Assembly: GCF_003268635.1 (NCBI RefSeq)
Contig: NZ_CP029639.1
Span: 600,501-664,500 of the forward strand
Length of the DNA: 64,000 nt
From: Paenibacillus sp. DCT19
GTDB taxonomy: Bacteria; Bacillota; Bacilli; Paenibacillales; Paenibacillaceae
Reading direction: 5' to 3'
Shown: piece by piece, positions 1 through 64,000 of the stretch
How positions within the stretch are numbered: the first letter of the stretch is position 1
Layout of the letters: every line of letters begins with the position of its first letter
Translations under genes and position numbers: made by a program
Notes under the pieces: model-generated
What the model saw: the letters and a program-made list of their open reading frames with translations, nothing else
What the model was told of the DNA's origin: nothing
Databases searched by the model: none

Positions 1-70
1 AAGTTATATACCGAGCAATTTGCATAGATTTTATAGAATGAACTTGTTCATTACACGGGAACGGAGAGGA

Positions 71-179
71 CAGAAATAACGTTGAAGAAGCGAAGCGTTC
101 GCCTTTATCCCCGGATGTTTTCCTTGGAAAAGGGAATCAAAAAAAATCTGGGGATAAGAGCGATCGGAAAGTTATTCTG
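71..179. repeat. Long imperfect palindromic element
   Basis: Bases 1-334 hold no convincing gene. Within them, 71-179 folds on itself. The outer arms are CAGAAATAAC (71-80) and GTTATTCTG (171-179). The inner arms are TTATCCCCGGAT (105-116) and ATCTGGGGATAA (146-157), which differ by one G-U pair. The arrangement looks like a dispersed palindromic repeat or a structured RNA rather than a terminator, because no T-run follows. The short antisense ORF through it is not supported. Whether it recurs in the genome cannot be judged from one copy. Confidence 0.55.
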
Positions 180-334
180 TCATCGGAGTAGCAAGTGTAA
201 TATTCTTTAGTACATTTTATATAGTAAGCAAGCTGCTCTATGAGAATGAAATGAACATAACATGTATGCGCAACGAAGAGATTCACTTGAATGAAACAAT
301 TTTGCGCCTGACGGGGAATAGAGGAGGAGATGTC

Positions 335-1126
335 ATGAAACTGCTTCAGCGAATTAAGAATGGAGCGAACAAAGCAACAGAACGTGCTCAGCATGCCGTG
401 GAGATTGGAAAATTAAACAATCAGATCGTGGGCTTGCAACAGGAACAGGAAGTCCATTTTACAGATATGGGTCGAATTTTCTACGAGGGCTATCGTGCCC
501 AAGATATGACACGTGCGGAGAAAGATATGGTCGATTTGTCGCATCTGTGTGACGAATTGCAAGATGAGATCGATAGCTTGCGCAGTAAAATTGCCGAGCT
601 CAAAAATGAACGGTTATGCGAGTGTGGACACGTCGCTTCACTGGATGCGAACTTTTGTCCTAAATGTGGACGTAAGCTTGGTGATTTTAAACCAGCATCT
701 GCCGCAGCAGCACCTCCTTCTGCCAGACAAGAGGCTGCTGTTGCACAGCAGCAGGTAGGAGAACCGGTCTACCACGCACCTGTGGAAGAAGAGCTGGAAG
801 AGAATGAGCCATACCATACTGTCATTCCATCCATTGCTGATCTGGAGACAGATACAGAATACAACAGCACGGAATTCACCCAGGAAGAGAAGGAAGCGTT
901 CGACGCAGAGTGGGAGCGACGCCGGGAAGAAGAAATGCTGCGTGAGCGTGAACGCCAGCAGGAGCTGGATGAACGCATCCGATACTGGAAAGAGAATAAC
1001 CCAATTGTAGACACCGTGGAAGTACAGACTGAAGTGCCGCGCGAAATGGTGAATTGTCAGATCTGTGCATCAGAGCTGCCCAAAGGTTCCAAATGGTGCC
1101 CGCGCTGCGGAGCAGAACAGATCTGA
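335..1126 (+). CDS. Zinc-ribbon protein with coiled coil and two Cys4 ribbons
   Basis: Product of 263 aa. I chose the ATG at 335 because GAGGAGGAG lies just upstream; a longer in-frame start at 251 has no ribosome binding site. Residues about 25-93 are heptad-like and charged, probably a coiled coil. A first ribbon follows with C95, C97, C108 and C111 (CxC...CPKC). An Ala/Pro/Glu-rich linker and an Arg/Glu-rich helix lead to a second ribbon at the C-terminus (CQIC...CPRC). No signal peptide or membrane segment is visible, so it is probably cytoplasmic. Its function is unknown; paired ribbons suggest a scaffold or nucleic-acid or protein contact role. The TrmB-type regulator follows after about 70 bases and may be co-transcribed. 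Confidence 0.85.
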   Translation: MKLLQRIKNGANKATERAQHAVEIGKLNNQIVGLQQEQEVHFTDMGRIFYEGYRAQDMTRAEKDMVDLSHLCDELQDEIDSLRSKIAELKNERLCECGHVASLDANFCPKCGRKLGDFKPASAAAAPPSARQEAAVAQQQVGEPVYHAPVEEELEENEPYHTVIPSIADLETDTEYNSTEFTQEEKEAFDAEWERRREEEMLRERERQQELDERIRYWKENNPIVDTVEVQTEVPREMVNCQICASELPKGSKWCPRCGAEQI

Positions 1127-1196
1127 TGCAGTAGAAGCGCTGCCACATCATGAGTGGGTAGCAGTGCAGGTTGCTGACAGCATGGGGGACGGGAAT

Positions 1197-2000
1197 ATGG
1201 ACCAACTGCTGCATCATTTGCGTCATCTGGGATTTACGGAGATGGAATCAAAAATTATGGTGGAACTCGCCCGTCAAGGCTCAGCCTCAGGTTATGAGGT
1301 AGCGAAGCGACTGGGCGTGTCCCGTTCCAATGTGTATGCGACCCTGCAACGGTTAGAGCAGCGTGGATTCCTGCGTTGTAGTGCAGGCGAGCCAGCCAAG
1401 TACAGTGTGCTTAAGCCGGAGGAAATGACTCGGATGATCTCTGGGCAGATGCGAGATTCCCTTGACTATGTACAGAGCAGCATGCCGCAGCATGAACCAG
1501 AGAAGCCAGCCTTTTACAATATTGAAGGGGATAAGAAAGTGTTTGAGACCCTGAAACGGCAATTAGCTGAGGCGAAGCATGAGATTGTGATTGATGTCTG
1601 GCGCGAAGAAATAGAGTTGCTCCATGAGGATCTGCAGCAAGCTGAAAATCGTGGTGTACGTCTATTATGGTCATGTGAAGAAGGGGAGGGTATGCTGGAA
1701 CAGCCGCTGCCTTGGCCTGGAATGCCGATCTATGCCGATGGTGAGGGGCGGAAGTTCTCACTTGTGGTGGATCGCTGCTGGTGCATGCTGGGGATGCGTG
1801 GTAAAGGGAGTGTTACGCAAGCTGTTGTCACAGAGCATCCTGTGATGACAGGACTGCTGCTGAATCATTTTGCACAAGATCTGGTATTATTCGAGTTGGA
1901 ACAGGATATGGGAGAAACGCTGGAGGCTCGTTACGGGCGTCGTTATGAGCATCTCTCAGCACGATACTGGTCTAAGCCTGAAGATAATGGATCAACGTGA
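1197..2000 (+). CDS. TrmB-family transcriptional regulator
   Basis: Product of 267 aa. The ATG at 1197 follows GGGGGACGGG and starts directly at the DNA-binding domain; the upstream frame to 1065 overlaps the previous gene and is unlikely to be translated. Residues about 5-75 form a winged helix (GFTEMESKIMVEL..., then GYEVAKRLGVSRSNVYATLQ), typical of TrmB. Residues about 110-250 resemble the TrmB/PLD-like effector-binding half. Known family members bind sugars or other small ligands and control adjacent transport or metabolic genes; the ligand here is unknown. A terminator-like hairpin follows at 2062. Confidence 0.85.
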   Translation: MDQLLHHLRHLGFTEMESKIMVELARQGSASGYEVAKRLGVSRSNVYATLQRLEQRGFLRCSAGEPAKYSVLKPEEMTRMISGQMRDSLDYVQSSMPQHEPEKPAFYNIEGDKKVFETLKRQLAEAKHEIVIDVWREEIELLHEDLQQAENRGVRLLWSCEEGEGMLEQPLPWPGMPIYADGEGRKFSLVVDRCWCMLGMRGKGSVTQAVVTEHPVMTGLLLNHFAQDLVLFELEQDMGETLEARYGRRYEHLSARYWSKPEDNGST

Positions 2001-2061
2001 TCCGAGTCTGTGCAGTTAATCGCTCACGAGTCATAGCTTTACAAATATCAGTACCATAAAT

Positions 2062-2095
2062 CAGGCGCTGCCACACGGCAGACGCCTGTTTGCTT
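2062..2095 (+). terminator. Intrinsic terminator after the TrmB gene
   Basis: CAGGCGCTGCC and GGCAGACGCCTG pair over about 11 bp with a one-base bulge and a four-base loop, followed by TTTGCTT. The T-run is weak, but the position after the stop codon fits. Confidence 0.6.
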
Positions 2096-2191
2096 ATCTG
2101 GTTAATCCTCGTATACCTTATGAATTAGAAATCAGTGGTATGAAGTTATACCGTTCTTGGGAGAATGAAAGTAGTACAGATGATGCTTACC

Positions 2192-2919
2192 TCACAAGGT
2201 GCTCGATTTGCTAGAGGGTACGTCATACAGTGCTTCAAGTACACGGATATAATAGTCCGCCCCATGAGGCACAAACTCATGAGCATGCACCGTAACAGTC
2301 TCTCGCACAGAAGGTGGGGATGAAGATACATCGTCGCTTGTCCCTAGTTCGGTACGTTCATCTGTGTTTTGATTCGTGGATGAAGCCAGCAACTCTGTCT
2401 CCATACGGATTCCAGTAGCCTCGATAGCTTCACGTTCACCGCGAATTAGAGCGAGCAGATCATTCAAAGGCACTTCATATAAGCCATGCACTTCGCTTGA
2501 CTGTAGGATGTATTCTTCAAGCGGCTGATTCAGACAGAGACCATACACAGAGCTGAATTCCCGATCTATAAATGGTACCCCGCGAACCTCTCCTTGAAGC
2601 TCCTGCTTCGCAGTGAGTAGATAAGTCAGCGTTTCGAATGCAGCCTGAACGCCCAGTTCTTCTTCTAATTCTCGACTTGCTTCATGAAGCTGTTCGCCAG
2701 CAGTGAGGTGACCTGCGGCTGTAATGTCGTAGTAGAGGGGAATGTATCCTTGATATCACGTCTTCGTTGAAAAAGAACCATTCGCTGCGCGCCTTCGTCA
2801 CGCACGATCCAACAATGGAATGAACGATGCCAATATCCTTTGGCATGCACCTCAGTTCGTGGTGCCGTGCCTAACCAATTTTGCTGATTGTCATAAAAAT
2901 CGAAACGTTCTGGGGTCAT
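2192..2919 (-). CDS. Nudix hydrolase, frameshifted in this sequence
   Basis: The reading frame breaks at the G run 2737-2740. Adding one base joins the two parts into 242 aa. The ATG at 2919 has AAGGAG eight or nine bases upstream. The N-terminal half (RFDFYDNQQNWLG, then GYWHRSFHCWIV) resembles the isopentenyl-diphosphate isomerase-like Nudix subgroup. After correction the Nudix box reads GHLTAGEQLHEASRELEEEL, with the catalytic glutamates present. Members hydrolyse nucleoside-diphosphate-linked compounds; the substrate cannot be read from sequence. The C-terminal ~60 residues are Ser/Thr-rich and not conserved-looking. A real pseudogene is possible, but the same lesion type recurs across this window. 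Confidence 0.75.
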
Positions 2920-2995
2920 GAAACGTATCTCCTTATATAGCAAGTTTTAAAGTTCAAAATTTCACAAAGTTTTATTAAGAAAGGGGAACCACCAC

Positions 2996-3298
2996 ATGGA
3001 ATGCATTGTACACTTTCAAGTCATTTATCCGCAACCTCAAGAACGTAAAAGCCTTAGAGGACTCATCTTTGTAGGACAGGGACAGGAGCCGGCAAACAAT
3101 CAGTTAACGACAATGTTCAAAGACATGGGATTCAATGTACGTTTGGAAGATGAAGCACAGCTATTGTTCAAACCGGTGGATGCTTCGGCCAACTTTGAGT
3201 ATATTCGTGTAACTGAGCTTGATACCGGAGAAGAAGTCTATAAGGAAGATAAGGATCTAAAATCGATTCTGGAACACCTGTTACCCCGCCGCTTCTAA
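2996..3298 (+). CDS. Conserved-looking small protein of unknown function
   Basis: Product of 100 aa with AAGAAAGGGGAA upstream of its ATG. It is cytoplasmic by composition, with no signal or membrane segment, and has a mixed alpha/beta pattern with hydrophobic strands at both ends. I do not recognise a family. It is followed immediately by a hairpin terminator, so it is probably a monocistronic gene, divergent from the Nudix gene. Confidence 0.75.
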   Translation: MECIVHFQVIYPQPQERKSLRGLIFVGQGQEPANNQLTTMFKDMGFNVRLEDEAQLLFKPVDASANFEYIRVTELDTGEEVYKEDKDLKSILEHLLPRRF

Positions 3299-3330
3299 AA
3301 AAGGCCCCACCGATTCGGTGAGACCTTTCT
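3299..3330 (+). terminator. Intrinsic terminator
   Basis: GGCCCCACCG and CGGTGAGACC pair with two mismatches around a short ATT loop, flanked by an A-run on the left and TTTCT on the right. It starts right after the stop codon of the 100-aa gene. Confidence 0.65.
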
Positions 3331-3606
3331 GAGAATTAACAAGGAGCCGTTCTGCTCCGCCCCATCTGTCATCATACCTAAGGAATCAACGTGGATGGGG
3401 AATCGATACGGACAGACAAGCTGAATTTTTCTTTTACATAACCGTTGCACCATAGACATCCGAACGATGGCAGTCGAGCAGAGATCACTTGAGTAGCCCG
3501 CCTGAATGTCCGTCTTCTAAAGGATCAGAGTAGAACATTCCTTTGAGGTGCGAGAAGGCTCGTCATGATGAAGTTACTTCGTTATGGCGAGCCTACTTGC
3601 GTTTCC
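3331..3606. other. Gene-free stretch with one long hairpin
   Basis: I see no supported gene here. The only structure is an inverted repeat at 3557-3593: GGCTCG(T)CAT.ATGAAG, a TTA loop, then CTTCGTTATGGCGAGCC. It lies just after the mscL stop codon on the minus strand. It lacks a T-run on either side, so it is a weak terminator candidate or an unrecognised RNA structure. Confidence 0.4.
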
Positions 3607-4101
3607 TTAAGCAGGACTACCGCTGCCTTCAGCTTCTAACTCTGATGTACAGTGGGAACAACGAGTAGCTGCTGCTGGAATTTCGGATAGGCAGTATTTA
3701 CAAGCCTTGGTCGTTTTCTTCGGCTCAGGCTTTTTGTGTTCTTTGCTTTTGAGGTAATTAATACCTTTGACCAGCATGAAGATACAGAATGCCACAATAA
3801 GAAAATCAATCATAACGTTAATGAATTGACCATACGCAATCACGGTAGCGCCAGCTTCATTCGCTTGAGCGAGTGTTGTGATATCTTGTCCATTTGCCGT
3901 TTTTACGTCTGGATCAAGATTGATAATCTTCTGGCTGAAATCGATGCCCCCCATTATTTTTCCAACCGGTGGCATGATGATATCATTCACGAGGGAAGTC
4001 ACAATTTTGCCAAAAGCAGCCCCGATAATAACCCCGACCGCCAGATCAATGACGTTGCCACGTACAGCAAATTCCTTGAATTCTTTAAGAACGCCTTTCA
4101 T
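3607..4101 (-). CDS. mscL: Large-conductance mechanosensitive channel MscL
   Basis: Product of 164 aa from the ATG at 4101, which has AAAGGAGA upstream; a longer frame to 4179 has no such site. The N-terminal [20 protein letters not shown] amphipathic helix and first membrane helix ([14 protein letters not shown]) are typical of MscL. A second helix lies at about residues 80-105 ([18 protein letters not shown]). The channel opens under membrane tension to release solutes in osmotic downshock. The C-terminal tail carries an unusual extra zinc-ribbon-like motif ([18 protein letters not shown]), which makes the protein longer than the minimal family length; such a tail may bind a metal or partner. 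Confidence 0.95.
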
Positions 4102-4383
4102 AGTTGCATGTCTCCTTTGACAGATAGTGTCGTTGCAAAAGTTGTTTTGAACCCGCTCTTCCGTTTTCATATTGTACATAAAAATGACGCTTCAATCACC
4201 CCTGTTATGCAAATTAATACAACTTTCCGCAACTTCCATGAAAATACTTCTTTATTTCACGCGAGCAATTCGGTATACTTCTAACATTGTCAGTGAAGTT
4301 TAACTATATTTATTTACAGATTCACGATCATACATCGTTCAGAATCATGGGAATTATCGGTTCAAAAATTTAATACGCCGTTA

Positions 4384-4448
4384 CTCGTATATGTGCAGGA
4401 ATAGGCCTGCATGTCTCTACCCGATCACCGTAATGATCGGACTACGGG
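4384..4448 (+). promoter_or_regulatory. Purine riboswitch aptamer, guanine/xanthine-related type
   Basis: The 65-nt element matches the purine aptamer. P1 pairs CTCGTA (4384-4389) with TACGGG (4443-4448). P2 is built on GTGCAG/CTGCAT. TCTCTACC forms the J2/3 region. P3 pairs CCGATCA with TGATCGG around a CCGTAA loop (4428-4433). The specificity base in GACTA (4440-4444) is C4442, which marks the guanine rather than the adenine class. It lies upstream of xpt-pbuX, the classic target: purine binding should lower xanthine salvage and uptake. Confidence 0.93.
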
Positions 4449-4497
4449 AAAGATCTGATATATCGTTAGTGTTATGAATGATGGAAATCCAAAATAG

Positions 4498-5364
<867 letters not shown>

Positions 5365-5365
5365 T

Positions 5366-6718
5366 ATGGCACGCGAACGTATTTTCCAGCGGCATCGGCA
5401 CCCTGTCCAAACATTCTCCTTAGGTCTCCAGCATGTATTAGCAATGTATGCAGGTGCCGTGATTGTGCCTCTGATCGTAAGTAGAGCATTAGGGTTTACC
5501 GCTGAGCAACTGACATATCTGATTGCAATTGATCTGCTTGCCTGTGGCGTGGCGACATTGCTTCAAGTGTGGGGCAACCGTTATTTCGGAGTGGGGCTCC
5601 CTGTTATGCTTGGTTGTGCTTTCCAGGCGGTATCTCCGATGATTATCATCGGTCAGAGCAGCGGTGTATCGGCTATTTATGGTGCGATCATTGCTTCCGG
5701 ACTATTTGTTCTTATTTTCTCCGGTCTATTCGGTAAATTGATTCGACTATTCCCACCAGTGGTTACAGGCTCAGTCGTAACGATTATTGGTCTGACACTG
5801 ATCCCCGTGGCGTTCAACGACTTGGGTGGTAGTACGAATTTTGGTAGTGCTGAAAATCTGATGCTCGGTTTTGGTGTACTGCTGTTCATCATTTTGTTGA
5901 CGCGTTTTACAACTGGATTTATCCGTTCGATTTCGGTTCTAATTGGTCTTCTCGCAGGTACAATCGCAGCAGGCTTCATGGGTGGAGTGAACCTTGCACC
6001 TTTACGTGAAGCAAGCTGGTTCCATATGGTGCAGCCGTTCTACTTCGGTACGCCAACGTTTGAGATTGTACCGATCCTGACGATGATTCTGGTCGCCATT
6101 GTGAGTGTTGCTGAATCAACGGGTGTATTTATGGCTTTGGGCAAAATTTTAGATAAAGACCTGACTTCCAAAGATCTGGCTCGCGGTTACCGTGCAGAAG
6201 GTCTGGCGATTGTACTGGGTGGTATCTTCAACTCCTTCCCATATACAACCTATTCGCAAAATGTAGGGCTTGTACAGATGACGCGGGTGAAAACGCGTGA
6301 TGTCATTGTTGTAGCAGGTGGATTGCTTGTCGTGATTGGATTTGTACCAAAGATTGCTGCGCTGGCACAGCTTATTCCGAGCTCGGTTTTAGGTGGAGCC
6401 ATGGTTGCTCTGTTCGGCATGGTGGTATCGTCAGGTATTCGTATTTTGGGAAGCCAAGTGGATCTGAACCGTCATGAGAATTTGTTCATTATCGCTTGTT
6501 CTGTAGGTATGGGTCTAGGGGTAACGGTTGTTCCTGAGCTGTTTGCGAATACACCGGCCTGGGCACAAATTATGTTAGGTAACGGCATCATTGCAGGTAG
6601 TTTTACAGCGATATTTATGAATCTCTTGTTCAACGGCATTGGAACGAAGGCTGAGGCAGCTAGAATGGCGGAGAAACAAGCGGACGATATTATTGGCGAA
6701 TCTAAACAGCCTGCGTAA
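5366..6718 (+). CDS. pbuX: Xanthine permease, NCS2 family
   Basis: Product of 450 aa from the ATG at 5366, one base after the xpt stop, with GAGGAGGG inside the end of xpt. It is strongly hydrophobic with about 12-14 membrane helices. Family features include the early segment LQHVLAMYAGAVIVPLIVSR and the substrate-site region with VAESTGVFMALG, as in nucleobase:cation symporters. It brings xanthine into the cell for Xpt. A strong terminator follows at 6842. Confidence 0.95.
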   Translation: MARERIFQRHRHPVQTFSLGLQHVLAMYAGAVIVPLIVSRALGFTAEQLTYLIAIDLLACGVATLLQVWGNRYFGVGLPVMLGCAFQAVSPMIIIGQSSGVSAIYGAIIASGLFVLIFSGLFGKLIRLFPPVVTGSVVTIIGLTLIPVAFNDLGGSTNFGSAENLMLGFGVLLFIILLTRFTTGFIRSISVLIGLLAGTIAAGFMGGVNLAPLREASWFHMVQPFYFGTPTFEIVPILTMILVAIVSVAESTGVFMALGKILDKDLTSKDLARGYRAEGLAIVLGGIFNSFPYTTYSQNVGLVQMTRVKTRDVIVVAGGLLVVIGFVPKIAALAQLIPSSVLGGAMVALFGMVVSSGIRILGSQVDLNRHENLFIIACSVGMGLGVTVVPELFANTPAWAQIMLGNGIIAGSFTAIFMNLLFNGIGTKAEAARMAEKQADDIIGESKQPA

Positions 6719-6841
6719 ATAGATGTTAAGAATACCAGCAAGTAGTTTCCGTCATGCATCATATGTTAACTCGTGTCATGAAATACTTATGTCATGAGTC
6801 ATTCACGTGATGAATGATCTATAGCATGAACAACAACACAA

Positions 6842-6884
6842 AACATCCGATTCTCTGCCTTGCAGGGAATCGGATGTTTTTTTG
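6842..6884 (+). terminator. Strong intrinsic terminator of xpt-pbuX
   Basis: AACATCCGATTC pairs perfectly with GAATCGGATGTT, and TTTTTTT follows. The opposite strand also offers an A/T flank, so it may serve the convergent membrane-protein gene as well. Confidence 0.9.
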
Positions 6885-6902
6885 ATTATGAGCCGTAAGC
6901 AA

Positions 6903-7241
6903 TTACAAATGCCGCATCTGTTTTTCCGCAAAATCGCCGATCCAAGGCAGCTTTAGCCATTTCCCCTGTAGACTGGTTACAACCATCAGGAGCCATACAA
7001 CCACACCAAGCAGGGATAACAGTGAGGCGACCAATGGGCCAAATAAGGGGAGAAATGTGCATAACACATGACCGACCATGATAAGGCCAAATACGGTTAC
7101 CGATTGGAGCGCGTGGAACATAACGAATCGGCTACGCTTTTCTACGGCAAGAAACACGATCCCACCAACAATGGTGAATAGATAACAGAGCATACCTGCA
7201 ATATTTTCATCTAGACCGCTCGATGATTTAATGGGGGACAT
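6903..7241 (-). CDS. DUF4870-like small membrane protein
   Basis: Product of 112 aa. It begins MSPIKSSSGLDENIAGMLCY, followed by three or four predicted membrane helices (about 15-33, 50-70 and 72-92) and a short charged tail ending in KQMRHL. The layout, with an early LxxEN-A-x-LCY segment and a K-R/RFxxFHAxQS motif between helices 1 and 2, fits DUF4870/Tic20-like proteins. The function of this family is not established. It lies downstream of the creatininase-family gene on the same strand, with an 90-base gap. Confidence 0.8.
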   Translation of the reverse strand: MSPIKSSSGLDENIAGMLCYLFTIVGGIVFLAVEKRSRFVMFHALQSVTVFGLIMVGHVLCTFLPLFGPLVASLLSLLGVVVWLLMVVTSLQGKWLKLPWIGDFAEKQMRHL

Positions 7242-7331
7242 CCGGTCAAGCCTCCTTTGTCCTTTTTATATAGGCTATGAGGAGAAGGGACAGAACTGAA
7301 CCGGAATGATGAAGGAATGCAGGATATAGAA

Positions 7332-8080
7332 TTATAGCGGTTTGATATCCCAGACGTCATGGAGAAACTGAACGATGCGATCCACCGAATGCTGTACAAG
7401 TAATTCTCCTTTTTCCACCGTAGCGAATGATGGAGAACCGACCACACCAGACTTGGAGATAGAAGAAAGGCGGCCGTATTTCACGATTTCGGGGTATGCA
7501 TCTTCATAATCAGGCACTTCGTCTGCAATCTTATCCTGATGAACAAGTTCGGGGTGTAGATGTAGCAGAACGGAGGTGCCAATCTCTCCAGCATGACCGT
7601 TTGCCAATTTGCCAGTTTCAGATATACCGTGATCCTGTGCTTTGATGAATCGCCAGCAATCAATCTGCGCTGCCTGTACATCACTATGCTGTCCTCGTAG
7701 CTGATGAACAATCTGATTGATAATGGGGACATTGCCAGCATGACCATTAATAAATAGAATGCGTGTGAAGCCCCAAGTAAGCAGACTATGTACAATATCG
7801 CCAAGATACGCTTTTAGGCTCTCGGGACGAATCGTGATGGTTCCTGGAAAATCATTAAGCACATTGGAATCGCCAGCTTCCACGGTTGGCCCGATTATCG
7901 CACCAACACGCTCGGCTACAAGTTTGGCAAGCTGATCTGCGAGCAGACTATCCGAACCGAGCGGCAGATGGGGCCATACACTTCAATGGCACCTACAGGG
8001 ATGATTACAAGGTTGGTATGCTTTTTATATTCTTCAAATACTGTCCAGCTCATTTCTTTCAATTTACGGCTCTGTGTCAT
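7332..8080 (-). CDS. Creatininase-family amidohydrolase, frameshifted in this sequence
   Basis: One base is missing in the G run 7970-7973; adding it gives a continuous 249-aa protein from the ATG at 8080 (AGGAGAG upstream). The corrected frame contains the family motif EVYGPHLPLGSD, then NGHAGN and a HAGEIGTS metal-binding segment. Creatininase-fold enzymes are Zn/Mn hydrolases acting on cyclic or linear amides (creatinine, formamides, lactams). As the last gene of the ABC transporter operon, it probably opens or trims the imported substrate. The exact substrate is unknown. Confidence 0.85.
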
Positions 8081-8110
8081 GATGATCTCTCCTGTCAGCT
8101 GAGTTGTAGT

Positions 8111-9100
8111 TTAAGTAGGATAATGTTGTGAAGCGTTAGTGTATAAATGACATGCGACGTAACGACCACCAACATCCTGTAATTCGGGTTTATCTGTTCG
8201 GCAGATGTCCATGCAAGCGTGACAGCGTGTATGGAAGCTGCATCCAGAAGGAGGGTTTGATGGACTAGGCACATCACCCTGTAATACAATTCGATCTTTT
8301 TTAATCAAGGGATTCGGGCTAGGGACAGCAGACAGCAATGCCTGTGTGTAAGGATGCAAAGGGTTTTCGAATAAGTCATGCTTATTGGCAAGCTCAACGA
8401 TACCGCCCAGGTACATGACACCAATACGACTGCTGATATGTTTCACAACACTTAGATCATGGGCGATGAACAAGTACGTTAGCTTGAACTGTTCTTGCAA
8501 ATCCTGAAGTAGATTAATGATTTGGGATTGAATAGACACATCCAACGCAGAGACGGGCTCGTCAGCAACGATCAGCCTAGGGTTCAAAGCAAGTGCTCTT
8601 GCAATGCCAATCCGTTGGCGTTGTCCTCCACTGAATTCATGACCGTAACGTTCGGCATGCCGGCTGTTTAACCCGACAATCTCCAATAACTCATCGATCC
8701 GTCTTGCTCGTTCTTGCCCTGTAACGACCTGATGGATATCAAGAGGTTCGGCGATTAACTCACCTACGGTCATGCGAGGATCGAGTGAGGCATAAGGATC
8801 TTGGAATACCATCTGCATGTCTTTGCGCATCTTGCGCAGCTCTTCTGCGGGTAATCCCACCATGTTACGACCCTCATATATAATTTCCCCTTCTGTTGGA
8901 CGAAGGAGCTGTAATAGTGTCCGACCTGTCGTTGATTTGCCACATCCGCTCTCGCCAACAAGTCCAAGTGTCTCGCCTCTGAAAATCGTAAATTTCAGAC
9001 CATCTACAGCTTTCACATGTCCAACCGTGCGATTGAAGATGCCTTTTTTGATCGGAAAATATTTCTTCAGATTGTTTACCTTAAGCAGCGGTTCATTCAT
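8111..9100 (-). CDS. Oligopeptide/dipeptide ABC transporter ATP-binding protein, OppF/DppF type
   Basis: Product of 329 aa. The Walker A motif is GESGCGKST near residue 50, Q-loop [12 protein letters not shown] follows, then signature SGGQRQR and Walker B LIVADEP. The C-terminal oligopeptide domain has [17 protein letters not shown] and a cysteine cluster ([14 protein letters not shown]) as in OppD/OppF proteins. It overlaps the preceding OppD-type gene by four bases and powers import together with it. It lies 30 bases upstream of the creatininase-family gene. Confidence 0.95.
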
Positions 9101-10074
9101 TGGATTACCTCCTTAGCGACTGTATGGAGCCAGCATCTGGCTGTGTGTCCAGCCTCTACAGTCTCTAGTTGCGGTAGCTGTTCAAGGCAAATATCTTGTG
9201 CATATTCGCAGCGAGGACTGAAGCGACAGCCTTGTCTTAAACTGCCTGGTGGTGGAACGCTACCTTTAATGGAATACAGCCTGCGCTCGTTTGTATCTAG
9301 TGTGGGCATCGATTTGATTAGCCCTTGGGTATAGGGGTGCTTAGGATTAGTGAACAGTGTCAGCACATCGCACTCTTCGACAATCTGACCACCGTACATT
9401 ACAGCTACACGGTCACACATCTCAGCAACGACACCCAAGTCATGCGTAATTAGCAAAATGGAAGTTCCCTCACTAGCTTTTAGCTGCTGCATAAGCTCCA
9501 AAATCTGGGCTTGAATCGTAACGTCTAGTGCGGTTGTTGGTTCATCGGCAATGAGTAGCTTGGGGCTGCATGCCATGGCCATGGCAATCATAACCCGTTG
9601 CCTCATGCCACCGGATAACCGATGGGGGTATTCATACAGAATTTGCTCAGGTCGTGGAATACCGACAAGGCGCAATAATTCAATCGCTCTCTCTTTGGTT
9701 TGGGCTCGGCTCGCTTTCCGATGATTACGAATGGCTTCTCGAATCTGGTCACCAATCGTGAACACTGGATTGAGTGAGGTCATGGGTTCCTGAAAGATCA
9801 TCGCCATGTCATTGCCTCGTACCGCTCGCATTTCTTTCTCCGAGAGGCCAAGAATATCTCTGTCATCAAAAGTAATGGAGCCTTCGACCTTTCCTTGGGT
9901 TAACCTCATGGCGGTTAGGGAGGTGACACTTTTGCCAGAGCCAGATTCACCAACGATGCCGACGGTTTCACCTTCATAGATCGTAATGTCCAGACCGTCT
10001 ACAGCCGGAATGATACCTTCACTCGTGTGAAAATAGGTTTTGAGCGACTTCATTTCAAGTAATTTGCGTTTCAA
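9097..10074 (-). CDS. Oligopeptide/dipeptide ABC transporter ATP-binding protein, OppD/DppD type
   Basis: Product of 325 aa. Walker A is GESGSGKS near residue 40, the Q-loop is [12 protein letters not shown], the signature is LSGGMRQR and Walker B is [13 protein letters not shown]. The C-terminal region has [15 protein letters not shown] and a four-cysteine patch ([14 protein letters not shown]). It pairs with the OppF-type subunit downstream (ATGA overlap) on the cytoplasmic face of the importer. The 80-base gap to the upstream permease gene contains no visible terminator. Confidence 0.95.
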
Positions 10075-10154
10075 CGCGAGCCCTCCTTGTCATTTCTGGT
10101 ACCACCATATGCTGCGCTCTTGTTATCCCCAACTTTACGATGAACGGGAGCAAG

Positions 10155-11063
10155 CTATAGCTTCATTTTGGGATCAAGGGCATCACGCAGTCCGTCACCC
10201 AGCATATTGAATCCCAGAACAACGAGCATAATGGCCACGCCTGGTACGATGGAGATATGAGGGGCAGTTCGAAGGAACTCCCTGCCTGTGCTTAGCATCG
10301 TTCCCCATTCGGGTGACGGTGGTTGAGCACCCATACCGAGAAAGCTTAACCCTGACGCAGATAGGATTGCTGTTGCAATTCGTAACGTGGACAAAACGAT
10401 GATAGGAGCAATACTGTTCGGGATAATATGCTTGAAAATAATGCGACTATGCTTCGAGCCCATAGACCTCGAAGCTTCAATGTACTCTTTATTCTTAATG
10501 GAGAGAACCGCGCTGCGGGAGATCCAAGTGAATGATGGAATGGAGAATATGCCTATGGCAATCATCAGATTCATCATCCCTGGGCCAAGCACACTTACGA
10601 TAGCAAGGGCGAGCAAAAATCCAGGGAAAGCCATAAAGATATCGGTAATCCGCATAATAAGTGATTCGATCTTGCCCCCGAAATAACCAGCGATTGTTCC
10701 GAGTGCTACACCGAAGAAGACAGAGATGATTACGCCAACAATACCAACCATCAACGAAATACGTGCACCGTAAAAAATACGAGAGAGGATATCCCGTCCA
10801 TACTCATCGGTTCCAAATGGATGGCTGAGGGAAGGGGATTGCAGCAGCTTGTCCATATTTTGCTCCAGTGGGTCATACGGAGAAATCCATGGCGCGAGAA
10901 TCGCAATTAATATAAACAGTGTGACGATCCATAGACCGATCATGGAGCGTTTATTGCTGCCCACTTTTTTTATCATCTGGCTCAGTGAACGTCGTCTAGC
11001 AGATGCAGTGGATGAACTGATCTGGACAGATATAGGCACAGCCTTTGGTTCATTCATGGTCAT
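10155..11063 (-). CDS. ABC transporter permease, OppC/DppC type
   Basis: Product of 302 aa with a cytoplasmic N-terminus of about 40 residues, then six membrane helices. DEYGRDILSRIFYGARISL and the later EYIEASRSMGSKHSRIIFKH loop are the OppC hallmarks; the latter is the EAA motif that contacts the ATPases. Its start overlaps the OppB-type gene by four bases, and MTMNEP leaves two candidate ATGs six bases apart. It forms the translocation path with the OppB-type protein. Confidence 0.95.
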   Translation of the reverse strand: MTMNEPKAVPISVQISSSTASARRRSLSQMIKKVGSNKRSMIGLWIVTLFILIAILAPWISPYDPLEQNMDKLLQSPSLSHPFGTDEYGRDILSRIFYGARISLMVGIVGVIISVFFGVALGTIAGYFGGKIESLIMRITDIFMAFPGFLLALAIVSVLGPGMMNLMIAIGIFSIPSFTWISRSAVLSIKNKEYIEASRSMGSKHSRIIFKHIIPNSIAPIIVLSTLRIATAILSASGLSFLGMGAQPPSPEWGTMLSTGREFLRTAPHISIVPGVAIMLVVLGFNMLGDGLRDALDPKMKL

Positions 11064-11992
11064 GCCTCCTTCCGGTCATAGCGAATTCTCGGATCTACTG
11101 CGGCGTAACATAGATCAACAAGCAGGTTGATGATGACAAAGATAAAAGCAACAAATAAGATGCTTCCCTGCACAGCGGAGTAATCCCGAAATTGAATGGA
11201 TTGAATAATGTATCTGCCCAGTCCGTTCATTGAAAATACAGTTTCAGTCAGCACTGCTCCTCCCAGCAGATTGCCAATCTCCATGCCAATGACCGTAATA
11301 ATTGGAACGAAGGCATTTTTGAGTGCATGCTTGTAGATGATGAGCCACTCGCGTACCCCCTTGGCTTTGGCTGTCCGAATGTAGTCCTGATTGATTACCT
11401 CAAGAATACTGGATCGCGTTAGACGGGCAAGGACAGCGGCAGAGGAGATGCCCAGCACGAGAGCAGGCAATATAAAATGCTTCAATTCGCTACTACCTCC
11501 TGAAGGCAGAATCGGAATATAGTAGGCGAACACAAGAATGAGGATAATACCTAGCCAGAACACTGGCATGGATATGCCAAATAATGAAAAGGCCATCGAA
11601 GCATGATCACGGGCGCTCCCTGGCTTCGTTGCCGCTATAACCCCTGTGATTAATCCAATGACGACGGTCACGATTGTTGCCAATATCGTCAATATCACCG
11701 TGTTTGGAAAACGTTCAAGAATTTCCTGGAGCACTGGATTATCCGAGCGCATGGACGTACCTAGATCTCCCTGAAGTAGCTGAACGTTGTATTGAAAATA
11801 CTGCTCATATAGCGGCTTATCGGTTCCGAGTCGCTCCCGAATAATCTGCACTTCCTCAGGGCTGGCATCTAGCCCTGCAATCAATTCAGCCGGGTCACCC
11901 GGAACGAGCTGGAGAATAATGAAAGAGAGCAGAGATACACCGATTAAGGTTGGAATCATTTGAAGCAACCGCTTCAGAATATAGTTGAACAC
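11060..11992 (-). CDS. ABC transporter permease, OppB/DppB type
   Basis: Product of 310 aa with six membrane helices. The start MFNYILKRLLQMIPTLIGVS and the segment LVPGDPAELIAG are typical of OppB/DppB. The EAA loop is DYIRTAKAKGVREW, and the end is DPRIRYDRKEA. It overlaps the OppC-type gene by four bases, showing translational coupling. The carbon-nitrogen hydrolase gene lies just upstream in the operon. Confidence 0.95.
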   Translation of the reverse strand: MFNYILKRLLQMIPTLIGVSLLSFIILQLVPGDPAELIAGLDASPEEVQIIRERLGTDKPLYEQYFQYNVQLLQGDLGTSMRSDNPVLQEILERFPNTVILTILATIVTVVIGLITGVIAATKPGSARDHASMAFSLFGISMPVFWLGIILILVFAYYIPILPSGGSSELKHFILPALVLGISSAAVLARLTRSSILEVINQDYIRTAKAKGVREWLIIYKHALKNAFVPIITVIGMEIGNLLGGAVLTETVFSMNGLGRYIIQSIQFRDYSAVQGSILFVAFIFVIINLLVDLCYAAVDPRIRYDRKEA

Positions 11993-12050
11993 GTGATACT
12001 CCTTCCTGGCTTTTTGCCGGGATTAGGCTACTCTGTTCTGAAAGGAAAGG

Positions 12051-12860
12051 TTAACCGTATAGATGAGCCTGTCTGTGTAGATGGGAAGGCAGCTTAGAAC
12101 GTACTTCACGTACACGCTCGAGATCTATGCGATGGGGGATGAGGGTCTCCGTCTCAGCTCCACGTGCAACGACAACACCCATTGGGTCAACAATGAGACT
12201 TTGTCCGATATAAAATTCGTTAATTTGGTTAACGGCAACGACATATGCTGTATTTTCGAGTGCGCGTGTAGTGACTAGACTTTCCCAATGTTGCTCTTTG
12301 ACGTGACCACGTACCCAGCCGGAAGGAACAAGAAGGATATCTGCACCGTGCAAAGCTTGATAACGGGCAATCTCTGGGAATCTCAGCTCATAACATACGA
12401 ACAGCCCTAACTTGCCAAAAGGTGTATCGATCGGCTCAAACAATGATGTGCCTGGTTTAATATCACGCGACTCCTGAGCCCCGAAGGCATCGTACAGGTG
12501 TGTTTTGCGATAACTGCTCACAATCTCCCCATCTGAATTGAGGATGACCGACGAGTTATAGACCCGATCATCGTTCACATCTTCTGTTGTCTCCCGTGTG
12601 CCGAACACAACCCATACGCCATATTGCTTGGCAAGAGCACGCATGGTAGTGACAAAGTGCCCATCCAGCGGCTCTGCATCTTCCAGCTTCCTTTCTCGGG
12701 GTGTGCCAATCTGATAGAAGCTCATGAAGGCTTCAGGGAAAACAACGATATCTGCGTGATGAATACGAGTCGCTTCTTCAAGTGCTTTTTCTGCTTTGTC
12801 CAGATTCTCTTGCTTGGTGCTAGAAGAACCGAATTGAGCCATAACGAGTTGGAAGGCCAT
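12051..12860 (-). CDS. Carbon-nitrogen hydrolase (nitrilase superfamily)
   Basis: Product of 269 aa from the ATG at 12860, which has TAGGAGTG eight bases upstream; the frame extends to 12899 without a better site. The Glu-Lys-Cys triad is visible: E in VVFPEAFMSFY, K in SYRKTHLYDAFG, and C in GLFVCYELRFPE. Family members hydrolyse C-N bonds of amides, omega-amides or carbamoyl compounds. Its place inside the importer operon suggests it acts on the imported compound or on the product of the creatininase-family enzyme. The order of reactions is inference. Confidence 0.92.
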   Translation of the reverse strand: MAFQLVMAQFGSSSTKQENLDKAEKALEEATRIHHADIVVFPEAFMSFYQIGTPRERKLEDAEPLDGHFVTTMRALAKQYGVWVVFGTRETTEDVNDDRVYNSSVILNSDGEIVSSYRKTHLYDAFGAQESRDIKPGTSLFEPIDTPFGKLGLFVCYELRFPEIARYQALHGADILLVPSGWVRGHVKEQHWESLVTTRALENTAYVVAVNQINEFYIGQSLIVDPMGVVVARGAETETLIPHRIDLERVREVRSKLPSHLHRQAHLYG

Positions 12861-12968
12861 TGATAATTTCACTCCTATGATTGGATTGTTGAGAATCATC
12901 TTATTGAGGAAGGGGGATGAGGGTGCTTCACATATGTTAAAGGTGCCGTCTGCACGGCACCCTTATGG

Positions 12969-14552
12969 TTATTTGAACTTCACACCGCGCAGATCCCATA
13001 ACAAGGAAGGTAAAAATGTAATTCCTTCAACCTGACTGGAATAACCGACCTGAACACTATCTTCGTACAAAGGAATCCATGGCGCATCAGCTTTGATCAG
13101 CTGTAACGCTTCGTTGTATATGGTTTGGCGCTCTTCTCTGTCCAGTGCCTGTCCACCAGTAACAATAAGCTCATCTACCTTTGGATTGTTGTAGAAGGCA
13201 TAATTGGATTTGCTTGTAGAGAGGAAGCTGTCCCGCAATAGAGCATCTCCGTCTCCCGTAAGAGAAGAGGCACCTCGAACGAATAAATCGTAGCTATCCG
13301 GATTTTTCAGTGCATCGAGATATGAGGCAAGTTCCAGTACTTGTAACTCAGCTTTGAACCCTAACTGCTGGAGGCTATTCTGTACAAATTCGGCAGCAGG
13401 ACGATCTTGAACGGTGTTGGCTGCGAGAATGATTCGAAGCGGTGTACCAGCTTGAACCCCTGCTTCTTGCAACAGCTTCTTCGCGGCTTCAACATCATAG
13501 GCGTAAGCTCCAACATCTGCGTAACCAAACGAATTTTTGGAAATAATCGAAGTAGCTACCTCAACCCGTCCTTCATAAAGTTTGTTTACTAAGGTTGCAC
13601 GGTCGATGGCGAGATTAAGTGCATTGCGCACCTTCACATTGTCAAACGGAGCATGCTTTGTGTTAATTCCGATGTAGCCAACACGGTTGGTAGAACGAGT
13701 ATTAATGGTGAAATTGCTGTTATTGGACAGACGCTCAATATCTGTGCCCGGAACCTTGTCGATGATGTCGGCTTCGCCGGACTCCAGCATGATGACACGA
13801 GCGGCATTTTCAGTTACCGTTTTGAAGGTAATACCACTTACGTTAGGCTTACCGCCCCAGTAGTCCTGATTCGATTCAAGCACAAGTTCATTGCCAGAAC
13901 TCCAGCTTTTGAGTTTGAAAGGACCAGTGCCGACAGGCGTTTTGGCAATGCCATCTTCATCTTCCTGAATAGATTTGGGGCTTATAATACTGCCAGACGT
14001 TACTGCGATATTGTTCAGAAAAGCACCCTGCGGCTCCTTCAACGCAAAGACAACCTCAGATTCACTCTTTGCAGTAACCGACTCAATGAACTGTCCTAGC
14101 GTTGCGTATTGGGATAGCTTTTTGTCCGGATCGATTAAACGATCAAAGTTTGTCTTCACAGCCTCTGCATTAAAAGGTGTTCCATCCTGGAACGTCACAC
14201 CTTGGCGCAGTTGGAATGTCCACGTTTTACCATCTTCGGATGTCTCCCAGCTCTCTGCTAGCTGTGGAACAATCTCTAGCTTGTCATTGAATGTAACGAG
14301 GCGGTCATAGATCTGATAATTGATAAAGTTAGAGATCGAGTCGGTGGAATTCTGCGGATCGAAGCCAATGGGATCGCCGGTTAAGGCAATGGTGAGGTTT
14401 TTGAGCGAAGCAGTCTCCGCAGAGCCCCCTGAACTGCTTGCAGCCGAAGTGCCACTCGAATTGGAGTCATTCGCATTGCCACATCCAACGGCAAATAGTG
14501 CAAGAGCAATAAGGATACTACTAAACTTGTAGATTAAAGGTCTCTTTTTCAT
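12969..14552 (-). CDS. ABC transporter substrate-binding lipoprotein, family 5 (Opp/Dpp-type)
   Basis: Product of 527 aa. The signal peptide ends in lipobox FAVGC (C24), followed by a Ser-rich linker. The mature part has the family 5 layout: LTIALTGDPIGFDPQN at the start, an ETSEDGKTWTFQLRQGVTF motif near residue 110, and the conserved GTGPFKLKSW region. It captures a peptide-like or other polar ligand outside the membrane and delivers it to the OppBC-type permeases downstream. The specificity cannot be read from sequence. Confidence 0.95.
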   Translation of the reverse strand: MKKRPLIYKFSSILIALALFAVGCGNANDSNSSGTSAASSSGGSAETASLKNLTIALTGDPIGFDPQNSTDSISNFINYQIYDRLVTFNDKLEIVPQLAESWETSEDGKTWTFQLRQGVTFQDGTPFNAEAVKTNFDRLIDPDKKLSQYATLGQFIESVTAKSESEVVFALKEPQGAFLNNIAVTSGSIISPKSIQEDEDGIAKTPVGTGPFKLKSWSSGNELVLESNQDYWGGKPNVSGITFKTVTENAARVIMLESGEADIIDKVPGTDIERLSNNSNFTINTRSTNRVGYIGINTKHAPFDNVKVRNALNLAIDRATLVNKLYEGRVEVATSIISKNSFGYADVGAYAYDVEAAKKLLQEAGVQAGTPLRIILAANTVQDRPAAEFVQNSLQQLGFKAELQVLELASYLDALKNPDSYDLFVRGASSLTGDGDALLRDSFLSTSKSNYAFYNNPKVDELIVTGGQALDREERQTIYNEALQLIKADAPWIPLYEDSVQVGYSSQVEGITFLPSLLWDLRGVKFK

Positions 14553-14567
14553 CGTGTTGCATCCCCC

Positions 14568-15218
14568 TTAATTATCGGTTGTGCCATGAGTAGTGGAATG
14601 AGTTGCAAGCAGCTCCCCATATCCAAGTTCTTTGCGGCGTTGCTCTTCTTTTTGCTGTTTTTCCTTCGCAATAATTCCGATTTCCTTCGCATGCAGTGGA
14701 TTAATAACAAAAACACCATCATCATCACCGACAATCAGATCGCCGGGCTGGATACTCACACCGCTGACGCTGACTGGAGTGTTAACCTCGCCTTCAAGTT
14801 GAAGGGAACGCGTAGTTAGCGCGCTGATTCCTTTGGAATAAATGGGGAATCGGAGCTGGGTAATTGGACGAACGTCTGTCACACATCCGGAAATGATGGC
14901 TCCGGCGATTTTTTTGTCCAGTGCTGCATAGGTAACAAATTCACCCCAGCAAGCGCGTTGGTCATCGCCAGACATATCCACGACGATAATATCGTTTGGC
15001 TGGGCAATCTCAAAAGCGTGGCGAATGGCTGAGGCATCGAGATGGGGAATTCGTACGGTGAGGGCATTTCCTAACAAGCGAATAGGGCGAAAGAGTGGCT
15101 GTAAGTCATGGAGAAAACCGAAGTCGGTTAAATGTCCGATAGTTGATGGACTAATATCCTGATATAGTTCCAGTAATTCAGGAGTAACGCCTTGGACTCG
15201 TGGTTGGATGCGAAACAT
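14568..15218 (-). CDS. RraA-like / HMG-aldolase-fold protein
   Basis: Product of 216 aa and the first gene of the operon. The fold matches the RraA/4-hydroxy-4-methyl-2-oxoglutarate aldolase family: DIIVVDMSGD, WGEFVTYAALDKKIAGAIIS, and PGDLIVGDDDGVFVI. The usual G-x-x-x-DG-x-x-RD active-site stretch reads AGAIISGCVTDV, so the substrate-binding Arg is replaced by Thr and the preceding Asp by Ser. It may not be an aldolase, or may use a different acid. The C-terminus is a charged helix (KEKQQKEEQRRKELGYGELL), longer than in RraA. The role in the operon is unknown. Confidence 0.85.
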   Translation of the reverse strand: MFRIQPRVQGVTPELLELYQDISPSTIGHLTDFGFLHDLQPLFRPIRLLGNALTVRIPHLDASAIRHAFEIAQPNDIIVVDMSGDDQRACWGEFVTYAALDKKIAGAIISGCVTDVRPITQLRFPIYSKGISALTTRSLQLEGEVNTPVSVSGVSIQPGDLIVGDDDGVFVINPLHAKEIGIIAKEKQQKEEQRRKELGYGELLATHSTTHGTTDN

Positions 15219-15628
15219 AAGATGAATTCTCTCCCCGCTAACTAAAATGGTAAAAATTAAATCTGATAGGAATAGTGTGAAATTGACTTGATGAAGACAT
15301 TACAGGGTCAGTTTCGGATAGTCAATTGATTAGAATATAGATAATATCAATTACCAAATTGAAAAAATCTATCGAGCTGGTAATGAATGTGAATTGCACT
15401 ATTGGTATTGAGAGAGAGTGGATTATTAAAAATACTATATTTAAACAGAGGGGTGTATTAAGAAGGGAGTGAGGTGAATTTTGGTGGTGTACAAAATTGA
15501 ATAAATCGAATTTTTTTATAATGTGGTTTGGTGTGGTGTAGCTAAGGAGGAACAGACCATTTATTGTTATGTGTTGCGTCTGCCCCCAGAGCTACGATCA
15601 AGCATCTATAATCTGTTTACCTACAAGA
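15219..15628. other. Intergenic stretch carrying the operon promoter
   Basis: This 410-base A/T-rich stretch lies upstream of the minus-strand importer operon and downstream of the 93-aa gene. It must contain the operon promoter. I see a TTGACT with a weak TAATGT 17 bases on (minus strand, near 15325-15297), but nothing decisive. No riboswitch, repeat or gene is recognised. Confidence 0.4.
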
Positions 15629-15910
15629 TTAATTATCCCCTTGCTCAAGCTGTCTACGCGGATTTGTCACTTTACCGATTTTGTCAGTATCATTCTCTTT
15701 AGGTACCAGGCGTTCGTCCGTACGACCATCGTGATGGTTCTCAAAGGCAAACTCCGTCAATTTCCATTCCGTCTTGCCAAGAATGGGATCGGCGGGAAAG
15801 TGCTGACCTCGATGCAGATGCTCTTCGCGTCCCGCTTCGTTGATGTAGATTCCGTCCACTTCCACGACTTCATGCGAAAGGGGCAACATGTCCTGTTCTT
15901 TTCGTTCCAT
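15629..15910 (-). CDS. Small hydrophilic protein of unknown function
   Basis: Product of 93 aa. AAGGAGG lies upstream of the ATG at 15910, at a good distance. It is acidic and hydrophilic with no membrane segment. The middle has a GREEHLHRGQHFPADPILG stretch that resembles small Bacillus proteins with GQ-x-FP motifs, but I cannot assign a family firmly. The opposite-strand ORF over the same region looks like a shadow. Confidence 0.75.
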   Translation of the reverse strand: MERKEQDMLPLSHEVVEVDGIYINEAGREEHLHRGQHFPADPILGKTEWKLTEFAFENHHDGRTDERLVPKENDTDKIGKVTNPRRQLEQGDN

Positions 15911-16308
15911 GAAACGGCGCCTCCTTAAAATCCAGAAATTTAACTGAAATGGTTGTCCGTGATAATATCCCCCGAATAGTTACGCGTTATGCTGGATACA
16001 TTAATTCCGTATACAATAGGCTTTTGCATTAAATATGATTCGGGATTAAACTTTTTCGGTATAAAAACCGTTATAAATATTAAGGAAAAATCGTCAAGTC
16101 GTAACATACTTCCGAATATGCTACAATAAGATCATGATTCAATTTGAATCATATCGGGTATTTATAGTGTCAGGTACTTGCGTTTAGCGAGGTTCCCGAC
16201 CTAAAGCTTGCTTTAAGCCGCGCACACAACTTCATGAATGGCATTTAAGACTTATTCGGCGTTCTCTAAACGGAGCATTCACTTTCAACGTTTTGGGAGG
16301 GAATTACA
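15911..16308. other. Intergenic leader of the 62-aa gene
   Basis: About 400 bases without a gene. A promoter with an extended -10 (TGC TACAAT, 16122-16127) is the best candidate for the downstream gene. It would leave a leader of about 180 bases containing GCGAGGTTCCCGACC and TAAAGCTTGCTTTA. The leader is long for a small gene and may fold, but I match no known RNA family. Confidence 0.4.
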
Positions 16309-16497
16309 ATGGCAACGAAAGGTCACAATGAGGTCAAAGAAAGTTTGAGGGAAATGACTCGGATTTTCCGTCCTAAGGATCCAAAAAAATTCGTGAAGGA
16401 GTACGTGAGAAAATACCGGATTACGGGTGGGTATGAAGAAGAACTGACTTCTGTGGTCGAGCATGAGCTTGTCAAGATGGATTCTTCCGTATCCTGA
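16309..16497 (+). CDS. Small basic protein of unknown function
   Basis: Product of 62 aa with TTGGGAGGGAA upstream of its ATG and a strong terminator downstream, so a real gene is likely. It is Lys/Arg/Glu-rich with no signal peptide (MATKGHNEVKESLREMTRI...). It may be a small helical regulator or structural protein. I recognise no family. Confidence 0.75.
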   Translation: MATKGHNEVKESLREMTRIFRPKDPKKFVKEYVRKYRITGGYEEELTSVVEHELVKMDSSVS

Positions 16498-16536
16498 AGC
16501 ACTCAACTTAGAATTTTACTGTTCCGATATGAATAG

Positions 16537-16578
16537 AACCGTCTTCCGGGCGTTAAGCTCCGGTAGACGGTTTTTTTT
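16537..16578 (+). terminator. Intrinsic terminator
   Basis: AACCGTCTTCCGG pairs with CCGGTAGACGGTT around a short loop and is followed by a run of eight T. Confidence 0.9.
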
Positions 16579-16734
16579 GCTTCGCACAGCTACATATTTT
16601 CAGCCTTAGGATCACAACGGTATCTGAGTAAATAGAGCCTTGTTATTCCGCCTGAAGAGTTTACCAGCACTTTTCGGGCTTTGTTGCGTCTAGCTTGCAT
16701 ATATATGGAAGTACACAACTTCCAGGAAGGATGT

Positions 16735-17496
16735 ATGCATGTGGATCCTATTTTGAAAACAAAAGAAGAGATTGGCTACATGCAGGAGGCAGGGCGAATC
16801 CTGCACAACTGTCACAAGCTTATTGAACAGCGGCTAGCCCCGGGTGTAACCACACGGGACATGGATGAATTAGTGGAAGAATTTCTGGCGAAGAATGGTG
16901 CAACGCCTGAACAAAAAGGGTATAAGGGATATCCCTATGCGACCTGCGCATCTGTCAATGAGGTGGTATGTCACGGTTTTCCTAGTGAACAGGAATTGGC
17001 CGAAGGTGATGTCGTGACCATTGATATGGTCGTGAATAAGGATGGCTGGCTTGCTGACTCTGCCTGGACATATGGGATCGGAGAACAGCGGCGGACAATT
17101 CGTAAGTTGATGAAGCGTACAGAGAAGGCACTACATCGGGCTATTGCCCAAGCTGTACCTGGGAATACGCTGGGGGATATCGGCAGTGCTATTGAACGCA
17201 CAGCAAGATTATATCGATACGGCATTGTGAAGCCACTCATTGGTCATGGGATTGGTCAATACATTCATGAACCACCCAATGTATTACCTTACGGTAAACG
17301 TGGTACGGGGCAGATGTTGACTGAAGGCATGGTCATTACGATTGAGCCAATATTCACGAAGGGCAGCTCAGGAGTCGTGGTATGGGACGAAGATGGATGG
17401 ACTGTGCGAACGGTGGATGGCAGCTGGGGAGTCCAATACGAGCACACCATCGCAATCACGAGCAATGGCCCACGGATCTTAACCGATGGAACATAA
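16735..17496 (+). CDS. map: Methionine aminopeptidase, type I
   Basis: Product of 253 aa. I chose the ATG at 16735, after AGGAAGG (spacing four, tight); an in-frame start at 16681 has no site. The dimetal ligands of the family are present: D in TIDMVV, D in ADSAWTYG, H in GHGIGQYIHEPP, E in ITIEPI, and E in QYEHTIAI. The VCHGFPS loop also matches. It removes the initiator Met from new proteins. Isolated placement, away from the ribosomal cluster, suggests a second MetAP like YflG of Bacillus subtilis. Confidence 0.93.
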   Translation: MHVDPILKTKEEIGYMQEAGRILHNCHKLIEQRLAPGVTTRDMDELVEEFLAKNGATPEQKGYKGYPYATCASVNEVVCHGFPSEQELAEGDVVTIDMVVNKDGWLADSAWTYGIGEQRRTIRKLMKRTEKALHRAIAQAVPGNTLGDIGSAIERTARLYRYGIVKPLIGHGIGQYIHEPPNVLPYGKRGTGQMLTEGMVITIEPIFTKGSSGVVVWDEDGWTVRTVDGSWGVQYEHTIAITSNGPRILTDGT

Positions 17497-17782
17497 TGTG
17501 GTGATTGTGATTTGCGCCAGGTCATGTCATGTACAGGATAGCTGAAAGCAACGTTGGATTCAGAAAGGGAGGAGCGCAACTCCATGCCGCTTCGAATGGC
17601 CAAAAGAACGGTGTGGAGTGAAATTTCCCTGCTGTACAACTGGAAGCTATCTTGCCAGGAAGAGATGGATTTCCTTTTGCATAATTTCGCATGTTTTGTG
17701 TGTGATAAAAGTCTGGTGAAAAATACGCTCAATCACCGAAATATGGCAAAAATTTTCAAATTTATATTAATGGTTTTTTAAT
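17497..17782 (+). other. Gene-poor stretch with one weak small ORF
   Basis: The ORF at 17584-17781 (65 aa) has GGGAGGAG nine bases before its ATG, but its composition, with no recognisable domain, argues against a real gene. The GGAG...CTCC pair around the site could also hide it. I would treat it as unproven. Confidence 0.25.
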
Positions 17783-17796
17783 TGAAATCGCTTGCA
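17783..17796 (+). promoter_or_regulatory. Putative cre site (CcpA)
   Basis: TGAAATCGCTTGCA matches the cre consensus TGWAANCGNTNWCA in 13 of 14 positions. It lies about 60 bases upstream of the -35 box of the ctaC promoter. In Bacillus, terminal oxidase genes are subject to carbon control by CcpA, so a role here is plausible. Confidence 0.65.
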
Positions 17797-17857
17797 AATC
17801 TAGTTGTGGTGCGGTTTTCTACATAAAGTGAACAAATTGTGAACATGTGTCCAAAGA

Positions 17858-17886
17858 TTGACAAAATCATACCCTCAACTTATATT
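17858..17886 (+). promoter_or_regulatory. SigA promoter of the cta operon
   Basis: TTGACA (17858-17863), a 17-base spacer, and TATATT (17881-17886). A TTGTGAAC half site at 17837-17844, preceded by GTGAAC, lies just upstream and resembles ResD- or Rex-type half sites. The leader to the ctaC start is about 200 bases. Confidence 0.8.
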
Positions 17887-18093
17887 TAATATGTGATTGA
17901 ACCATATAGAATGAATTGGAAGAATGCGTAGACATGCCCTTTGAAGGAAATTAAGGGGGCGATGGAAGCGTTATTTCTGGAAACGTTCTATGTGACGGAG
18001 AGGATTATACGTATTGTGCCAGAACGTAGTGAGCAAAACTCTTTTGGGACGATGGCGGTAATCTACGAAAACGTAAAAAAGTGGGGTAGATCA

Positions 18094-19146
18094 ATGATGA
18101 AACAGTGGCAGGTTGCAAAGCGAATTCTCCCCTTGCTGGCGGTGTTCTCTTTGCTGCTATCCGCATGCGGGCGGGAAGACTTGTCTGTAATGAAACCTCA
18201 GGGTCCTGTGGCGCAAGGTCAATATGATCTGATGAAGCTGTCCATCGCGATTATGATCGTGGTACTCATCATTGTATTTGCCATTGCGGCCTATGTATTG
18301 ATCCGTTTTCGCAGACGGTCTGGACAGAATGACATACCCGAACAGGTCGAAGGAAGTTTCAAGCTCGAAGTCATATGGACAGCCATTCCGTTACTGCTTG
18401 TTATTGTACTAGCTGTACCAACGGTTAAGGAGATCTTTGCTCAAGGCGCAGATCTGTCCAATGATCCTAATGCAGTACAGGTCAAAGTCACCTCGCATCA
18501 GTACTGGTGGGAATTTACTTATCCTCAATATGACGTAACCACCGCTCAAGACCTCATTATTCCTACCGACAAGAAGATCGCATTCGAATTGAAAACCGCT
18601 GACGTGATTCATTCCTTCTGGGTGCCGTCACTTGCGGGTAAAATGGACACCAACCCAGATGGAACACTGAATAAGTTTAGCTTCTCAGCACCGAATGAAG
18701 GCGTTTACCGCGGGAAGTGTGCCGAATTATGCGGCAGGTCTCATGCTTACATGGAGTTTAAAGTAAAAGCGGTCAGCCCTGAAGCTTTTGACAGATGGGT
18801 TGCTGAAATGAAAGCACCTGCTGTTCTTCCGGAAGATATGCAATTGGCTGAAAAATTCAAAACAAATTGCCTTTCTTGTCATGCTGTAGGTGATCAAGGT
18901 GGCCCAGTCGCGCCAAATCTCACGGGAATCGGTGGCAAGGAATCCGTCGCAGGTATCCTGCTTAATCAGCGTGAAGGACAAGAAGAGGGTAACCCTGTCT
19001 TGGATAACATGAAAGAATGGCTGCATGATCCACAATCCGTGAAGCCAGGCAATACGATGCCGAGTCCCAAAGACTTCGGACTTACAGATGAAGAGATCGA
19101 CGGAATTGCCGAATATTTGGCCAATTATAAATTGGACTATGAATAG
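18094..19146 (+). CDS. ctaC: Cytochrome c oxidase subunit II, caa3 type
   Basis: Product of 350 aa. I chose the ATG at 18094 (second ATG at 18097) after GTGGGGTAG; the upstream frame from 17941 would put over 50 residues before the signal peptide. The lipobox is LLLSACG. Two membrane helices follow, then the CuA domain with H in VIHSFWVPSL and C-x3-C-x3-H-x2-M in CAELCGRSHAYM. A fused C-terminal cytochrome c domain has NCLSCHAVG (heme c). It receives electrons from cytochrome c and passes them to subunit I on the outer face. Start of the oxidase operon. Confidence 0.97.
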   Translation: MMKQWQVAKRILPLLAVFSLLLSACGREDLSVMKPQGPVAQGQYDLMKLSIAIMIVVLIIVFAIAAYVLIRFRRRSGQNDIPEQVEGSFKLEVIWTAIPLLLVIVLAVPTVKEIFAQGADLSNDPNAVQVKVTSHQYWWEFTYPQYDVTTAQDLIIPTDKKIAFELKTADVIHSFWVPSLAGKMDTNPDGTLNKFSFSAPNEGVYRGKCAELCGRSHAYMEFKVKAVSPEAFDRWVAEMKAPAVLPEDMQLAEKFKTNCLSCHAVGDQGGPVAPNLTGIGGKESVAGILLNQREGQEEGNPVLDNMKEWLHDPQSVKPGNTMPSPKDFGLTDEEIDGIAEYLANYKLDYE

Positions 19147-19178
19147 AACAGCAAGGACGATAAAGGGGGTACACAACC

Positions 19179-21067
19179 TTGGCTCAAGCTCATAGCGTCA
19201 AGCGTTACCGTGGCTTGATGGATTGGATCACTACCGTCGATCACAAAAAAATCGCCGTTCTTTACTTAGCTGCGGGCGGATTGTTTTTCGGCATCGGTGG
19301 GATTGAAGCCATTTTGATTCGGATTCAGCTGATGAAGCCGATGAATGATTTTGTCTCGGCACAGGTCTTCAATGAATTGATTACGATGCATGGAACCACA
19401 ATGATCTTTCTAGGTGTAATGCCAATTATATTTGCGATTATGAATGCGGTTGTACCATTGCAGATTGGAGCACGGGATGTAGCTTTCCCGTTCGTTAACG
19501 CGCTGGGCTTCTGGACATTTCTGTTCGGTGGTCTGTTGCTTAATCTGAGCTGGATCATGGGCGGAGCGCCTGATGCCGGATGGACATCGTATACACCACT
19601 ATCAGGCAGTGAGTATAGCGGGACACATGGTGTCGACTTCTATACGATCGGGCTCCAGATTGCAGGTCTAGGAACACTCATCGGGGGCATTAACTTTCTC
19701 GCCACGATTATAACGATGCGTGCACCAGGCATGTCATACATGCGGATGCCGATGTTTACATGGACCACATTTATTACTTCTGCTATTATCCTATTTGCTT
19801 TTCCTGCAATTACAGTTGGTTTGGTGTTGTTGACCTTTGACCGGATATTGGATGCCAACTTCTTCGATGTGGCAGGCGGAGGAAATCCCGTGTTATGGCA
19901 GCATATCTTCTGGATCTTTGGCCATCCCGAAGTGTACATTCTCATTTTGCCAGCATTCGGGATTATCTCAGAGGTTATCCCAACGTTTGCACGCAAAAGA
20001 TTGTTTGGTTACAGCTCCATGGTGTTTGCAACGATCCTGATTGCGTTCCTGGGCTTCATGGTCTGGGCGCATCATATGTTTACGACGGGTCTTGGAACGA
20101 TTGCTAACGCTTTGTTCTCCATCTCCACCATGCTGATTGCTGTACCAACAGGGATCAAAATCTTCAACTGGCTCTTCACCATGTGGGGAGGTCGAATCCG
20201 ATTTACAGCGGCGAACCTGTTCGCAGTTGGATTTATTCCGACCTTTGTTATGGGGGCGTAACAGGTGTCATGTTGGCGTCTGCTCCGGCTGACTTCCAAT
20301 TCCATGATACATATTTTGTTGTAGCTCACTTTCACTATGTCATCGTAGGTGGCTTGGTGCTTGGTATATTCTCAGGTCTTCATTATTGGTGGCCCAAAAT
20401 GTTTGGACGTATTCTCAGTGAAACGTTAGGAAAATGGACGTTCTGGACATTTATGATTGGTTTCCAGCTCACATTCTTCGTGCAGCATTTCCTTGGACTG
20501 ATGGGGATGCAGCGCCGGATCGTGTCCTACTTGCCGAATCAGGATTTTGACCTGCTTAACCTGGTGAGTACAATCGGGGCGTTCCTGATGGGCGTTGGTG
20601 TTATCATTTTCCTCGTCAACATCGTCATTACGACGAAGAAACCGGTGGATGCACCGAATGATCCGTGGGAAGATGGGCGTACGTTAGAATGGACGATTCC
20701 ATCTCCACCGCCAGAGTACAATTTCAAGCAAACGCCGCTTGTACGCGGTATTGATGCATATTGGAAAGAAAAGATGGCTGGGAACACAGAAATGACACCG
20801 GCCGAGCCGGTAGGGTCAATTCATATGCCATCTGCAACACCGTTACCGTTTGTCATGTCTGTTGGTATATTCATTGCTGGGCTTGGGCTGATGTTCAGTA
20901 AGGATGACTTCGGCAATGCGTTCATGAATGGACTGTTTAACAATTACATTGTGCTTATTATAGGACTTGTCATTACATTTGGAGCCATGATGCTCCGTTC
21001 ACTCTATGATGATCATGGCTGGCATATTGAGCCAGAGGATCAGGACGAGAAGGGGGCGAGAACATGA
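19179..21067 (+). CDS. ctaD: Cytochrome c oxidase subunit I, frameshifted in this sequence
   Basis: The frame breaks in the G run 20252-20256. Adding one G restores TFVMGGVTGVMLASAPAD and a 629-aa protein, the normal length. It begins at a TTG (19179) with AAAGGGGGT upstream. Subunit I features are all present: FGHPEVYILILPAFG (CuB His and the Tyr), WAHHMF (CuB His pair), and FVVAHFHYV (heme ligands). It is the catalytic, proton-pumping subunit with about 14 membrane helices. An oxidase with an intact cluster around it makes a sequencing error much more likely than loss of function. Confidence 0.95.
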
Positions 21068-21690
21068 CAACATCACATGCTGAACCTGTGAACGGTAATT
21101 TACTGCATGAACCGGAGAAGGCAACGCTGGAGGGACGTAATAAGCTCATTGGCTTCTGGTTGTTCCTCGGCGGCGAGACCGTGTTGTTCGGTACCCTTTT
21201 CGCTACTTTCCTAGCGCTCAGGAACCAGACGAATGAAGGGCCGACGGCGAATGAGTTATTCCATCTACCGCTGGTGGCGGCAGCAACCTTTATCCTCCTA
21301 GTCAGCAGTTTGACGAGTGTGTTCGCCATTCAGGCGATGCATAAAGGTAAGGTGAAGGCACTCAGGTTATGGCTCGGTATTACCGTTTTGCTAGGGCTCG
21401 GGTTCTTAGGGCTCGAAATCTATGAGTTTTATGAATACGTGAAGCACAAAGAGTTCGGTATGACAACGAGTGCATTCAGCTCGGCATTTTATACACTAGT
21501 CGGATTCCACGGAGCTCACGTAGCCTTCGGTATTCTCTGGATCGGTCTCATTATTGGACAATTGTTCAAAAAAGGACTGACGGTCGTAACTGCACCTAAA
21601 GTGTACGTCTCTGCAATGTACTGGCACTTTATCGACGTTGTCTGGGTGTTTATCTTCACGGTCGTGTACTTGCTCGGAAAGGTGGGGTAA
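21064..21690 (+). CDS. ctaE: Cytochrome c oxidase subunit III
   Basis: Product of 208 aa, overlapping ctaD by four bases (ATGA). It has five predicted membrane helices and the family segments FWLFLGGETVLFGTLFATF near the N-terminus and GFHGAHVAFGILWIG in the fourth helix. It stabilises subunit I. Translational coupling places it in the same operon. Confidence 0.96.
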   Translation: MTTSHAEPVNGNLLHEPEKATLEGRNKLIGFWLFLGGETVLFGTLFATFLALRNQTNEGPTANELFHLPLVAAATFILLVSSLTSVFAIQAMHKGKVKALRLWLGITVLLGLGFLGLEIYEFYEYVKHKEFGMTTSAFSSAFYTLVGFHGAHVAFGILWIGLIIGQLFKKGLTVVTAPKVYVSAMYWHFIDVVWVFIFTVVYLLGKVG

Positions 21691-21693
21691 CAC

Positions 21694-22014
21694 ATGTCGG
21701 TACAGGATAAAGTAGATCAGGAACCAGTGAAACACCGTCACCGGACAGAAGGGCCACAGAAACACGTCGTGGTGTTTATCTTCTCCATCATACTGACACT
21801 GATCGCATTCGCAGCTGTTAAGGCCGGTGGTGTTAATGCAACGTTTACGATCATCTTGCTGGTCGTCATGGCGATTTTACAGGTGTTTGTACAGCTTGGT
21901 TATTGGATGCACTTGAAAGACAAAGGTCATTTAATGCCAATTCTGTTCATGGCATTTGGATTCTTCGTAGCATTTACGTGCATTATTATGTCACTCTATT
22001 GGGTTTGGTGGTAA
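21694..22014 (+). CDS. ctaF: Cytochrome c oxidase subunit IV
   Basis: Product of 106 aa, three bases after ctaE. It has a charged N-terminus rich in His/Lys and three membrane helices, with QVFVQLGYWMHLKDKGH between the second and third, as in bacterial subunit IV proteins. It is a small structural subunit. A terminator-like hairpin follows at 22020, before ctaG. Confidence 0.94.
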   Translation: MSVQDKVDQEPVKHRHRTEGPQKHVVVFIFSIILTLIAFAAVKAGGVNATFTIILLVVMAILQVFVQLGYWMHLKDKGHLMPILFMAFGFFVAFTCIIMSLYWVWW

Positions 22015-22019
22015 GAGAA

Positions 22020-22049
22020 GATGGCGGCGGCTTATTGTCGCCGTCTTTT
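22020..22049 (+). terminator. Terminator or attenuator between ctaF and ctaG
   Basis: GATGGCGGC pairs with GTCGCCGTC over nine pairs (two G-U) around GGCTTATT, followed by TTTT. It is likely to reduce read-through into ctaG rather than stop it fully. Confidence 0.75.
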
Positions 22050-22121
22050 CCCCTTTTTGGCGAACCATCGGAATAGGCGTTACAAGTACCAACCAAATTA
22101 GTTCACGGGGAGGTTTCCCGT

Positions 22122-23048
22122 ATGCTCGGGTTGCAATATTTTAGTTTTAATGATCTGTGGAGCCCTGCCATTCTGGCATTATTTCTACTTATCGGAGCAG
22201 GTTACCTCGTGCTGGTAGGACCCGTCAGTGAGAAAGTCAGTGGAGCAGAACCAGCAACTGCAGGACAGCGAGTTTTGTTTATTACCGGACTTCTCGTTTT
22301 TTATTTAGCTCAAGCGGGGCCTTTCAACCTGTTGGGACACGTCATGTTTAGCTTTCATATGATCAGCATGGCTCTATCATATTTGGTGGCTCCTCCCTTA
22401 CTTATGAAAGGACTGCCTAACTGGGTCTGGCGTAAAATCGTAAGTTATCTGCCAACAAAGCAGTTATCTTTTCTAGCTCATCCGATCGTGGCAGCCCTAT
22501 TGTTTAATGGGTTGTTCTCCATCTATCATCTGCCGGTAGTGCATGATTATGTCATGCTCAATTTCACGGTTCATCGTCTGTATTACATTGCGCTTTTCAT
22601 CACTTCAATGCTGATGTGGTGGACGCTCCTTAATCCGTTACCGGAAGGCAGACAGGCGTCGGGACTATCCAAAGTTGGGTTTATTTTTCTCAATATGGTG
22701 TTGCTTACGCCAGCTTGTGGTTTGATTATTTTCGCCTCAGAGCCTCTATATGCAACCTATAGCAATCCTGCTGTGTGGGCTGAGGCCATGCGTTATTGTG
22801 TATCAGGTGATACATCGGCATTGCTGCGATCTTTTGGAGGGCCTGCGTTCTTCAACTTTCTGTCATCTGCGAAAGAGGATCAGCAGGTTGGCGGCATCAT
22901 TATGAAATTCATTCAGGAGGGCATCTTCGTGTCCATGCTGGCACTTGTTTTCTTCCAGTGGTATCGCAAGGAGAAGCAGGAAGATGACGAGGATGATTCC
23001 CACCCAAAGGAGCCACCGGTGATGCCATTTAACCCTGCTACAAAATAA
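22122..23048 (+). CDS. ctaG: Cytochrome c oxidase assembly factor CtaG
   Basis: Product of 308 aa with GGGGAGG before the ATG. It has seven predicted membrane helices and matches the caa3_CtaG family (GHVMFSFHMISMALSYLVAPPLL, then the YHLPVVHDYVM segment). The family is needed for copper insertion or assembly of caa3 oxidase. It follows the structural genes as in Bacillus. Confidence 0.94.
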   Translation: MLGLQYFSFNDLWSPAILALFLLIGAGYLVLVGPVSEKVSGAEPATAGQRVLFITGLLVFYLAQAGPFNLLGHVMFSFHMISMALSYLVAPPLLMKGLPNWVWRKIVSYLPTKQLSFLAHPIVAALLFNGLFSIYHLPVVHDYVMLNFTVHRLYYIALFITSMLMWWTLLNPLPEGRQASGLSKVGFIFLNMVLLTPACGLIIFASEPLYATYSNPAVWAEAMRYCVSGDTSALLRSFGGPAFFNFLSSAKEDQQVGGIIMKFIQEGIFVSMLALVFFQWYRKEKQEDDEDDSHPKEPPVMPFNPATK

Positions 23049-23131
23049 TAAATATTGCTTATAGTATTGTTCAAGAGACTCCTAAGAAGACTAACTTATT
23101 CGAACTACAAGATATGAATAAAGGGGGATAC

Positions 23132-23599
23132 ATGATGGATATGTATTTTCTTCTGCCTACGATCAGCACGTCTTTCATTGTGATTAGTGCCGTACTGGTG
23201 GGAATTGGCTGGATACTTATTATTCGCGGTAAACGGGAAGCGCATCAGTCCATGATGGTGGCAGGTGCGGTAGCAGCATTAATATTTTTTGTTATTTATA
23301 TGTCTCGAACGATCTTTGTGGGCAACACGGCATGGGGCGGCGAACCGGATATGGAGATCTTCTACCGAATCTTTCTGATCTTTCATATTATTCTCGCAAC
23401 TGTGGCTGCGGTTTTCGGTATCTCAACACTTGTACTTGGGTTCAAAAAGAAGTTCAAAACACACCGTCGTTGGGGGCGGTTCACATCTATGATCTGGTTC
23501 AGTAGTGCCATGACGGGTGTGATCGTGTATGTTCTACTGTATATCCTGTATCCAGGTGGGCACACGCGACCTGTGTGGGAAGTTATTCTTGGGGTCTAA
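23132..23599 (+). CDS. DUF420 membrane protein (CtaM/YozB-like)
   Basis: Product of 155 aa from the ATG at 23132 (AAAGGGGGATAC upstream); an in-frame ATG at 23114 lies before that site. It has four or five membrane helices and matches the DUF420 pattern (IFLIFHIILATVA and HRRWGRFTSMIWFSSAMTG). Related proteins CtaM/YozB are required for heme-copper oxidase biogenesis. Its place at the end of the cta cluster supports this. Confidence 0.85.
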   Translation: MMDMYFLLPTISTSFIVISAVLVGIGWILIIRGKREAHQSMMVAGAVAALIFFVIYMSRTIFVGNTAWGGEPDMEIFYRIFLIFHIILATVAAVFGISTLVLGFKKKFKTHRRWGRFTSMIWFSSAMTGVIVYVLLYILYPGGHTRPVWEVILGV

Positions 23600-23629
23600 A
23601 CGTACGGTGTAAACTGCAAATCTATGAAA

Positions 23630-23659
23630 TTGGACGAATCTAGTGGAAGATTCGTCCAA
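23630..23659. repeat. Perfect 11-bp inverted repeat
   Basis: TTGGACGAATC (23630-23640) and GATTCGTCCAA (23649-23659) face each other around TAGTGGAA, between the DUF420 gene and the crystallin-like gene. No T-run follows, so it is either a poor terminator or an operator or RNA stem for the next gene. Confidence 0.6.
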
Positions 23660-23710
23660 GCTCTCTCTTGAACACATTCATAGAATGAGTTTGAGAGGGG
23701 GATACAATAA

Positions 23711-24082
23711 ATGAAAAAAACAGTCCATGTCAGTCAAACGTATCCACGTCTCACAGTGTACTCGGATGAGAACTTCACAGGAAGAAGCCGGATTTACCGT
23801 GGCAACACGGGTCTGCGTAACTTGGAGAACATCCTTGGAGGCGTTGAGAGTCTGCGTTTCTTCTCGACAAGCTCCAATGCAACACTCGTTGTGTTCACAA
23901 GACCTAACTTCCAGGGTGGATTCCGTGTTTACCGCGGGAACACCAGCTTGAGAGACTTGGATGACTTGATCCGTGGCAACGATGTGGAGTCCTTAATCTC
24001 TACGAATGAACGCTTAACACTAGCTGAGATTCGTGCAATTCGCAGTAACCGTAGTTTGCCTAGCGGCTACGACCTCGTGTAA
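23711..24082 (+). CDS. Beta/gamma-crystallin-like small protein
   Basis: Product of 123 aa with GAGAGGGGGATA upstream. It contains two homologous repeats: LTVYSDENFTGRSRIYRGN (about residues 14-32) and LVVFTRPNFQGGFRVYRGN (about 58-76), each followed by a TxLRxLxxx(I)xGxxxVESL segment. The [FY]-x-x-x-[FY]-x-G pattern with a following strand is that of a Greek-key beta/gamma-crystallin motif. No signal peptide is seen. The C-terminal 30 residues are basic and may be disordered. The function is unknown; calcium binding is possible, but the usual N/D-N/D-x-x-S/T-S motif is not clear here. Confidence 0.75.
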   Translation: MKKTVHVSQTYPRLTVYSDENFTGRSRIYRGNTGLRNLENILGGVESLRFFSTSSNATLVVFTRPNFQGGFRVYRGNTSLRDLDDLIRGNDVESLISTNERLTLAEIRAIRSNRSLPSGYDLV

Positions 24083-24126
24083 TGGTTAGACCTCTTCTGC
24101 AATCAGGTGACGGGTAAATTGAACAA

Positions 24127-24174
24127 GCTGTATCTTTAGTGTGTATATACACACTATGGATACAGCCTTTTTTT
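24127..24174 (+). terminator. Strong intrinsic terminator
   Basis: A long hairpin pairs GCTGTATC with GATACAGC, continues through TAGTGTG/CACACTA, and ends in TTTTTTT. It follows the crystallin-like gene. Confidence 0.9.
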
Positions 24175-24318
24175 GTGCCCAAAATTCCGGAATACAACCC
24201 CATCAAACATAAAGTTATTCAAGTCCAAAATATGCCGTTTTTCCCGTAGTGACGCTGTTTATTGCAGTTTAAGTAATGTGTTCAACCTCCGCGAATTCCT
24301 GATTCAGGAAAAAAAGTG

Positions 24319-24369
24319 TTGACGGGAAAAGTGTTAGGTCTGTATACTGTGTATATTGATATATACAGT
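24319..24369 (+). promoter_or_regulatory. SigA promoter with overlapping GntR-type operator
   Basis: TTGACG (24319-24324), an 18-base spacer, TATACT (24343-24348). Overlapping the -10 box is a near-perfect palindrome, 24346-24369, with arms ACTGTGTATAT and ATATATACAGT around TG. It drives the ABC operon that encodes its own GntR protein, so autorepression is likely. Confidence 0.82.
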
Positions 24370-24428
24370 AAACACAGTGAGCACACAGAACACAGTAAAT
24401 GAATGAAAGTTGAAAGGCAGGCGTGCAT

Positions 24429-25142
24429 ATGAACGCATGGAAGCAAGCGTTGTGGTTGACCCGCAGTGAGATGAGTAAGGATCGATTCCAGTGGTTATGG
24501 AGTGCAATTTTTATGATTTACACGGGCAGCATGAGCGGTGTTATGTTGATTCAGCAACATGAGGTTAGCTTCATTAACCCTGTTGTAGATACCTTTTTTC
24601 TAATCATGGTGCCCTTTCAGGGATTCCTGTTCAGCAGACGTTCATTCCGTTACATACAGGAGGATTCCTATACACAGATGCTGGCCTTTTACCGCAGACT
24701 CCCAATCCCGAATGAAACGGTGATGTGGTCAAGACTTCAGCAGTCGATTCTGACGTTTGCTTATAATGGTATCTTCTTCTACGGATCGTTGTATGTGGTC
24801 AGATTACATGAGGAAGCCTTCCGATGGGATCAATATCTGGCGTTTGCCATGACATGTACAGGATATGGACTTTTTATGACAGGCTTGTACATCTACGGAG
24901 AGTTTCTCTTCAGTGGCAAAAAATACTTACTTCTCAGTGCGCTGCTCTTGCCACTTACCATCGGTTTATCGTTATTAATTCGATTGTCAGGCAGCTACGG
25001 ATTATGGATTGTCATGGATCACAGTAAGAAATGGAGCTTGTTATCCCCGATCATGTGGATTGCTCTGGTGGGTGGTTTAACCACACTATGGCTATTCAGT
25101 CGTCTGACATTGAAGAAGCTGGCATGTCGGGATTTAAGTTAA
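24429..25142 (+). CDS. ABC-2-like membrane protein
   Basis: Product of 237 aa from the ATG at 24429 (GGCAGG upstream; a GTG at 24423 is an alternative). About six membrane helices are visible, with a cytoplasmic YRRLPIPNETVMWSR loop between helices 2 and 3, as in ABC-2-type permeases. It is the first gene of the GntR/ABC operon and probably the membrane partner of the ATPase at 25641. The substrate is unknown; related GntR-linked systems (Ytr type) respond to cell-wall antibiotics. Confidence 0.8.
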   Translation: MNAWKQALWLTRSEMSKDRFQWLWSAIFMIYTGSMSGVMLIQQHEVSFINPVVDTFFLIMVPFQGFLFSRRSFRYIQEDSYTQMLAFYRRLPIPNETVMWSRLQQSILTFAYNGIFFYGSLYVVRLHEEAFRWDQYLAFAMTCTGYGLFMTGLYIYGEFLFSGKKYLLLSALLLPLTIGLSLLIRLSGSYGLWIVMDHSKKWSLLSPIMWIALVGGLTTLWLFSRLTLKKLACRDLS

Positions 25143-25228
25143 TCGTATGAGAGAAAGATGTCACTTGAGAATACAGAAGGAACCGGCGGTACCAGCTTGT
25201 AACTGGGCGAGATGTACCGGAGGGCGAG

Positions 25229-25627
25229 GTGCAAAATGTGAAGATACCGATTCAAATCAATGAAAATAGCGCTGAACCTCTATATCACCAGATTGAAAAT
25301 CAATTAAGATCATTAATCATTACGGGTCAATTAGGGGAGGGAACGCATTTGCCGTCCATTCGTGAATTCGCCGGAGCACTGAACTGTAGCGTGATTACGG
25401 TCAGACGGGTCTATCAGGATCTGGAGAATGAAGGTCTGCTTCGTACGAAGCAGGGGACAGGTACATTTGTAGCCCAAGTTGAAGCGGATGATAGAGAAAA
25501 TTATAGATTGAAGGCTGCGCAGGAAGCGATGCAAGCTGCGGTGCAGTCTGGCAAATCGGTCGGATGTACAGAAGAAGAGATGGAAAGTTTGTTCCGAGAA
25601 GCCCTAAGAATTATTTATCCGAAGTAG
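25229..25627 (+). CDS. GntR-family regulator, YtrA subfamily
   Basis: Product of 132 aa starting at a GTG with GGAGGG just upstream. Residues about 10-75 are the GntR winged helix (PLYHQIENQLRSLIITGQL, then HLPSIREFAGALNCSVITVRR). A short C-terminal helix pair, without a large effector domain, is typical of YtrA. It most likely binds the palindrome at 24346-24369. Confidence 0.92.
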   Translation: MQNVKIPIQINENSAEPLYHQIENQLRSLIITGQLGEGTHLPSIREFAGALNCSVITVRRVYQDLENEGLLRTKQGTGTFVAQVEADDRENYRLKAAQEAMQAAVQSGKSVGCTEEEMESLFREALRIIYPK

Positions 25628-25640
25628 GGGAGGGATTACC

Positions 25641-26539
25641 ATGATGGAGCCTGTGGCTATTCAACTGAACGGCGTATCCAAAATGCGAAAACGTAGAGTG
25701 ATTGGCCCGATTGATCTGACCATCCCGGAAGGGTATGTCATTGCAATCCTCGGTCATAACGGTTCTGGCAAAAGCACACTATTGAATATGCTGCAACAAA
25801 TTGTACTGCCAGATAGTGGACAGATCATATGGTTTGGAGAAGAGCACAATGGACCGCTACCGATAGAGCTGAGACAACAGATTGGTTTTGTGGCAGATAA
25901 CAGCGGGCTTGAAGAGAACCAGCTTACGGCGGAGGAAGCAGTCCGGTTTCGCGCTTACTGGTATCCGCGCTGGGATATGAAGCTGTTTGACCAGCTGATG
26001 AAAGAGATGGACGTGCCGCGGGACGTGAAGCTGATCAAGATGTCCAAGGGAGAACGGCGGAAGTACGAGATTGCAGCTGCACTCGCAGCGCGTCCCAGAC
26101 TTCTTCTGCTGGATGAACCGTCCTCCGGACTTGACCCTTTTGCCTGGAAAGTGATGGTTGAGCAGTTCCGAAACTTCATGGCAGGGGAGATACCACGATA
26201 CTGATTGCTACACATATCGCAGATGAGGTCAAGCGGCTTGCGGATTACATCGTACTGATGCACCGTGGTCAATCCCTGGGCATGGCGGAGAAAGACAGCG
26301 TGCTCGATCAGTGGAGAGAGGTCTGGTATGAAGGAGATCTTCGTCCAGAGAGTATCCCTGGCGTGGTGGAATCTTCTACAGATGAGAATGGTCTGGTGCG
26401 TATTGTGACAACCCGGATCAGTGAAGCACAGGAAAGACTGGAGCTGTCCAGTAATCGGGTGCTGAAAATTCGTAACTTGGAGCTTGATGAAGTACTCGCA
26501 TTCTGGATTGCCGGGTATACACCCATACAATGGAAATAA
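25641..26539 (+). CDS. ABC transporter ATP-binding protein, frameshifted in this sequence
   Basis: One base is missing in the G run 26184-26187; adding it gives 299 aa. The Walker A motif is GHNGSGKST, signature MSKGERRKYEIAAALAA, Walker B LLLDEPSSGLDP. The corrected frame continues IATHIADEVKRLADYIV, the H-loop. The signature is divergent (SKGE), as in YtrB-type exporters. Fourteen bases separate it from the GntR gene. Confidence 0.9.
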
Positions 26540-26556
26540 CCGAAGGGAGACGATAA

Positions 26557-27462
26557 ATGATGAACCGATTGGAATTGACGCAAGTCGTTAAGCAATATGC
26601 AGACAAAACAGCTGTTAATGGAGTCACGCTCAATGTAAAAGAAGGTGAGATTTACGGACTGCTCGGAGCCAATGGTGCAGGTAAAACAACAACGATGCGA
26701 ATGGTACTTGGCTTGATCCACCCGGATGGTGGAAACATCCTATACAACGGCAAGCCGTACAATACGGAGCTGCAACAAATTATGGGCTATCTTCCGGAAG
26801 AACGCGGACTTTATCCGAAGGTGAAGGTTAGTGAGCAGATTAATTATCTGGCTAGGCTTCGTGGGATGAGTGCTAAGGATGCAGATAAGAGCCTGAAGTA
26901 CTGGCTTGAGCGTTTCGAGGTTCCTGAATATTATGACAAAAAGATTGAGGAGCTGTCCAAAGGTAACCAGCAGAAAATGGGCTTTATCGCAGCTGTCGTG
27001 CATCGCCCTCAAATTCTTATTCTAGATGAAGCCTTCAGTGGACTGGATCCGGTGAACGTGGAGTTGCTCAAATCAACCGTTAAGGAATTACGGGATGAAG
27101 GTACAGCTATTCTTTTCTCCACACACCGTATGGAACATGTTGAAGAGTTATGTCGTCAGATCACCATCCTTCATCGCTCTAACACTGTAGTGCAAGGTGA
27201 GATCAAGGAAATTAAGAGTCGCTATCCACGTGAGCAGGTTGCTCTAAGCACTGTAGGTCAAGTGGATGGTCTGGAATTGTTAACAGGTGTAACGAAGGTA
27301 GATCAAAATGAGCGTGGCTACACGATCCATATCAGCCATGTTGATGCAGCTCAGGAGATCCTAAAGCATGCGATGTCCCAGACAACTGTCGAGCATTTTG
27401 AGATTAAGGAACCAACGCTTAACCAAATCTTTATTCGTGAGGTAGGTGAGTCGAATGAATAA
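26557..27462 (+). CDS. ABC transporter ATP-binding protein, NatA-like
   Basis: Product of 301 aa (alternative ATG three bases later) with GAAGGGAG upstream. Walker A GANGAGKTT, signature LSKGNQQKMG, Walker B ILILDEAFSGLDP. The last third resembles the C-terminal domain of NatA/YhaQ-type exporters. It overlaps the permease gene downstream, so the two are a translationally coupled pair. Confidence 0.93.
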   Translation: MMNRLELTQVVKQYADKTAVNGVTLNVKEGEIYGLLGANGAGKTTTMRMVLGLIHPDGGNILYNGKPYNTELQQIMGYLPEERGLYPKVKVSEQINYLARLRGMSAKDADKSLKYWLERFEVPEYYDKKIEELSKGNQQKMGFIAAVVHRPQILILDEAFSGLDPVNVELLKSTVKELRDEGTAILFSTHRMEHVEELCRQITILHRSNTVVQGEIKEIKSRYPREQVALSTVGQVDGLELLTGVTKVDQNERGYTIHISHVDAAQEILKHAMSQTTVEHFEIKEPTLNQIFIREVGESNE

Positions 27463-28753
27463 AATGGGAACGATTACGGGATTTACGTTTAAAAACAAAG
27501 TTAAAACCAAATCATTCATGGTAACGACGATTGTACTTGCAATTCTGATTACGATTGGACTCAATGTGCCATATTTCATTACTTTATTCAATGGTGGCCC
27601 AATTGGTGGCGGAACTTCAGGTAATAACCCGGTAAACATCGGGCTTCTCACATCAGGACAGCCGGAAGTGTCTGAGAAACTGGAGAGCTTCTCTTCGGCG
27701 CAAGGAGATCAAGCATATCGTTTCATCGCGGGTGGTGACAAGGATGAAGCGGCTCTACAAGCTGATACAGAAGCAGGGCTTACGGATGGTTACTTGAAGT
27801 TTGAGGCTGTAGCTGGACAGGAGTTCCCGCAGCCAATCCTGTACTCATCCGACGAGGTATCACCGCAGATCATTGCTTCCATTGAAGCGGCTCTGCAAAG
27901 TGTGAAGCTTGATGTAGTTGTAAGAGACGTGCTCACAGCAGAACAAAAAGAACTGATCACAACACCTGTGAAGCTTACCCAGGAAAGTCTGAGCACAGAA
28001 GAAGGGGCAGTTGGTGCGGAATCGGATAATGGTATGAGCCCGATTAACTACATTGTTGTGTATCTCCTCATTATCCTGCTGTTCACTTCAACGATGATGA
28101 CAGGCAATATGATCGCTTCTGAAATTACAGCAGAGAAGAGTTCCCGCATCATGGAGATTCTTATCACGAGTGTGTCTCCGCTGAGTCAGATGTTCGGTAA
28201 AATCATTGGTATTTTCTTAGTAGGTATCCTGCAGATTGGAATCTTCGGAGCGGTGGTTGCTGCTAATATGTTGCTTCCTCATAACGTTGATGTACTAGGT
28301 GATTTCAATATGAATCTGAGTGACATCAATACGGCTGTCATTGTGTATGGACTTATCTTCTACATCTTAGGTTACTTCTTGTATGCAGTAATGTTTGCTG
28401 CGATTGGCTCAATGGTAAGCCGTACAGAGGAACTTGGTCAGGCAGTTCTGCCAATTACGATGCTGTCGCTCGTCTCGTTCTACATCGCCATCTTCAGTAT
28501 CGCTACACCAAACATTTTGTTGTTGAAAGTGGCTAGCTTCATTCCGTTCACGTCGCCAACTGCAATCCTTGTACGGATCGGTGCTGGCGTTGCCCCAACG
28601 TGGGAGATTCTGACGTCACTTGTAATTCTCGCTGTATCTATTCTGGTCTTTGGCTGGCTCGCAGCTAAAATCTATCGCACGGGTGTACTGATGTACGGTA
28701 AACGCCCAACCTTTAAAGAGCTCTTTAAAGCAATGAAAGCATATAAGATCTAA
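27455..28753 (+). CDS. ABC-2 type permease, NatB-like
   Basis: Product of 432 aa. I prefer the ATG at 27455, which follows GGTAGGTGAG; a GTG at 27446 is possible. It has an N-terminal helix (IVLAILITIGLNV), a large extracytoplasmic domain of about 170 residues, and then five or six helices with the segment MTGNMIASEITAEKSSRIMEI typical of NatB/YhaP. It works with the NatA-like ATPase in Na+ or drug efflux. Confidence 0.92.
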   Translation: MNKMGTITGFTFKNKVKTKSFMVTTIVLAILITIGLNVPYFITLFNGGPIGGGTSGNNPVNIGLLTSGQPEVSEKLESFSSAQGDQAYRFIAGGDKDEAALQADTEAGLTDGYLKFEAVAGQEFPQPILYSSDEVSPQIIASIEAALQSVKLDVVVRDVLTAEQKELITTPVKLTQESLSTEEGAVGAESDNGMSPINYIVVYLLIILLFTSTMMTGNMIASEITAEKSSRIMEILITSVSPLSQMFGKIIGIFLVGILQIGIFGAVVAANMLLPHNVDVLGDFNMNLSDINTAVIVYGLIFYILGYFLYAVMFAAIGSMVSRTEELGQAVLPITMLSLVSFYIAIFSIATPNILLLKVASFIPFTSPTAILVRIGAGVAPTWEILTSLVILAVSILVFGWLAAKIYRTGVLMYGKRPTFKELFKAMKAYKI

Positions 28754-28775
28754 ATAAATTGCAAAAAAAAACAAG

Positions 28776-28866
28776 TGTGCGCTGTCATAATTAGTGATAA
28801 TGTTTTCATAATTTATGACAAAGCTTTTTCAGAATAAATGAGAAATGTATGTTTATGCATAGTTAT
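28776..28866 (+). repeat. Leader repeat L1 of the small-peptide cassette
   Basis: This stretch is about 90% alike to 34751-34818, upstream of the third peptide copy. It begins TGTGCGCTGTCAT, contains a TCATAATTTATGA palindrome (28806-28818), and ends ATGTATGTTTATGCAT. L1 carries about 20 extra bases. It may be a promoter/operator region conserved through duplication. Confidence 0.7.
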
Positions 28867-28903
28867 TCACCCGAAACAGCGTAATATAACTCTGAGCTAA
28901 ATA

Positions 28904-28940
28904 ATGTTGTAGTGGGTGAGTTAAACACCCACTACAACAT
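28904..28940 (+). promoter_or_regulatory. Perfect 15-bp hairpin in the peptide leader
   Basis: ATGTTGTAGTGGGTG (28904-28918) pairs with CACCCACTACAACAT (28926-28940) around AGTTAAA. It ends 28 bases before the ribosome binding site of the peptide gene. It has no T-run, so it is more likely an RNA stability or control element or an operator than a terminator. Confidence 0.7.
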
Positions 28941-28981
28941 AAAATTAAAAACAATTCCAATACACTATGGAGGTAATTAAT

Positions 28982-29164
28982 ATGATTAATCAATTAAATA
29001 CAAAGGCCTATAAGTTAATGAGTGCAGGAGTAGTTGTTCTATTATTAGCATCAGTCATCAGTGGAGAAGGCTCTGTAGTGAAGGATGCCGTTCAAGGGGT
29101 AATGATGGGAGCTGGAGCTGTTTTCGCAGCTGTTGGTCTCTGGATGGCTGGTAGCAAGAATTAA
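28982..29164 (+). CDS. Small hydrophobic peptide, copy 1 of a three-copy family
   Basis: Product of 60 aa from the ATG at 28982. ATGGAGGT ends seven bases before it, so the in-frame ATG at 28967 is part of the binding site. The sequence has two hydrophobic segments, AGVVVLLLASVIS and MMGAGAVFAAVGLWMAG, joined by a polar GEGSVVKDAVQG turn. It ends in SKN. Small size, Gly-rich helices and a charged end suggest a membrane peptide, such as a leaderless bacteriocin or a small toxin. No immunity or export gene is recognised nearby, so this is only a guess. A terminator follows. Confidence 0.85.
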   Translation: MINQLNTKAYKLMSAGVVVLLLASVISGEGSVVKDAVQGVMMGAGAVFAAVGLWMAGSKN

Positions 29165-29177
29165 GAAGAGTTAAAAA

Positions 29178-29217
29178 AGAGAGGTGCTACTCTAGAAATG
29201 GAGTGGCGCCTTTTTTA
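29178..29217 (+). terminator. Terminator of the peptide gene, copy 1
   Basis: GGTGCTACTC pairs with GGAGTGGCGCC, followed by TTTTTT. The loop sequence CTACTCTAG is shared with the hairpin after copy 3. Confidence 0.85.
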
Positions 29218-29546
29218 ATATTTACTCAAGTAGATTTTTTATTTTGAAACTTATAGACTGGTCATCCATAATCATTGCTGAAATTACTGTAAATTTGTAA
29301 TTATTATGAATTAGGCTAACGGGTAGGAGAGTTGAACAAATGCATAGAATGAGTTGAATTTTACGGCTTTATTCTATAGAACTTAATGCATCTAATGAAA
29401 TGTAGATTAACGAATAGGAGGGAGAGAAATTATGAAGCTGAGGAATACCTCTCAGCTTCATGAAAAAATCAATAAACAATCAGAGTACCACTTCTAAAAA
29501 TATCTACACGGTAAGTAAAAGAACAACGCTTCACGCTTGGGGATTG
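29218..29546. other. Gene-poor accessory stretch
   Basis: It holds a degenerate piece of the TAACGGGTAGG repeat (29323-29335) and a perfect 11-bp inverted repeat ATGAAGCTGAG/CTCAGCTTCAT (29432-29461). A 21-codon ORF (29432-29497, MKLRNTSQLHEKI...) with AGGAGGGAG upstream starts inside that stem. I cannot say whether it is translated. Confidence 0.35.
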
Positions 29547-30410
29547 TTACCTTAAAGTCTTCACAAGTGCGGCAACTTCCTCGTTTCCATACCCATCTTG
29601 TATCGCTCTGCTGAACATATTCTTGGCAAATTCGGGGAAATCATCATTGATTCCAGCTTCATGAGCTTGCTGCTGTAGTAATTTGATTGTTATCATACAG
29701 TTGTTAATTGAAGTTTGGGGCGTGGCATATTGTTCATTATGAATAACTTCACTCTCGTACTTCATGACAGCTCCGATCATAGGTGAGATGCTCGCAATCA
29801 GTTGGCCCAAGCCGTTGACTTCGAGGCCATCCGATTCCATAATACGCGCTGCATGGAAGAAACCGATATAAGATGCAAATAAATAGGCGAGAAATGCCAG
29901 ATCTGTTGTCGAAGCTGCACTGACCTTTTCTCCAAGAAAAGGAGCGTACCCTGCTAAACTCTCAATGATATCTATATTCCCATCATAAGCAGCCTTCGTA
30001 CCGGAAAAAAATATGGCCGCTTCCGGTTGTCCAATTTGAGAGGGCGATGCTGCGATGGCTCCATCCAGATAACTGGTTCCCTGAGCAAGCATCCATTCGC
30101 CTAAGTCTCTTGCCTGCTGCGGACTTCCTGTACTTAATTGTATTACAGTACGCCCCATAAGGGTGGAGCGAACGTCTGATTTATCCAAAATTTCATAGGA
30201 CGCTTCATAATCGGATACACAGACAATCGATGTCTTACTGGCACGGATAGCTTCGCCAACAGTGGATACATACCGTGCCCCTTTTTGAACAAGTTCCCCT
30301 GCTTTATCTGAAGAACGATTCCACACATAGACCTGATATCCTTTTTCCAGCAAAACACTCGCCATTGCATTTCCCATCGAGCCAAGTCCAATAATCGAAA
30401 TATTTTTCAT
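29547..30410 (-). CDS. NAD(P)-dependent oxidoreductase, imine reductase-like
   Basis: Product of 287 aa. A Rossmann start reads SIIGLGSMGNAMASVLLEKG, with VWNRSSDKA selecting NADP. The family features SYLDGAIAASP and a helix with D170 (TTDLAFLAYLFASYIGFFHA) match imine reductase/beta-hydroxyacid-dehydrogenase-like proteins, where that Asp is the proton donor. Its ATG overlaps the upstream small protein by four bases. The divergent WYL regulator probably controls the pair. Confidence 0.88.
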   Translation of the reverse strand: MKNISIIGLGSMGNAMASVLLEKGYQVYVWNRSSDKAGELVQKGARYVSTVGEAIRASKTSIVCVSDYEASYEILDKSDVRSTLMGRTVIQLSTGSPQQARDLGEWMLAQGTSYLDGAIAASPSQIGQPEAAIFFSGTKAAYDGNIDIIESLAGYAPFLGEKVSAASTTDLAFLAYLFASYIGFFHAARIMESDGLEVNGLGQLIASISPMIGAVMKYESEVIHNEQYATPQTSINNCMITIKLLQQQAHEAGINDDFPEFAKNMFSRAIQDGYGNEEVAALVKTLR

Positions 30411-30778
30411 GCTTTTGTTCCTCCTTTTTCTGCTGGCATTAAATGCCTCATTACCATATCATTCGGATCTATCATGGATACAAAGTTTCTAAATTCCAAG
30501 GTGGTAGGCAATTGCTTCAATGCAGATAGAGCTGATTGCATATCCTTCCAGGAGATCAAATCAGTCCAACTTATCTCGTCCTCCGTACATAATAAGCTTC
30601 GCCGTACAAAACCAGGAACTTGATGTATAAGTAATTGCTCCAATTCTTCCGCGGCTCTAATAAATTGTACGCGGTTGGATCCGTCCTTCAGTCTGAACAT
30701 GACTAGTTCCAGCACCTCATCCGGGTTGTTATTTATCTCAGTTTGCTGATCCGTTCCCTGTTTCAACATTTGTTCCAT
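30407..30778 (-). CDS. Dimeric alpha/beta-barrel protein, antibiotic-monooxygenase-like
   Basis: Product of 123 aa. A beta strand ELVMFRLKDGSN is followed by a helix (FIRAAEELEQLL) and PGFVRRSLLC, then WTDLISWKDMQSALSA. This pattern of a ferredoxin-like barrel half resembles the ABM/EthD-like families. Translational overlap with the imine-reductase-like gene suggests a joint function. Confidence 0.7.
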   Translation of the reverse strand: MEQMLKQGTDQQTEINNNPDEVLELVMFRLKDGSNRVQFIRAAEELEQLLIHQVPGFVRRSLLCTEDEISWTDLISWKDMQSALSALKQLPTTLEFRNFVSMIDPNDMVMRHLMPAEKGGTKA

Positions 30779-30853
30779 TCCTTATCCATTCCTCTCATCG
30801 TTCAGTTCAGTGTTAGTTATATTTGCTTGACTACATGACTCAGTATACGAAAT

Positions 30854-30878
30854 AATAGTGACAACTAATGACACTATT
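30854..30878. promoter_or_regulatory. Candidate operator in the WYL/IRED divergent promoter
   Basis: AATAGTG and CACTATT face each other with an 11-base spacer. It lies in the 140-base gap between the divergent regulator and oxidoreductase genes, just where a shared operator is expected. Confidence 0.6.
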
Positions 30879-30920
30879 TATAGGTGCTTTTAAAATATAT
30901 TTAGGAGTTGTAGTATCCAA

Positions 30921-31871
30921 ATGAACAAAGCACAACGTCTTGTCCAGCTCATCATGCTGGTAAACGAACGTAAAACCTTTACCATTCAGGAATTAGCAGA
31001 TGAATGCGGTGTATCTCGTCGGACGATGACCCGCGATCTCATGGAGTTAAGCGAACTTGGTGTACCCCTATATTCACAGCCAGGACCCGGTGGGGGTTAC
31101 CGTGTGCTACGAGACAAGGTGCTTCCGCCCATACTGTTCACCGAGCACGAAGCAACTGCATTATTTCTTGCTGGACAGTCATTGAAGAACTATCGCCATC
31201 TGCCATTTGATAATGAAGTAAACAGCGCTCTGCACAAGTTCTATCATTACCTTCCGAATGAGATGAAACAGAAGATAGATCATATGCAGCAAAAGCTTGT
31301 ATTCTGGATTCCACCACATCAATTAGAAATTCCGCACCTGAAGGGTTTACTCGATGCCGCACTGAACCCGCATCCAGTTCGAATTACTTATGAAGCTGCA
31401 CAACGTAAAGAGAGAATTATTCATCCCATTGGACTCTATACGATGAACGGATTGTGGTATTGTCAGGCATACTGTGAGTTGGCACAGGACCATCGAGTAT
31501 TTCGAGTAGACCGGGTCCAGGAACTGATTGTGCTCCCACAACAGGATGTAGTTGAGATTAAATTAACGGAGAAAGAGAATATACGACCGTGGATCATGAG
31601 GATGGATGACACGGATACAATTGAGCTTGAAGTCCATCTGACTGCTGAAGGCGTCAGGCGTTGCCAATCCGAGTTATGGTTGTCTTCTTCAATCAATATC
31701 CACGAAGATGGTTCTGGGATTATAAGGCGCTCTATTAGTTCTTCTTACCAGTTGTGGGCTGTACACTTTTTCTTAGGGCTTGGTATCGAAGCCAACGTCT
31801 GCCGACCCGCTAAGTTAAGGAGCCTTGTTCAAGAGAAACTGCAGCAATTGCTTGAACTCTATCAGAGCTAA
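30921..31871 (+). CDS. HTH/WYL-domain transcriptional regulator (YafY type)
   Basis: Product of 316 aa. Residues about 5-55 are an HTH (FTIQELADECGVSRRTMTRDL), and GPGGGYRVL follows as in HTH_11 regulators. The WYL domain is seen as RKERIIHPIGLYTMNGLWYCQAYC near residues 160-185, with a C-terminal WCX-like extension. It probably senses a small ligand and controls the divergent imine-reductase-like operon. Confidence 0.92.
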   Translation: MNKAQRLVQLIMLVNERKTFTIQELADECGVSRRTMTRDLMELSELGVPLYSQPGPGGGYRVLRDKVLPPILFTEHEATALFLAGQSLKNYRHLPFDNEVNSALHKFYHYLPNEMKQKIDHMQQKLVFWIPPHQLEIPHLKGLLDAALNPHPVRITYEAAQRKERIIHPIGLYTMNGLWYCQAYCELAQDHRVFRVDRVQELIVLPQQDVVEIKLTEKENIRPWIMRMDDTDTIELEVHLTAEGVRRCQSELWLSSSINIHEDGSGIIRRSISSSYQLWAVHFFLGLGIEANVCRPAKLRSLVQEKLQQLLELYQS

Positions 31872-32213
31872 TGATTAAAATTCCAACATAGATTAGTAGC
31901 ATGTAACTCTAAAAAAGGCTGCTACTGTGAACATTAGAGCAACAACCGCACTTCTAACTCGATAGGCTATATCCTTGGGCGTACAAAAAATAATGACAGA
32001 CTACTTAATGAATACTGCTATCCGACAATCATTTTTATAAACTATGAGAATCAACATATCCATAACTTATTAAGCTAACGTAGAAACGATAGCTCAATAG
32101 TAAAACCAAGAAAGCAGCTGATCATTACGATTGGCTGCTTTTATTCAACTAACGGGCAGGTTAATTGAACTTGACTAGGGCATAATACTGACAAAAATAT
32201 GGAGGCAATGCTC
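31872..32213. other. Intergenic stretch with a dispersed hairpin repeat
   Basis: No gene seen. The repeat hairpin copy A lies at 32111-32141 and is flanked by GCTAACG and AACTAACGGGCAGG pieces. The rest is A/T-rich and carries the leader of the next gene. Confidence 0.5.
32111..32141 (+). repeat. Dispersed hairpin repeat, copy A
   Basis: AAAGCAGCTGATC, loop ATTAC, GATTGGCTGCTTT, then TTATTCAACTAACGGGCAGG. The same hairpin with compensating changes occurs at 39759-39789 and 43193-43222. It looks terminator-like, but the shared flanks indicate a dispersed repeat. Confidence 0.75.
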
Positions 32214-32774
32214 TTGTCTAAATGGATTATTTCATTGGTTATAATGTTTATCATTTCTGCTGAAATTAACAATAGTCAGCTCATCGTATTAGCTAAACCT
32301 ACGTCAGCTTTTTCATATGTTGAACTGGACAAGCTAAAACCTGTTGCGGACTTCAAAATAATAACACCTTCTTTCTCCATACAAAGCTATAAATTGGAGA
32401 TTAAAGAACCATATCCGTTTAATCCAGATCAATCTGTTTCCAAAGTTAGGCTTCACTTTTTTGATGAATCAGGAGAGTCATATATGTTTGGTATTGAAGA
32501 ACATAAGGCGGTTGGTTATAAAATAAACCGTGATATTACTACGATCGATGTTCGTAACCAAACAAGTACAACAAGAACTGTAGTCGAAGACTTTAAATTT
32601 AGTGAACGTAGAGAGAAAATTAACATAAATGGAATTAAAGGGAGTTTTGAAGCATGGGTTAACCATGTACCAGGTGGATACTTACGATGGGTACATAATG
32701 GTACTTTCATTCAAATGGATAGCGGAGAATTAACTAAAGAGGAAATGACCGCGTTGGCAAGATCAATGAAATGA
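32214..32774 (+). CDS. Exported protein, DUF4367-like
   Basis: Product of 186 aa. I prefer the TTG at 32214, seven bases after GGAGG; the ATG at 32199 overlaps that site. A signal-like hydrophobic stretch (SKWIISLVIMFIISA) begins the protein. The C-terminal part, ending WVHNGTFIQMDSGELTKEEMTALARSM, matches the pattern of DUF4367, a domain common on secreted Bacillales proteins that precede sporulation or anti-sigma genes. The exact role is unknown. Confidence 0.75.
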   Translation: MSKWIISLVIMFIISAEINNSQLIVLAKPTSAFSYVELDKLKPVADFKIITPSFSIQSYKLEIKEPYPFNPDQSVSKVRLHFFDESGESYMFGIEEHKAVGYKINRDITTIDVRNQTSTTRTVVEDFKFSERREKININGIKGSFEAWVNHVPGGYLRWVHNGTFIQMDSGELTKEEMTALARSMK

Positions 32775-32823
32775 TTTAGTTAACGGGTAGCAATAGCTCA
32801 ATAAAAGCAGGAAGGCATCAAAC

Positions 32824-32970
32824 ATGAGTCGCTAAGTTGTTCTACTCTCAGCATCAGTCATCAGTGGAGAAGGTTTTGTGGTGAAGGATGCAGTTCAAGG
32901 GGCGATGATGGGGGCTGGAGCTAATATCGCAGCTGTAGGTCTCTGGATGGCTGGTAGCAAGAAATCATGA
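32824..32970 (+). pseudogene. Remnant of the small hydrophobic peptide, copy 2
   Basis: This stretch matches codons about 13-60 of copy 1. The 5' end is replaced by unrelated sequence, and after ATGAGTCGC a TAA stop is in frame with the rest (VVLLSASVISGEG...AAVGLWMAGSKKS). There is no alternative start with a ribosome binding site. Unlike copy 3, a single-base fix does not restore it, so this is a true remnant. Confidence 0.8.
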
Positions 32971-33035
32971 AGGTAGAAGAACACCTTTTATAAGATTGTG
33001 AAGGAGTTCGAGAAGATGAATGCTTTATAATTTGA

Positions 33036-33076
33036 AAAAAACAACAGGAGGGCAATTTTATCGACTGTTGTTTTTA
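33036..33076 (+). terminator. Terminator-like hairpin after copy 2
   Basis: AAAAACAACAG (33036-33047) pairs with CTGTTGTTTTT (33065-33075) around a 17-base loop. T-run present. Confidence 0.6.
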
Positions 33077-33696
33077 TTGAGGTAAGTGCTCTTTTTTAAG
33101 AAATCCACTGCATATCATCAATTTTCATGGGGCAAATATGAAGTGAAATAATCTTTATAAAAATGACTAACATACACTACCACCATGGGGAGGCATTTTT
33201 AGTTTTATAGAGAGTGGATATCAGTTAATTGCGTATTGATATGAGAAGAGCTTCTGCTTCTGCAACAGGAGCGAAGTTTTTGCACCTAAGATGCTTACAC
33301 CCATTAAGAAGAATAAGGAAAAATTAAAACTTTAGGGCGGATGCTAGTGGCTCTAAAGCGACAAGAACGGCTACTTATTGGATCGCTACGTCCAGCTGCA
33401 GTGTTGCTCAGATCCATTACTATAGCGCCTAAGCTTGGATCAAAGCGTCTTGGCACGGCGCTCTACGTTCATGTCTCCCGCTTCATAAACTTAAGGGAGC
33501 CAAATTCAAGAGCAAAGCATCCTGATGTGTGTATCATTGACTCTATCAGAGGTACCATTATGGAATGAGATAGTTTTCAAAGAAATTATATAACATAATT
33601 TTAATTTAATTAGTAAATAATGTTAATTTTATGTCACTCATAAGCTCAGTAGCACTGATATAATTTCTCCTAGGTGCTAGATGAAAGGGGAATATA
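33077..33696. other. Gene-free stretch
   Basis: I find no supported gene in these 620 bases. A second hairpin with a T-run, CTTCTGCTTCTG/CAGGAGCGAAG (33251-33281), could be the terminator of a lost gene. The ORF at 33341-33568 has no ribosome binding site and no family, and the frame one base over reads like a decayed C-terminus (TYWIATSSCSVAQIHYYSA), so this may be a decayed coding region. Confidence 0.4.
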
Positions 33697-34455
33697 GTGT
33701 TGAAAAAAGAGCTTGGTGTAGTAATGCTGTTGAGTGCTGTTTTGCTTTCAGGTTGTGGGTCAGATAAGCTCGAAACAGATACGCAGGGTGCTGGGGATTC
33801 TTCGAGTACACAAGTAACGACACAACCGGAACAAGGGTCAGACTTAAATAAAAAACTAATTCAGAGTTCGGATGATAATAAAGTTAAATTGTTTGCAATT
33901 AATGAAAAAGATAATGAAGTTCAAGGCACTACATTAGAGCTCAATGGCAAAACGAAGGACTTTAATTGGACTTTTCCAGCTGTAGAAGAATATAAACCTC
34001 AAGTCTACTTTGCTGATGTTACAGATGATGGAACAGAGGAAGCAGTTATAACAGTTTTCAAAAATAGAAGTCCAGGAGTTTACCTCGAAGAGATCCATGT
34101 TGTAAAGTCGGATGATTTGTCTGAAATTAATATTGAAAACCCCTTAGAGATTATAACAAAATCTGTTGAGACCAGTGTTCAGAACAATGAGGGTTCATTA
34201 AATGTGACAGTTAAGATTGGTGACAAGCAACATGAGTTAGTTCACGAAGGCGACTCAGATTTTGAGTACAAGAAAGAACTGAATTTTGGTGGTGTTGTTG
34301 ACTATAACGTAGTCAACAACAAAATTGTTGCTAAAGTGGATGGAAGTGTTGGCATAGGTGAATATGTTTGTTCCTTAACAGTGAATTATAAATATGACAG
34401 TGCTACCAAAATGTTTACTGCGGACAAGATTGAATTTTCTCCAATAAATGAATAA
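33697..34455 (+). CDS. Lipoprotein of unknown function
   Basis: Product of 252 aa starting with GTG at 33697 (AAAGGGGAA upstream). The signal peptide ends in lipobox LLSGCG. A Ser/Thr-rich linker follows. The body has YFADVTDDGTEEAVITVF, a VCBS/FG-GAP-like calcium-loop pattern, and later beta-rich segments. It is probably anchored on the outside of the membrane. No family is certain. The shared terminator with the antisense remnant lies 30 bases downstream. Confidence 0.8.
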   Translation: MLKKELGVVMLLSAVLLSGCGSDKLETDTQGAGDSSSTQVTTQPEQGSDLNKKLIQSSDDNKVKLFAINEKDNEVQGTTLELNGKTKDFNWTFPAVEEYKPQVYFADVTDDGTEEAVITVFKNRSPGVYLEEIHVVKSDDLSEINIENPLEIITKSVETSVQNNEGSLNVTVKIGDKQHELVHEGDSDFEYKKELNFGGVVDYNVVNNKIVAKVDGSVGIGEYVCSLTVNYKYDSATKMFTADKIEFSPINE

Positions 34456-34494
34456 AAAAGATAGCTGAACCATAAAAGATTCAGCTATCTTTTG
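34456..34494. terminator. Bidirectional terminator
   Basis: AAAAGATAGCTGAA pairs with TTCAGCTATCTTTT. A/T runs flank both sides, so it serves the lipoprotein gene on the plus strand and the minus-strand ORF at 34525. Confidence 0.85.
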
Positions 34495-34524
34495 TCTTAG
34501 GCGACATAACATCTTGCTTAATTT

Positions 34525-34812
34525 TTAAGGAATGATGTTAAAGAACATGTGACCACCGATAGCGATTTTAGAAGAGACCTGGAAAGTGCCTGTTCCCGGC
34601 ATTTTGTAGTACAGCTTACCATTTTCAGTGTAGGATAAATTGTTGAATAGTGATGTGGCGGTGTAGTATAACTTGTCTCCAATGGGATTTTTGTGGGCGG
34701 TCACATTGGAAGCAAGAGATACACAGTTTTTCCAAGCTGCACTGTTTAATTGTGCGCTGTCATGATTAGTCGTAATGCTTTCATAATTTATGAGAAGTGT
34801 ATGTTTATGCAT
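34525..34812 (-). CDS. Possible small or truncated ORF
   Basis: Product of 95 aa, with weak evidence. The ATG has only AGAGGA about 14 bases upstream. The composition (YTENGKLYYKMPGTGTF and NNLSYTENGK) looks like a secreted protein's C-terminus, and it ends at the bidirectional terminator, which favours a real or recently lost gene. The first codons (MHKHT) occur also at copy 1's leader, where the frame soon stops. No family recognised. Confidence 0.35.
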   Translation of the reverse strand: MHKHTLLINYESITTNHDSAQLNSAAWKNCVSLASNVTAHKNPIGDKLYYTATSLFNNLSYTENGKLYYKMPGTGTFQVSSKIAIGGHMFFNIIP

Positions 34813-34818
34813 TGTTAT
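34751..34818 (+). repeat. Leader repeat L3 of the small-peptide cassette
   Basis: Homologous to L1 (28776-28866): same TGTGCGCTGTCAT start, TCATAATTTATGA palindrome (34781-34793), and ATGTTTATGCAT end, with about 20 bases fewer. Presence upstream of two peptide genes shows the whole cassette was duplicated. Confidence 0.75.
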
Positions 34819-34932
34819 ACAGCCAATCCTCTAAAAATACGAGAAAAAGTCAGCTTTATAATAAATGTTGTTGTGGTTGATTTTAAGAATCCATTACAAA
34901 AAACTACAAAACAAACAATGGAGGCGATTAAT

Positions 34933-35118
34933 ATGATTAATCAAATTAAATACAAAGTCCTGTAAGTTAATGAGTGCAGCAGGAGTAGTTGTTCTACTAT
35001 CAGCATCAGTCATAGGTGGAGAAGGTTCTGTAGTGAAGGATGCCGTTCAAGGGGCGATGATGGGGCTGGAGCTATTATCGCAGCTGTTGGTCTCTGGATG
35101 GCTGGTAGCAAGAAATAA
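34933..35118 (+). CDS. Small hydrophobic peptide, copy 3
   Basis: As printed, the frame breaks twice: one extra A at 34943-34945 and one missing G at 35062-35065. Correcting both gives 61 aa beginning MINQLNTKSCKLMSAAG and ending AVGLWMAGSKK, parallel to copy 1, with the same length as printed. ATGGAGGCG precedes the ATG. A homologous terminator follows. Both lesions sit in homopolymers, so the gene may be intact. Confidence 0.7.
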
Positions 35119-35144
35119 GAAGTGAATGAAGAGGTAAAATGAAG

Positions 35145-35177
35145 AGATAGGCTACTCTAGTGGAGTAGCGTCTATTA
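35145..35177. terminator. Terminator of the copy 3 cassette
   Basis: AGATAGGCTACTC pairs with GAGTAGCGTCTATT around TAGTG. It resembles the hairpin after copy 1 and ends at the stop of the minus-strand AraC gene, so it is bidirectional. Confidence 0.75.
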
Positions 35178-36074
35178 TTTCGTTTTCTCCAGTTCACTTC
35201 TGAATTCCCTGAAACCTTTAGGGGTTCTTCCTTGATCCTTTTTGAAGGATTGGATGAAGTGATTCACATGATTGAAGCCTACTTTGCCAGCGATTTCGGT
35301 AATCGTATCATCTGAGGTCACGAGTAGTTCGCAGCTTTTCTTAATCCTATATTTGATAAGGTACTCATATGGCGTCATGTGAACTGTCTTTTTGAAACTT
35401 CGTGTACACTCCGAAATGCTCAAATGCGCTGTATCGGCAATCTCCCGTAGCGTGATCGGACTCGAGTAGTTCTGATGGATAAAACTCAGCATAAGCTGCA
35501 GCCTTTCCTGCTGCCGTTTGGCATGTTTTGGCACATCCTCTTGCGATAGCGAAAGGTTGGATATCAGGCTGAACCAGAGCTGTACGGTCATGATCGAAAT
35601 CTCATACTCCCAACCCCAATTTTTGTTTCTAATGAATACTCGTCTCATGTTCCAAAGCATGTCCAGAGCTTGCTTTTCCCACTCGGCATTATCAGCAATC
35701 ACGATCGAAACGAAAGAAGAACGAGTGTAGGGGAGCACATACTTCTCTTCCATGGTGCTGTCTGCGTGGAACGCGAGTAGCTTCTCGGGAAAGTTAAAAC
35801 TTACATATTCGCCATCCTGGCTCAGCTGTGTCGTGACATGAAGAATTCCTTTGTTAATGAGAATCGCCTGCCCGGTCTTTAACTCATGATCAACTCCGTT
35901 GACTTGAATGACGAGTGTTCCTTTCGTGACTAACGTGATCTGTAGCTCTTCATGCCAATGCAGGTCGTTGAATCCTCTACCTTCGGGAACACTTGTATAG
36001 AGCGTATGGGTGTACATGATATAGGGAAATGAATGATCGGGATATGCAATTGTCTCGTGCAACGGTTTGGGCAT
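35175..36074 (-). CDS. AraC-family transcriptional regulator
   Basis: Product of 299 aa with GAAGG upstream of the ATG. The N-terminal half is a cupin-like ligand domain (WHEELQITLVTKGTLVIQVNG). The C-terminal ~100 residues hold two HTH motifs (ITLREIADTAHLSISECTRSF and TITEIAGKVGFNHVNHFIQSF). The divergent EamA-type transporter gene is the obvious target. The ligand is not known. Confidence 0.93.
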   Translation of the reverse strand: MPKPLHETIAYPDHSFPYIMYTHTLYTSVPEGRGFNDLHWHEELQITLVTKGTLVIQVNGVDHELKTGQAILINKGILHVTTQLSQDGEYVSFNFPEKLLAFHADSTMEEKYVLPYTRSSFVSIVIADNAEWEKQALDMLWNMRRVFIRNKNWGWEYEISIMTVQLWFSLISNLSLSQEDVPKHAKRQQERLQLMLSFIHQNYSSPITLREIADTAHLSISECTRSFKKTVHMTPYEYLIKYRIKKSCELLVTSDDTITEIAGKVGFNHVNHFIQSFKKDQGRTPKGFREFRSELEKTK

Positions 36075-36231
36075 ATCAGAGAAACCTTCTTTCGATGACG
36101 ATATATCTATATTTTTCAGCGATATACTTGCACGTTTTATATAAAAACGATGATATTATCATATCATATCTATGGCTTATCACTAGAGCCTGTGCACAGA
36201 TGATCGGATAAGACCTCTTGGAGGGTTTTAA

Positions 36232-37138
36232 GTGAAAGAACGTAAAGCATCGTTACCTCATCCTTATGTACTTCTTTTTATCGCCATATTAGCAGTTTCC
36301 GTTTCTTCGATTATGATAAAATTTTCAGATACACCAACCGCTATAGCAGGTATGTATAGGCTTTACATTTCAGCGTTCATTATGCTTCCTTTTGTCTCAT
36401 GGACAACGATTCGCTCCCTACGTTTGAACGTCAAGGAGTGGGTGATGCTCTTTCTGGCAGGTCTGCTCTTGGGACTGCATTTCTTATTCTGGATGGAGTC
36501 GCTCGTGTATACTTCGGTGGCAAGTTCTATGGTCATCTTAGCGCTGCAACCACTGTTTGTCATGATTGGTTCATATTTTGTCTTCAGGGAAAGAGCCGGT
36601 ATATTGAGCGTACTCTGTTTAGTGACTGCGCTACTTGGTTCCGTCATAATTGCTTGGGGAGATATCGGTGTATCTAGAGAAGCACTCATTGGGGACGGAT
36701 TATCTTTAATCGGAACGATATTTATTTCAGCTTATATGTTAGTAGGGCAGAAGTTGAGTAAACGAATTGAAGCCAATCTATATAGTGTCGTGGTCTTCTT
36801 TATTGGGGAAGTGTGCTACTCGTCTACAGCATATTTAGGGGCTTTTCCTTAACCAACTATGCTTCTTCGGACTGGATCTATTTTGTCCTCCTTGCGATTA
36901 TTCCCACGATTTTCGGCCAATATATTTTCAATCGACTGCTCAAAACGATAGGGCTACAACGGTATCCGTAGGTATTATTGGAGAACCAGTTCTGGCAATT
37001 ATTCTGGCTTATCTATTCTTGGGAGAAACCGTTACCACTTTTCAGTTTATAGGTGGATTAATAACGCTGCTGGGTATGCTGATGTACTTTTGGCGACAAT
37101 CCATACAATATGCAGCTTCGAAGCGTCTATCCTATTAA
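36232..37138 (+). CDS. EamA/DMT-family transporter, frameshifted twice in this sequence
   Basis: Two bases are missing, in the G runs 36838-36841 and 36951-36953. Adding them gives 302 aa, the normal EamA length, from a GTG with GGAGGG upstream. Ten membrane helices follow the two-fold EamA pattern; corrected, the second half contains TTVSVGIIGEPVLAIILAYL, the family signature. It is a drug or metabolite exporter, probably under the AraC-type regulator. Confidence 0.88.
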
Positions 37139-37186
37139 ATTAACTGTGAAAGCAACAGGGAAATTCTAAATTTGGAGGAATGTTGA

Positions 37187-37519
37187 ATGGCAACTTTTGA
37201 TGACTTTCTAAAACTGGATCTTCGTGTGGGAACAATTATTAATGCAGAATTCTTTGCAAAAGCTAAAGTCCCGGCGATCAAACTTGAAATTGATTTTGGT
37301 TCAGACATTGGTATTAAGTCCTCCAGCGCACAAATCACAAAAAGATATACAGCTGAAGAAATTATCGGTAAACAGATTGTAGCAGTTGTGAACTTTCCAC
37401 CTCGCCGAATTGCGGGATTCGATTCGGAAGTTTTGGTGCTGGGCGGAGTGCCCGAAGCAGGGGATGTTGTATTGTTAAAACCGGATTCTAATGTACCCAA
37501 TGGAACACAAATCGGATAA
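37187..37519 (+). CDS. csaA: CsaA-type tRNA-binding-fold protein
   Basis: Product of 110 aa with TTGGAGGAATG upstream. The whole chain is one OB-fold EMAP-II/tRNA-binding domain: FDDFLKLDLRVGTIINAEFF, then SSAQITKRYTAE and VVNFPPRRIAGFDSEVLVLG. CsaA proteins act as export chaperone-like dimers. It lies just upstream of the ArsR gene but ends before its promoter. Confidence 0.95.
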   Translation: MATFDDFLKLDLRVGTIINAEFFAKAKVPAIKLEIDFGSDIGIKSSSAQITKRYTAEEIIGKQIVAVVNFPPRRIAGFDSEVLVLGGVPEAGDVVLLKPDSNVPNGTQIG

Positions 37520-37566
37520 ATTAACTGAAGCCCACCAGAGGATTACTACTTTGGTGGGTTATTTAA

Positions 37567-37594
37567 TTGACATATCGAGAAAAAACGATATACT
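37567..37594 (+). promoter_or_regulatory. SigA promoter of the ArsR gene with overlapping operator
   Basis: TTGACA (37567-37572), a 16-base spacer, TATACT (37589-37594). The arms ATATCG (37572-37577) and CGATAT (37586-37591) form an inverted repeat in the spacer. Transcription would start about seven bases after the -10 box, at or next to the ATG at 37602, so the mRNA is leaderless. Confidence 0.8.
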
Positions 37595-37601
37595 AAGTTT
37601 C

Positions 37602-37916
37602 ATGGAATTAATCGATGTATTTAAAGCTTTATCGAATGAGACTCGTCTAAACATTCTGAAGTGGTTGAAGGAGCCGGAGCTGCACTTTCCTAAACAAGGC
37701 GCACACATTCCGAAGGAGGAGAATTTTGATGGTGGAGTGTGCGTAGGTGATATTCAAGAAAAAGCTAAGGTTTCCCAGTCTACAGTATCCCACTATTTAA
37801 ACATAATGCAAAAGGCGGGTTTACTGGAATCTGTACGTTATGGTCAGTGGACGTATTATAGGCGAAATGAAAGTTTTATTCGAGAAGTAATTGAATTTAT
37901 GGAAATAGAAATCTAA
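37602..37916 (+). CDS. ArsR-family transcriptional regulator
   Basis: Product of 104 aa from the ATG at 37602 (MELIDVFKALSNETRLNIL); the upstream frame to 37491 overlaps csaA and crosses the promoter. There is no ribosome binding site, which agrees with a leaderless start. The winged helix reads DIQEKAKVSQSTVSHYLNIMQKAGLL. Cysteine is scarce (only GGVCVGD), so a metal-sensor role is unlikely. It most likely represses its own gene and the DMT pair downstream through the shared operator. Confidence 0.88.
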   Translation: MELIDVFKALSNETRLNILKWLKEPELHFPKQGAHIPKEENFDGGVCVGDIQEKAKVSQSTVSHYLNIMQKAGLLESVRYGQWTYYRRNESFIREVIEFMEIEI

Positions 37917-37950
37917 AAAAATAAAACTAACCATTTTTTTTGTTCTAATT

Positions 37951-37969
37951 TATCGATTATTCTCGATAT
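37951..37969 (+). promoter_or_regulatory. Second ArsR operator, upstream of the DMT pair
   Basis: TATCGATTATTCTCGATAT matches the reverse complement of the operator in the arsR promoter in 17 of 19 positions. It lies about 65 bases before the first DMT gene. Confidence 0.8.
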
Positions 37970-38033
37970 CTAAATTAACAATAAATTATCATGATCCGGC
38001 ATGGATCAGGTTCAAAAATAGGAGATGACGTGC

Positions 38034-38468
38034 GTGAAGAAAATAATTTTTTATATGATTGCCATTTTTACTGGAGCTTTACTCAGTCTTGAGGGAGCTT
38101 TATATGGCAAGCTAGGGGAACAGGTTGGGACGTTGGAGACGAACTTTTATAACTTCTTTATGGGAGCAATCATTGCGCTTATCCTTCTTATTTTTTTTGG
38201 ACGAGGCAACTTAAGACAAATTACCACATTTCCTAAATGGAATCTAATTGGCGGTGTTTTGGGTGTTACGTACTTATTGGCCTTGGTTATTGGTGTTCCT
38301 ATTGTAGGTGTGGGAATTTCCATGATTGCGATTGTTGTAGGACAGATGGTTACCAGCATGTTGATTGATCATTTTGGTTGGCTCGGAAGTACTCGTAAAC
38401 GGATTGGTTCTAAACGAGTGGCTGCTTTGATACTCATGTTGGCTGCACTGGTATTTACTTTATTTTAA
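38034..38468 (+). CDS. Small DMT transporter subunit, YdcZ family (first of a pair)
   Basis: Product of 144 aa from a GTG at 38034 (GGAG nine bases before; the ATG at 38025 overlaps it). Four or five membrane helices with the short conserved stretch of YdcZ/DUF606 permeases (LSLEGALYGKLGEQVG, GQMVTSMLIDHFGWLG). Such proteins work as heterodimers of two half-size subunits; the next gene is the partner. Confidence 0.88.
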   Translation: MKKIIFYMIAIFTGALLSLEGALYGKLGEQVGTLETNFYNFFMGAIIALILLIFFGRGNLRQITTFPKWNLIGGVLGVTYLLALVIGVPIVGVGISMIAIVVGQMVTSMLIDHFGWLGSTRKRIGSKRVAALILMLAALVFTLF

Positions 38469-38488
38469 GTAAGAAGGAGAATTTTATT

Positions 38489-38956
38489 ATGGGAATTGGA
38501 TTATTAATTGTAATTGTGACGTTGATAGGTGGTGCTGTGCTTGGAGCCCAATCTTCCCTAAATGGTAAGATCAGTCGCACAATTGGACTTTTAGAAACAG
38601 TATTTTTTACCTTTGCCTCTGGCGCCTTAGTTTTAGCGGTGCTCGTTGTTTTTTTTGGAAGTGGACATCTTTTTGATCTTATTCATGCACCAAAGCTGCA
38701 GTTGGCAGCTGTTTTCTTAGGATTTGGTTACCTATTCTTATCAACATTTTCTGTAAATATGATTGGAGTTACTCCTGCCAACCTAACTGCAATTGTTGGA
38801 CAACTGTTAGCAGGATTTGTGATAGATGCTATGGGTCTCTTCGGTAGTGAAATCATCAACTTCTCGTGGCAACGAGGCGTTTCACTTGTACTGATGTTAG
38901 TTGCACTGGCGCTGATTTTTAGTGAAAAAACAGGTAGAGTCGAGAGTGTAAAATAA
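38489..38956 (+). CDS. Small DMT transporter subunit, YdcZ family (second of a pair)
   Basis: Product of 155 aa with AAGAAGGAGAA upstream. It has five membrane helices and motifs homologous to the preceding subunit (GAQSSLNGKISRTIG, GQLLAGFVIDAMGLFG). The two genes are 20 bases apart and form one operon under the ArsR operator. A strong terminator follows. Confidence 0.88.
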   Translation: MGIGLLIVIVTLIGGAVLGAQSSLNGKISRTIGLLETVFFTFASGALVLAVLVVFFGSGHLFDLIHAPKLQLAAVFLGFGYLFLSTFSVNMIGVTPANLTAIVGQLLAGFVIDAMGLFGSEIINFSWQRGVSLVLMLVALALIFSEKTGRVESVK

Positions 38957-39043
38957 AGTCGGATTTTATCGTGAATATCTGGGAACAACAGCAGCGGGAA
39001 GTCGAAACGTTCACCGGAGTCACGTTAATTCCAATATAAAAAA

Positions 39044-39076
39044 TGGAGCCATTGTCTAAAACAATGGCTCCTTCTT
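39044..39076. terminator. Bidirectional terminator
   Basis: GGAGCCATTG pairs with CAATGGCTCC; A-run on the left and TTCTTT on the right. Confidence 0.85.
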
Positions 39077-39086
39077 TATGAAATGA

Positions 39087-39557
39087 CTATTTTGATAAAC
39101 TTGATGGAACATCAGGATCAGTCGGGTTTTCATCATTTAAGGTTTTACCTAAGAGCAACGAATTGGGATAATTTTTAGAAAATTCTGCTTCATCTACTTT
39201 TAAAAAAAACTTGCCTTCAAAAATCAGTTGATTCGTATTAGGCTCGATTTCATCTATAGTTCTTGCGATCTCCGATTCCTTAAAGATACTTTGTTCATCT
39301 GCTCGGACGAACATGCCATCAGGTGTATAGAATTGAGTAGAATACCCGTTTGCGATTTTTGATTCTACGGATTCTACGTTTTTTACGGGTTCTTCGAATT
39401 TCACGTTATTTTTTGAAATATTCGTGTTAACAGGGATTCCATCTGTCTTATTTTCGGCTTCCGCTTCTGGATAGGTGTCCGCTTGTGAATTGGATAGTAA
39501 GGTTACTCCTGAAATAATAGTCATTGCAAAGGCTATTAAATATATTTTTTTGAACAT
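39087..39557 (-). CDS. Exported protein of unknown function
   Basis: Product of 156 aa from the ATG at 39557 (GGGTGGGGAC upstream); the frame extends to 39575. A signal peptide (FKKIYLIAFAMTIISGVTLL) precedes an acidic, hydrophilic body with FYTPDGMFVRADE and FEGKFFLKVDE. No membrane anchor or lipobox. No family recognised. Confidence 0.7.
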   Translation of the reverse strand: MFKKIYLIAFAMTIISGVTLLSNSQADTYPEAEAENKTDGIPVNTNISKNNVKFEEPVKNVESVESKIANGYSTQFYTPDGMFVRADEQSIFKESEIARTIDEIEPNTNQLIFEGKFFLKVDEAEFSKNYPNSLLLGKTLNDENPTDPDVPSSLSK

Positions 39558-39758
39558 AATGTCCCCACCCTTCATACCAACAATTATTTCCTACTTTATA
39601 ACGGTATATTCAGTAAAGTAGTAAGAGCCTATTTCGTTTTGCTGTGCAACTGGTTTCCAAAAGGATAATAACGCAGAATCCCGACTCATAGCGAGCATAA
39701 TGGAGCCAAACGGTCTACTGCTATCGACTACTAGACGGGTCATGAATTAATAACACAA

Positions 39759-39789
39759 AGAAAGCAGCTGATCAACTTGATCGTCTGCT
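39759..39789 (+). repeat. Dispersed hairpin repeat, copy B
   Basis: AAAGCAGCTGATC, loop AACTT, GATCGTCTGCTTT, then TTATTCAGTTAACCTG. Same element as copies A and C. Confidence 0.75.
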
Positions 39790-39863
39790 TTTTATTCAGT
39801 TAACCTGTTTGTACGCTGACAAGAAATTGATAATTGTTTATAAAATGATTATATGCTAACATG

Positions 39864-39877
39864 TGTTAACGATAACA
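39864..39877 (+). promoter_or_regulatory. LacI-type operator of the lacI gene
   Basis: TGTTAACGATAACA is a palindrome with one mismatch. The same box occurs perfectly at 40977-40990 and 42434-42447, upstream of the MATE and acetyltransferase genes. Confidence 0.8.
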
Positions 39878-39900
39878 TATTTGATATGGGGACTGACGAG

Positions 39901-40911
39901 ATGAATATCAAAATGACCGATATTGCTAAAAAAGCGGGTGTGTCACTAGCAACTGTCGGTAGAGTTTTGCACAATAACGGTTATGTTTCTAAGGAGAAAC
40001 GTAAAATGATTGAACAAATCATTAAAGAAACGGGGTATGTGCCAAACAAAATAGCTCAGGGTTTGAAGGCAAGTCGGAGTAACATTTTTGGGCATCTAAC
40101 TCTTTTTAACGATAACATGCAGTATAAAGGAATCAGCTCAGCTATTAACACATCGGCAGTTGAGAAGGGATATCAGGTCCTTACTTTAACTTATCATGAG
40201 GATTCAGGAGAAGAAGAGCATCAGATTAATGAATTAATTGGCCACCGTGTAGAAGGGGTATTTATTACATCTAACTGTTCAATTCCAGAAAAATTAATTA
40301 GTAGGTTAAGTGAAGAGCAAATTCCTGTAGTTATGATAGAGCGTACCTATGATATGCCACATGTAGACCGAATTGTGGTCAATGATTATTTGGGTTCACA
40401 GGGTGCGGTGCTTCATTTTATTGAAAAAGGGCACCGACGAATAGGATTCATTGGATCAGAGCTTACTCAGCAAGTCGAGATTGATCGTTATCAAGGTTAT
40501 CTAAAAGCTCTGGAAGAAGTGAATGTAATACCTAATAAAGATTGGATTAAGCACATGCCGGACTATTCATTAGACTTTGGACGTCAAGCAATGAATGAGC
40601 TATTGAACAGCAATAGTCCGCCTTCAGCCGTTTTCATGACTTCAGATATCTTTGCTTGCGGAGTACTGCAAACTCTATACGATCAGAAGTTAAGAGTTCC
40701 CGAGGATATATCATTAATAGGCTATGACAATACACTATCAGCCCTGCTTTCTCCACCCCTTACTTCTGTGGGTTTACCGTACAATGAAATAGGTGAACAT
40801 GCTGTAGAGTTGCTGCTAAGAAGAACTAAGGACTTTTCTTACGAGTCCTGCACAATTGAAGTTGAACCATTTTTGATGGATCGAAGAACAGTATCGGACT
40901 TAAGTATGTAG
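39901..40911 (+). CDS. LacI-family transcriptional regulator
   Basis: Product of 336 aa from the ATG at 39901; the frame extends to 39853 across the operator. The HTH reads MTDIAKKAGVSLATVGRVL, with a hinge helix about residues 48-58. A periplasmic-binding-like effector domain follows (VEGVFITSNC, ENG-HRRIGFIGSE). The regulator likely represses itself and the two downstream targets, which share its palindrome. The ligand may be a compound exported or acetylated by those targets. Confidence 0.93.
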   Translation: MNIKMTDIAKKAGVSLATVGRVLHNNGYVSKEKRKMIEQIIKETGYVPNKIAQGLKASRSNIFGHLTLFNDNMQYKGISSAINTSAVEKGYQVLTLTYHEDSGEEEHQINELIGHRVEGVFITSNCSIPEKLISRLSEEQIPVVMIERTYDMPHVDRIVVNDYLGSQGAVLHFIEKGHRRIGFIGSELTQQVEIDRYQGYLKALEEVNVIPNKDWIKHMPDYSLDFGRQAMNELLNSNSPPSAVFMTSDIFACGVLQTLYDQKLRVPEDISLIGYDNTLSALLSPPLTSVGLPYNEIGEHAVELLLRRTKDFSYESCTIEVEPFLMDRRTVSDLSM

Positions 40912-40939
40912 ATATTAGTGAAATTATATATAAAAAAGG

Positions 40940-40966
40940 ATCTCTCAATACGGAGTGATTTTTTTT
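40940..40966 (+). terminator. Terminator of lacI
   Basis: ATCTCTC and GAGTGAT pair with one mismatch around AATACG and are followed by eight T. It separates lacI from the MATE gene. Confidence 0.6.
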
Positions 40967-40971
40967 AGGCC

Positions 40972-40993
40972 AATGTGTTAACGTTAACACATT
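40972..40993 (+). promoter_or_regulatory. LacI-type operator of the MATE gene
   Basis: A perfect 22-bp palindrome centred on TTAACGTTAA. It lies 40 bases before the TTG start of the MATE gene and includes the 14-bp core TGTTAACGTTAACA. Confidence 0.85.
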
Positions 40994-41032
40994 TCGGCAA
41001 TCAAATTCCAACACTATTCGAGGAGACTAAAA

Positions 41033-42421
41033 TTGAATACCTTAACAAAAGGAAGCCCTATCAAAGTCATTATCATGTTTACTTTACCACTTCTTCTAGG
41101 AAACATATTCCAACAATTATATAGCTTTATTGATGCTTTAATTGTAGGCAGAATCCTAGGTGTCGATGCATTGGCAGCTGTCGGAGCTACAATTAGTCTA
41201 ACATCTCTTGTTCTTGGGATCGCTTTTGGAATTAGTGCGGGACTGGCTATTCCTACTGCTCAGGCTTTTGGAGCTAAAGATCATGTACGAATACGGAAAA
41301 GTTTCGTCGCTAGTATCTGGATAACCATTTTCGTAACACTTATTATTACTCTTTTAGCTTACTCACTGACATTTCCACTGCTTCGTTTAATGCAGACACC
41401 TGAAGAAATTATTTCTGATTCTGCAGCTTTTATACAGATCATTTTCCTTGGATTTGGGGCTTCAATGTCATTCAATCTTTTAAGTAATCAAATACGTGCT
41501 TTAGGGGATTCACGAACACCCTTGATTTTTCTGATAATCTCATGTGTTATAAATGTTATCTTAGACTTTTGGCTCATTCTAGGTTTTCATATGGGAGTAC
41601 CTGGGGCGGCTTTAGCTACTGTAATATCTCAGTTATTCTCTACTGTCTGTTGTGTATTTTATATTAGAAAGAGGATTCCTTTACTGAATATTACGTTTAA
41701 AGATCTGTCCTTGGATTGGTCCGTTATTCGTAATCATTTAGGGGTCTCATTACCGATGGGATTTCAACAATCTATTATTGCGATAGGCCATATTATCCTA
41801 CAAACTATGCTTAATACCTTAGGTACAACTGCTGTAGCGGCATATACTGCAGCTAGCCGAATTGATCAATTAGCTATACTGCCATCCGTTTCGTTCGGGG
41901 TTGCAATGGCGACATTCACAGCGCAAAATTATGGGGCAAAGGAATTTGGCCGTATTCGAAAGGGAGTTCATCAAGCGATGATTCTCAACTGTACGATATC
42001 TGCTATTATTGGCGGGTTAATCATCATTTTTGGTAGACCGTTAGTTAATATTTTTGTAGGCAATGATCAACCTATGGTTACTGAATTGGCACAAACATAT
42101 TTTTATTTCAATGCAAGTATGTACTGGTTTTTAGCCATATTATTTACAATCCGTTTTACGTTACAAGGACTAGGACAAAAACTTATCCCTACATTAGCTG
42201 GAGTTTTTGAACTCATTGCCCGCATTATTGCTGGATTAATTCTTATACCCTTATGGGGGTTTACTGGGGCAGCTTTAGATAGTCCACTTGCATGGATTGG
42301 ATCAGTGCTGGTATTGGTCTTCAGTTTTTTCCCTACCATGTCATCTCTGAAAAAGAAGGAAAAAGATCAATTACACATCAGACCATCCAAGAACCATTCG
42401 CAATACACTTCAGAAGTCTGA
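41033..42421 (+). CDS. MATE-family efflux transporter
   Basis: Product of 462 aa starting with TTG after GAGGAGAC. Twelve membrane helices; the N-terminal segment GNIFQQLYSFIDALIVGRILG and the second-half repeat are typical of the NorM/MepA branch. It exports cationic or other drugs in exchange for Na+ or H+. The 22-bp LacI operator lies in front of it. Confidence 0.94.
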   Translation: MNTLTKGSPIKVIIMFTLPLLLGNIFQQLYSFIDALIVGRILGVDALAAVGATISLTSLVLGIAFGISAGLAIPTAQAFGAKDHVRIRKSFVASIWITIFVTLIITLLAYSLTFPLLRLMQTPEEIISDSAAFIQIIFLGFGASMSFNLLSNQIRALGDSRTPLIFLIISCVINVILDFWLILGFHMGVPGAALATVISQLFSTVCCVFYIRKRIPLLNITFKDLSLDWSVIRNHLGVSLPMGFQQSIIAIGHIILQTMLNTLGTTAVAAYTAASRIDQLAILPSVSFGVAMATFTAQNYGAKEFGRIRKGVHQAMILNCTISAIIGGLIIIFGRPLVNIFVGNDQPMVTELAQTYFYFNASMYWFLAILFTIRFTLQGLGQKLIPTLAGVFELIARIIAGLILIPLWGFTGAALDSPLAWIGSVLVLVFSFFPTMSSLKKKEKDQLHIRPSKNHSQYTSEV

Positions 42422-42433
42422 GTATATATCATA

Positions 42434-42447
42434 TGTTAACGTTAACA
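42434..42447 (+). promoter_or_regulatory. LacI-type operator of the acetyltransferase gene
   Basis: TGTTAACGTTAACA, a perfect 14-bp palindrome, 79 bases before the acetyltransferase start. Confidence 0.85.
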
Positions 42448-42525
42448 GGATTATATTAAGCTGCAGAATTCTTTTTTGATTTCTTTCGGGGATAAAGTTG
42501 AATAATCTATTTAAGGAGAATTTTT

Positions 42526-43086
42526 ATGAAAACAGAGATGGAGAAGTACCTTGCTGGTGAAGAATTTTGTTTTTTAGATCCTGAGATTGCTTCTATGAAA
42601 GAACATGCCACTCGTTTATGTAGGAGATTTAATGAAATTGACACCGCAAATATCCAACAGCAGCGTGAAGTAATCCTCGAATTATTTGGTTCATGTGGCA
42701 GCGGAGTCTTTATGCAGCCTCCGTTTAATTGCGATGTAGGTAAGAATATACATGTTGGAGAAGATTTTTTAACCAATTACAATGTCACCATTCTAGATGT
42801 TGATAAGGTAACCATTGGAGATTACTGTATGATTGGACCAAATAGTATTATTTCTACTGTAAATCATCCACTGTCTGCCAAGGGGAGAAGAGAAAAATTG
42901 TCCATTACAAAGCCTGTTATCATTGGCAATGATGTTTGGATTGGGGCAAATTGCGTGATTCTCCCAGGTGTAACTATTGGAGACAACGTAATTGTTGGTG
43001 CGGGTGCTGTTGTTTCTAAAGATGTTCCTGATAATTGTGTTGTAGGAGGCGTACCTGCAAAGATAATTAAAGAGCTTGAGGTATAG
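42526..43086 (+). CDS. Sugar/maltose O-acetyltransferase, left-handed beta-helix
   Basis: Product of 186 aa with AAGGAGAATTTTT upstream. An N-terminal maltose acetyltransferase segment ([18 protein letters not shown]) precedes hexapeptide repeats ([34 protein letters not shown]). Catalytic His lies in TVNHPLS. It acetylates a sugar or a similar alcohol with acetyl-CoA. It shares its regulator with the MATE exporter, which suggests detoxification by acetylation and export. Confidence 0.93.
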
Positions 43087-43397
43087 CTTTACTTATACCT
43101 GTAAAGCTGATTACCAGAACAGATTTTAGCCGAAAACATGACTGTTAATGCATTAAACTAATGGGATACGCTAACTTAATAATAACACCAAGAAAGCAGC
43201 TGATCTAAGTGATGGCTGCTTTTATTTAACTAACTTAACAAAAATGGAAGTGAGTCAATACTGGATGCAGTTCAGTATATACAAGGCGGTCAGCAATTAG
43301 TAACAAAAGCTCAACTGACGGGCAGTTAAGCTCCTTAATAACATAATAGACAGCGACAACCCCAATAGTCTCCGTTACAATAAACGCATTCTTGACC
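43087..43397. other. Intergenic stretch with repeat copy C
   Basis: No gene. Repeat copy C (43193-43222) follows GCTAACTTAATAATAACACC. A short open frame before 43330 (LDAVQYIQGGQQLVTKAQLTGS) looks like a fragment of a lost gene, ending at an ACGGGCAGTTAA piece of the same repeat. Confidence 0.45.
43193..43222 (+). repeat. Dispersed hairpin repeat, copy C
   Basis: AAAGCAGCTGATC, loop TAAGT, GATGGCTGCTTT, then TATTTAACTAAC. Same element as copies A and B. Confidence 0.75.
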
Positions 43398-44828
43398 TCA
43401 TTCTAACGTAGGTGTATTTCTGGCCTTCTTTTTATTAGTAAGGCACAGGCTAGGGATAAAGATCAGCGCTAAGATGATCGTAGCCACAAGAAAAGCAATA
43501 TGGTACCCTTGCAATTGATGTGCAATCGTTGGATGTAAGCCTTGTAGAGCCGTTGCAACAGACGTTGCAATAATTGCTGAGCCAAAGCTTGAACCCAGAT
43601 TTTCAATGATATTGATGCCAACGCCTGCCTCAGGAAGCTGTTTGCTGTCGAGTCCAGTGTAGGCTTCACTCATCAATGGAAGACTAATGCCTCCAACGCT
43701 GACGCCACGAATGAACAGGATGACCGAAATCCAGATCATACTCGTCGTATCCGAGATGAAAATGAAGGGAATAGAACCGATAAGGGAAAGAACAAGACTG
43801 ACAATTAGTACATATTTTGCACCAACTCTATCAATCATTTTTCCAATGAAAGGCCGAGTGATTAGCATACCAACGCCTTGGGGAATGAGTGCAACTGCCG
43901 TTTGAATTACTGTGAAGTCTCGAAAGGTCTGAAAGAACAGGGGGAGTATCAACATCGGACCCATAATAGCGATATTGGCTAAGAATAGCCCCGCGCTTGA
44001 TGCTGCAAAGTTTCTGTGTGCAAACAAATTCATAGGCAGAACGGTTTGATTGTTTTTAAGACGATTATAAACGAGATAAATGATAGCCAAAGCAAGGCCA
44101 ATCCCCATCCACAAGATCGTTTCGTGATTATTAAAAGTAGCATGATCTGCTGCTTTGGTAATTCCATAAATTAAAGCTACACTCATAGAGGATAAAACGA
44201 TAATTCCAACTAGATCGAGCTTGCTCTCTTTGTTGAAGGGTTCAAAGTCTGGAATCTTTCTGATCATTAATGGCGTGGAGATCAATACAATGAACACGTT
44301 AATGAAAAAGATCCATTGCCAAGATGCTGCCTGAACGATGAATCCACCGATGATTGGTCCCAAGATAGGGCCAAAGATCATAGGTGTACTCACAATAGCC
44401 ATGACTCTGCCTAAATATTGTTGTCCCGTTGTTTTAACTAAGAGGGTGAACATCAATGTCGTAATGACTCCGGCACTGAATCCTTGAAGTAAACGGAATA
44501 GGATGAAGCTTGAAATATCCCAGCTAACGCCGACTAAGACCGAAATCACGCCAAAAGCAATTACAGCCCCAACGAAAACCTTCTTGCCGTTAAATGTATT
44601 CATGAGCCAGCCAGATACAGGAACTGCAATCGCAAGGGCTAAAATATATCCAGTGATGGCCCATTGGATGGTATCCAATGTGGTATGGTAATCCTTTGTT
44701 AGTTGATTTACAGCAATGTTCACCATGGTAGAGTCTAGCATAGGAGCAATGGCTCCTAGCGCAATCGCCCAAGCAGTGATAAGAATATGTTTGGGTATTC
44801 CAGGTTCCTTTACGTTGTCTGATGTCAT
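43398..44828 (-). CDS. MFS drug transporter, DHA2 (EmrB/QacA) type
   Basis: Product of 476 aa from the ATG at 44828 (AAAGGAGC upstream; the frame extends to 44903 through the promoter). Fourteen membrane helices; motif D-type LDSTMVNIAVNQLTKDY in helix 1 and RLLQGFSAGVITTLMF are family-typical. Proton-coupled export of hydrophobic drugs. It is controlled by the MarR-type gene just upstream. Confidence 0.93.
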   Translation of the reverse strand: MTSDNVKEPGIPKHILITAWAIALGAIAPMLDSTMVNIAVNQLTKDYHTTLDTIQWAITGYILALAIAVPVSGWLMNTFNGKKVFVGAVIAFGVISVLVGVSWDISSFILFRLLQGFSAGVITTLMFTLLVKTTGQQYLGRVMAIVSTPMIFGPILGPIIGGFIVQAASWQWIFFINVFIVLISTPLMIRKIPDFEPFNKESKLDLVGIIVLSSMSVALIYGITKAADHATFNNHETILWMGIGLALAIIYLVYNRLKNNQTVLPMNLFAHRNFAASSAGLFLANIAIMGPMLILPLFFQTFRDFTVIQTAVALIPQGVGMLITRPFIGKMIDRVGAKYVLIVSLVLSLIGSIPFIFISDTTSMIWISVILFIRGVSVGGISLPLMSEAYTGLDSKQLPEAGVGINIIENLGSSFGSAIIATSVATALQGLHPTIAHQLQGYHIAFLVATIILALIFIPSLCLTNKKKARNTPTLE

Positions 44829-44848
44829 ATTATGCTCCTTTAAAATGA

Positions 44849-44901
44849 ATTTTGTTTCCTCGTCAACTAAAAATCTACTCTTATTTTGTTTCCTTGTCAA
44901 C
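44849..44901 (-). promoter_or_regulatory. MFS promoter with tandem MarR boxes
   Basis: Read on the minus strand: TTGACA (44900-44895), a 17-base spacer and TAGATT (44877-44872). A 19-bp box occurs twice: ATTTTGTTTCCTTGTCAAC (44883-44901) over the -35, and ATTTTGTTTCCTCGTCAAC (44849-44867) just downstream of the -10. They differ in one base. MarR binding here would block transcription. Confidence 0.8.
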
Positions 44902-44917
44902 AATAATTAGAGAATAA

Positions 44918-44956
44918 AAAAAGCACCCGTTTCTCTAAAGAGAAGGTTGCTCTTGG
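44918..44956 (-). terminator. Terminator of the MarR gene
   Basis: On the minus strand a hairpin pairs AGCAACC-TTCTCT with AGAGAA-CGGGTGCT, followed by TTTTTTT. Confidence 0.8.
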
Positions 44957-44977
44957 TTTTAACTCATTTTATTGGTT

Positions 44978-45448
44978 TTACTTCGTTAGATCTAAACCTT
45001 GTTTGTCTATTTCCATATCCAAATGTTTGCTGTACACTTCAATGAAGTTCAGCATTTTATCATATTGTTCTTCAGTTACATGATTAAATACAGATTCATC
45101 TCTCTCTTGAAACTCTGTATGAAGTTTCTCATGAATGTCATATATGGTTCTGCCTTGCTCGGTTAGTCTAAAAAAGACTTCCTTCTTATTATTTGCTTTT
45201 TGATAATCTTCGATCAGACCCTTTTCGATGAGCTTCTTCGTTAATTTACTTATGGCACCCTTGGTCATATACAGGGATTCTGCCAGCTTGGTTACGTTGG
45301 AATCTACATTTTTCTCTATAAATTCAATGCAATGGACTTCAGAAGGCTTATATCCTTTAAGACTACTTTCCATCTTCGATTTATTAATCCAAACCAATTT
45401 GTTGAATAAGTCCCTGAAATCCATCATGACCTGTTCTTGCTTGTTCAT
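44978..45448 (-). CDS. MarR-family transcriptional regulator
   Basis: Product of 156 aa. The winged helix reads VTKLAESLYMTKGAISKLTKKLIEKGLI, with a DRR-like wing (NNKKEVFFRLTEQGR). It precedes the MFS gene and probably binds the two boxes there. Confidence 0.93.
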   Translation of the reverse strand: MNKQEQVMMDFRDLFNKLVWINKSKMESSLKGYKPSEVHCIEFIEKNVDSNVTKLAESLYMTKGAISKLTKKLIEKGLIEDYQKANNKKEVFFRLTEQGRTIYDIHEKLHTEFQERDESVFNHVTEEQYDKMLNFIEVYSKHLDMEIDKQGLDLTK

Positions 45449-45612
45449 GGTTAGTCACCCCATATGAGTTATTTCCTAAGATAAACTATAACCTTTTATG
45501 ATTTAAAATCAAATCGCGTCACCAACATGAACATGGATGGCAAACAATTCAACAACATGCTCTGATATAATAGCAGTTAGCAGCTATCTATTTTCTGTGG
45601 AGGTGAGGCCAT

Positions 45613-45729
45613 TGAAAACAATCGGGGTAGGATTCTTATATGCATGGCTCTATGCAAAGCCAGTGAAGGATATGGCAATGCTTTGCATAGAGATTAGCAA
45701 CAACCCAATTGCCAACAACGAGTTGTAAT
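45613..45729 (+). CDS. Possible 38-aa leader ORF
   Basis: A TTG start with GGAGGTGAGG upstream would encode MKTIGVGFLYAWLYAKPVKD... and end at 45729. The codons cover a perfect 13-bp inverted repeat CTCTATGCAAAGC (45648-45660)/GCTTTGCATAGAG (45680-45692). Such a translated hairpin just upstream of another gene resembles an attenuation leader. The composition alone does not show a function. Confidence 0.4.
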
Positions 45730-45783
45730 ATTCTACGAACTGGCTTTGCACCTTATTGATTTATTAAATAAGGAGTGAGGCAC

Positions 45784-46050
45784 GTGAAATATTCAAAAGC
45801 CGAGTCGATTTTCCCGGAAGAATTGCTACGGATCATTCAAGAATACGTTCAGGGCGAATTGGTATACATCCCCAAACCTAAAGAGACACACCTCAAATGG
45901 GGAGAGAAAACACACAGTAAGAGTAAAGTATCTGCTCGAAACGCTGAGATTAAATCCTTATTCCGTGATGGAATAAGCATAAACGAGTTGGCGGAGCGGT
46001 ATTTTTTGTCCTGTGAAAGTATTAAGAAGATTGTTTATACAAAGAACTGA
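45784..46050 (+). CDS. CD3324-family protein
   Basis: Product of 88 aa from a GTG at 45784, eight bases after AAGGAG; an earlier GTG (45775) overlaps it. The N-terminal FPEELLRIIQEYVQGELVYIP and the C-terminal HTH-like ISINELAERYFLSCESIKKIVY match the small CD3324-like proteins of Firmicutes. Function unknown, DNA binding plausible. Terminator at 46054. Confidence 0.85.
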   Translation: MKYSKAESIFPEELLRIIQEYVQGELVYIPKPKETHLKWGEKTHSKSKVSARNAEIKSLFRDGISINELAERYFLSCESIKKIVYTKN

Positions 46051-46053
46051 TGG

Positions 46054-46094
46054 AATCCGCTACATCGTCGTATCGACGGTTTAGCGGATTTTTG
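46054..46094 (+). terminator. Intrinsic terminator
   Basis: AATCCGCTA pairs with TAGCGGATT and is followed by TTTT; an inner hairpin CGTCG/CGACG lies in the loop. Confidence 0.85.
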
Positions 46095-46208
46095 TGCAAA
46101 GATGAATTAAATCAACTTATACATAGTAACTGCATCTCTAAATCGATAGACTCAAGTTAAGTTTGTTGTGATCCAAGGACGTCTGCATTAGGAGAAGGGG
46201 GCAGTGAA

Positions 46209-47291
46209 ATGAACGAAATCATAATGAAACAGCTGCTGGACAAAAATGAATGGCTGATCAACATGGTGATCGAACGTGTAAAGAGAGATTTTCTAGACGA
46301 TATCGCCATTATTGGGCTTACGGGTTCATTTAGCACCGGGGACTTTCACGAGAAGAGTGATCTGGATCTAATTATCATTAATAATACGGATAAGGGGTGG
46401 GGGATATCCGATTGCTTCATCTTGGATGACGTTGGATATGACATCTATTGCACGCCTTGGGATACAAGAATACACGAACAATCCACCTTGGAAAGTCCCA
46501 ACGTATCGAGCCTAACCGAGCTCAAAGTACTCTATTATGCCAAGCCTGAGGATTTGGAGAAATTGAACGGATTCAAGCAAAAAGCGCTTGATGGACTTGC
46601 GGATCCAATCGGAGAAGCGTGTCTTCATCGAGCCAAAAAATGGATTGATCTGGCTAAGCAAGCCTACAGCGATACGATGCTGGGTGAAGATATTGGCTCC
46701 GTGCGGCAGGCATCTGCCGACGTTGTATACAATCTAGTCAATGCCTTGGTCAGCATGAATAACACGTGCATTAAACGAGGAATCAAGCGATATTTGGAAG
46801 AGATATGTTCATTGCGCTATGTTCCTGATCATCTCGAATCACTTTACATGTCAGTCATTGAAGCGCATACCATTGAAGATATTCGATTAGCATCTTTCAA
46901 CATATTGAAAAGCGTTACGAAGTTACACAGCACGATGTGTGATAGCTTCATCGTTAGACCTGCTCCGACCTATGATAATCTGAAGGGAACTTACGAAGAA
47001 CTGTGGTGCAATTACCGCAACAAAATCTTGAACGGTGTTTTAACTCAGGATGCCCCTTATGTATTTCTTTCAGCCTTTGGAGCACAAGGGTATCTTGATG
47101 AAATGGCTATGGAGATCGGAACCAAGAAATTTGACCTTATGCAGTACTTTGATGCAAGTAATTTAACTGTTATACAAGAGAAGTTTCTTGAAGTGATGGA
47201 TGAGTATGCTGAGGAATATGGTAAGGTCGGCAGAGAAGTCGAACGTTTTACATCCTTCGAGCAACTGTATGCCCATTTTATGAATTGTTGA
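46209..47291 (+). CDS. Nucleotidyltransferase-domain protein
   Basis: Product of 360 aa with GGAGAAGGGGGC upstream. The nucleotidyltransferase motif is GSFSTGDFHEKSDLDLIII (G-S-x9-11-D-x-D), residues about 38-56, as in kanamycin/aminoglycoside nucleotidyltransferases. The long helical C-terminus (about 130-350) is not recognised. It may modify an antibiotic or another small molecule. No resistance phenotype can be inferred. Confidence 0.8.
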   Translation: MNEIIMKQLLDKNEWLINMVIERVKRDFLDDIAIIGLTGSFSTGDFHEKSDLDLIIINNTDKGWGISDCFILDDVGYDIYCTPWDTRIHEQSTLESPNVSSLTELKVLYYAKPEDLEKLNGFKQKALDGLADPIGEACLHRAKKWIDLAKQAYSDTMLGEDIGSVRQASADVVYNLVNALVSMNNTCIKRGIKRYLEEICSLRYVPDHLESLYMSVIEAHTIEDIRLASFNILKSVTKLHSTMCDSFIVRPAPTYDNLKGTYEELWCNYRNKILNGVLTQDAPYVFLSAFGAQGYLDEMAMEIGTKKFDLMQYFDASNLTVIQEKFLEVMDEYAEEYGKVGREVERFTSFEQLYAHFMNC

Positions 47292-47341
47292 CCGTAAATT
47301 CTAGTTCGTAATAAGTCCCCTAAAAGGGGGACAACATACCA

Positions 47342-48013
47342 TTAATCAATGGTGTAGATGTCCCAATCTCCTTGTTCACTCTGCCGGATCGCATACATCA
47401 TTCTTACTTGTTCAACCGAATCGGTTGTTGTATCCAGACGTTCACCAAGAACAGTAATATGTAATTGATTTTTAATAGATTGATGTTTCTCAATGCTCTC
47501 GATGCTTGAGAACTTATATTGGAACTGCTCACCATAATAAAAGTTCAAAGCATCTGCCAGTTGGTCATCGACAAAACCAGATCGGTAAAGTTCGTGATCA
47601 TGCTGTACGAGAGCAATTAGATTTTCTTCGAGTATATCCAGCGCGGGACGGTCGCTCTCTTTTAACGTATTCTTTGCTAATTTTAGGTCAATTGCCATTG
47701 CAGTGTTAGAATCTTCTGAACTCTCAAGTAGGAATTTTCCGATAATATTCTCATTGCTATCGTACAAGTTGATATATTTATCGACTTTCGGTTCGTTCAT
47801 ACTTTGAATAGCTTCCTCAGGGGTTTGTGGCAAATCTTGATTCATGTCTGAAGTCTTGATGTAACCTTCTTTTCCATCTACACCTATAGCCGCAACTAAA
47901 TCCTTAGAGGGACTTGTATCAGCAGATGTAGCCGCCAAGCCATAGACACCCGCACCAAGTCCTAAGGCAAGAGCCACACCAACTATAGTGAGTTTTTGTG
48001 AGTTTGATTTCAC
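47342..48013 (-). CDS. Exported protein of unknown function
   Basis: Product of 223 aa from a GTG at 48013 with GGAGGT upstream. A signal peptide (KLTIVGVALALGLGAGVYGLAAT) precedes a mostly hydrophilic alpha/beta domain. I recognise no family. The weak hairpin GTCCCC/GGGGAC (47315-47332) lies just beyond its stop, between the two convergent genes. Confidence 0.75.
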   Translation of the reverse strand: MKSNSQKLTIVGVALALGLGAGVYGLAATSADTSPSKDLVAAIGVDGKEGYIKTSDMNQDLPQTPEEAIQSMNEPKVDKYINLYDSNENIIGKFLLESSEDSNTAMAIDLKLAKNTLKESDRPALDILEENLIALVQHDHELYRSGFVDDQLADALNFYYGEQFQYKFSSIESIEKHQSIKNQLHITVLGERLDTTTDSVEQVRMMYAIRQSEQGDWDIYTID

Positions 48014-48073
48014 TAGATTACCTCCATTCTAACCGGATCGCTCATATGAAGATGCAGAATGATAAATCCATGC

Positions 48074-48628
48074 TTATTCATTAAACTCAACGAAAACATG
48101 CATATACCCGTCTATTCCTCCAATACCGGTCGTTTGTTTAATATCCAAAAATTCAAGTTGTTTCTCCCATTCAACTCTCTCCTGATCGGACTCATCTGCA
48201 TACACTTCAAATAGATAGGCTAAGACAAATGCATTCATAGTTGAAGCTCCGTTTTTCAATTGTAACCACTCTTTAGGGACAATAAGTTGATTCTTTCTAG
48301 GGATCACAGTCTTTTCAGAAAAGTTAAGGATTAATTCATGTTCCTTATTTTTGATAGTTGTTATTTTGTTCTTTCCATCCCATTGAATGTTGGCTCCGGA
48401 GGATTTAAAGACATCCTTTACTGGGATAAATATAGAGTTATACTCCGTAGTAGTTAACTTACCAGCCTTCGTGACATTTAATACGGATTTTTTCAATGAA
48501 GAATTATACATATGAGCTGCGCGCTCCACCAAAGGTAGATCCTCTAAAGGTTGGTTATTTGCAGATGCAATGGATGAGACACTACCAACCAAACATAACA
48601 TCAACAACAGAGAAATAAACCGCTTCAT
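48074..48628 (-). CDS. Exported copper-amine-oxidase-N-like (stalk) domain protein
   Basis: Product of 184 aa from the ATG at 48628 (AAGGAGGGC upstream; frame extends to 48661). A signal peptide precedes the FIPVKDVFKSSGANIQWDGKN segment, which is the Cu_amine_oxidN1 stalk pattern of Paenibacillus exported proteins. The end is acidic and Phe/Tyr-rich. Role unknown, likely cell-surface binding. Confidence 0.8.
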   Translation of the reverse strand: MKRFISLLLMLCLVGSVSSIASANNQPLEDLPLVERAAHMYNSSLKKSVLNVTKAGKLTTTEYNSIFIPVKDVFKSSGANIQWDGKNKITTIKNKEHELILNFSEKTVIPRKNQLIVPKEWLQLKNGASTMNAFVLAYLFEVYADESDQERVEWEKQLEFLDIKQTTGIGGIDGYMHVFVEFNE

Positions 48629-48687
48629 CTTGAAGCCCTCCTTACAAAAATTGGTGTGCACATAGTATAAACGCGGTAAGAAGGAGA

Positions 48688-48972
48688 AATGTTTCCTGGA
48701 AGTTATCCGGTCATCGCGTAATATATAATCTTACAGGTAAGAGCGACCCGACATCGTATATTGACGAGAAAGTTGAATTTAAACAGGAAAAGGTTCATGT
48801 GAAGGGTGTAGAAATGCTGCAAACCGAATTTACTCCTTCGCGCGCCATTGAGTTGCAATGGATATACGAGAGCCCGGACAAAAAACAAAGATACAGCTAC
48901 ACCGTGCGGGCAAATTCAGATCAAGTAAGCAAAGAAACCTTGACGAAAATTGCTGAAAATTATCTAGAATAG
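48688..48972 (+). pseudogene. C-terminal fragment of a DUF4367-like exported protein
   Basis: An open frame of 94 codons, without a proper start, ends at TAG 48972. It reads NVSWKLSGHRVIYNLTGKSD..., then VKGVEMLQTEF, IELQWIYESPDKKQRYSYTV and SKETLTKIAENYLE. This is the C-terminal half of the same domain as the gene at 32214. The N-terminal half, signal and ribosome binding site are missing. Confidence 0.6.
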
Positions 48973-49041
48973 ATTTTGTATGTATTGATTATTTTGAGTG
49001 AGCTGAATGACTTTCAGAGAATATCAGATAAGTACACCAAA

Positions 49042-49068
49042 AAAGAGTCTAAGATTAGACTCTTTCTG
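49042..49068. terminator. Bidirectional terminator
   Basis: AAAGAGTCTAA pairs with TTAGACTCTTT around GA. Confidence 0.85.
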
Positions 49069-49086
49069 TGTATGTTAACTATTGTC

Positions 49087-49866
49087 TTATATAAGACCTG
49101 TCCATTGCAGGCCATGCCATATGCCTTCTTGCTCCGCGCTTAACGTTACGTGAGAAGCTAATTGCTTTAACGCCTCGGGAGCATTACCCATGGCAATACC
49201 ACACCCAACGTACTGGAACATCTCGATATCGTTATAGTTATCGCCGAATGCGTATATATCCTCTGGTTGGAATCCCAACCTAGCAGCCAGTTGTATAATA
49301 CCCTCAGCTTTGGAGCCACCGGCAGGTAATACATCCATCGAGAGGGGGTGCCAGCGCACAAAGTTTAACATCTCGAATTGTTCACGATATGAAGCTTCCT
49401 CTTCAACTGTACAAAACAACATCGTCTGATAGATTGCTCGATCTTCACAGAAAGATGCATGATGGCTTGGATGGGTTACGCCGAGCGATTTCAGACACAA
49501 GTCTACATGTGGATGATAGGTCTGACTACAGCTCATCTGCGCATGATCTAGGAAAACCAAAGCATGCTCCTGTACAGCCGCAAAAGCAGATAGTTTATGA
49601 ACAGCTTCCGGATTAATCGGATTGCTATGGATTAAGGTTCCTTGGTGGGCGACATATTGGCCGTTAAAACTCACATATGAATCTAGCTGCAGTTCTTGCC
49701 GCACCTGTTCCAGCATAAAGGGCGAGCGTCCCGAGGCTAGAGCAACCGTATGCCCGGCATTTTTCAAAGCCATCACAGCTTGCTTGGCTGAAGGCGGAAT
49801 CTGATTGTGACGATCCAGTAATGTACCATCAACGTCAAAGAGAATGAGTTTTTCCGTGGAAGTCAA
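49087..49866 (-). CDS. HAD-superfamily phosphatase, Cof type
   Basis: Product of 259 aa. I chose the TTG at 49866 (GAAGGAG nine bases before), just after the ATPase stop; an earlier TTG at 49893 lies inside that gene. Motif I is FDVDGTLLD, motif II SGR, motif III around LPAGGSKAEG, motif IV GDNYNDIEMF. It removes phosphate from small phosphate esters. It is the last gene of the Afu-type importer operon. Confidence 0.93.
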   Translation of the reverse strand: MTSTEKLILFDVDGTLLDRHNQIPPSAKQAVMALKNAGHTVALASGRSPFMLEQVRQELQLDSYVSFNGQYVAHQGTLIHSNPINPEAVHKLSAFAAVQEHALVFLDHAQMSCSQTYHPHVDLCLKSLGVTHPSHHASFCEDRAIYQTMLFCTVEEEASYREQFEMLNFVRWHPLSMDVLPAGGSKAEGIIQLAARLGFQPEDIYAFGDNYNDIEMFQYVGCGIAMGNAPEALKQLASHVTLSAEQEGIWHGLQWTGLI

Positions 49867-49870
49867 TGGA

Positions 49871-50918
49871 TCACGCTCCTTCGTTCTGGGCAAAAGACAA
49901 GCTCAGGCTGACTTGTTCATTCAACGAGAAGGCAAGAGGGGATATGACCTCCCAACGACCAGCATTGCCTTGAATGTCGTAATGGAACTCTTTCCCTTGG
50001 AATTGTACATTCACAATTTTGCCGTCCATACCGGGCTGATGATGTGGCTGAAGCCGAAACTGATCCGGTCTGACCGGGTAGAGACCATTCAGCTTGAAAT
50101 AGTCTGCGACGTCGGCTCCTGACCAAGATACATTCTCGCTGTCCTTAGGCATAAACCGATTAGCTTCCCAGTGACCAGTGACCAAGTTGGATTTGGATAC
50201 GAATTTGGCTACAAACTCGGTTTGTGGTCTTAAATAAATGTCCTGCGGTGTGCCGGCCTGCTCGATACGCCCATCTTTCATGACAATAATCCGGTCAGCC
50301 ATGGCAAGAGCCTCGCCCTGATCATGTGTAACATACACGATGGCAGAGCGTGTGTTGCGATGGACTTGTTGAATTTCCCGTCGCATGTCCATGCGTAGCA
50401 TGGCATCCAGGCTACTGAGCGGTTCGTCCATTAACAGCAACGACGGTTCAGGTGCGATGGCTCGGGCTATGGCGACCCGTTGCTTCTGTCCCCCGATAAT
50501 TCATGCGGCATACGATCCGCTAGATGAGACAAGCCGGACATGTTCAGGACTTCCTGAATGCGAGCCTGTTCATTGTTTTTGATATGAGCAGGCGTGGACT
50601 TATGTGTTCGGATCGGGAACCGGACATGTTCAGCTACGTTCATGTGAGGCCAGAGTGCAAACGATTGGAAGACCATGCCGATTCTGCGTTTCTCTGGGGG
50701 AGCAGAGTACCTGCACCCGCTACAAGCTTTTCATCAATCGATACTTCACCGCTAGTGGGCTGCTCGAATCCAGCAAGGATGCGCAGCAATGTCGTTTTTC
50801 CACAACCTGATGGTCCAAGGATCGCTACGAATTCCCCGTCCTCAATGGTTAGATCTATGGTGTGCAGCGCTTGAAAGCTGCCGAAGGATTTGTTCACCTG
50901 TTTAATCTGGATGCTCAT
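49871..50918 (-). CDS. ABC transporter ATP-binding protein (Fbp/Afu type), frameshifted twice in this sequence
   Basis: Bases are missing in the C/G runs 50490-50494 and 50696-50700. Adding them gives 349 aa, the normal length. Walker [11 protein letters not shown]-loop [10 protein letters not shown], signature LSGGQKQR (restored), Walker [14 protein letters not shown]. The C-terminal TOBE region starts about residue 240. It overlaps the permease gene by four bases. Confidence 0.92.
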
Positions 50919-52684
50919 GATTTCACTCCCTTACGTGACGCCCAATACTGAACAAGCAACAACATGGCGCCGCCAACTGCCATGAGTGCAACGATCAGAC
51001 TGGACAAAGCGGTAGAATACAGGGTGTCCCCTGCCTGTTCAAAACTGAAGATGGTTACGCCTATCGTCTGCGATCCTGAGGAATACAGCAGGGCGGATAC
51101 GGTAAGCTCAGTCAGTGCGGTCAAAAAGACCAACATGCCCCCGGTAAGCATACTCGGTAACAGCAATGGCAGTAGAACGGTACGCCATTTGCGCCAGAAG
51201 CCAGCACCGGAAATTCGCGCAGCCTCTTCCATGGAAGAATCGAGCTGCATGAAAGACGTAATGCTTGAACGAATCTGCAAAATCAGGAAGCGGCAGATAT
51301 ATGCTATAAACAAGATCGACATGGAACCATAGATACCTGGATTCCAACCGGGAATCGGCTCCATCCACACTAAGATGATAGAAAGGGCGAATACGATGCC
51401 TGGCAACGTATAGGGAACCGCGGTCGCAAGCTCAGCCATTTTATTAAACGAATTCGGACGACGAACTCTGACATAAGCGAATCCTGAGCCAATCACGAGG
51501 CAGACCAGCATTGTAACCAAGGATAGCACCAGGCTGTTTTGGATCGATTGCCATACACGTTCGTTCTCAAAGAGGATGTACCGATAATTATCCAGTGTCA
51601 TGTTCGCGCGTGTTAATCCCAATCCATACGCTCTCTTCAGAGACATCGTTATCATCGAAGAGAGTGGAACGACAGTAATGGAGAGCAGTCCAGCCCAGAT
51701 GATCCACGTCAGCGGTTTGCGTATACGTCCCAACGTGTATCTCGGTGTAAGATCAGGTTGCATCGTATCCGAAGCATGGCTTTTCCGTAAAAGAACCCAT
51801 TGCAGCAAACTACCGATGACAGCGGCTGTGCCCAGCAGAACAGAAAGAGAGGCACCGCGGGCAAAGGCGGACGGTCCAAATCCGATAATTTCCTCGTAGA
51901 TCAGCGTGCTCAGCACCGAAATATTTACGGGCGTGCCGAGAAACGCGGGAATACCGAAATTATCGAGTGAAGCTAGAAAGACAAGCAAGCCACCGGCGGT
52001 TAAACCGGGAAGGGCGAGTGGAAGTGTAATTTTACGGAAAACTTCGAGTCTGCTTGCGCCTCCGGCTCTGGCAGCCCACTCTAAGTCACGTGGAATCTTG
52101 CGCAGAACGTCCAGTGTGAACATGTACACTAGTGGAAAATGGTGAATACCCATTACAAAGATGATGCCGCCTAAGCTGTACATGCTCCATGGAGTAAGGC
52201 TCGGATGAATCCATTGCAGCAAGCCGGCAAGCCAGCTTTGAGATCCGGTAAACGAAGACCAGGATAAGGTCAGGACATACGAAGGCAAAATGAAACAAAG
52301 CATGATGCCCATATGCAGAGCGGATTTATTGCGGATGTCGGTATAAGCTACAACCCAAGCCAGTGCAATACCAAGCACAAGGGAGAATAAGGTTGATCCG
52401 GCTACGATATAAAAGGTATTGAGTAAGGTCGACCAGAACCGCTCTTGTTGTAACATTTCGCTATAATGCGCCAACGTCAAGCCATGTTCACCCTGAAAAC
52501 TAAGCAAAATCAATTTTAGAATGGGATAGACAAAAAAGATAAGTACAGCAGCGCCACCAAGTATAGCGCCCAAGCGACTCCAGCTAAGATAGCTGAACAG
52601 CGTGGAAAAGGGCTTGCGCCCTTTTCGTTCTGCTTGCCATGCTAGAGAGTCCGTCTTCCATTTTTCCATATCAAACAGCTCCAA
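50915..52684 (-). CDS. ABC transporter permease, FbpB/AfuB-type double permease
   Basis: Product of 589 aa containing two six-helix halves, each with an EAA loop ([19 protein letters not shown] and [20 protein letters not shown]). Family members import Fe3+, thiamine, 2-aminoethylphosphonate or sugar phosphates. With phosphatases in the operon, the last is attractive here. Overlaps the ATPase gene. Confidence 0.94.
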
Positions 52685-52687
52685 TCA

Positions 52688-53728
52688 TTACTCTCCGAAT
52701 ACTTGAATGAATTGTTGCTTGTCCGCTTCACGATCCGCGGCAAGTTTGGATGGGTCTCCAGGCAGGATATTCATTTCGGAGACACTTTTGAGTCCCTCAG
52801 GCGGGGCGATGCCTTCCCGAATTGGGGAATATCCGATCTCGGCTGACAATTGCTGCCCTTCATCAGACAAGATGTAGTCAACGAACGCTTGTGCAGCAGG
52901 CATGTTGGCGGCATCTTTCATAATGCCAATAGGCTCAGTGATGATTGGCACGCCTTCTGTTGGATAGGTCAGTTCAACGGGTGAACCTTTGGCTTTTTCA
53001 CGTGCAACAAGGTAGTCTACAACGACACCGTATGACTTTTCACCACTGGCTACAGCTTTCATAACAGCACCGTTTCCTTTGATGACGGAGATGCCATTAT
53101 CTTTGATTTGCTTCAGGAAATCCCAGCCAAATCCATCTGTGCGACTGAACACGCCAATGTTATATGCTGCGGCTCCAGAATAGAGTGGGCTCGGCATGAT
53201 GGATGCATCTTTGCTTTCCGCAGCCGTTAATGCACTCCATGATGTTGGAGCGGAGGTTACTTTTTGCGTGTTGGTCGCAAGTACAGTAGCCATGACCTTT
53301 GTACCTGAATACATGCCATCTGGGTCAACAAGATCGCTAGGGATCTTGCTTAGCTCAGGGGATTTGTACGAGAGAAGGAGATCTTCTTGCTTCAAATTTT
53401 CGAAGGTTACCGCATCGGCAAGCAGCAATACGTCAGCTTGTGTTTTGCCAGCTTGGCGCTCGGCTTGAATTTTGGCGGTGACTTCTTCCGTACCAGAACG
53501 GAAGACGCTCACATCTACATCTGGATACTTTTTGTTAAAAGCGGAGATCAGCTTCGTTGCATCCTCTTCAGGTTGGGAGGTATAGAAGGACAACTTACCA
53601 GATACCGAGCTTGAATCAGCGTTAGCATCGTTAGTCCCAGAAGCAGCTTGCCCTTGTGGGGAGCAACCGCTGAATATGATCATGCCTGCGAGTACGGGTA
53701 GAAGTAATGACTTTTTGAATGGAATCAA
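52688..53728 (-). CDS. ABC transporter substrate-binding lipoprotein, AfuA/FbpA-like
   Basis: Product of 346 aa. The signal peptide ends in IIFSGCS. The mature part follows the Fe3+/thiamine/sugar-phosphate SBP type (GKLSFYTSQPEEDATKLI, VSVFRSGTEEVTAKIQAE, GKTQADVLLLADAVTF). A paired Tyr-Tyr iron site is not visible, so an iron role is doubtful. It follows the HAD gene after 123 bases and starts the transporter part. Confidence 0.93.
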   Translation of the reverse strand: MIPFKKSLLLPVLAGMIIFSGCSPQGQAASGTNDANADSSSVSGKLSFYTSQPEEDATKLISAFNKKYPDVDVSVFRSGTEEVTAKIQAERQAGKTQADVLLLADAVTFENLKQEDLLLSYKSPELSKIPSDLVDPDGMYSGTKVMATVLATNTQKVTSAPTSWSALTAAESKDASIMPSPLYSGAAAYNIGVFSRTDGFGWDFLKQIKDNGISVIKGNGAVMKAVASGEKSYGVVVDYLVAREKAKGSPVELTYPTEGVPIITEPIGIMKDAANMPAAQAFVDYILSDEGQQLSAEIGYSPIREGIAPPEGLKSVSEMNILPGDPSKLAADREADKQQFIQVFGE

Positions 53729-53851
53729 GAAAATTCTCTCCTTTAATAGCCAGTGGTGGCTTATGTTTTAGTGGTTACTTGTATAAGAAGAACTAATCTA
53801 TATGGATAAATGCTATGCGCAGGCGCCAAGAAAGCAGAATTTTGCAACAGG

Positions 53852-54709
53852 CTACAACAGATAATTACGGATTGCCATGGCGACGCCATCTTGTTCATTC
53901 GTACCTGTAATCACGTCAGCGATGGCTTGAATATGAGGTTCGGCGTTGCCCATCGCGATACCGAGTCCTGCCCATTGCAGCATATCCAGATCGTTGTCAT
54001 AATCTCCGGCAACGGCGACCTCTTCACGTTTGATTCCTGAATAACGGCACACTCGTTCAAGCGCATCACGTTTGCTGATCCCGGCTGCATTGACGTCGAA
54101 TCGCAAGCGACCTGTTTTGGTACATTGGAACATGGCCGACGACTCGAGCTTGTCATATATCCGTTCGCGGGCAGCAAGGTCGGTGCAAATGACGGCAGCT
54201 TTGTAGATCATGCCAGGCATGTTGGTTACAAATGCTCGGAAATCTGATCCGACTTCGACCAACTGAATCAGCTCAGTTTGTTCTTTATAATGCTCCTCCG
54301 TCAATGGTAGTTCAGGTCGCACGACTACATTATTTAAGGACCAATTTCGATTCGTATCGTTGATTTGCTGGACGTATAGGACGTTATAGCCATAAAAGTG
54401 AACATAGGCACCTTCTTCTTCAATCACATCCAGCATGTATAACAGGGAAGCTGTATCGAGCGGGAATCCTTCAATCATTTGTCCTGTCTTTGCATCAACG
54501 GTGACTGCACCATTAAGTGCGACCAGGGTGAAATTCAATGGAATTTCTCTTGCGTGCAGCCATACAGAGGCTGGAAATCGTCCGGATGCAATAGTGACGG
54601 CAACCTCTTCCGCCATGAGCTGCTGAATGGAGCTACGCGTTTCTGGTGTAATGATTTTGTCTGGATTCAACATCGTTCCGTCCAGATCAAGAGCAAGCAA
54701 TTTATGCAA
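53852..54709 (-). CDS. HAD-superfamily phosphatase, Cof type
   Basis: Product of about 285 aa. I prefer the TTG at 54709, ten bases after AGGAAGG; the ATG at 54718 sits one base behind it. Motif I is LALDLDGTML, SGRFP is motif II, and GDYDNDLDML motif IV. It is a second, non-identical Cof-type phosphatase in the same operon. Confidence 0.9.
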   Translation of the reverse strand: MHKLLALDLDGTMLNPDKIITPETRSSIQQLMAEEVAVTIASGRFPASVWLHAREIPLNFTLVALNGAVTVDAKTGQMIEGFPLDTASLLYMLDVIEEEGAYVHFYGYNVLYVQQINDTNRNWSLNNVVVRPELPLTEEHYKEQTELIQLVEVGSDFRAFVTNMPGMIYKAAVICTDLAARERIYDKLESSAMFQCTKTGRLRFDVNAAGISKRDALERVCRYSGIKREEVAVAGDYDNDLDMLQWAGLGIAMGNAEPHIQAIADVITGTNEQDGVAMAIRNYLL

Positions 54710-54735
54710 TACAACCATTCCTTCCTATCAGTGGA

Positions 54736-55470
54736 TCATACGGTATACATGCGCAGTGGTTCGGGAATGTCTACCGGTCCATGGAAGGTACGGCTCGCTT
54801 CATCACGCATGGACTCTAGATTGCCATCGCCAGGCAGATGCACCAGCACGAGCTGCTTCACATTGGCTTGTCCAGCAATCATACCTGCCTGCATCGCGTT
54901 CATATGTCCTTTACCTGTGGTATGCACGCTTCCCTCGCAGATCGTTGCTTCGCACAGGAAGATGTCTGCATCACGGGCGAGCTCGATTAAGGCATCACAG
55001 TATGAGGTATCACCGGAATACACCAGCACCTTACCCTTATAAGTGATCTTGATCGCATAACAAGTGATGGTATGCTCAACATGCACAAATTCGATATCCG
55101 CTCCTGCCAGACGAACTTTGGTGGAAGGATCAATTGCGATCACTTCGGTATGTTCGCTGTATAAGTTGTGCAACATGTCGACGGGATCACTTGGAGCGTA
55201 GAGCTTCAGTTTTTCCTTCATACGGCCGTTGCGAATGGCACCTGCTGCGGCATATTGAAGTACACCTAGGTCGGCCATATGATCATAGTGTAGGTGAGAC
55301 AGAATCACGCCGGATATCGCTTCTACCTTGGTTTCGATAGGGAGTTTGCTCATCACGCCGCTGCCACAATCCAATAAAATTTGTCCTTCGTCTGTGGTTA
55401 CCAGATATCCTGCTGTTGCCCCACCTGCCGCAGGGTAGCCGCCCCAGTATCCAAGAATCTTTACATTCAT
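54736..55470 (-). CDS. Metallo-beta-lactamase-fold hydrolase, RNase Z-like
   Basis: Product of 244 aa. The metal site is SHLHYDHMAD (HxHxDH), with SGDTSYCD and LVHLPGDGN further on. The family includes RNase Z and phosphodiesterases such as PhnP. In an operon with a phosphate-ester-like importer and phosphatases, a phosphodiesterase activity would make sense. First gene of the operon. Confidence 0.9.
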   Translation of the reverse strand: MNVKILGYWGGYPAAGGATAGYLVTTDEGQILLDCGSGVMSKLPIETKVEAISGVILSHLHYDHMADLGVLQYAAAGAIRNGRMKEKLKLYAPSDPVDMLHNLYSEHTEVIAIDPSTKVRLAGADIEFVHVEHTITCYAIKITYKGKVLVYSGDTSYCDALIELARDADIFLCEATICEGSVHTTGKGHMNAMQAGMIAGQANVKQLVLVHLPGDGNLESMRDEASRTFHGPVDIPEPLRMYTV

Positions 55471-55561
55471 TTTTGCACCTCAGTCTGTCTTGATCTGCAG
55501 TCATTTACAAATGTTCTGTGCTGTTACAATTGTTCTGAACAGTTCTCATTGTAAGGACACT

Positions 55562-55590
55562 TTATTACTTGGATGTCAAAGGAATGTCAA
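55562..55590 (-). promoter_or_regulatory. Promoter of the MBL-HAD-Afu operon
   Basis: On the minus strand TTGACA (55590-55585), 17 bases, TAATAA (55567-55562). A second TTGACA (55579-55574) lies inside the spacer. GTTCTG repeats (about 55510-55545) may be the SorC-type operator. Confidence 0.65.
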
Positions 55591-55626
55591 ACTTGTGTAA
55601 AGCCGAACTGGAAATATGTACCTTGC

Positions 55627-55655
55627 TTGACACTGGTGGAACGCCATTTTATATT
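55627..55655 (+). promoter_or_regulatory. SigA promoter of the SorC-type regulator
   Basis: TTGACA (55627-55632), 17 bases, TATATT (55650-55655); about 47 bases before the GTG start. Confidence 0.8.
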
Positions 55656-55702
55656 GGGACATGTGTACGCACGGAACTATAAAGTAAAAGGCGGACTTGT
55701 AT

Positions 55703-56661
55703 GTGAATATAGACGAGCGCAAAAATCTGGTCAGAGTATGTAAGATGTATTATTACGAATCGTGGACACAAGAGAAGATCGCGGAGAAGCTAGGGTATCG
55801 AGACCAGTAATCTCCAAAATGCTGCAACGTGCCAAGGACGAAGGTATTATTGAAATTGTTATTCATGATGATGATCGCGAGATTACGAATTTGGAGAAAG
55901 AACTTGAAAATACATTTGAATTGAAACAGGTTCTGGTCGTTCCGACCAAGGATCTGAACAAGGAATTGGTCTCGAGTGCGGTTGGCAGAGCGGCTGCCCA
56001 ATTTGTGCAAAAGTTGATCAAAAACGGGGATCGGGTCGGCGTTTCCTGGGGTAACACCTTGTATCAGATGGTTAGAGAATTTCCGCTCGAAAAAAAAGAG
56101 AACGTCAAAATCATCCCACTTGTCGGAGGTACAGGCAATTCTCGCAATGAGATGCACTCTAATCAGATTGCGTATGAGTTATCCAAGAAAATGGGTGTTA
56201 CGTGCGAAACGTTATATGCACCTGCTGTGGTAGAGACGGAAGAATTACGCGAGCAGATCGTAGGCATGGCGAATATTGCGGAGGTTCTGCGGGAGGGTGA
56301 ACGAATTGATCTTGCACTAGTGGGCATTGGCAATCCCTTTTCCATGTCTACGATGGAAAGATCGGGTTACCTTAACGAGCAAGTGTTATCCGAACTTAAA
56401 CTGTTGAACACGGTTGCAGATATTAACTCAGTATTTATAACGCGAGATGGGTCGATTGCTGGACACCCCATTAACCGCAAAGTCATTGGACTTGGACTAG
56501 AACAATTGAAAAAGGCTCGAACGGTAGTCGGTATGGCTTTTGGTTTGCACAAAATTGAATGTATCCTCGCTTCCTTACATGGCAAGTACATCAATATGTT
56601 AATCACGGATGAGTCCACAGCCAGACGTATACTGGACGATTGTCGAAATAGTAGGAACTAA
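55703..56661 (+). CDS. SorC-family sugar-binding regulator, frameshifted in this sequence
   Basis: One base is missing in the G run 55793-55795; adding it gives 319 aa from a GTG at 55703. The corrected HTH reads YYYESWTQEKIAEKLGVSR, as in DeoR/SorC regulators, followed by PVISKMLQRAKDEG. The sugar-phosphate-binding domain has VGVSWGNTLYQMV and GIGNPFSMSTMERSG. It is divergent from the MBL-HAD-Afu operon and is probably its regulator, responding to a phosphorylated sugar. Confidence 0.9.
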
Positions 56662-56751
56662 CCGCAAGCTAGATAAGAAAATGATACAGATAAAAGCGAT
56701 AATAGATCATAACTTTTTTCAAGATGATAGTAATTAACATCATTAATCGTT

Positions 56752-56791
56752 AAAACAACCTGAGTCCGATTATTTAGGATTCAGGTTGTTT
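56752..56791. terminator. Bidirectional terminator
   Basis: AAACAACCTGA(G)TCC pairs with GGATTCAGGTTGTTT, with A/T flanks on both sides. Confidence 0.85.
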
Positions 56792-56804
56792 CGTATAGAT
56801 AACA

Positions 56805-57437
56805 TCAAAATAATTCAATGAGTCCATTCACGAACTCATACACAAAATAAAGAGAGAACCCAAGCAACATAATGCCCGCGATGACTGAAACCCAGCGAAT
56901 CATTTGGCGACTCATTACTTTTCTTGTTACTGACACAATGGACAGCAGCCCTAGATCGTGAATCAAAATCCCGCTCATCACCCCAAATGCTGCAATGGCA
57001 AAGCTCCCGGAGTGGGAAGAACTATAGGACTGAGTTAGAACGGCTCCGAATACGGAAACCCAAAATACCAGGTTACCCGGTGATACTGCAACAAGCAAAC
57101 CATTTCGATATGTACTAAAAAATGATTTCTGTGTTTTCTCATCTGCTGGGGTGATATCTTTATCGGCATTTTTGATTGAATCGCAACCGAGATATGCGAG
57201 GAATCCTGCACCTACAATCCACAGCGGAGTTTGAACATACGGTAAGGCGAGCACGGAAGCGAAGCCGAAGTAGAGAGCCAGTATAAGCAAAATATCCACC
57301 GTCATGCCACCAATTCCGACTGCCCATCCATGAATGAATCCATTTTTCAATCCTTGCTTGGTCATTTCTACTGTAATTGCTCCAACAGGCATCGCTATGG
57401 CAAGACCGATTAGAAAATACTTAAGATAAATATCCAT
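56805..57437 (-). CDS. LysE-family exporter
   Basis: Product of 210 aa with six membrane helices. The first helix carries AIAMPVGAITVEMTKQGLKNG, the LysE/RhtB signature. It exports amino acids or analogues. No regulator is adjacent. Confidence 0.92.
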   Translation of the reverse strand: MDIYLKYFLIGLAIAMPVGAITVEMTKQGLKNGFIHGWAVGIGGMTVDILLILALYFGFASVLALPYVQTPLWIVGAGFLAYLGCDSIKNADKDITPADEKTQKSFFSTYRNGLLVAVSPGNLVFWVSVFGAVLTQSYSSSHSGSFAIAAFGVMSGILIHDLGLLSIVSVTRKVMSRQMIRWVSVIAGIMLLGFSLYFVYEFVNGLIELF

Positions 57438-57676
57438 TGAACTTACCTTTTCCCTTCATATGTATGATTCTATTTCATTGCTGTAAAGCAAAAACGTATT
57501 TTTAAATTTACAATATACGTCACGTAATATCAAGCTAATTGAGAGAGATTTTCATTTACCGAAACGTTTGAATTGAAAGGATATCATATCCTGTGCATAC
57601 ATCATGAATGTCGTGGTAATTATAACCTTTACAAGCGTCGCCAACACAGTTAATCCACAGGAATGGAGCATTCAAC

Positions 57677-58534
57677 GTGCCAGAATGGTTAGAGGTCACA
57701 TTTCGAACGTTAGCTGCAGTAACAGTTCTGTTTTTCATTACGAAAATTCTAGGAAAGCGCCAAATTTCTGAATTGTCTTTGTTTGAGTATATTACGGGGA
57801 TTACCTTAGGTAATTTGGTGGGGTATATTTCGTTAGATACAGATACAAAGTGGTATTTAGGTTTTCTTGCGGTATTTGTATGGGTTTCCGTGTCTGCAGG
57901 TGCGGAGTACTTAACGATGAAAAGTAAAAAGTTTCGGGATATTGTAGACGGGAAATCAACAATTCTTATTGAAAATGGAGCAGTGATCGAAAAAGCTCTA
58001 GCGAAAGAACGCTTGACGATTGATGAATTTCTGGAGCAGCTTCGTAAAAAAGATGTGTTTCGAGTTGCCGATGTTGAGTTTGCCGTAATGGAACAGAGTG
58101 GAGATATCAGTGTCATGTTAAAAAAAGAGTATCAACCCCTTACAGCCAACGCATTGGGCTATCATATATCTTCTGAAAAGGAACCCAGAACAATCATTAT
58201 GGATGGGCATATCTTGCCAGATACTTTACAAGTAACAGGATATAATGAAGATTGGGTACAAAAAGAGCTACGCAAGCTTGGCTTGAATTTGGGACAAGTC
58301 TCGATTGGTCAGGTGGATAGCAAGGGAGAACTTACAATACAGACAGGTACAGATTCTTTGCCTAAACCGGCAAATTCCAATCCAAAGGATCAAATAACGG
58401 AGTTAGTTACAAGACTGCAGGATGATTTAATGATGAAAAAACAACTTGCATCCAATGATAAGGATCGTCTCAAATATCAAGAAGCACTAGACCAATTTCA
58501 AACGGCAATGCATGCTTATCAAAAACAACAATAA
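57677..58534 (+). CDS. DUF421 (YetF-like) membrane protein
   Basis: Product of 285 aa from a GTG at 57677 (GGAATGGAG upstream). Three N-terminal helices, then the DUF421 signature LFEYITGITLGNLVGYISLD and the cytoplasmic domain (SKKFRDIVDGKSTILIENG). The last 60 residues form a charged coiled coil not usual in YetF. Function of the family is not firmly known; some are sporulation-related. Confidence 0.9.
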   Translation: MPEWLEVTFRTLAAVTVLFFITKILGKRQISELSLFEYITGITLGNLVGYISLDTDTKWYLGFLAVFVWVSVSAGAEYLTMKSKKFRDIVDGKSTILIENGAVIEKALAKERLTIDEFLEQLRKKDVFRVADVEFAVMEQSGDISVMLKKEYQPLTANALGYHISSEKEPRTIIMDGHILPDTLQVTGYNEDWVQKELRKLGLNLGQVSIGQVDSKGELTIQTGTDSLPKPANSNPKDQITELVTRLQDDLMMKKQLASNDKDRLKYQEALDQFQTAMHAYQKQQ

Positions 58535-58554
58535 TCACACCTTACGTAGATGAA

Positions 58555-58588
58555 GTCGTTGATTGATCTTTCAATCAATGACTTTTTT
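58555..58588 (+). terminator. Intrinsic terminator
   Basis: AGTCGTTGATTGA pairs with TCAATCAATGACT, followed by TTTTTTTT. Confidence 0.9.
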
Positions 58589-58621
58589 TTGTTGATAATC
58601 AGATGCAATTACAAATAACCG

Positions 58622-58685
58622 TTGACAACAAATAAGTTGTAACATATATTATTACAAGTATAAGTTGTAACTTTAATTATTACAA
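58622..58685 (+). promoter_or_regulatory. azoR promoter with two tandem operators
   Basis: TTGACA (58622-58627), 17 bases, TATATT (58645-58650). Two identical-type palindromes, TTGTAA-N9-TTACAA, lie at 58637-58657 (over the -10) and 58665-58685, 28 bases apart centre to centre. They are suited to cooperative binding of a dimeric repressor, likely the Rrf2-type protein encoded at the end of the cluster. Confidence 0.85.
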
Positions 58686-58722
58686 CAAATCACACTAAAT
58701 TTGAATAAAAGGATTGATACTA

Positions 58723-59361
58723 ATGACGAAAGTACTTTTTATTACCGCACATCCCCTTGAAGAATCCACATCGTATAGCCTAACTGTAGGTAAAGCATTT
58801 ATCGAAGCTTACAAGGAGGCTAATCCTGAAGATGAGATTGTGAACATTGATTTGTACCAAGAGTATATCCCTCATATTGATGCACATGTTTTTAGTGGCT
58901 GGGGCAAGCTGCGCTCTGGAACTGAATTTGCTCAACTCTCAAGCGATGAACAAGCGAAGGTAAAGCGTCTAGCAGAATTGTCTGATCAATTTATTGAGGC
59001 GGACAAGTATGTGTTTGTAACTCCTTTCTGGAACTTCTCATATCCTCCAGTGATGAAAGCCTATATTGATGCTGTCTCTGTAGCGGGGAAATCTTTCCGT
59101 TATTCAGAAGAGGGACAACCTATTGGCCTACTAACTGATAAAAAAGCAATTCATATTCAAGCACGAGGTGGCTTCTACTCTGACAGTCCTGCGAATGAGC
59201 TTGAGATGGGGCATCGTCACCTTCAAGTCATCATGAAATTCTTCGGAGTACCTTCATTCGAAGGTCTGTTTATTGAAGGACATAATAAAGCGAAGGACAA
59301 GGCACAAGAGATCAAAGAAAACGCCATCGAGAGAGCGAAAGATCTGGCTAAAACATTCTAA
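58723..59361 (+). CDS. azoR: FMN-dependent NADH-azoreductase
   Basis: Product of 212 aa from the ATG at 58723 (AAAAGGA upstream). Flavodoxin-like fold: [20 protein letters not shown] at the phosphate-binding loop, [18 protein letters not shown] and HIQARGGFY as in AzoR. It reduces quinones and azo dyes by two electrons and protects against electrophiles. First gene of the azoR-frnE-rrf2 cluster. Confidence 0.93.
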
Positions 59362-59377
59362 AATGGAGTTGTTGTGA

Positions 59378-60007
59378 ATGATGACAAATAAGGATATTTC
59401 TCTAATCTATGTGTGGGATGCATATTGTGGATGGTGTTATGGATTCTCCAATAGCCTACGGACATTTCATCAAAATCACTTAGAATTACCGATCGAAGTG
59501 TTGTCGGGTGGTCTTTTTATAGATGATCGCAGTCAAGCAATGGCAGCATATCCACATATTCCAGAAGCCAATAAACGAATTGCTCAGCTTACTGGCGCGG
59601 AGTTTGGTGCTCCGTACAATAAACTTGTAAATGACGGTACATTTATTATGGATAGTGAGGCAGCGGCTATTGGATTTTCCGCTTTACGTTCCTTGGCACC
59701 AGAACAAGAAGTGAATCTAGCGGCTGCAATGCAGCGTGCATTTTATTATGAGGGTAAGAGTCTCAGTGATATACAAACGTATCAAGACATTGCCAAGCAA
59801 CTCAATCTGGATGAGCAGAAAGTGATCGATAGAATTATAAATCCAGAGACACGAGATCTTGTCCAGCAAGAATTCGTAGCAGCTAGTAACCTTGGGGCGA
59901 GAAGTTACCCAACTCTTTTCTTGAAAAAAGATAATACCTTGTATCCTTTAGGCGGCGGCGCAATGACCGCTGATAAGTTAGAAGAAAATTATGCTCAGTT
60001 AATCTGA
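59378..60007 (+). CDS. DsbA-family/FrnE-like oxidoreductase
   Basis: Product of 209 aa with TGGAG nine bases before. The DsbA-like active site is DAYCGWCYGF; the cis-Pro loop reads GARSYPTLFL. No signal peptide, so cytoplasmic like FrnE. The gene starts 16 bases after azoR and probably repairs or handles disulfide stress together with it. Confidence 0.9.
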   Translation: MMTNKDISLIYVWDAYCGWCYGFSNSLRTFHQNHLELPIEVLSGGLFIDDRSQAMAAYPHIPEANKRIAQLTGAEFGAPYNKLVNDGTFIMDSEAAAIGFSALRSLAPEQEVNLAAAMQRAFYYEGKSLSDIQTYQDIAKQLNLDEQKVIDRIINPETRDLVQQEFVAASNLGARSYPTLFLKKDNTLYPLGGGAMTADKLEENYAQLI

Positions 60008-60143
60008 TTCAACCTAAAAAATGAGACTCATTGTAACATGCTAAATAGCTGTTAGAATGTTAATATAGCTTCCTCAGAAATTCTAATTTTTAATACAATA
60101 GTTCAATCGTAACGCACTTATTTTGTATCATTGGGGTGAAAAT

Positions 60144-60571
60144 ATGTCCGTAAGCTCTCGGTTTTATATAGGAATACACATTTTGTCGTTGTTGGAAGTC
60201 AATAAAGAAGGAAATAACTCATCTGAGATGATTGCAGATAGCGTTAATACACACCCTGTAATTGTTCGAAAAGTGATGGGATGTTAAAAAAATCAGGATT
60301 AGTGCATGTAACCCGTGGAAAAGCAGGGGCTACACTTGCACGAGATCTAAGTGAAATCACATTGTTCGACGTGTACACAGCAGTAAATGCAGTGAATGAC
60401 AATAATCTCTTCAATATTCAAGAGAAGCCAAACCCCGATTGTCCGGTGGGGAAAAACCTTCAAGGAACGATCGAACCTATTTTTTCATTGGCACAGAGAG
60501 CACTGGAGAAAGTACTTGAGAATGTAACGTTACAAGATATAGTAGTTGATTTGGATAAGGATTCGGATTGA
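60144..60571 (+). CDS. Rrf2-family regulator, frameshifted in this sequence
   Basis: One base is missing in the G run 60278-60280; adding it gives 142 aa, the usual Rrf2 length. The HTH includes SSEMIADSVNTHPVIVRKVMGMLKKSGLV; the last part LARDLSEITLFDVYTAV and a short Cys pair region follow. It is likely to control the azoR-frnE genes through the tandem TTGTAA boxes. Start ATG after GGGGTGAAAAT. Confidence 0.88.
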
Positions 60572-60637
60572 GTTTACTGAGAAAGCAATCTTTTTCTATA
60601 TGAAATTTGAATAAAACATCCATTACAAGTGTTAATA

Positions 60638-60671
60638 AGGCCGCTAATCCTATGATTAGCGGTCTTTTTTT
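60638..60671 (+). terminator. Intrinsic terminator
   Basis: GGCCGCTAATC pairs with GATTAGCGGTC around CTAT, then TTTTTTT. Confidence 0.9.
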
Positions 60672-60767
60672 GCATCAGAGTATTTCATGCCTTGCTGCAC
60701 AAACAAGTCAATAGCTCTAAAGGGTAATTTGGATCATTTTCATAGATTAGTTGAAAAGGGGTGACTG

Positions 60768-60831
60768 TTCCTTGACTATTTCATGTCAAGGAAGTGACTG
60801 CAATTGTGTCATTCACAATTGTAGATATAAT
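60768..60831 (+). promoter_or_regulatory. cyd promoter region with two inverted repeats
   Basis: A perfect 9-bp inverted repeat TTCCTTGAC-N8-GTCAAGGAA lies at 60768-60793. A second, CAATTGTG-N5-CACAATTG, is at 60801-60821 and overlaps the -35 (TTGTGT, 60804-60809) of a promoter whose -10 is TATAAT (60826-60831). The second resembles the half sites of Rex (TTGTG...CACAA) but with a shorter spacer. The leader to cydA is about 170 bases. Confidence 0.75.
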
Positions 60832-61002
60832 AATTTTATATATCACGATGGTATGTATAGGACTGCGAGAGTAGGATAATTTAAGCATTAGCCATGTTGA
60901 TTATCTCGGAATGCACCTTTATATCTTGATATGTGAAATTTTTCTCGTACTTTATTGTGTATTGAATCCTTAATCGAAAATGAAAACGGAGGTGACAGAG
61001 GT
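60832..61002 (+). other. Untranslated leader of cydA
   Basis: About 170 bases without a gene. Together with 60572-60831 this is a 431-base gap that holds the Rrf2 terminator, the two operators and the cyd promoter. No known RNA element recognised in the leader. Confidence 0.5.
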
Positions 61003-62367
61003 ATGGAGTTAGATACGGTGTTATGGAGCAGATTGGTGACTGGCTTAACGCTTGGGTTTCACGTGATCTTTGCGACACTTGGTGTAGGTGTGCCTCTAAT
61101 GATTGCTATTGCTGAGTTCATTGGCATTCGGAAGAAGGATAACCATTACATACTTATGGCGAAAAGGTGGTCACGAGGGTTTGTCATTTCCGTGGCAGTG
61201 GGTGTCGTGACAGGTACAGCGATATCTCTACAGCTTGCCTTGGTATGGCCGAACTTTATGAAGCTGGCCGGGAATGTCATTGCATTACCGCTATTTATGG
61301 AAGTGTTCGCGTTCTTCTTCGAAGCGATTTTCCTGGGCATTTATCTGTATACATGGGATCGATTCAAGAACCCGTATATTCACTGGTTGTTGACCATCCC
61401 CGTTGTGGCCGGAGCAGGAATGTCGGCTGTTTTTATTACAACCGTGAACGGATTCATGAACCAACCTGAAGGATTTGTCATGGAGGCAGGTCAATTCATG
61501 GCGGTTAACCCTGTGCAAGCGATGCTGAATACAGCAACATTCTCCAAGGTATTCCATGTGCTAAGCTCAGCCTATTTGACGGGGGCGGCTCTACTTGCAG
61601 GGATTGCTGCCCTTGCCATGCTGAGAAAAGGTGTTACTGCGTACCACAAGAAAGGCTTGAATCTAATGATGGCTGTTGTTTTAGTATTCAGTTTGCTGAA
61701 CACACTCGCTGGAGATGTATCTGCCAAGTTTCTGGCTGAACATCAGCCTGAGAAGCTGGCAGCAGCGGAATGGCATTTTGAGACAGAGAGCGGCGCAGAT
61801 TTAATTTTACTCGGATGGCTGAATGCGGAACATGAGATTATAGGAGCTCTTCACTTGCCTAAATTGCTCAGCTTCCTCGCCTTTGGAGACTTTAATGCCG
61901 AAGTGACGGGGCTGAATGAATTCCCACCGGATGAACAGCCGCCACTGCTGGTGCATTATTTATTCGATGTGATGGCCGGAATTGGATTCGCTCTATTAGC
62001 GATCTCCAGTCTATATTTCCTACTTGTGTTCTGGAAGAAGCGTAATCAGTTCAACAAATGGATGCTTCGCCTCGTCGCGCTGAGTGCTCCACTTGCGTTT
62101 CTTGCCGTTGAGATGGGCTGGTTCTATGCAGAGGTGGGACGACAGCCATGGATTATTCGAGGATATATGCGAGTGGAAGAAGCAGCGACTTCATCACCAA
62201 GTGTGAGAATATTATTTTTCGTGTTCCTACTGTTGTACATCGTGCTCGGCGTTATATGTGCTCTTGTATTAAGACGTTTGTTTAACAATAATCCTGCTGA
62301 GGTTGAGATGGAAAAATGGCTGAAGGCGAAACAGGATCAATCCGCGGACAAAGGAGGGCATGCCTGA
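61003..62367 (+). CDS. cydA: Cytochrome bd ubiquinol oxidase subunit I
   Basis: Product of 454 aa from the ATG at 61003 (GGAGGTGACAGAGG). The start LWSRLVTGLTLGFHVIFATLG places the heme b595 His in helix 1. GWFYAEVGRQPW and the short Q-loop are typical for the Firmicutes type. It oxidises menaquinol and reduces O2 under low oxygen. The gene is translationally coupled to cydB. Confidence 0.96.
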   Translation: MELDTVLWSRLVTGLTLGFHVIFATLGVGVPLMIAIAEFIGIRKKDNHYILMAKRWSRGFVISVAVGVVTGTAISLQLALVWPNFMKLAGNVIALPLFMEVFAFFFEAIFLGIYLYTWDRFKNPYIHWLLTIPVVAGAGMSAVFITTVNGFMNQPEGFVMEAGQFMAVNPVQAMLNTATFSKVFHVLSSAYLTGAALLAGIAALAMLRKGVTAYHKKGLNLMMAVVLVFSLLNTLAGDVSAKFLAEHQPEKLAAAEWHFETESGADLILLGWLNAEHEIIGALHLPKLLSFLAFGDFNAEVTGLNEFPPDEQPPLLVHYLFDVMAGIGFALLAISSLYFLLVFWKKRNQFNKWMLRLVALSAPLAFLAVEMGWFYAEVGRQPWIIRGYMRVEEAATSSPSVRILFFVFLLLYIVLGVICALVLRRLFNNNPAEVEMEKWLKAKQDQSADKGGHA

Positions 62368-63380
62368 TGAGTTATGAATTAATCGGAATTTCGGTACTCT
62401 GGCTGTTCTTGTATGGCTATCTCATCGTAGCTTCTATTGATTTCGGCGCTGGATTTTTTGCCTTCTATGCCCGTTTGACGAAGCAGGATCACCTGATTAA
62501 TCGTCTGATCTCCCGTTATCTATCGCCGGTCTGGGAGATTACCAATGTGTTTTTTGTATTTTTCTACATCGGTATTGTCGGTTTTTTCCCGGACACAGCC
62601 TCCTATTATGGCGCAGCCTTAATCGTGCCGGGAAGTATTGCTATCATACTGCTTGCCATTCGTGGCTCGTTCTATGCTTTTGAGAATTATGGTTCCAAAA
62701 ATAATATCGTGTACCTGTTTTTATATGGAGCCACAGGTTTGCTAATTCCTGCATCGCTGTCAGTGGCACTGACACTGTCGGAAGGCGGATTTATCCTGAA
62801 ACAGGGCGAGACCGTTACACTGGACTATTGGGCGCTGTTTACCAATCCATTATCGTGGAGCATCGTTGGACTGGCAATTGTCTCTGTACTATTTATTAGC
62901 GGAGCGTTTTTAACCTTTTATGCATCACGGGCAGAGGATCAGGGCGCACTCAAGCTGATGCGGAATTATGCTTTGTTCTGGAGCACACCAACCATCATTC
63001 TCGCACTGACTGCATTTATATATTTGGGTCAACACAATGAGCGCCACTTTCAAAATATGATGGATCTGTGGTGGTTGCTTGCACTTTCCGTTGCTTTCTT
63101 CATGGTTGCCATGTGGCTGCTGTTTAACGGACGTAGATATGGACTCGCATTTATCTGCATCATGCTTCAATTTTTCTGTGCATTTTTTGCTTACGGGATC
63201 GGTCAATATCCTTATATTCTTGATCCCTATATCACGATTCAGAGTAGTGCGACATCACCAGCCATGGGCTTCGCGCTTGTCGTTGTTTTTATCGGAGGAC
63301 TATGCTTGCTGATTCCATCTCTTATTCTGGTCTTCAAGCTATTTCTGTTCGATGCGGATTATGTCAAAGGGAAAAAATAA
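62367..63380 (+). CDS. cydB: Cytochrome bd oxidase subunit II
   Basis: Product of 337 aa; TGATG overlap with cydA, AAAGGAGGGC upstream. Eight membrane helices, with the segment ASIDFGAGFFAFYARL in helix 1 typical of CydB. Pairs with CydA. Confidence 0.95.
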   Translation: MSYELIGISVLWLFLYGYLIVASIDFGAGFFAFYARLTKQDHLINRLISRYLSPVWEITNVFFVFFYIGIVGFFPDTASYYGAALIVPGSIAIILLAIRGSFYAFENYGSKNNIVYLFLYGATGLLIPASLSVALTLSEGGFILKQGETVTLDYWALFTNPLSWSIVGLAIVSVLFISGAFLTFYASRAEDQGALKLMRNYALFWSTPTIILALTAFIYLGQHNERHFQNMMDLWWLLALSVAFFMVAMWLLFNGRRYGLAFICIMLQFFCAFFAYGIGQYPYILDPYITIQSSATSPAMGFALVVVFIGGLCLLIPSLILVFKLFLFDADYVKGKK

Positions 63381-63395
63381 AAGGAGGAGCGCACT

Positions 63396-64000
63396 GTGAA
63401 AAGGAAATCGAGTCTGATTGCTATGCAAATGTCATTACAACGAAAAAGCAGGCTTCTCCTTATGCTTATTTCTCTGGCACTGGGTGTCGCAATTATAAGC
63501 CAGGCTACGCTGCTGGCCGAAGCAGTCCAGCGAATCTTTGTAGAGAAAGCTTCCTTTGCATCAGTAGTGATGTTGCTCGGTATATTGCTGGCTGTTATGG
63601 CTCTGCGCACGCTGTTATCGTATGGCAATGGAAAGGTCGGCTTGCATATGGCTGCCCTGGCCAAGACGCATATGCGAGCTAAGGTGCTGCATAACCTGAC
63701 TCATGCTTCCATGTCTTCAACCCTGCACGGACAGACGGGAGGGAAGGTCAGTGTTGCGCTGGATGCGGTAGATGAGGCGGATAGTTATTTCAGTCAGTAC
63801 ATGCCGCGCATGATGGAGGCAGCGATCATTCCGATTCTGATCCTAGTTGTTGCATTTACCCAACATGCTAACACGGGGTGGATTCTGCTCTGCACCGCTC
63901 CGTTTATCCCTTTATTTATGATTTTGGTCGGATTGCAAACCAAGAACAAGTCTGAGGAAAAATACGCGCAACTGGCTGAGTTTTCTGGTACCTTTCTGGA
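63396..64000 (+). CDS. cydD: Thiol reductant ABC exporter CydD, partial
   Basis: The gene runs off the window end; 201 codons are visible. It starts with GTG at 63396 after AAGGAGGAGC. The N-terminal part shows ABC exporter type-I membrane helices (LLMLISLALGVAIISQATLLAEAV, then MLLGILLAVMALRTLLSY) and SVALDAVDEADSYFSQYMPRMMEAA, the CydD/MsbA-like coupling region. CydDC exports cysteine/glutathione and is needed to assemble cytochrome bd. The ATPase half lies beyond the window. Confidence 0.88.
   Translation, partial: MKRKSSLIAMQMSLQRKSRLLLMLISLALGVAIISQATLLAEAVQRIFVEKASFASVVMLLGILLAVMALRTLLSYGNGKVGLHMAALAKTHMRAKVLHNLTHASMSSTLHGQTGGKVSVALDAVDEADSYFSQYMPRMMEAAIIPILILVVAFTQHANTGWILLCTAPFIPLFMILVGLQTKNKSEEKYAQLAEFSGTFL

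Follow-up and report, generated by a model that had tools for sequence, protein, structure and literature searches.

The closest described relatives of the elements treated here are Tn7, whose attachment site attTn7 lies behind glmS, and Tn6677. Elements at the present locus share with them TnsA, TnsB, TnsC and TniQ, TGT...ACA ends with repeated motifs, and 5-bp target duplications, and they resemble Tn7 in being inserted just past a conserved gene; they differ in that an ABC-2 permease gene serves for attachment, with the site lying within an operon, and in that some of them hold a copy of a neighbouring gene beside their end. The operon itself recalls the Pmt exporter of staphylococci and the Ytr operon of Bacillus, which consist of a GntR regulator, two ATPases and two membrane proteins. 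It has the same parts, and the top NCBIfam match of its regulator is PmtR, whereas its scores are far under the equivalog cut-offs, its gene order is another one, and an extra gene for a two-helix peptide stands last. Certain site-specific integrating elements, too, restore the end of the gene at which they attach; if the carriage reading discussed below is true, the elements here likewise supply what they displace, with the difference that this would be an entire gene of its own lying downstream, and the supplier a DDE-type transposon. In the literature on Tn7-like elements with Paenibacillus or ABC transporters, a Tn7-like attachment site behind an ABC permease was found in none of the matches listed, and the main text of two surveys mentions neither Paenibacillus nor an ABC transporter (PMC8649781, PMC10293859). 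The attachment site past the ABC-exporter permease gene, inside the operon and present in at least four genera of Paenibacillaceae, is not described in the papers searched.

The window, i.e. the whole stretch of 64,000 nucleotides that was analysed, corresponds to positions 600501-664500 of a 6.67-Mb Paenibacillus chromosome (genome G000). Taken together, a peptide that is ancestral to the operon, a permease gene (perm2) whose 3' end serves as a Tn7-like attachment site, and insertions in the window that have since decayed make up what we regard as the likely explanation of the locus. The operon comprises the following features:

24423..25142, + strand: perm1, a putative ABC-2 permease gene (weak Pfam ABC2_membrane_5 match below the cut-off; orthologue at the same place in related loci)
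25229..25627, + strand: gene of a GntR-family regulator (PF00392, 60.9 bits; top NCBIfam model PmtR, 81 bits against a cut-off of 200)
25641..26539, + strand: first ABC ATPase gene, its frame broken near 26.18 kb
26557..27462, + strand: second ABC ATPase gene (PF00005 and DrrA1-3_C above the cut-off)
27446..28753, + strand: perm2, an ABC-2 permease gene (PF12698, 172 bits), its 3' end being the putative transposon attachment site
28754..28775, + strand: gap of 22 bp between the perm2 stop and the transposon terminus

Gene perm2 is present in 74 of the 75 genus genomes. The ORF of the first ATPase is 187 aa long in the window versus 298-299 aa in five relatives. Assignment to a Pmt-type PSM exporter fails at the NCBIfam equivalog cut-offs, with 81 of 200 bits for PmtR, 104 of 350 for PmtA (the broken frame) and 104 of 375 for PmtC. 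The first-pass annotation, made from the sequence of the window, had suggested a search for ABC genes near a family of small hydrophobic peptides, and the operon indeed lies directly upstream of the first member of that family:

28982-29164, + strand: peptide gene copy 1, an intact 60-codon ORF (60 aa) with GGAGG upstream
29177..29216, + strand: terminator-like hairpin 3' of copy 1
32835..32970, + strand: peptide copy 2, a 5'-truncated pseudogene
34933..35118, + strand: peptide copy 3, a frameshifted pseudogene
35151..35169, + strand: hairpin 3' of copy 3

Both the sequence and a genome-wide search with the protein and the cassette DNA bore out the three copies where that annotation had placed them, and the search revealed no further convincing copy. 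Copy 1 is the intact gene at 28982 that it was said to be, and copy 2 is decayed as described, lacking approximately the first 19 codons and containing an in-frame stop. Copy 3 had been taken for likely intact; it has one frame change near codon 5, with an early stop in consequence, and another that alters helix 2. The DNA upstream of copies 1 and 3 is similar (49 nt at 88% and 46 nt at 85%), and the hairpins downstream of them resemble each other, as had been noticed. By eye, the hairpin 3' of the peptide also looks like the terminator that the ABC operon itself has in peptide-free species. The proposal that a whole expression cassette had been duplicated therefore survives as a duplicated unit and not as an expression cassette, because its leader is a transposon end (see below) and its hairpin resembles the terminator of the ABC operon. 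Promoter-like matches in the region are not in excess (16 versus a shuffled-control mean of 18.7), and terminator-like matches number 7 versus a mean of 4.1; a search with Rfam at gathering score found nothing in 24000-40000. The pattern TAACGGGYAGS, a candidate marker of a possible cassette array, has three sites in the window versus 0.05 expected, and genome-wide its related patterns show no excess over a reversed-pattern control (3 versus 4, and 18 versus 24 at two mismatches).

The family was not recognized at first sight, and it has no name in the databases searched either: the peptide matches no Pfam, NCBIfam or PHROGs family above the cut-off, with weak matches at most below E=0.1 (the family search covered these three collections). 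Its close relatives are 17 proteins, all named ones from Paenibacillus, and a broader profile gathers 88 proteins, the named ones nearly all from Paenibacillus and one labelled Acinetobacter sp. The peptide is under purifying selection, as dN/dS is 0.00-0.31 in 44 of the 45 pairs of ten intact members, the remaining pair being saturated. The AlphaFold model consists of two helices (residues 3-27 and 31-57) in a weakly predicted hairpin (mean pLDDT 69, pTM 0.33), in agreement with the small two-helix hydrophobic peptide of the earlier description. A leaderless bacteriocin, a type I toxin or a free-standing cassette, the first two of which had been suggested on account of these features, would fit a small hydrophobic protein that has no family match above the cut-off; its constant last place after the permease gene, seen in several genera, points to an operon component instead, and searches of viral contigs, phage records and plasmid records gave no relative, which makes such a role very improbable. 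For the candidates bacteriocin, toxin and holin, the absence of a family match above the cut-off and of any relative in the searched viral, plasmid and phage records led to their rejection.

The position of the peptide gene is best seen across genomes. A peptide match exists in 12 of the 75 genus genomes. Among 69 perm2 loci of the genus (drawn from 74, leaving out G008, G009, G024, G028 and G038), nine have a full-length copy that starts 53-229 nt past the perm2 stop; remnants lie behind perm2 in G012, G072, G060 and G059, and in G023 the peptide is 2.2 kb from perm2. At the other 60 of the 69 loci the peptide is missing or decayed, and it must therefore be dispensable for the exporter. A profile search detected divergent homologues in 12 genomes of other genera, and at all 11 of the loci retrieved (that of G271 is not among them) the homologue adjoins a perm2 orthologue of 44-57% identity, mostly 15-75 nt behind it and without a type A transposon end (defined below). 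Among 20 loci chosen for two peptide copies, five of which overlap with these 11, perm2 is present in 19, with the first copy at most about 45 nt away in 17 and 330-360 nt away in two. The idea that second peptide-like copies in another genus are native genes which were displaced and now flank islands was rejected, since their sequences are distinct paralogues. A search across the family gave matches in 72 of 295 genomes and 10 of 19 genera, weak matches included and some of them within long unrelated frames. Because divergent homologues directly follow perm2 in other genera, the peptide is probably the ancestral last gene of the Paenibacillaceae ABC-exporter operon, encoding a two-helix membrane protein that would fold as a helical hairpin and probably acts together with the exporter in the membrane. 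A family of two-helix peptides without a name thereby gains a genomic home.

The similar DNA upstream of copies 1 and 3 had been interpreted as a shared expression leader (L1 and L3). The similarity stands, and the interpretation has to be replaced: on sequence grounds, the duplicated leaders are left ends of a Tn7-like transposon, an example of how transposon ends can masquerade as duplicated leaders. The relevant features are these:

28776..28873, + strand: left end of a Tn7-like transposon, the earlier leader L1 (profile E=3.7e-19)
28874..28911, + strand: sub-terminal transposon DNA (38 nt at 92% to the corresponding stretch of the G005 element, which lies at another site)
34751..34824, + strand: second left-end relic, the earlier leader L3 (profile E=5.2e-10)

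The profile was built from ten other genomes, and in the window it found nothing below E=1 besides these two left ends. The left end starts with TGTG(C/T)G and contains repeated motifs like TCATAATTAGTGAGAA. In relatives without the peptide, the leader DNA lies directly past the perm2 stop, and the element that G005 carries at a different site has the same end and sub-terminal stretch as the window leader (78% over 135 nt with a gap, E=4.7e-31). Among the loci whose perm2 stop was located, 67 with the window's own, 17 have a transposon end at a fixed distance from that stop (G016 and G045 were read by eye and stand outside the counts); 11 of these ends are of type A, with the terminus 16-22 bp past the stop, four of type B and two of type C. 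Allowing one mismatch, the type A pattern has 40 sites in 26 of the 75 genus genomes and the reversed pattern has none; the 295 family genomes yield 22 exact sites, spread over 18 genomes and six genera, versus none for the reversed control. Immediately upstream of nine of these 22 stands perm2; five of the nine belong to three other genera and lie 16-29 bp past its stop. The rest of the 22 are opposite ends or lie at different sites. Tn7-like transposons would accordingly insert 16-29 bp past the perm2 stop, with a 5-bp duplication, between the permease and the peptide gene.

Complete elements are found in relatives, where inverted opposite ends lie downstream of the left ends. A perfect 5-bp target duplication was read by eye in five of eight readable left/right end pairs (GTGAG in G028, ATGTT in G030, GGTGT in G037, AAAAA in G039 and GTGAG in G045); the duplication of the G019 pair agrees in four of five bases, and the pairs of G005 (at the other site) and G066 have none. 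The 24-kb element of G030, the sole one read gene by gene, encodes TnsA (PF08722), TnsB, a TniB-type TnsC (PF05621) and two TniQ proteins, of which TnsA, TnsC and both TniQ are above the Pfam cut-off. Its TnsB has weak Pfam matches and E=1e-19 against the Tn6677 TnsB of solved structure, its TnsC gives E=5e-39 against the Tn6677 TnsC of solved structure, and its larger TniQ matches a solved TniQ weakly (E=3e-5). TniQ pairs are present near perm2 in G030, G037, G039 and G045, and TniQ is encoded by 22 of the 75 genus genomes. With TnsA, TnsB, TnsC and TniQ encoded by the G030 element at the perm2 site, and with inverted ends, repeated motifs and 5-bp duplications in elements at that site, the elements of the relatives are Tn7-like transposons. 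The TniQ proteins presumably recognise the perm2 gene end.

The window itself holds two left-end relics and no complete element. As there is no right end in it (none below E=1 apart from the left-end places) and no TniQ gene in its genome, the elements of the window are deduced from the left ends alone. Probably two elements arrived between perm2 and its partner gene and then decayed; their remains would be an end-plus-peptide unit beside perm2 (copy 1), a decayed unit 6 kb off (copy 3) and a fragment (copy 2), with putative accessory genes between the remnant units. For the order of events we infer that the near unit should be the younger one, because new insertions should land beside perm2, and the intact copy 1 and decayed copy 3 are as expected from this. 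The copies and leaders could also have come from a single element followed by duplication and unequal exchange between direct repeats. We hold this to be possible though somewhat doubtful: in G034 two peptide copies flank one gene and in G035 a single copy directly precedes the same AraC gene, whereas the second unit of the window also starts at a transposon terminus and, by eye, a further left end stands immediately behind a right end in G066, together with a duplicated end and a small ORF. Given the shorter versions of the region in G034 and G035, it is probable that copies have also recombined with one another, in addition to the two insertions that we prefer.

Several loci associate the peptide with the transposons more closely. 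In the window, G060 and G059, the peptide gene or a remnant of it lies just within the left end; by eye, the complete element of G028 contains the leader and the first peptide codons. A unit in G059, a left end plus remnant at a non-perm2 site, is in a 19.9-kb piece without perm2, and no right end was found for it. In G002, an intact peptide gene has the old flank on one side and, 2.2 kb further on, a right end on the other. The synonymous divergence of the peptide is far under that of perm2 in several species pairs (0.20 versus 0.60 for G000-G002, 0.33 versus 0.80 for G000-G017), which indicates that the peptide has moved between species; other pairs are opposite or nearly equal (peptide 0.35 versus perm2 0.21 for G002-G003, 0.71 versus 0.68 for G000-G046). 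Much of this could mean that the peptide is chiefly transposon cargo, for instance a small membrane effector that stays behind perm2 only where elements have decayed. Such an origin is unlikely in view of the divergent homologues of other genera, which follow perm2 mostly within 15-75 nt and without a type A end, and no intact peptide was seen within an element having both ends and tns genes. Of the cassette that was to be looked for in related genomes, the peptide recurs in the 12 matching genomes of the genus, mostly without the leader: no left end separates perm2 and the peptide at eight of ten genus loci with an intact peptide, the exceptions being the window and G002 with its right end.

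With the peptide retained as the ancestral last gene, a more tentative idea, to which we give something short of even chances, is that transposons homing within the operon have captured a copy of its downstream gene, hold it directly within whichever end comes to lie beside the upstream gene, and rebuild the junction of permease and peptide, which would render the insertion harmless and spread the peptide between species. The spread of the peptide and its position behind perm2 are what carriage by these elements would give, and the elements holding peptide copies or remnants suggest, without proving, that they rebuild the operon that they interrupt; this may be a case of a transposon that brings along a replacement for the gene it severs. 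Against this idea, too, speak the lack of an intact peptide within any element having both ends and tns genes and the absence of an end beside most intact copies. A deletion rejoining operon and peptide would leave an end of identical appearance. The order perm2, transposon end and intact peptide gene is found with a type A end in the genus of the window and, in G239 and G197 of two other genera, with a type B end that has 2 mismatches, as if, conceivably, this solution had arisen more than once. At the stringency used, each motif has one occurrence in 328,640 bases of background. In G314, an end before the peptide that the pattern search had missed was read by eye.

The reading frame of the first ATPase gene in the ABC-transporter operon is interrupted in a run of G within window 26140-26260, and its product is 187 aa long in the window, compared with 298-299 aa in five relatives; the break may be either a genuine mutation or a sequencing error.

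Between the peptide copies lies a set of accessory genes:
29547-31871 (window), accessory genes between peptide copies.
They include an NAD-binding, reductive-aminase-like gene together with a small ORF, as well as a divergent WYL-domain regulator. The motif TAACGGGYAGS occurs at three sites in the window (29317, 32150 and 32781) against 0.05 expected, all of which fall within the peptide-family region, and a sequence resembling it is also present in related islands. At the loci from another genus (L215-L231), a second, divergent peptide paralogue with the motif LLGALQT is located 0.1-17 kb behind the first peptide gene on the same strand.

Besides type A, to which the window's left ends belong, two more types of transposon end were found behind the ABC-2 permease gene perm2:
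L123, L126, L131 and L121, type B end behind perm2.
L096 and L113, type C end behind perm2.
At L102, a locus of genome G066, an end is duplicated together with a small ORF and a hairpin, and the second left end is immediately preceded by a right end. The small ORF differs from the peptide gene; the arrangement shows the same pattern as the peptide units of the window, with another gene.

A DndB-like gene adjoins the tns genes of the 24-kb Tn7-like element of the relative G030:
L095 7649-8662, minus strand, DndB-like gene (PF14072 above cut-off).
An ORF similar by eye to this gene is present in another relative, G039.
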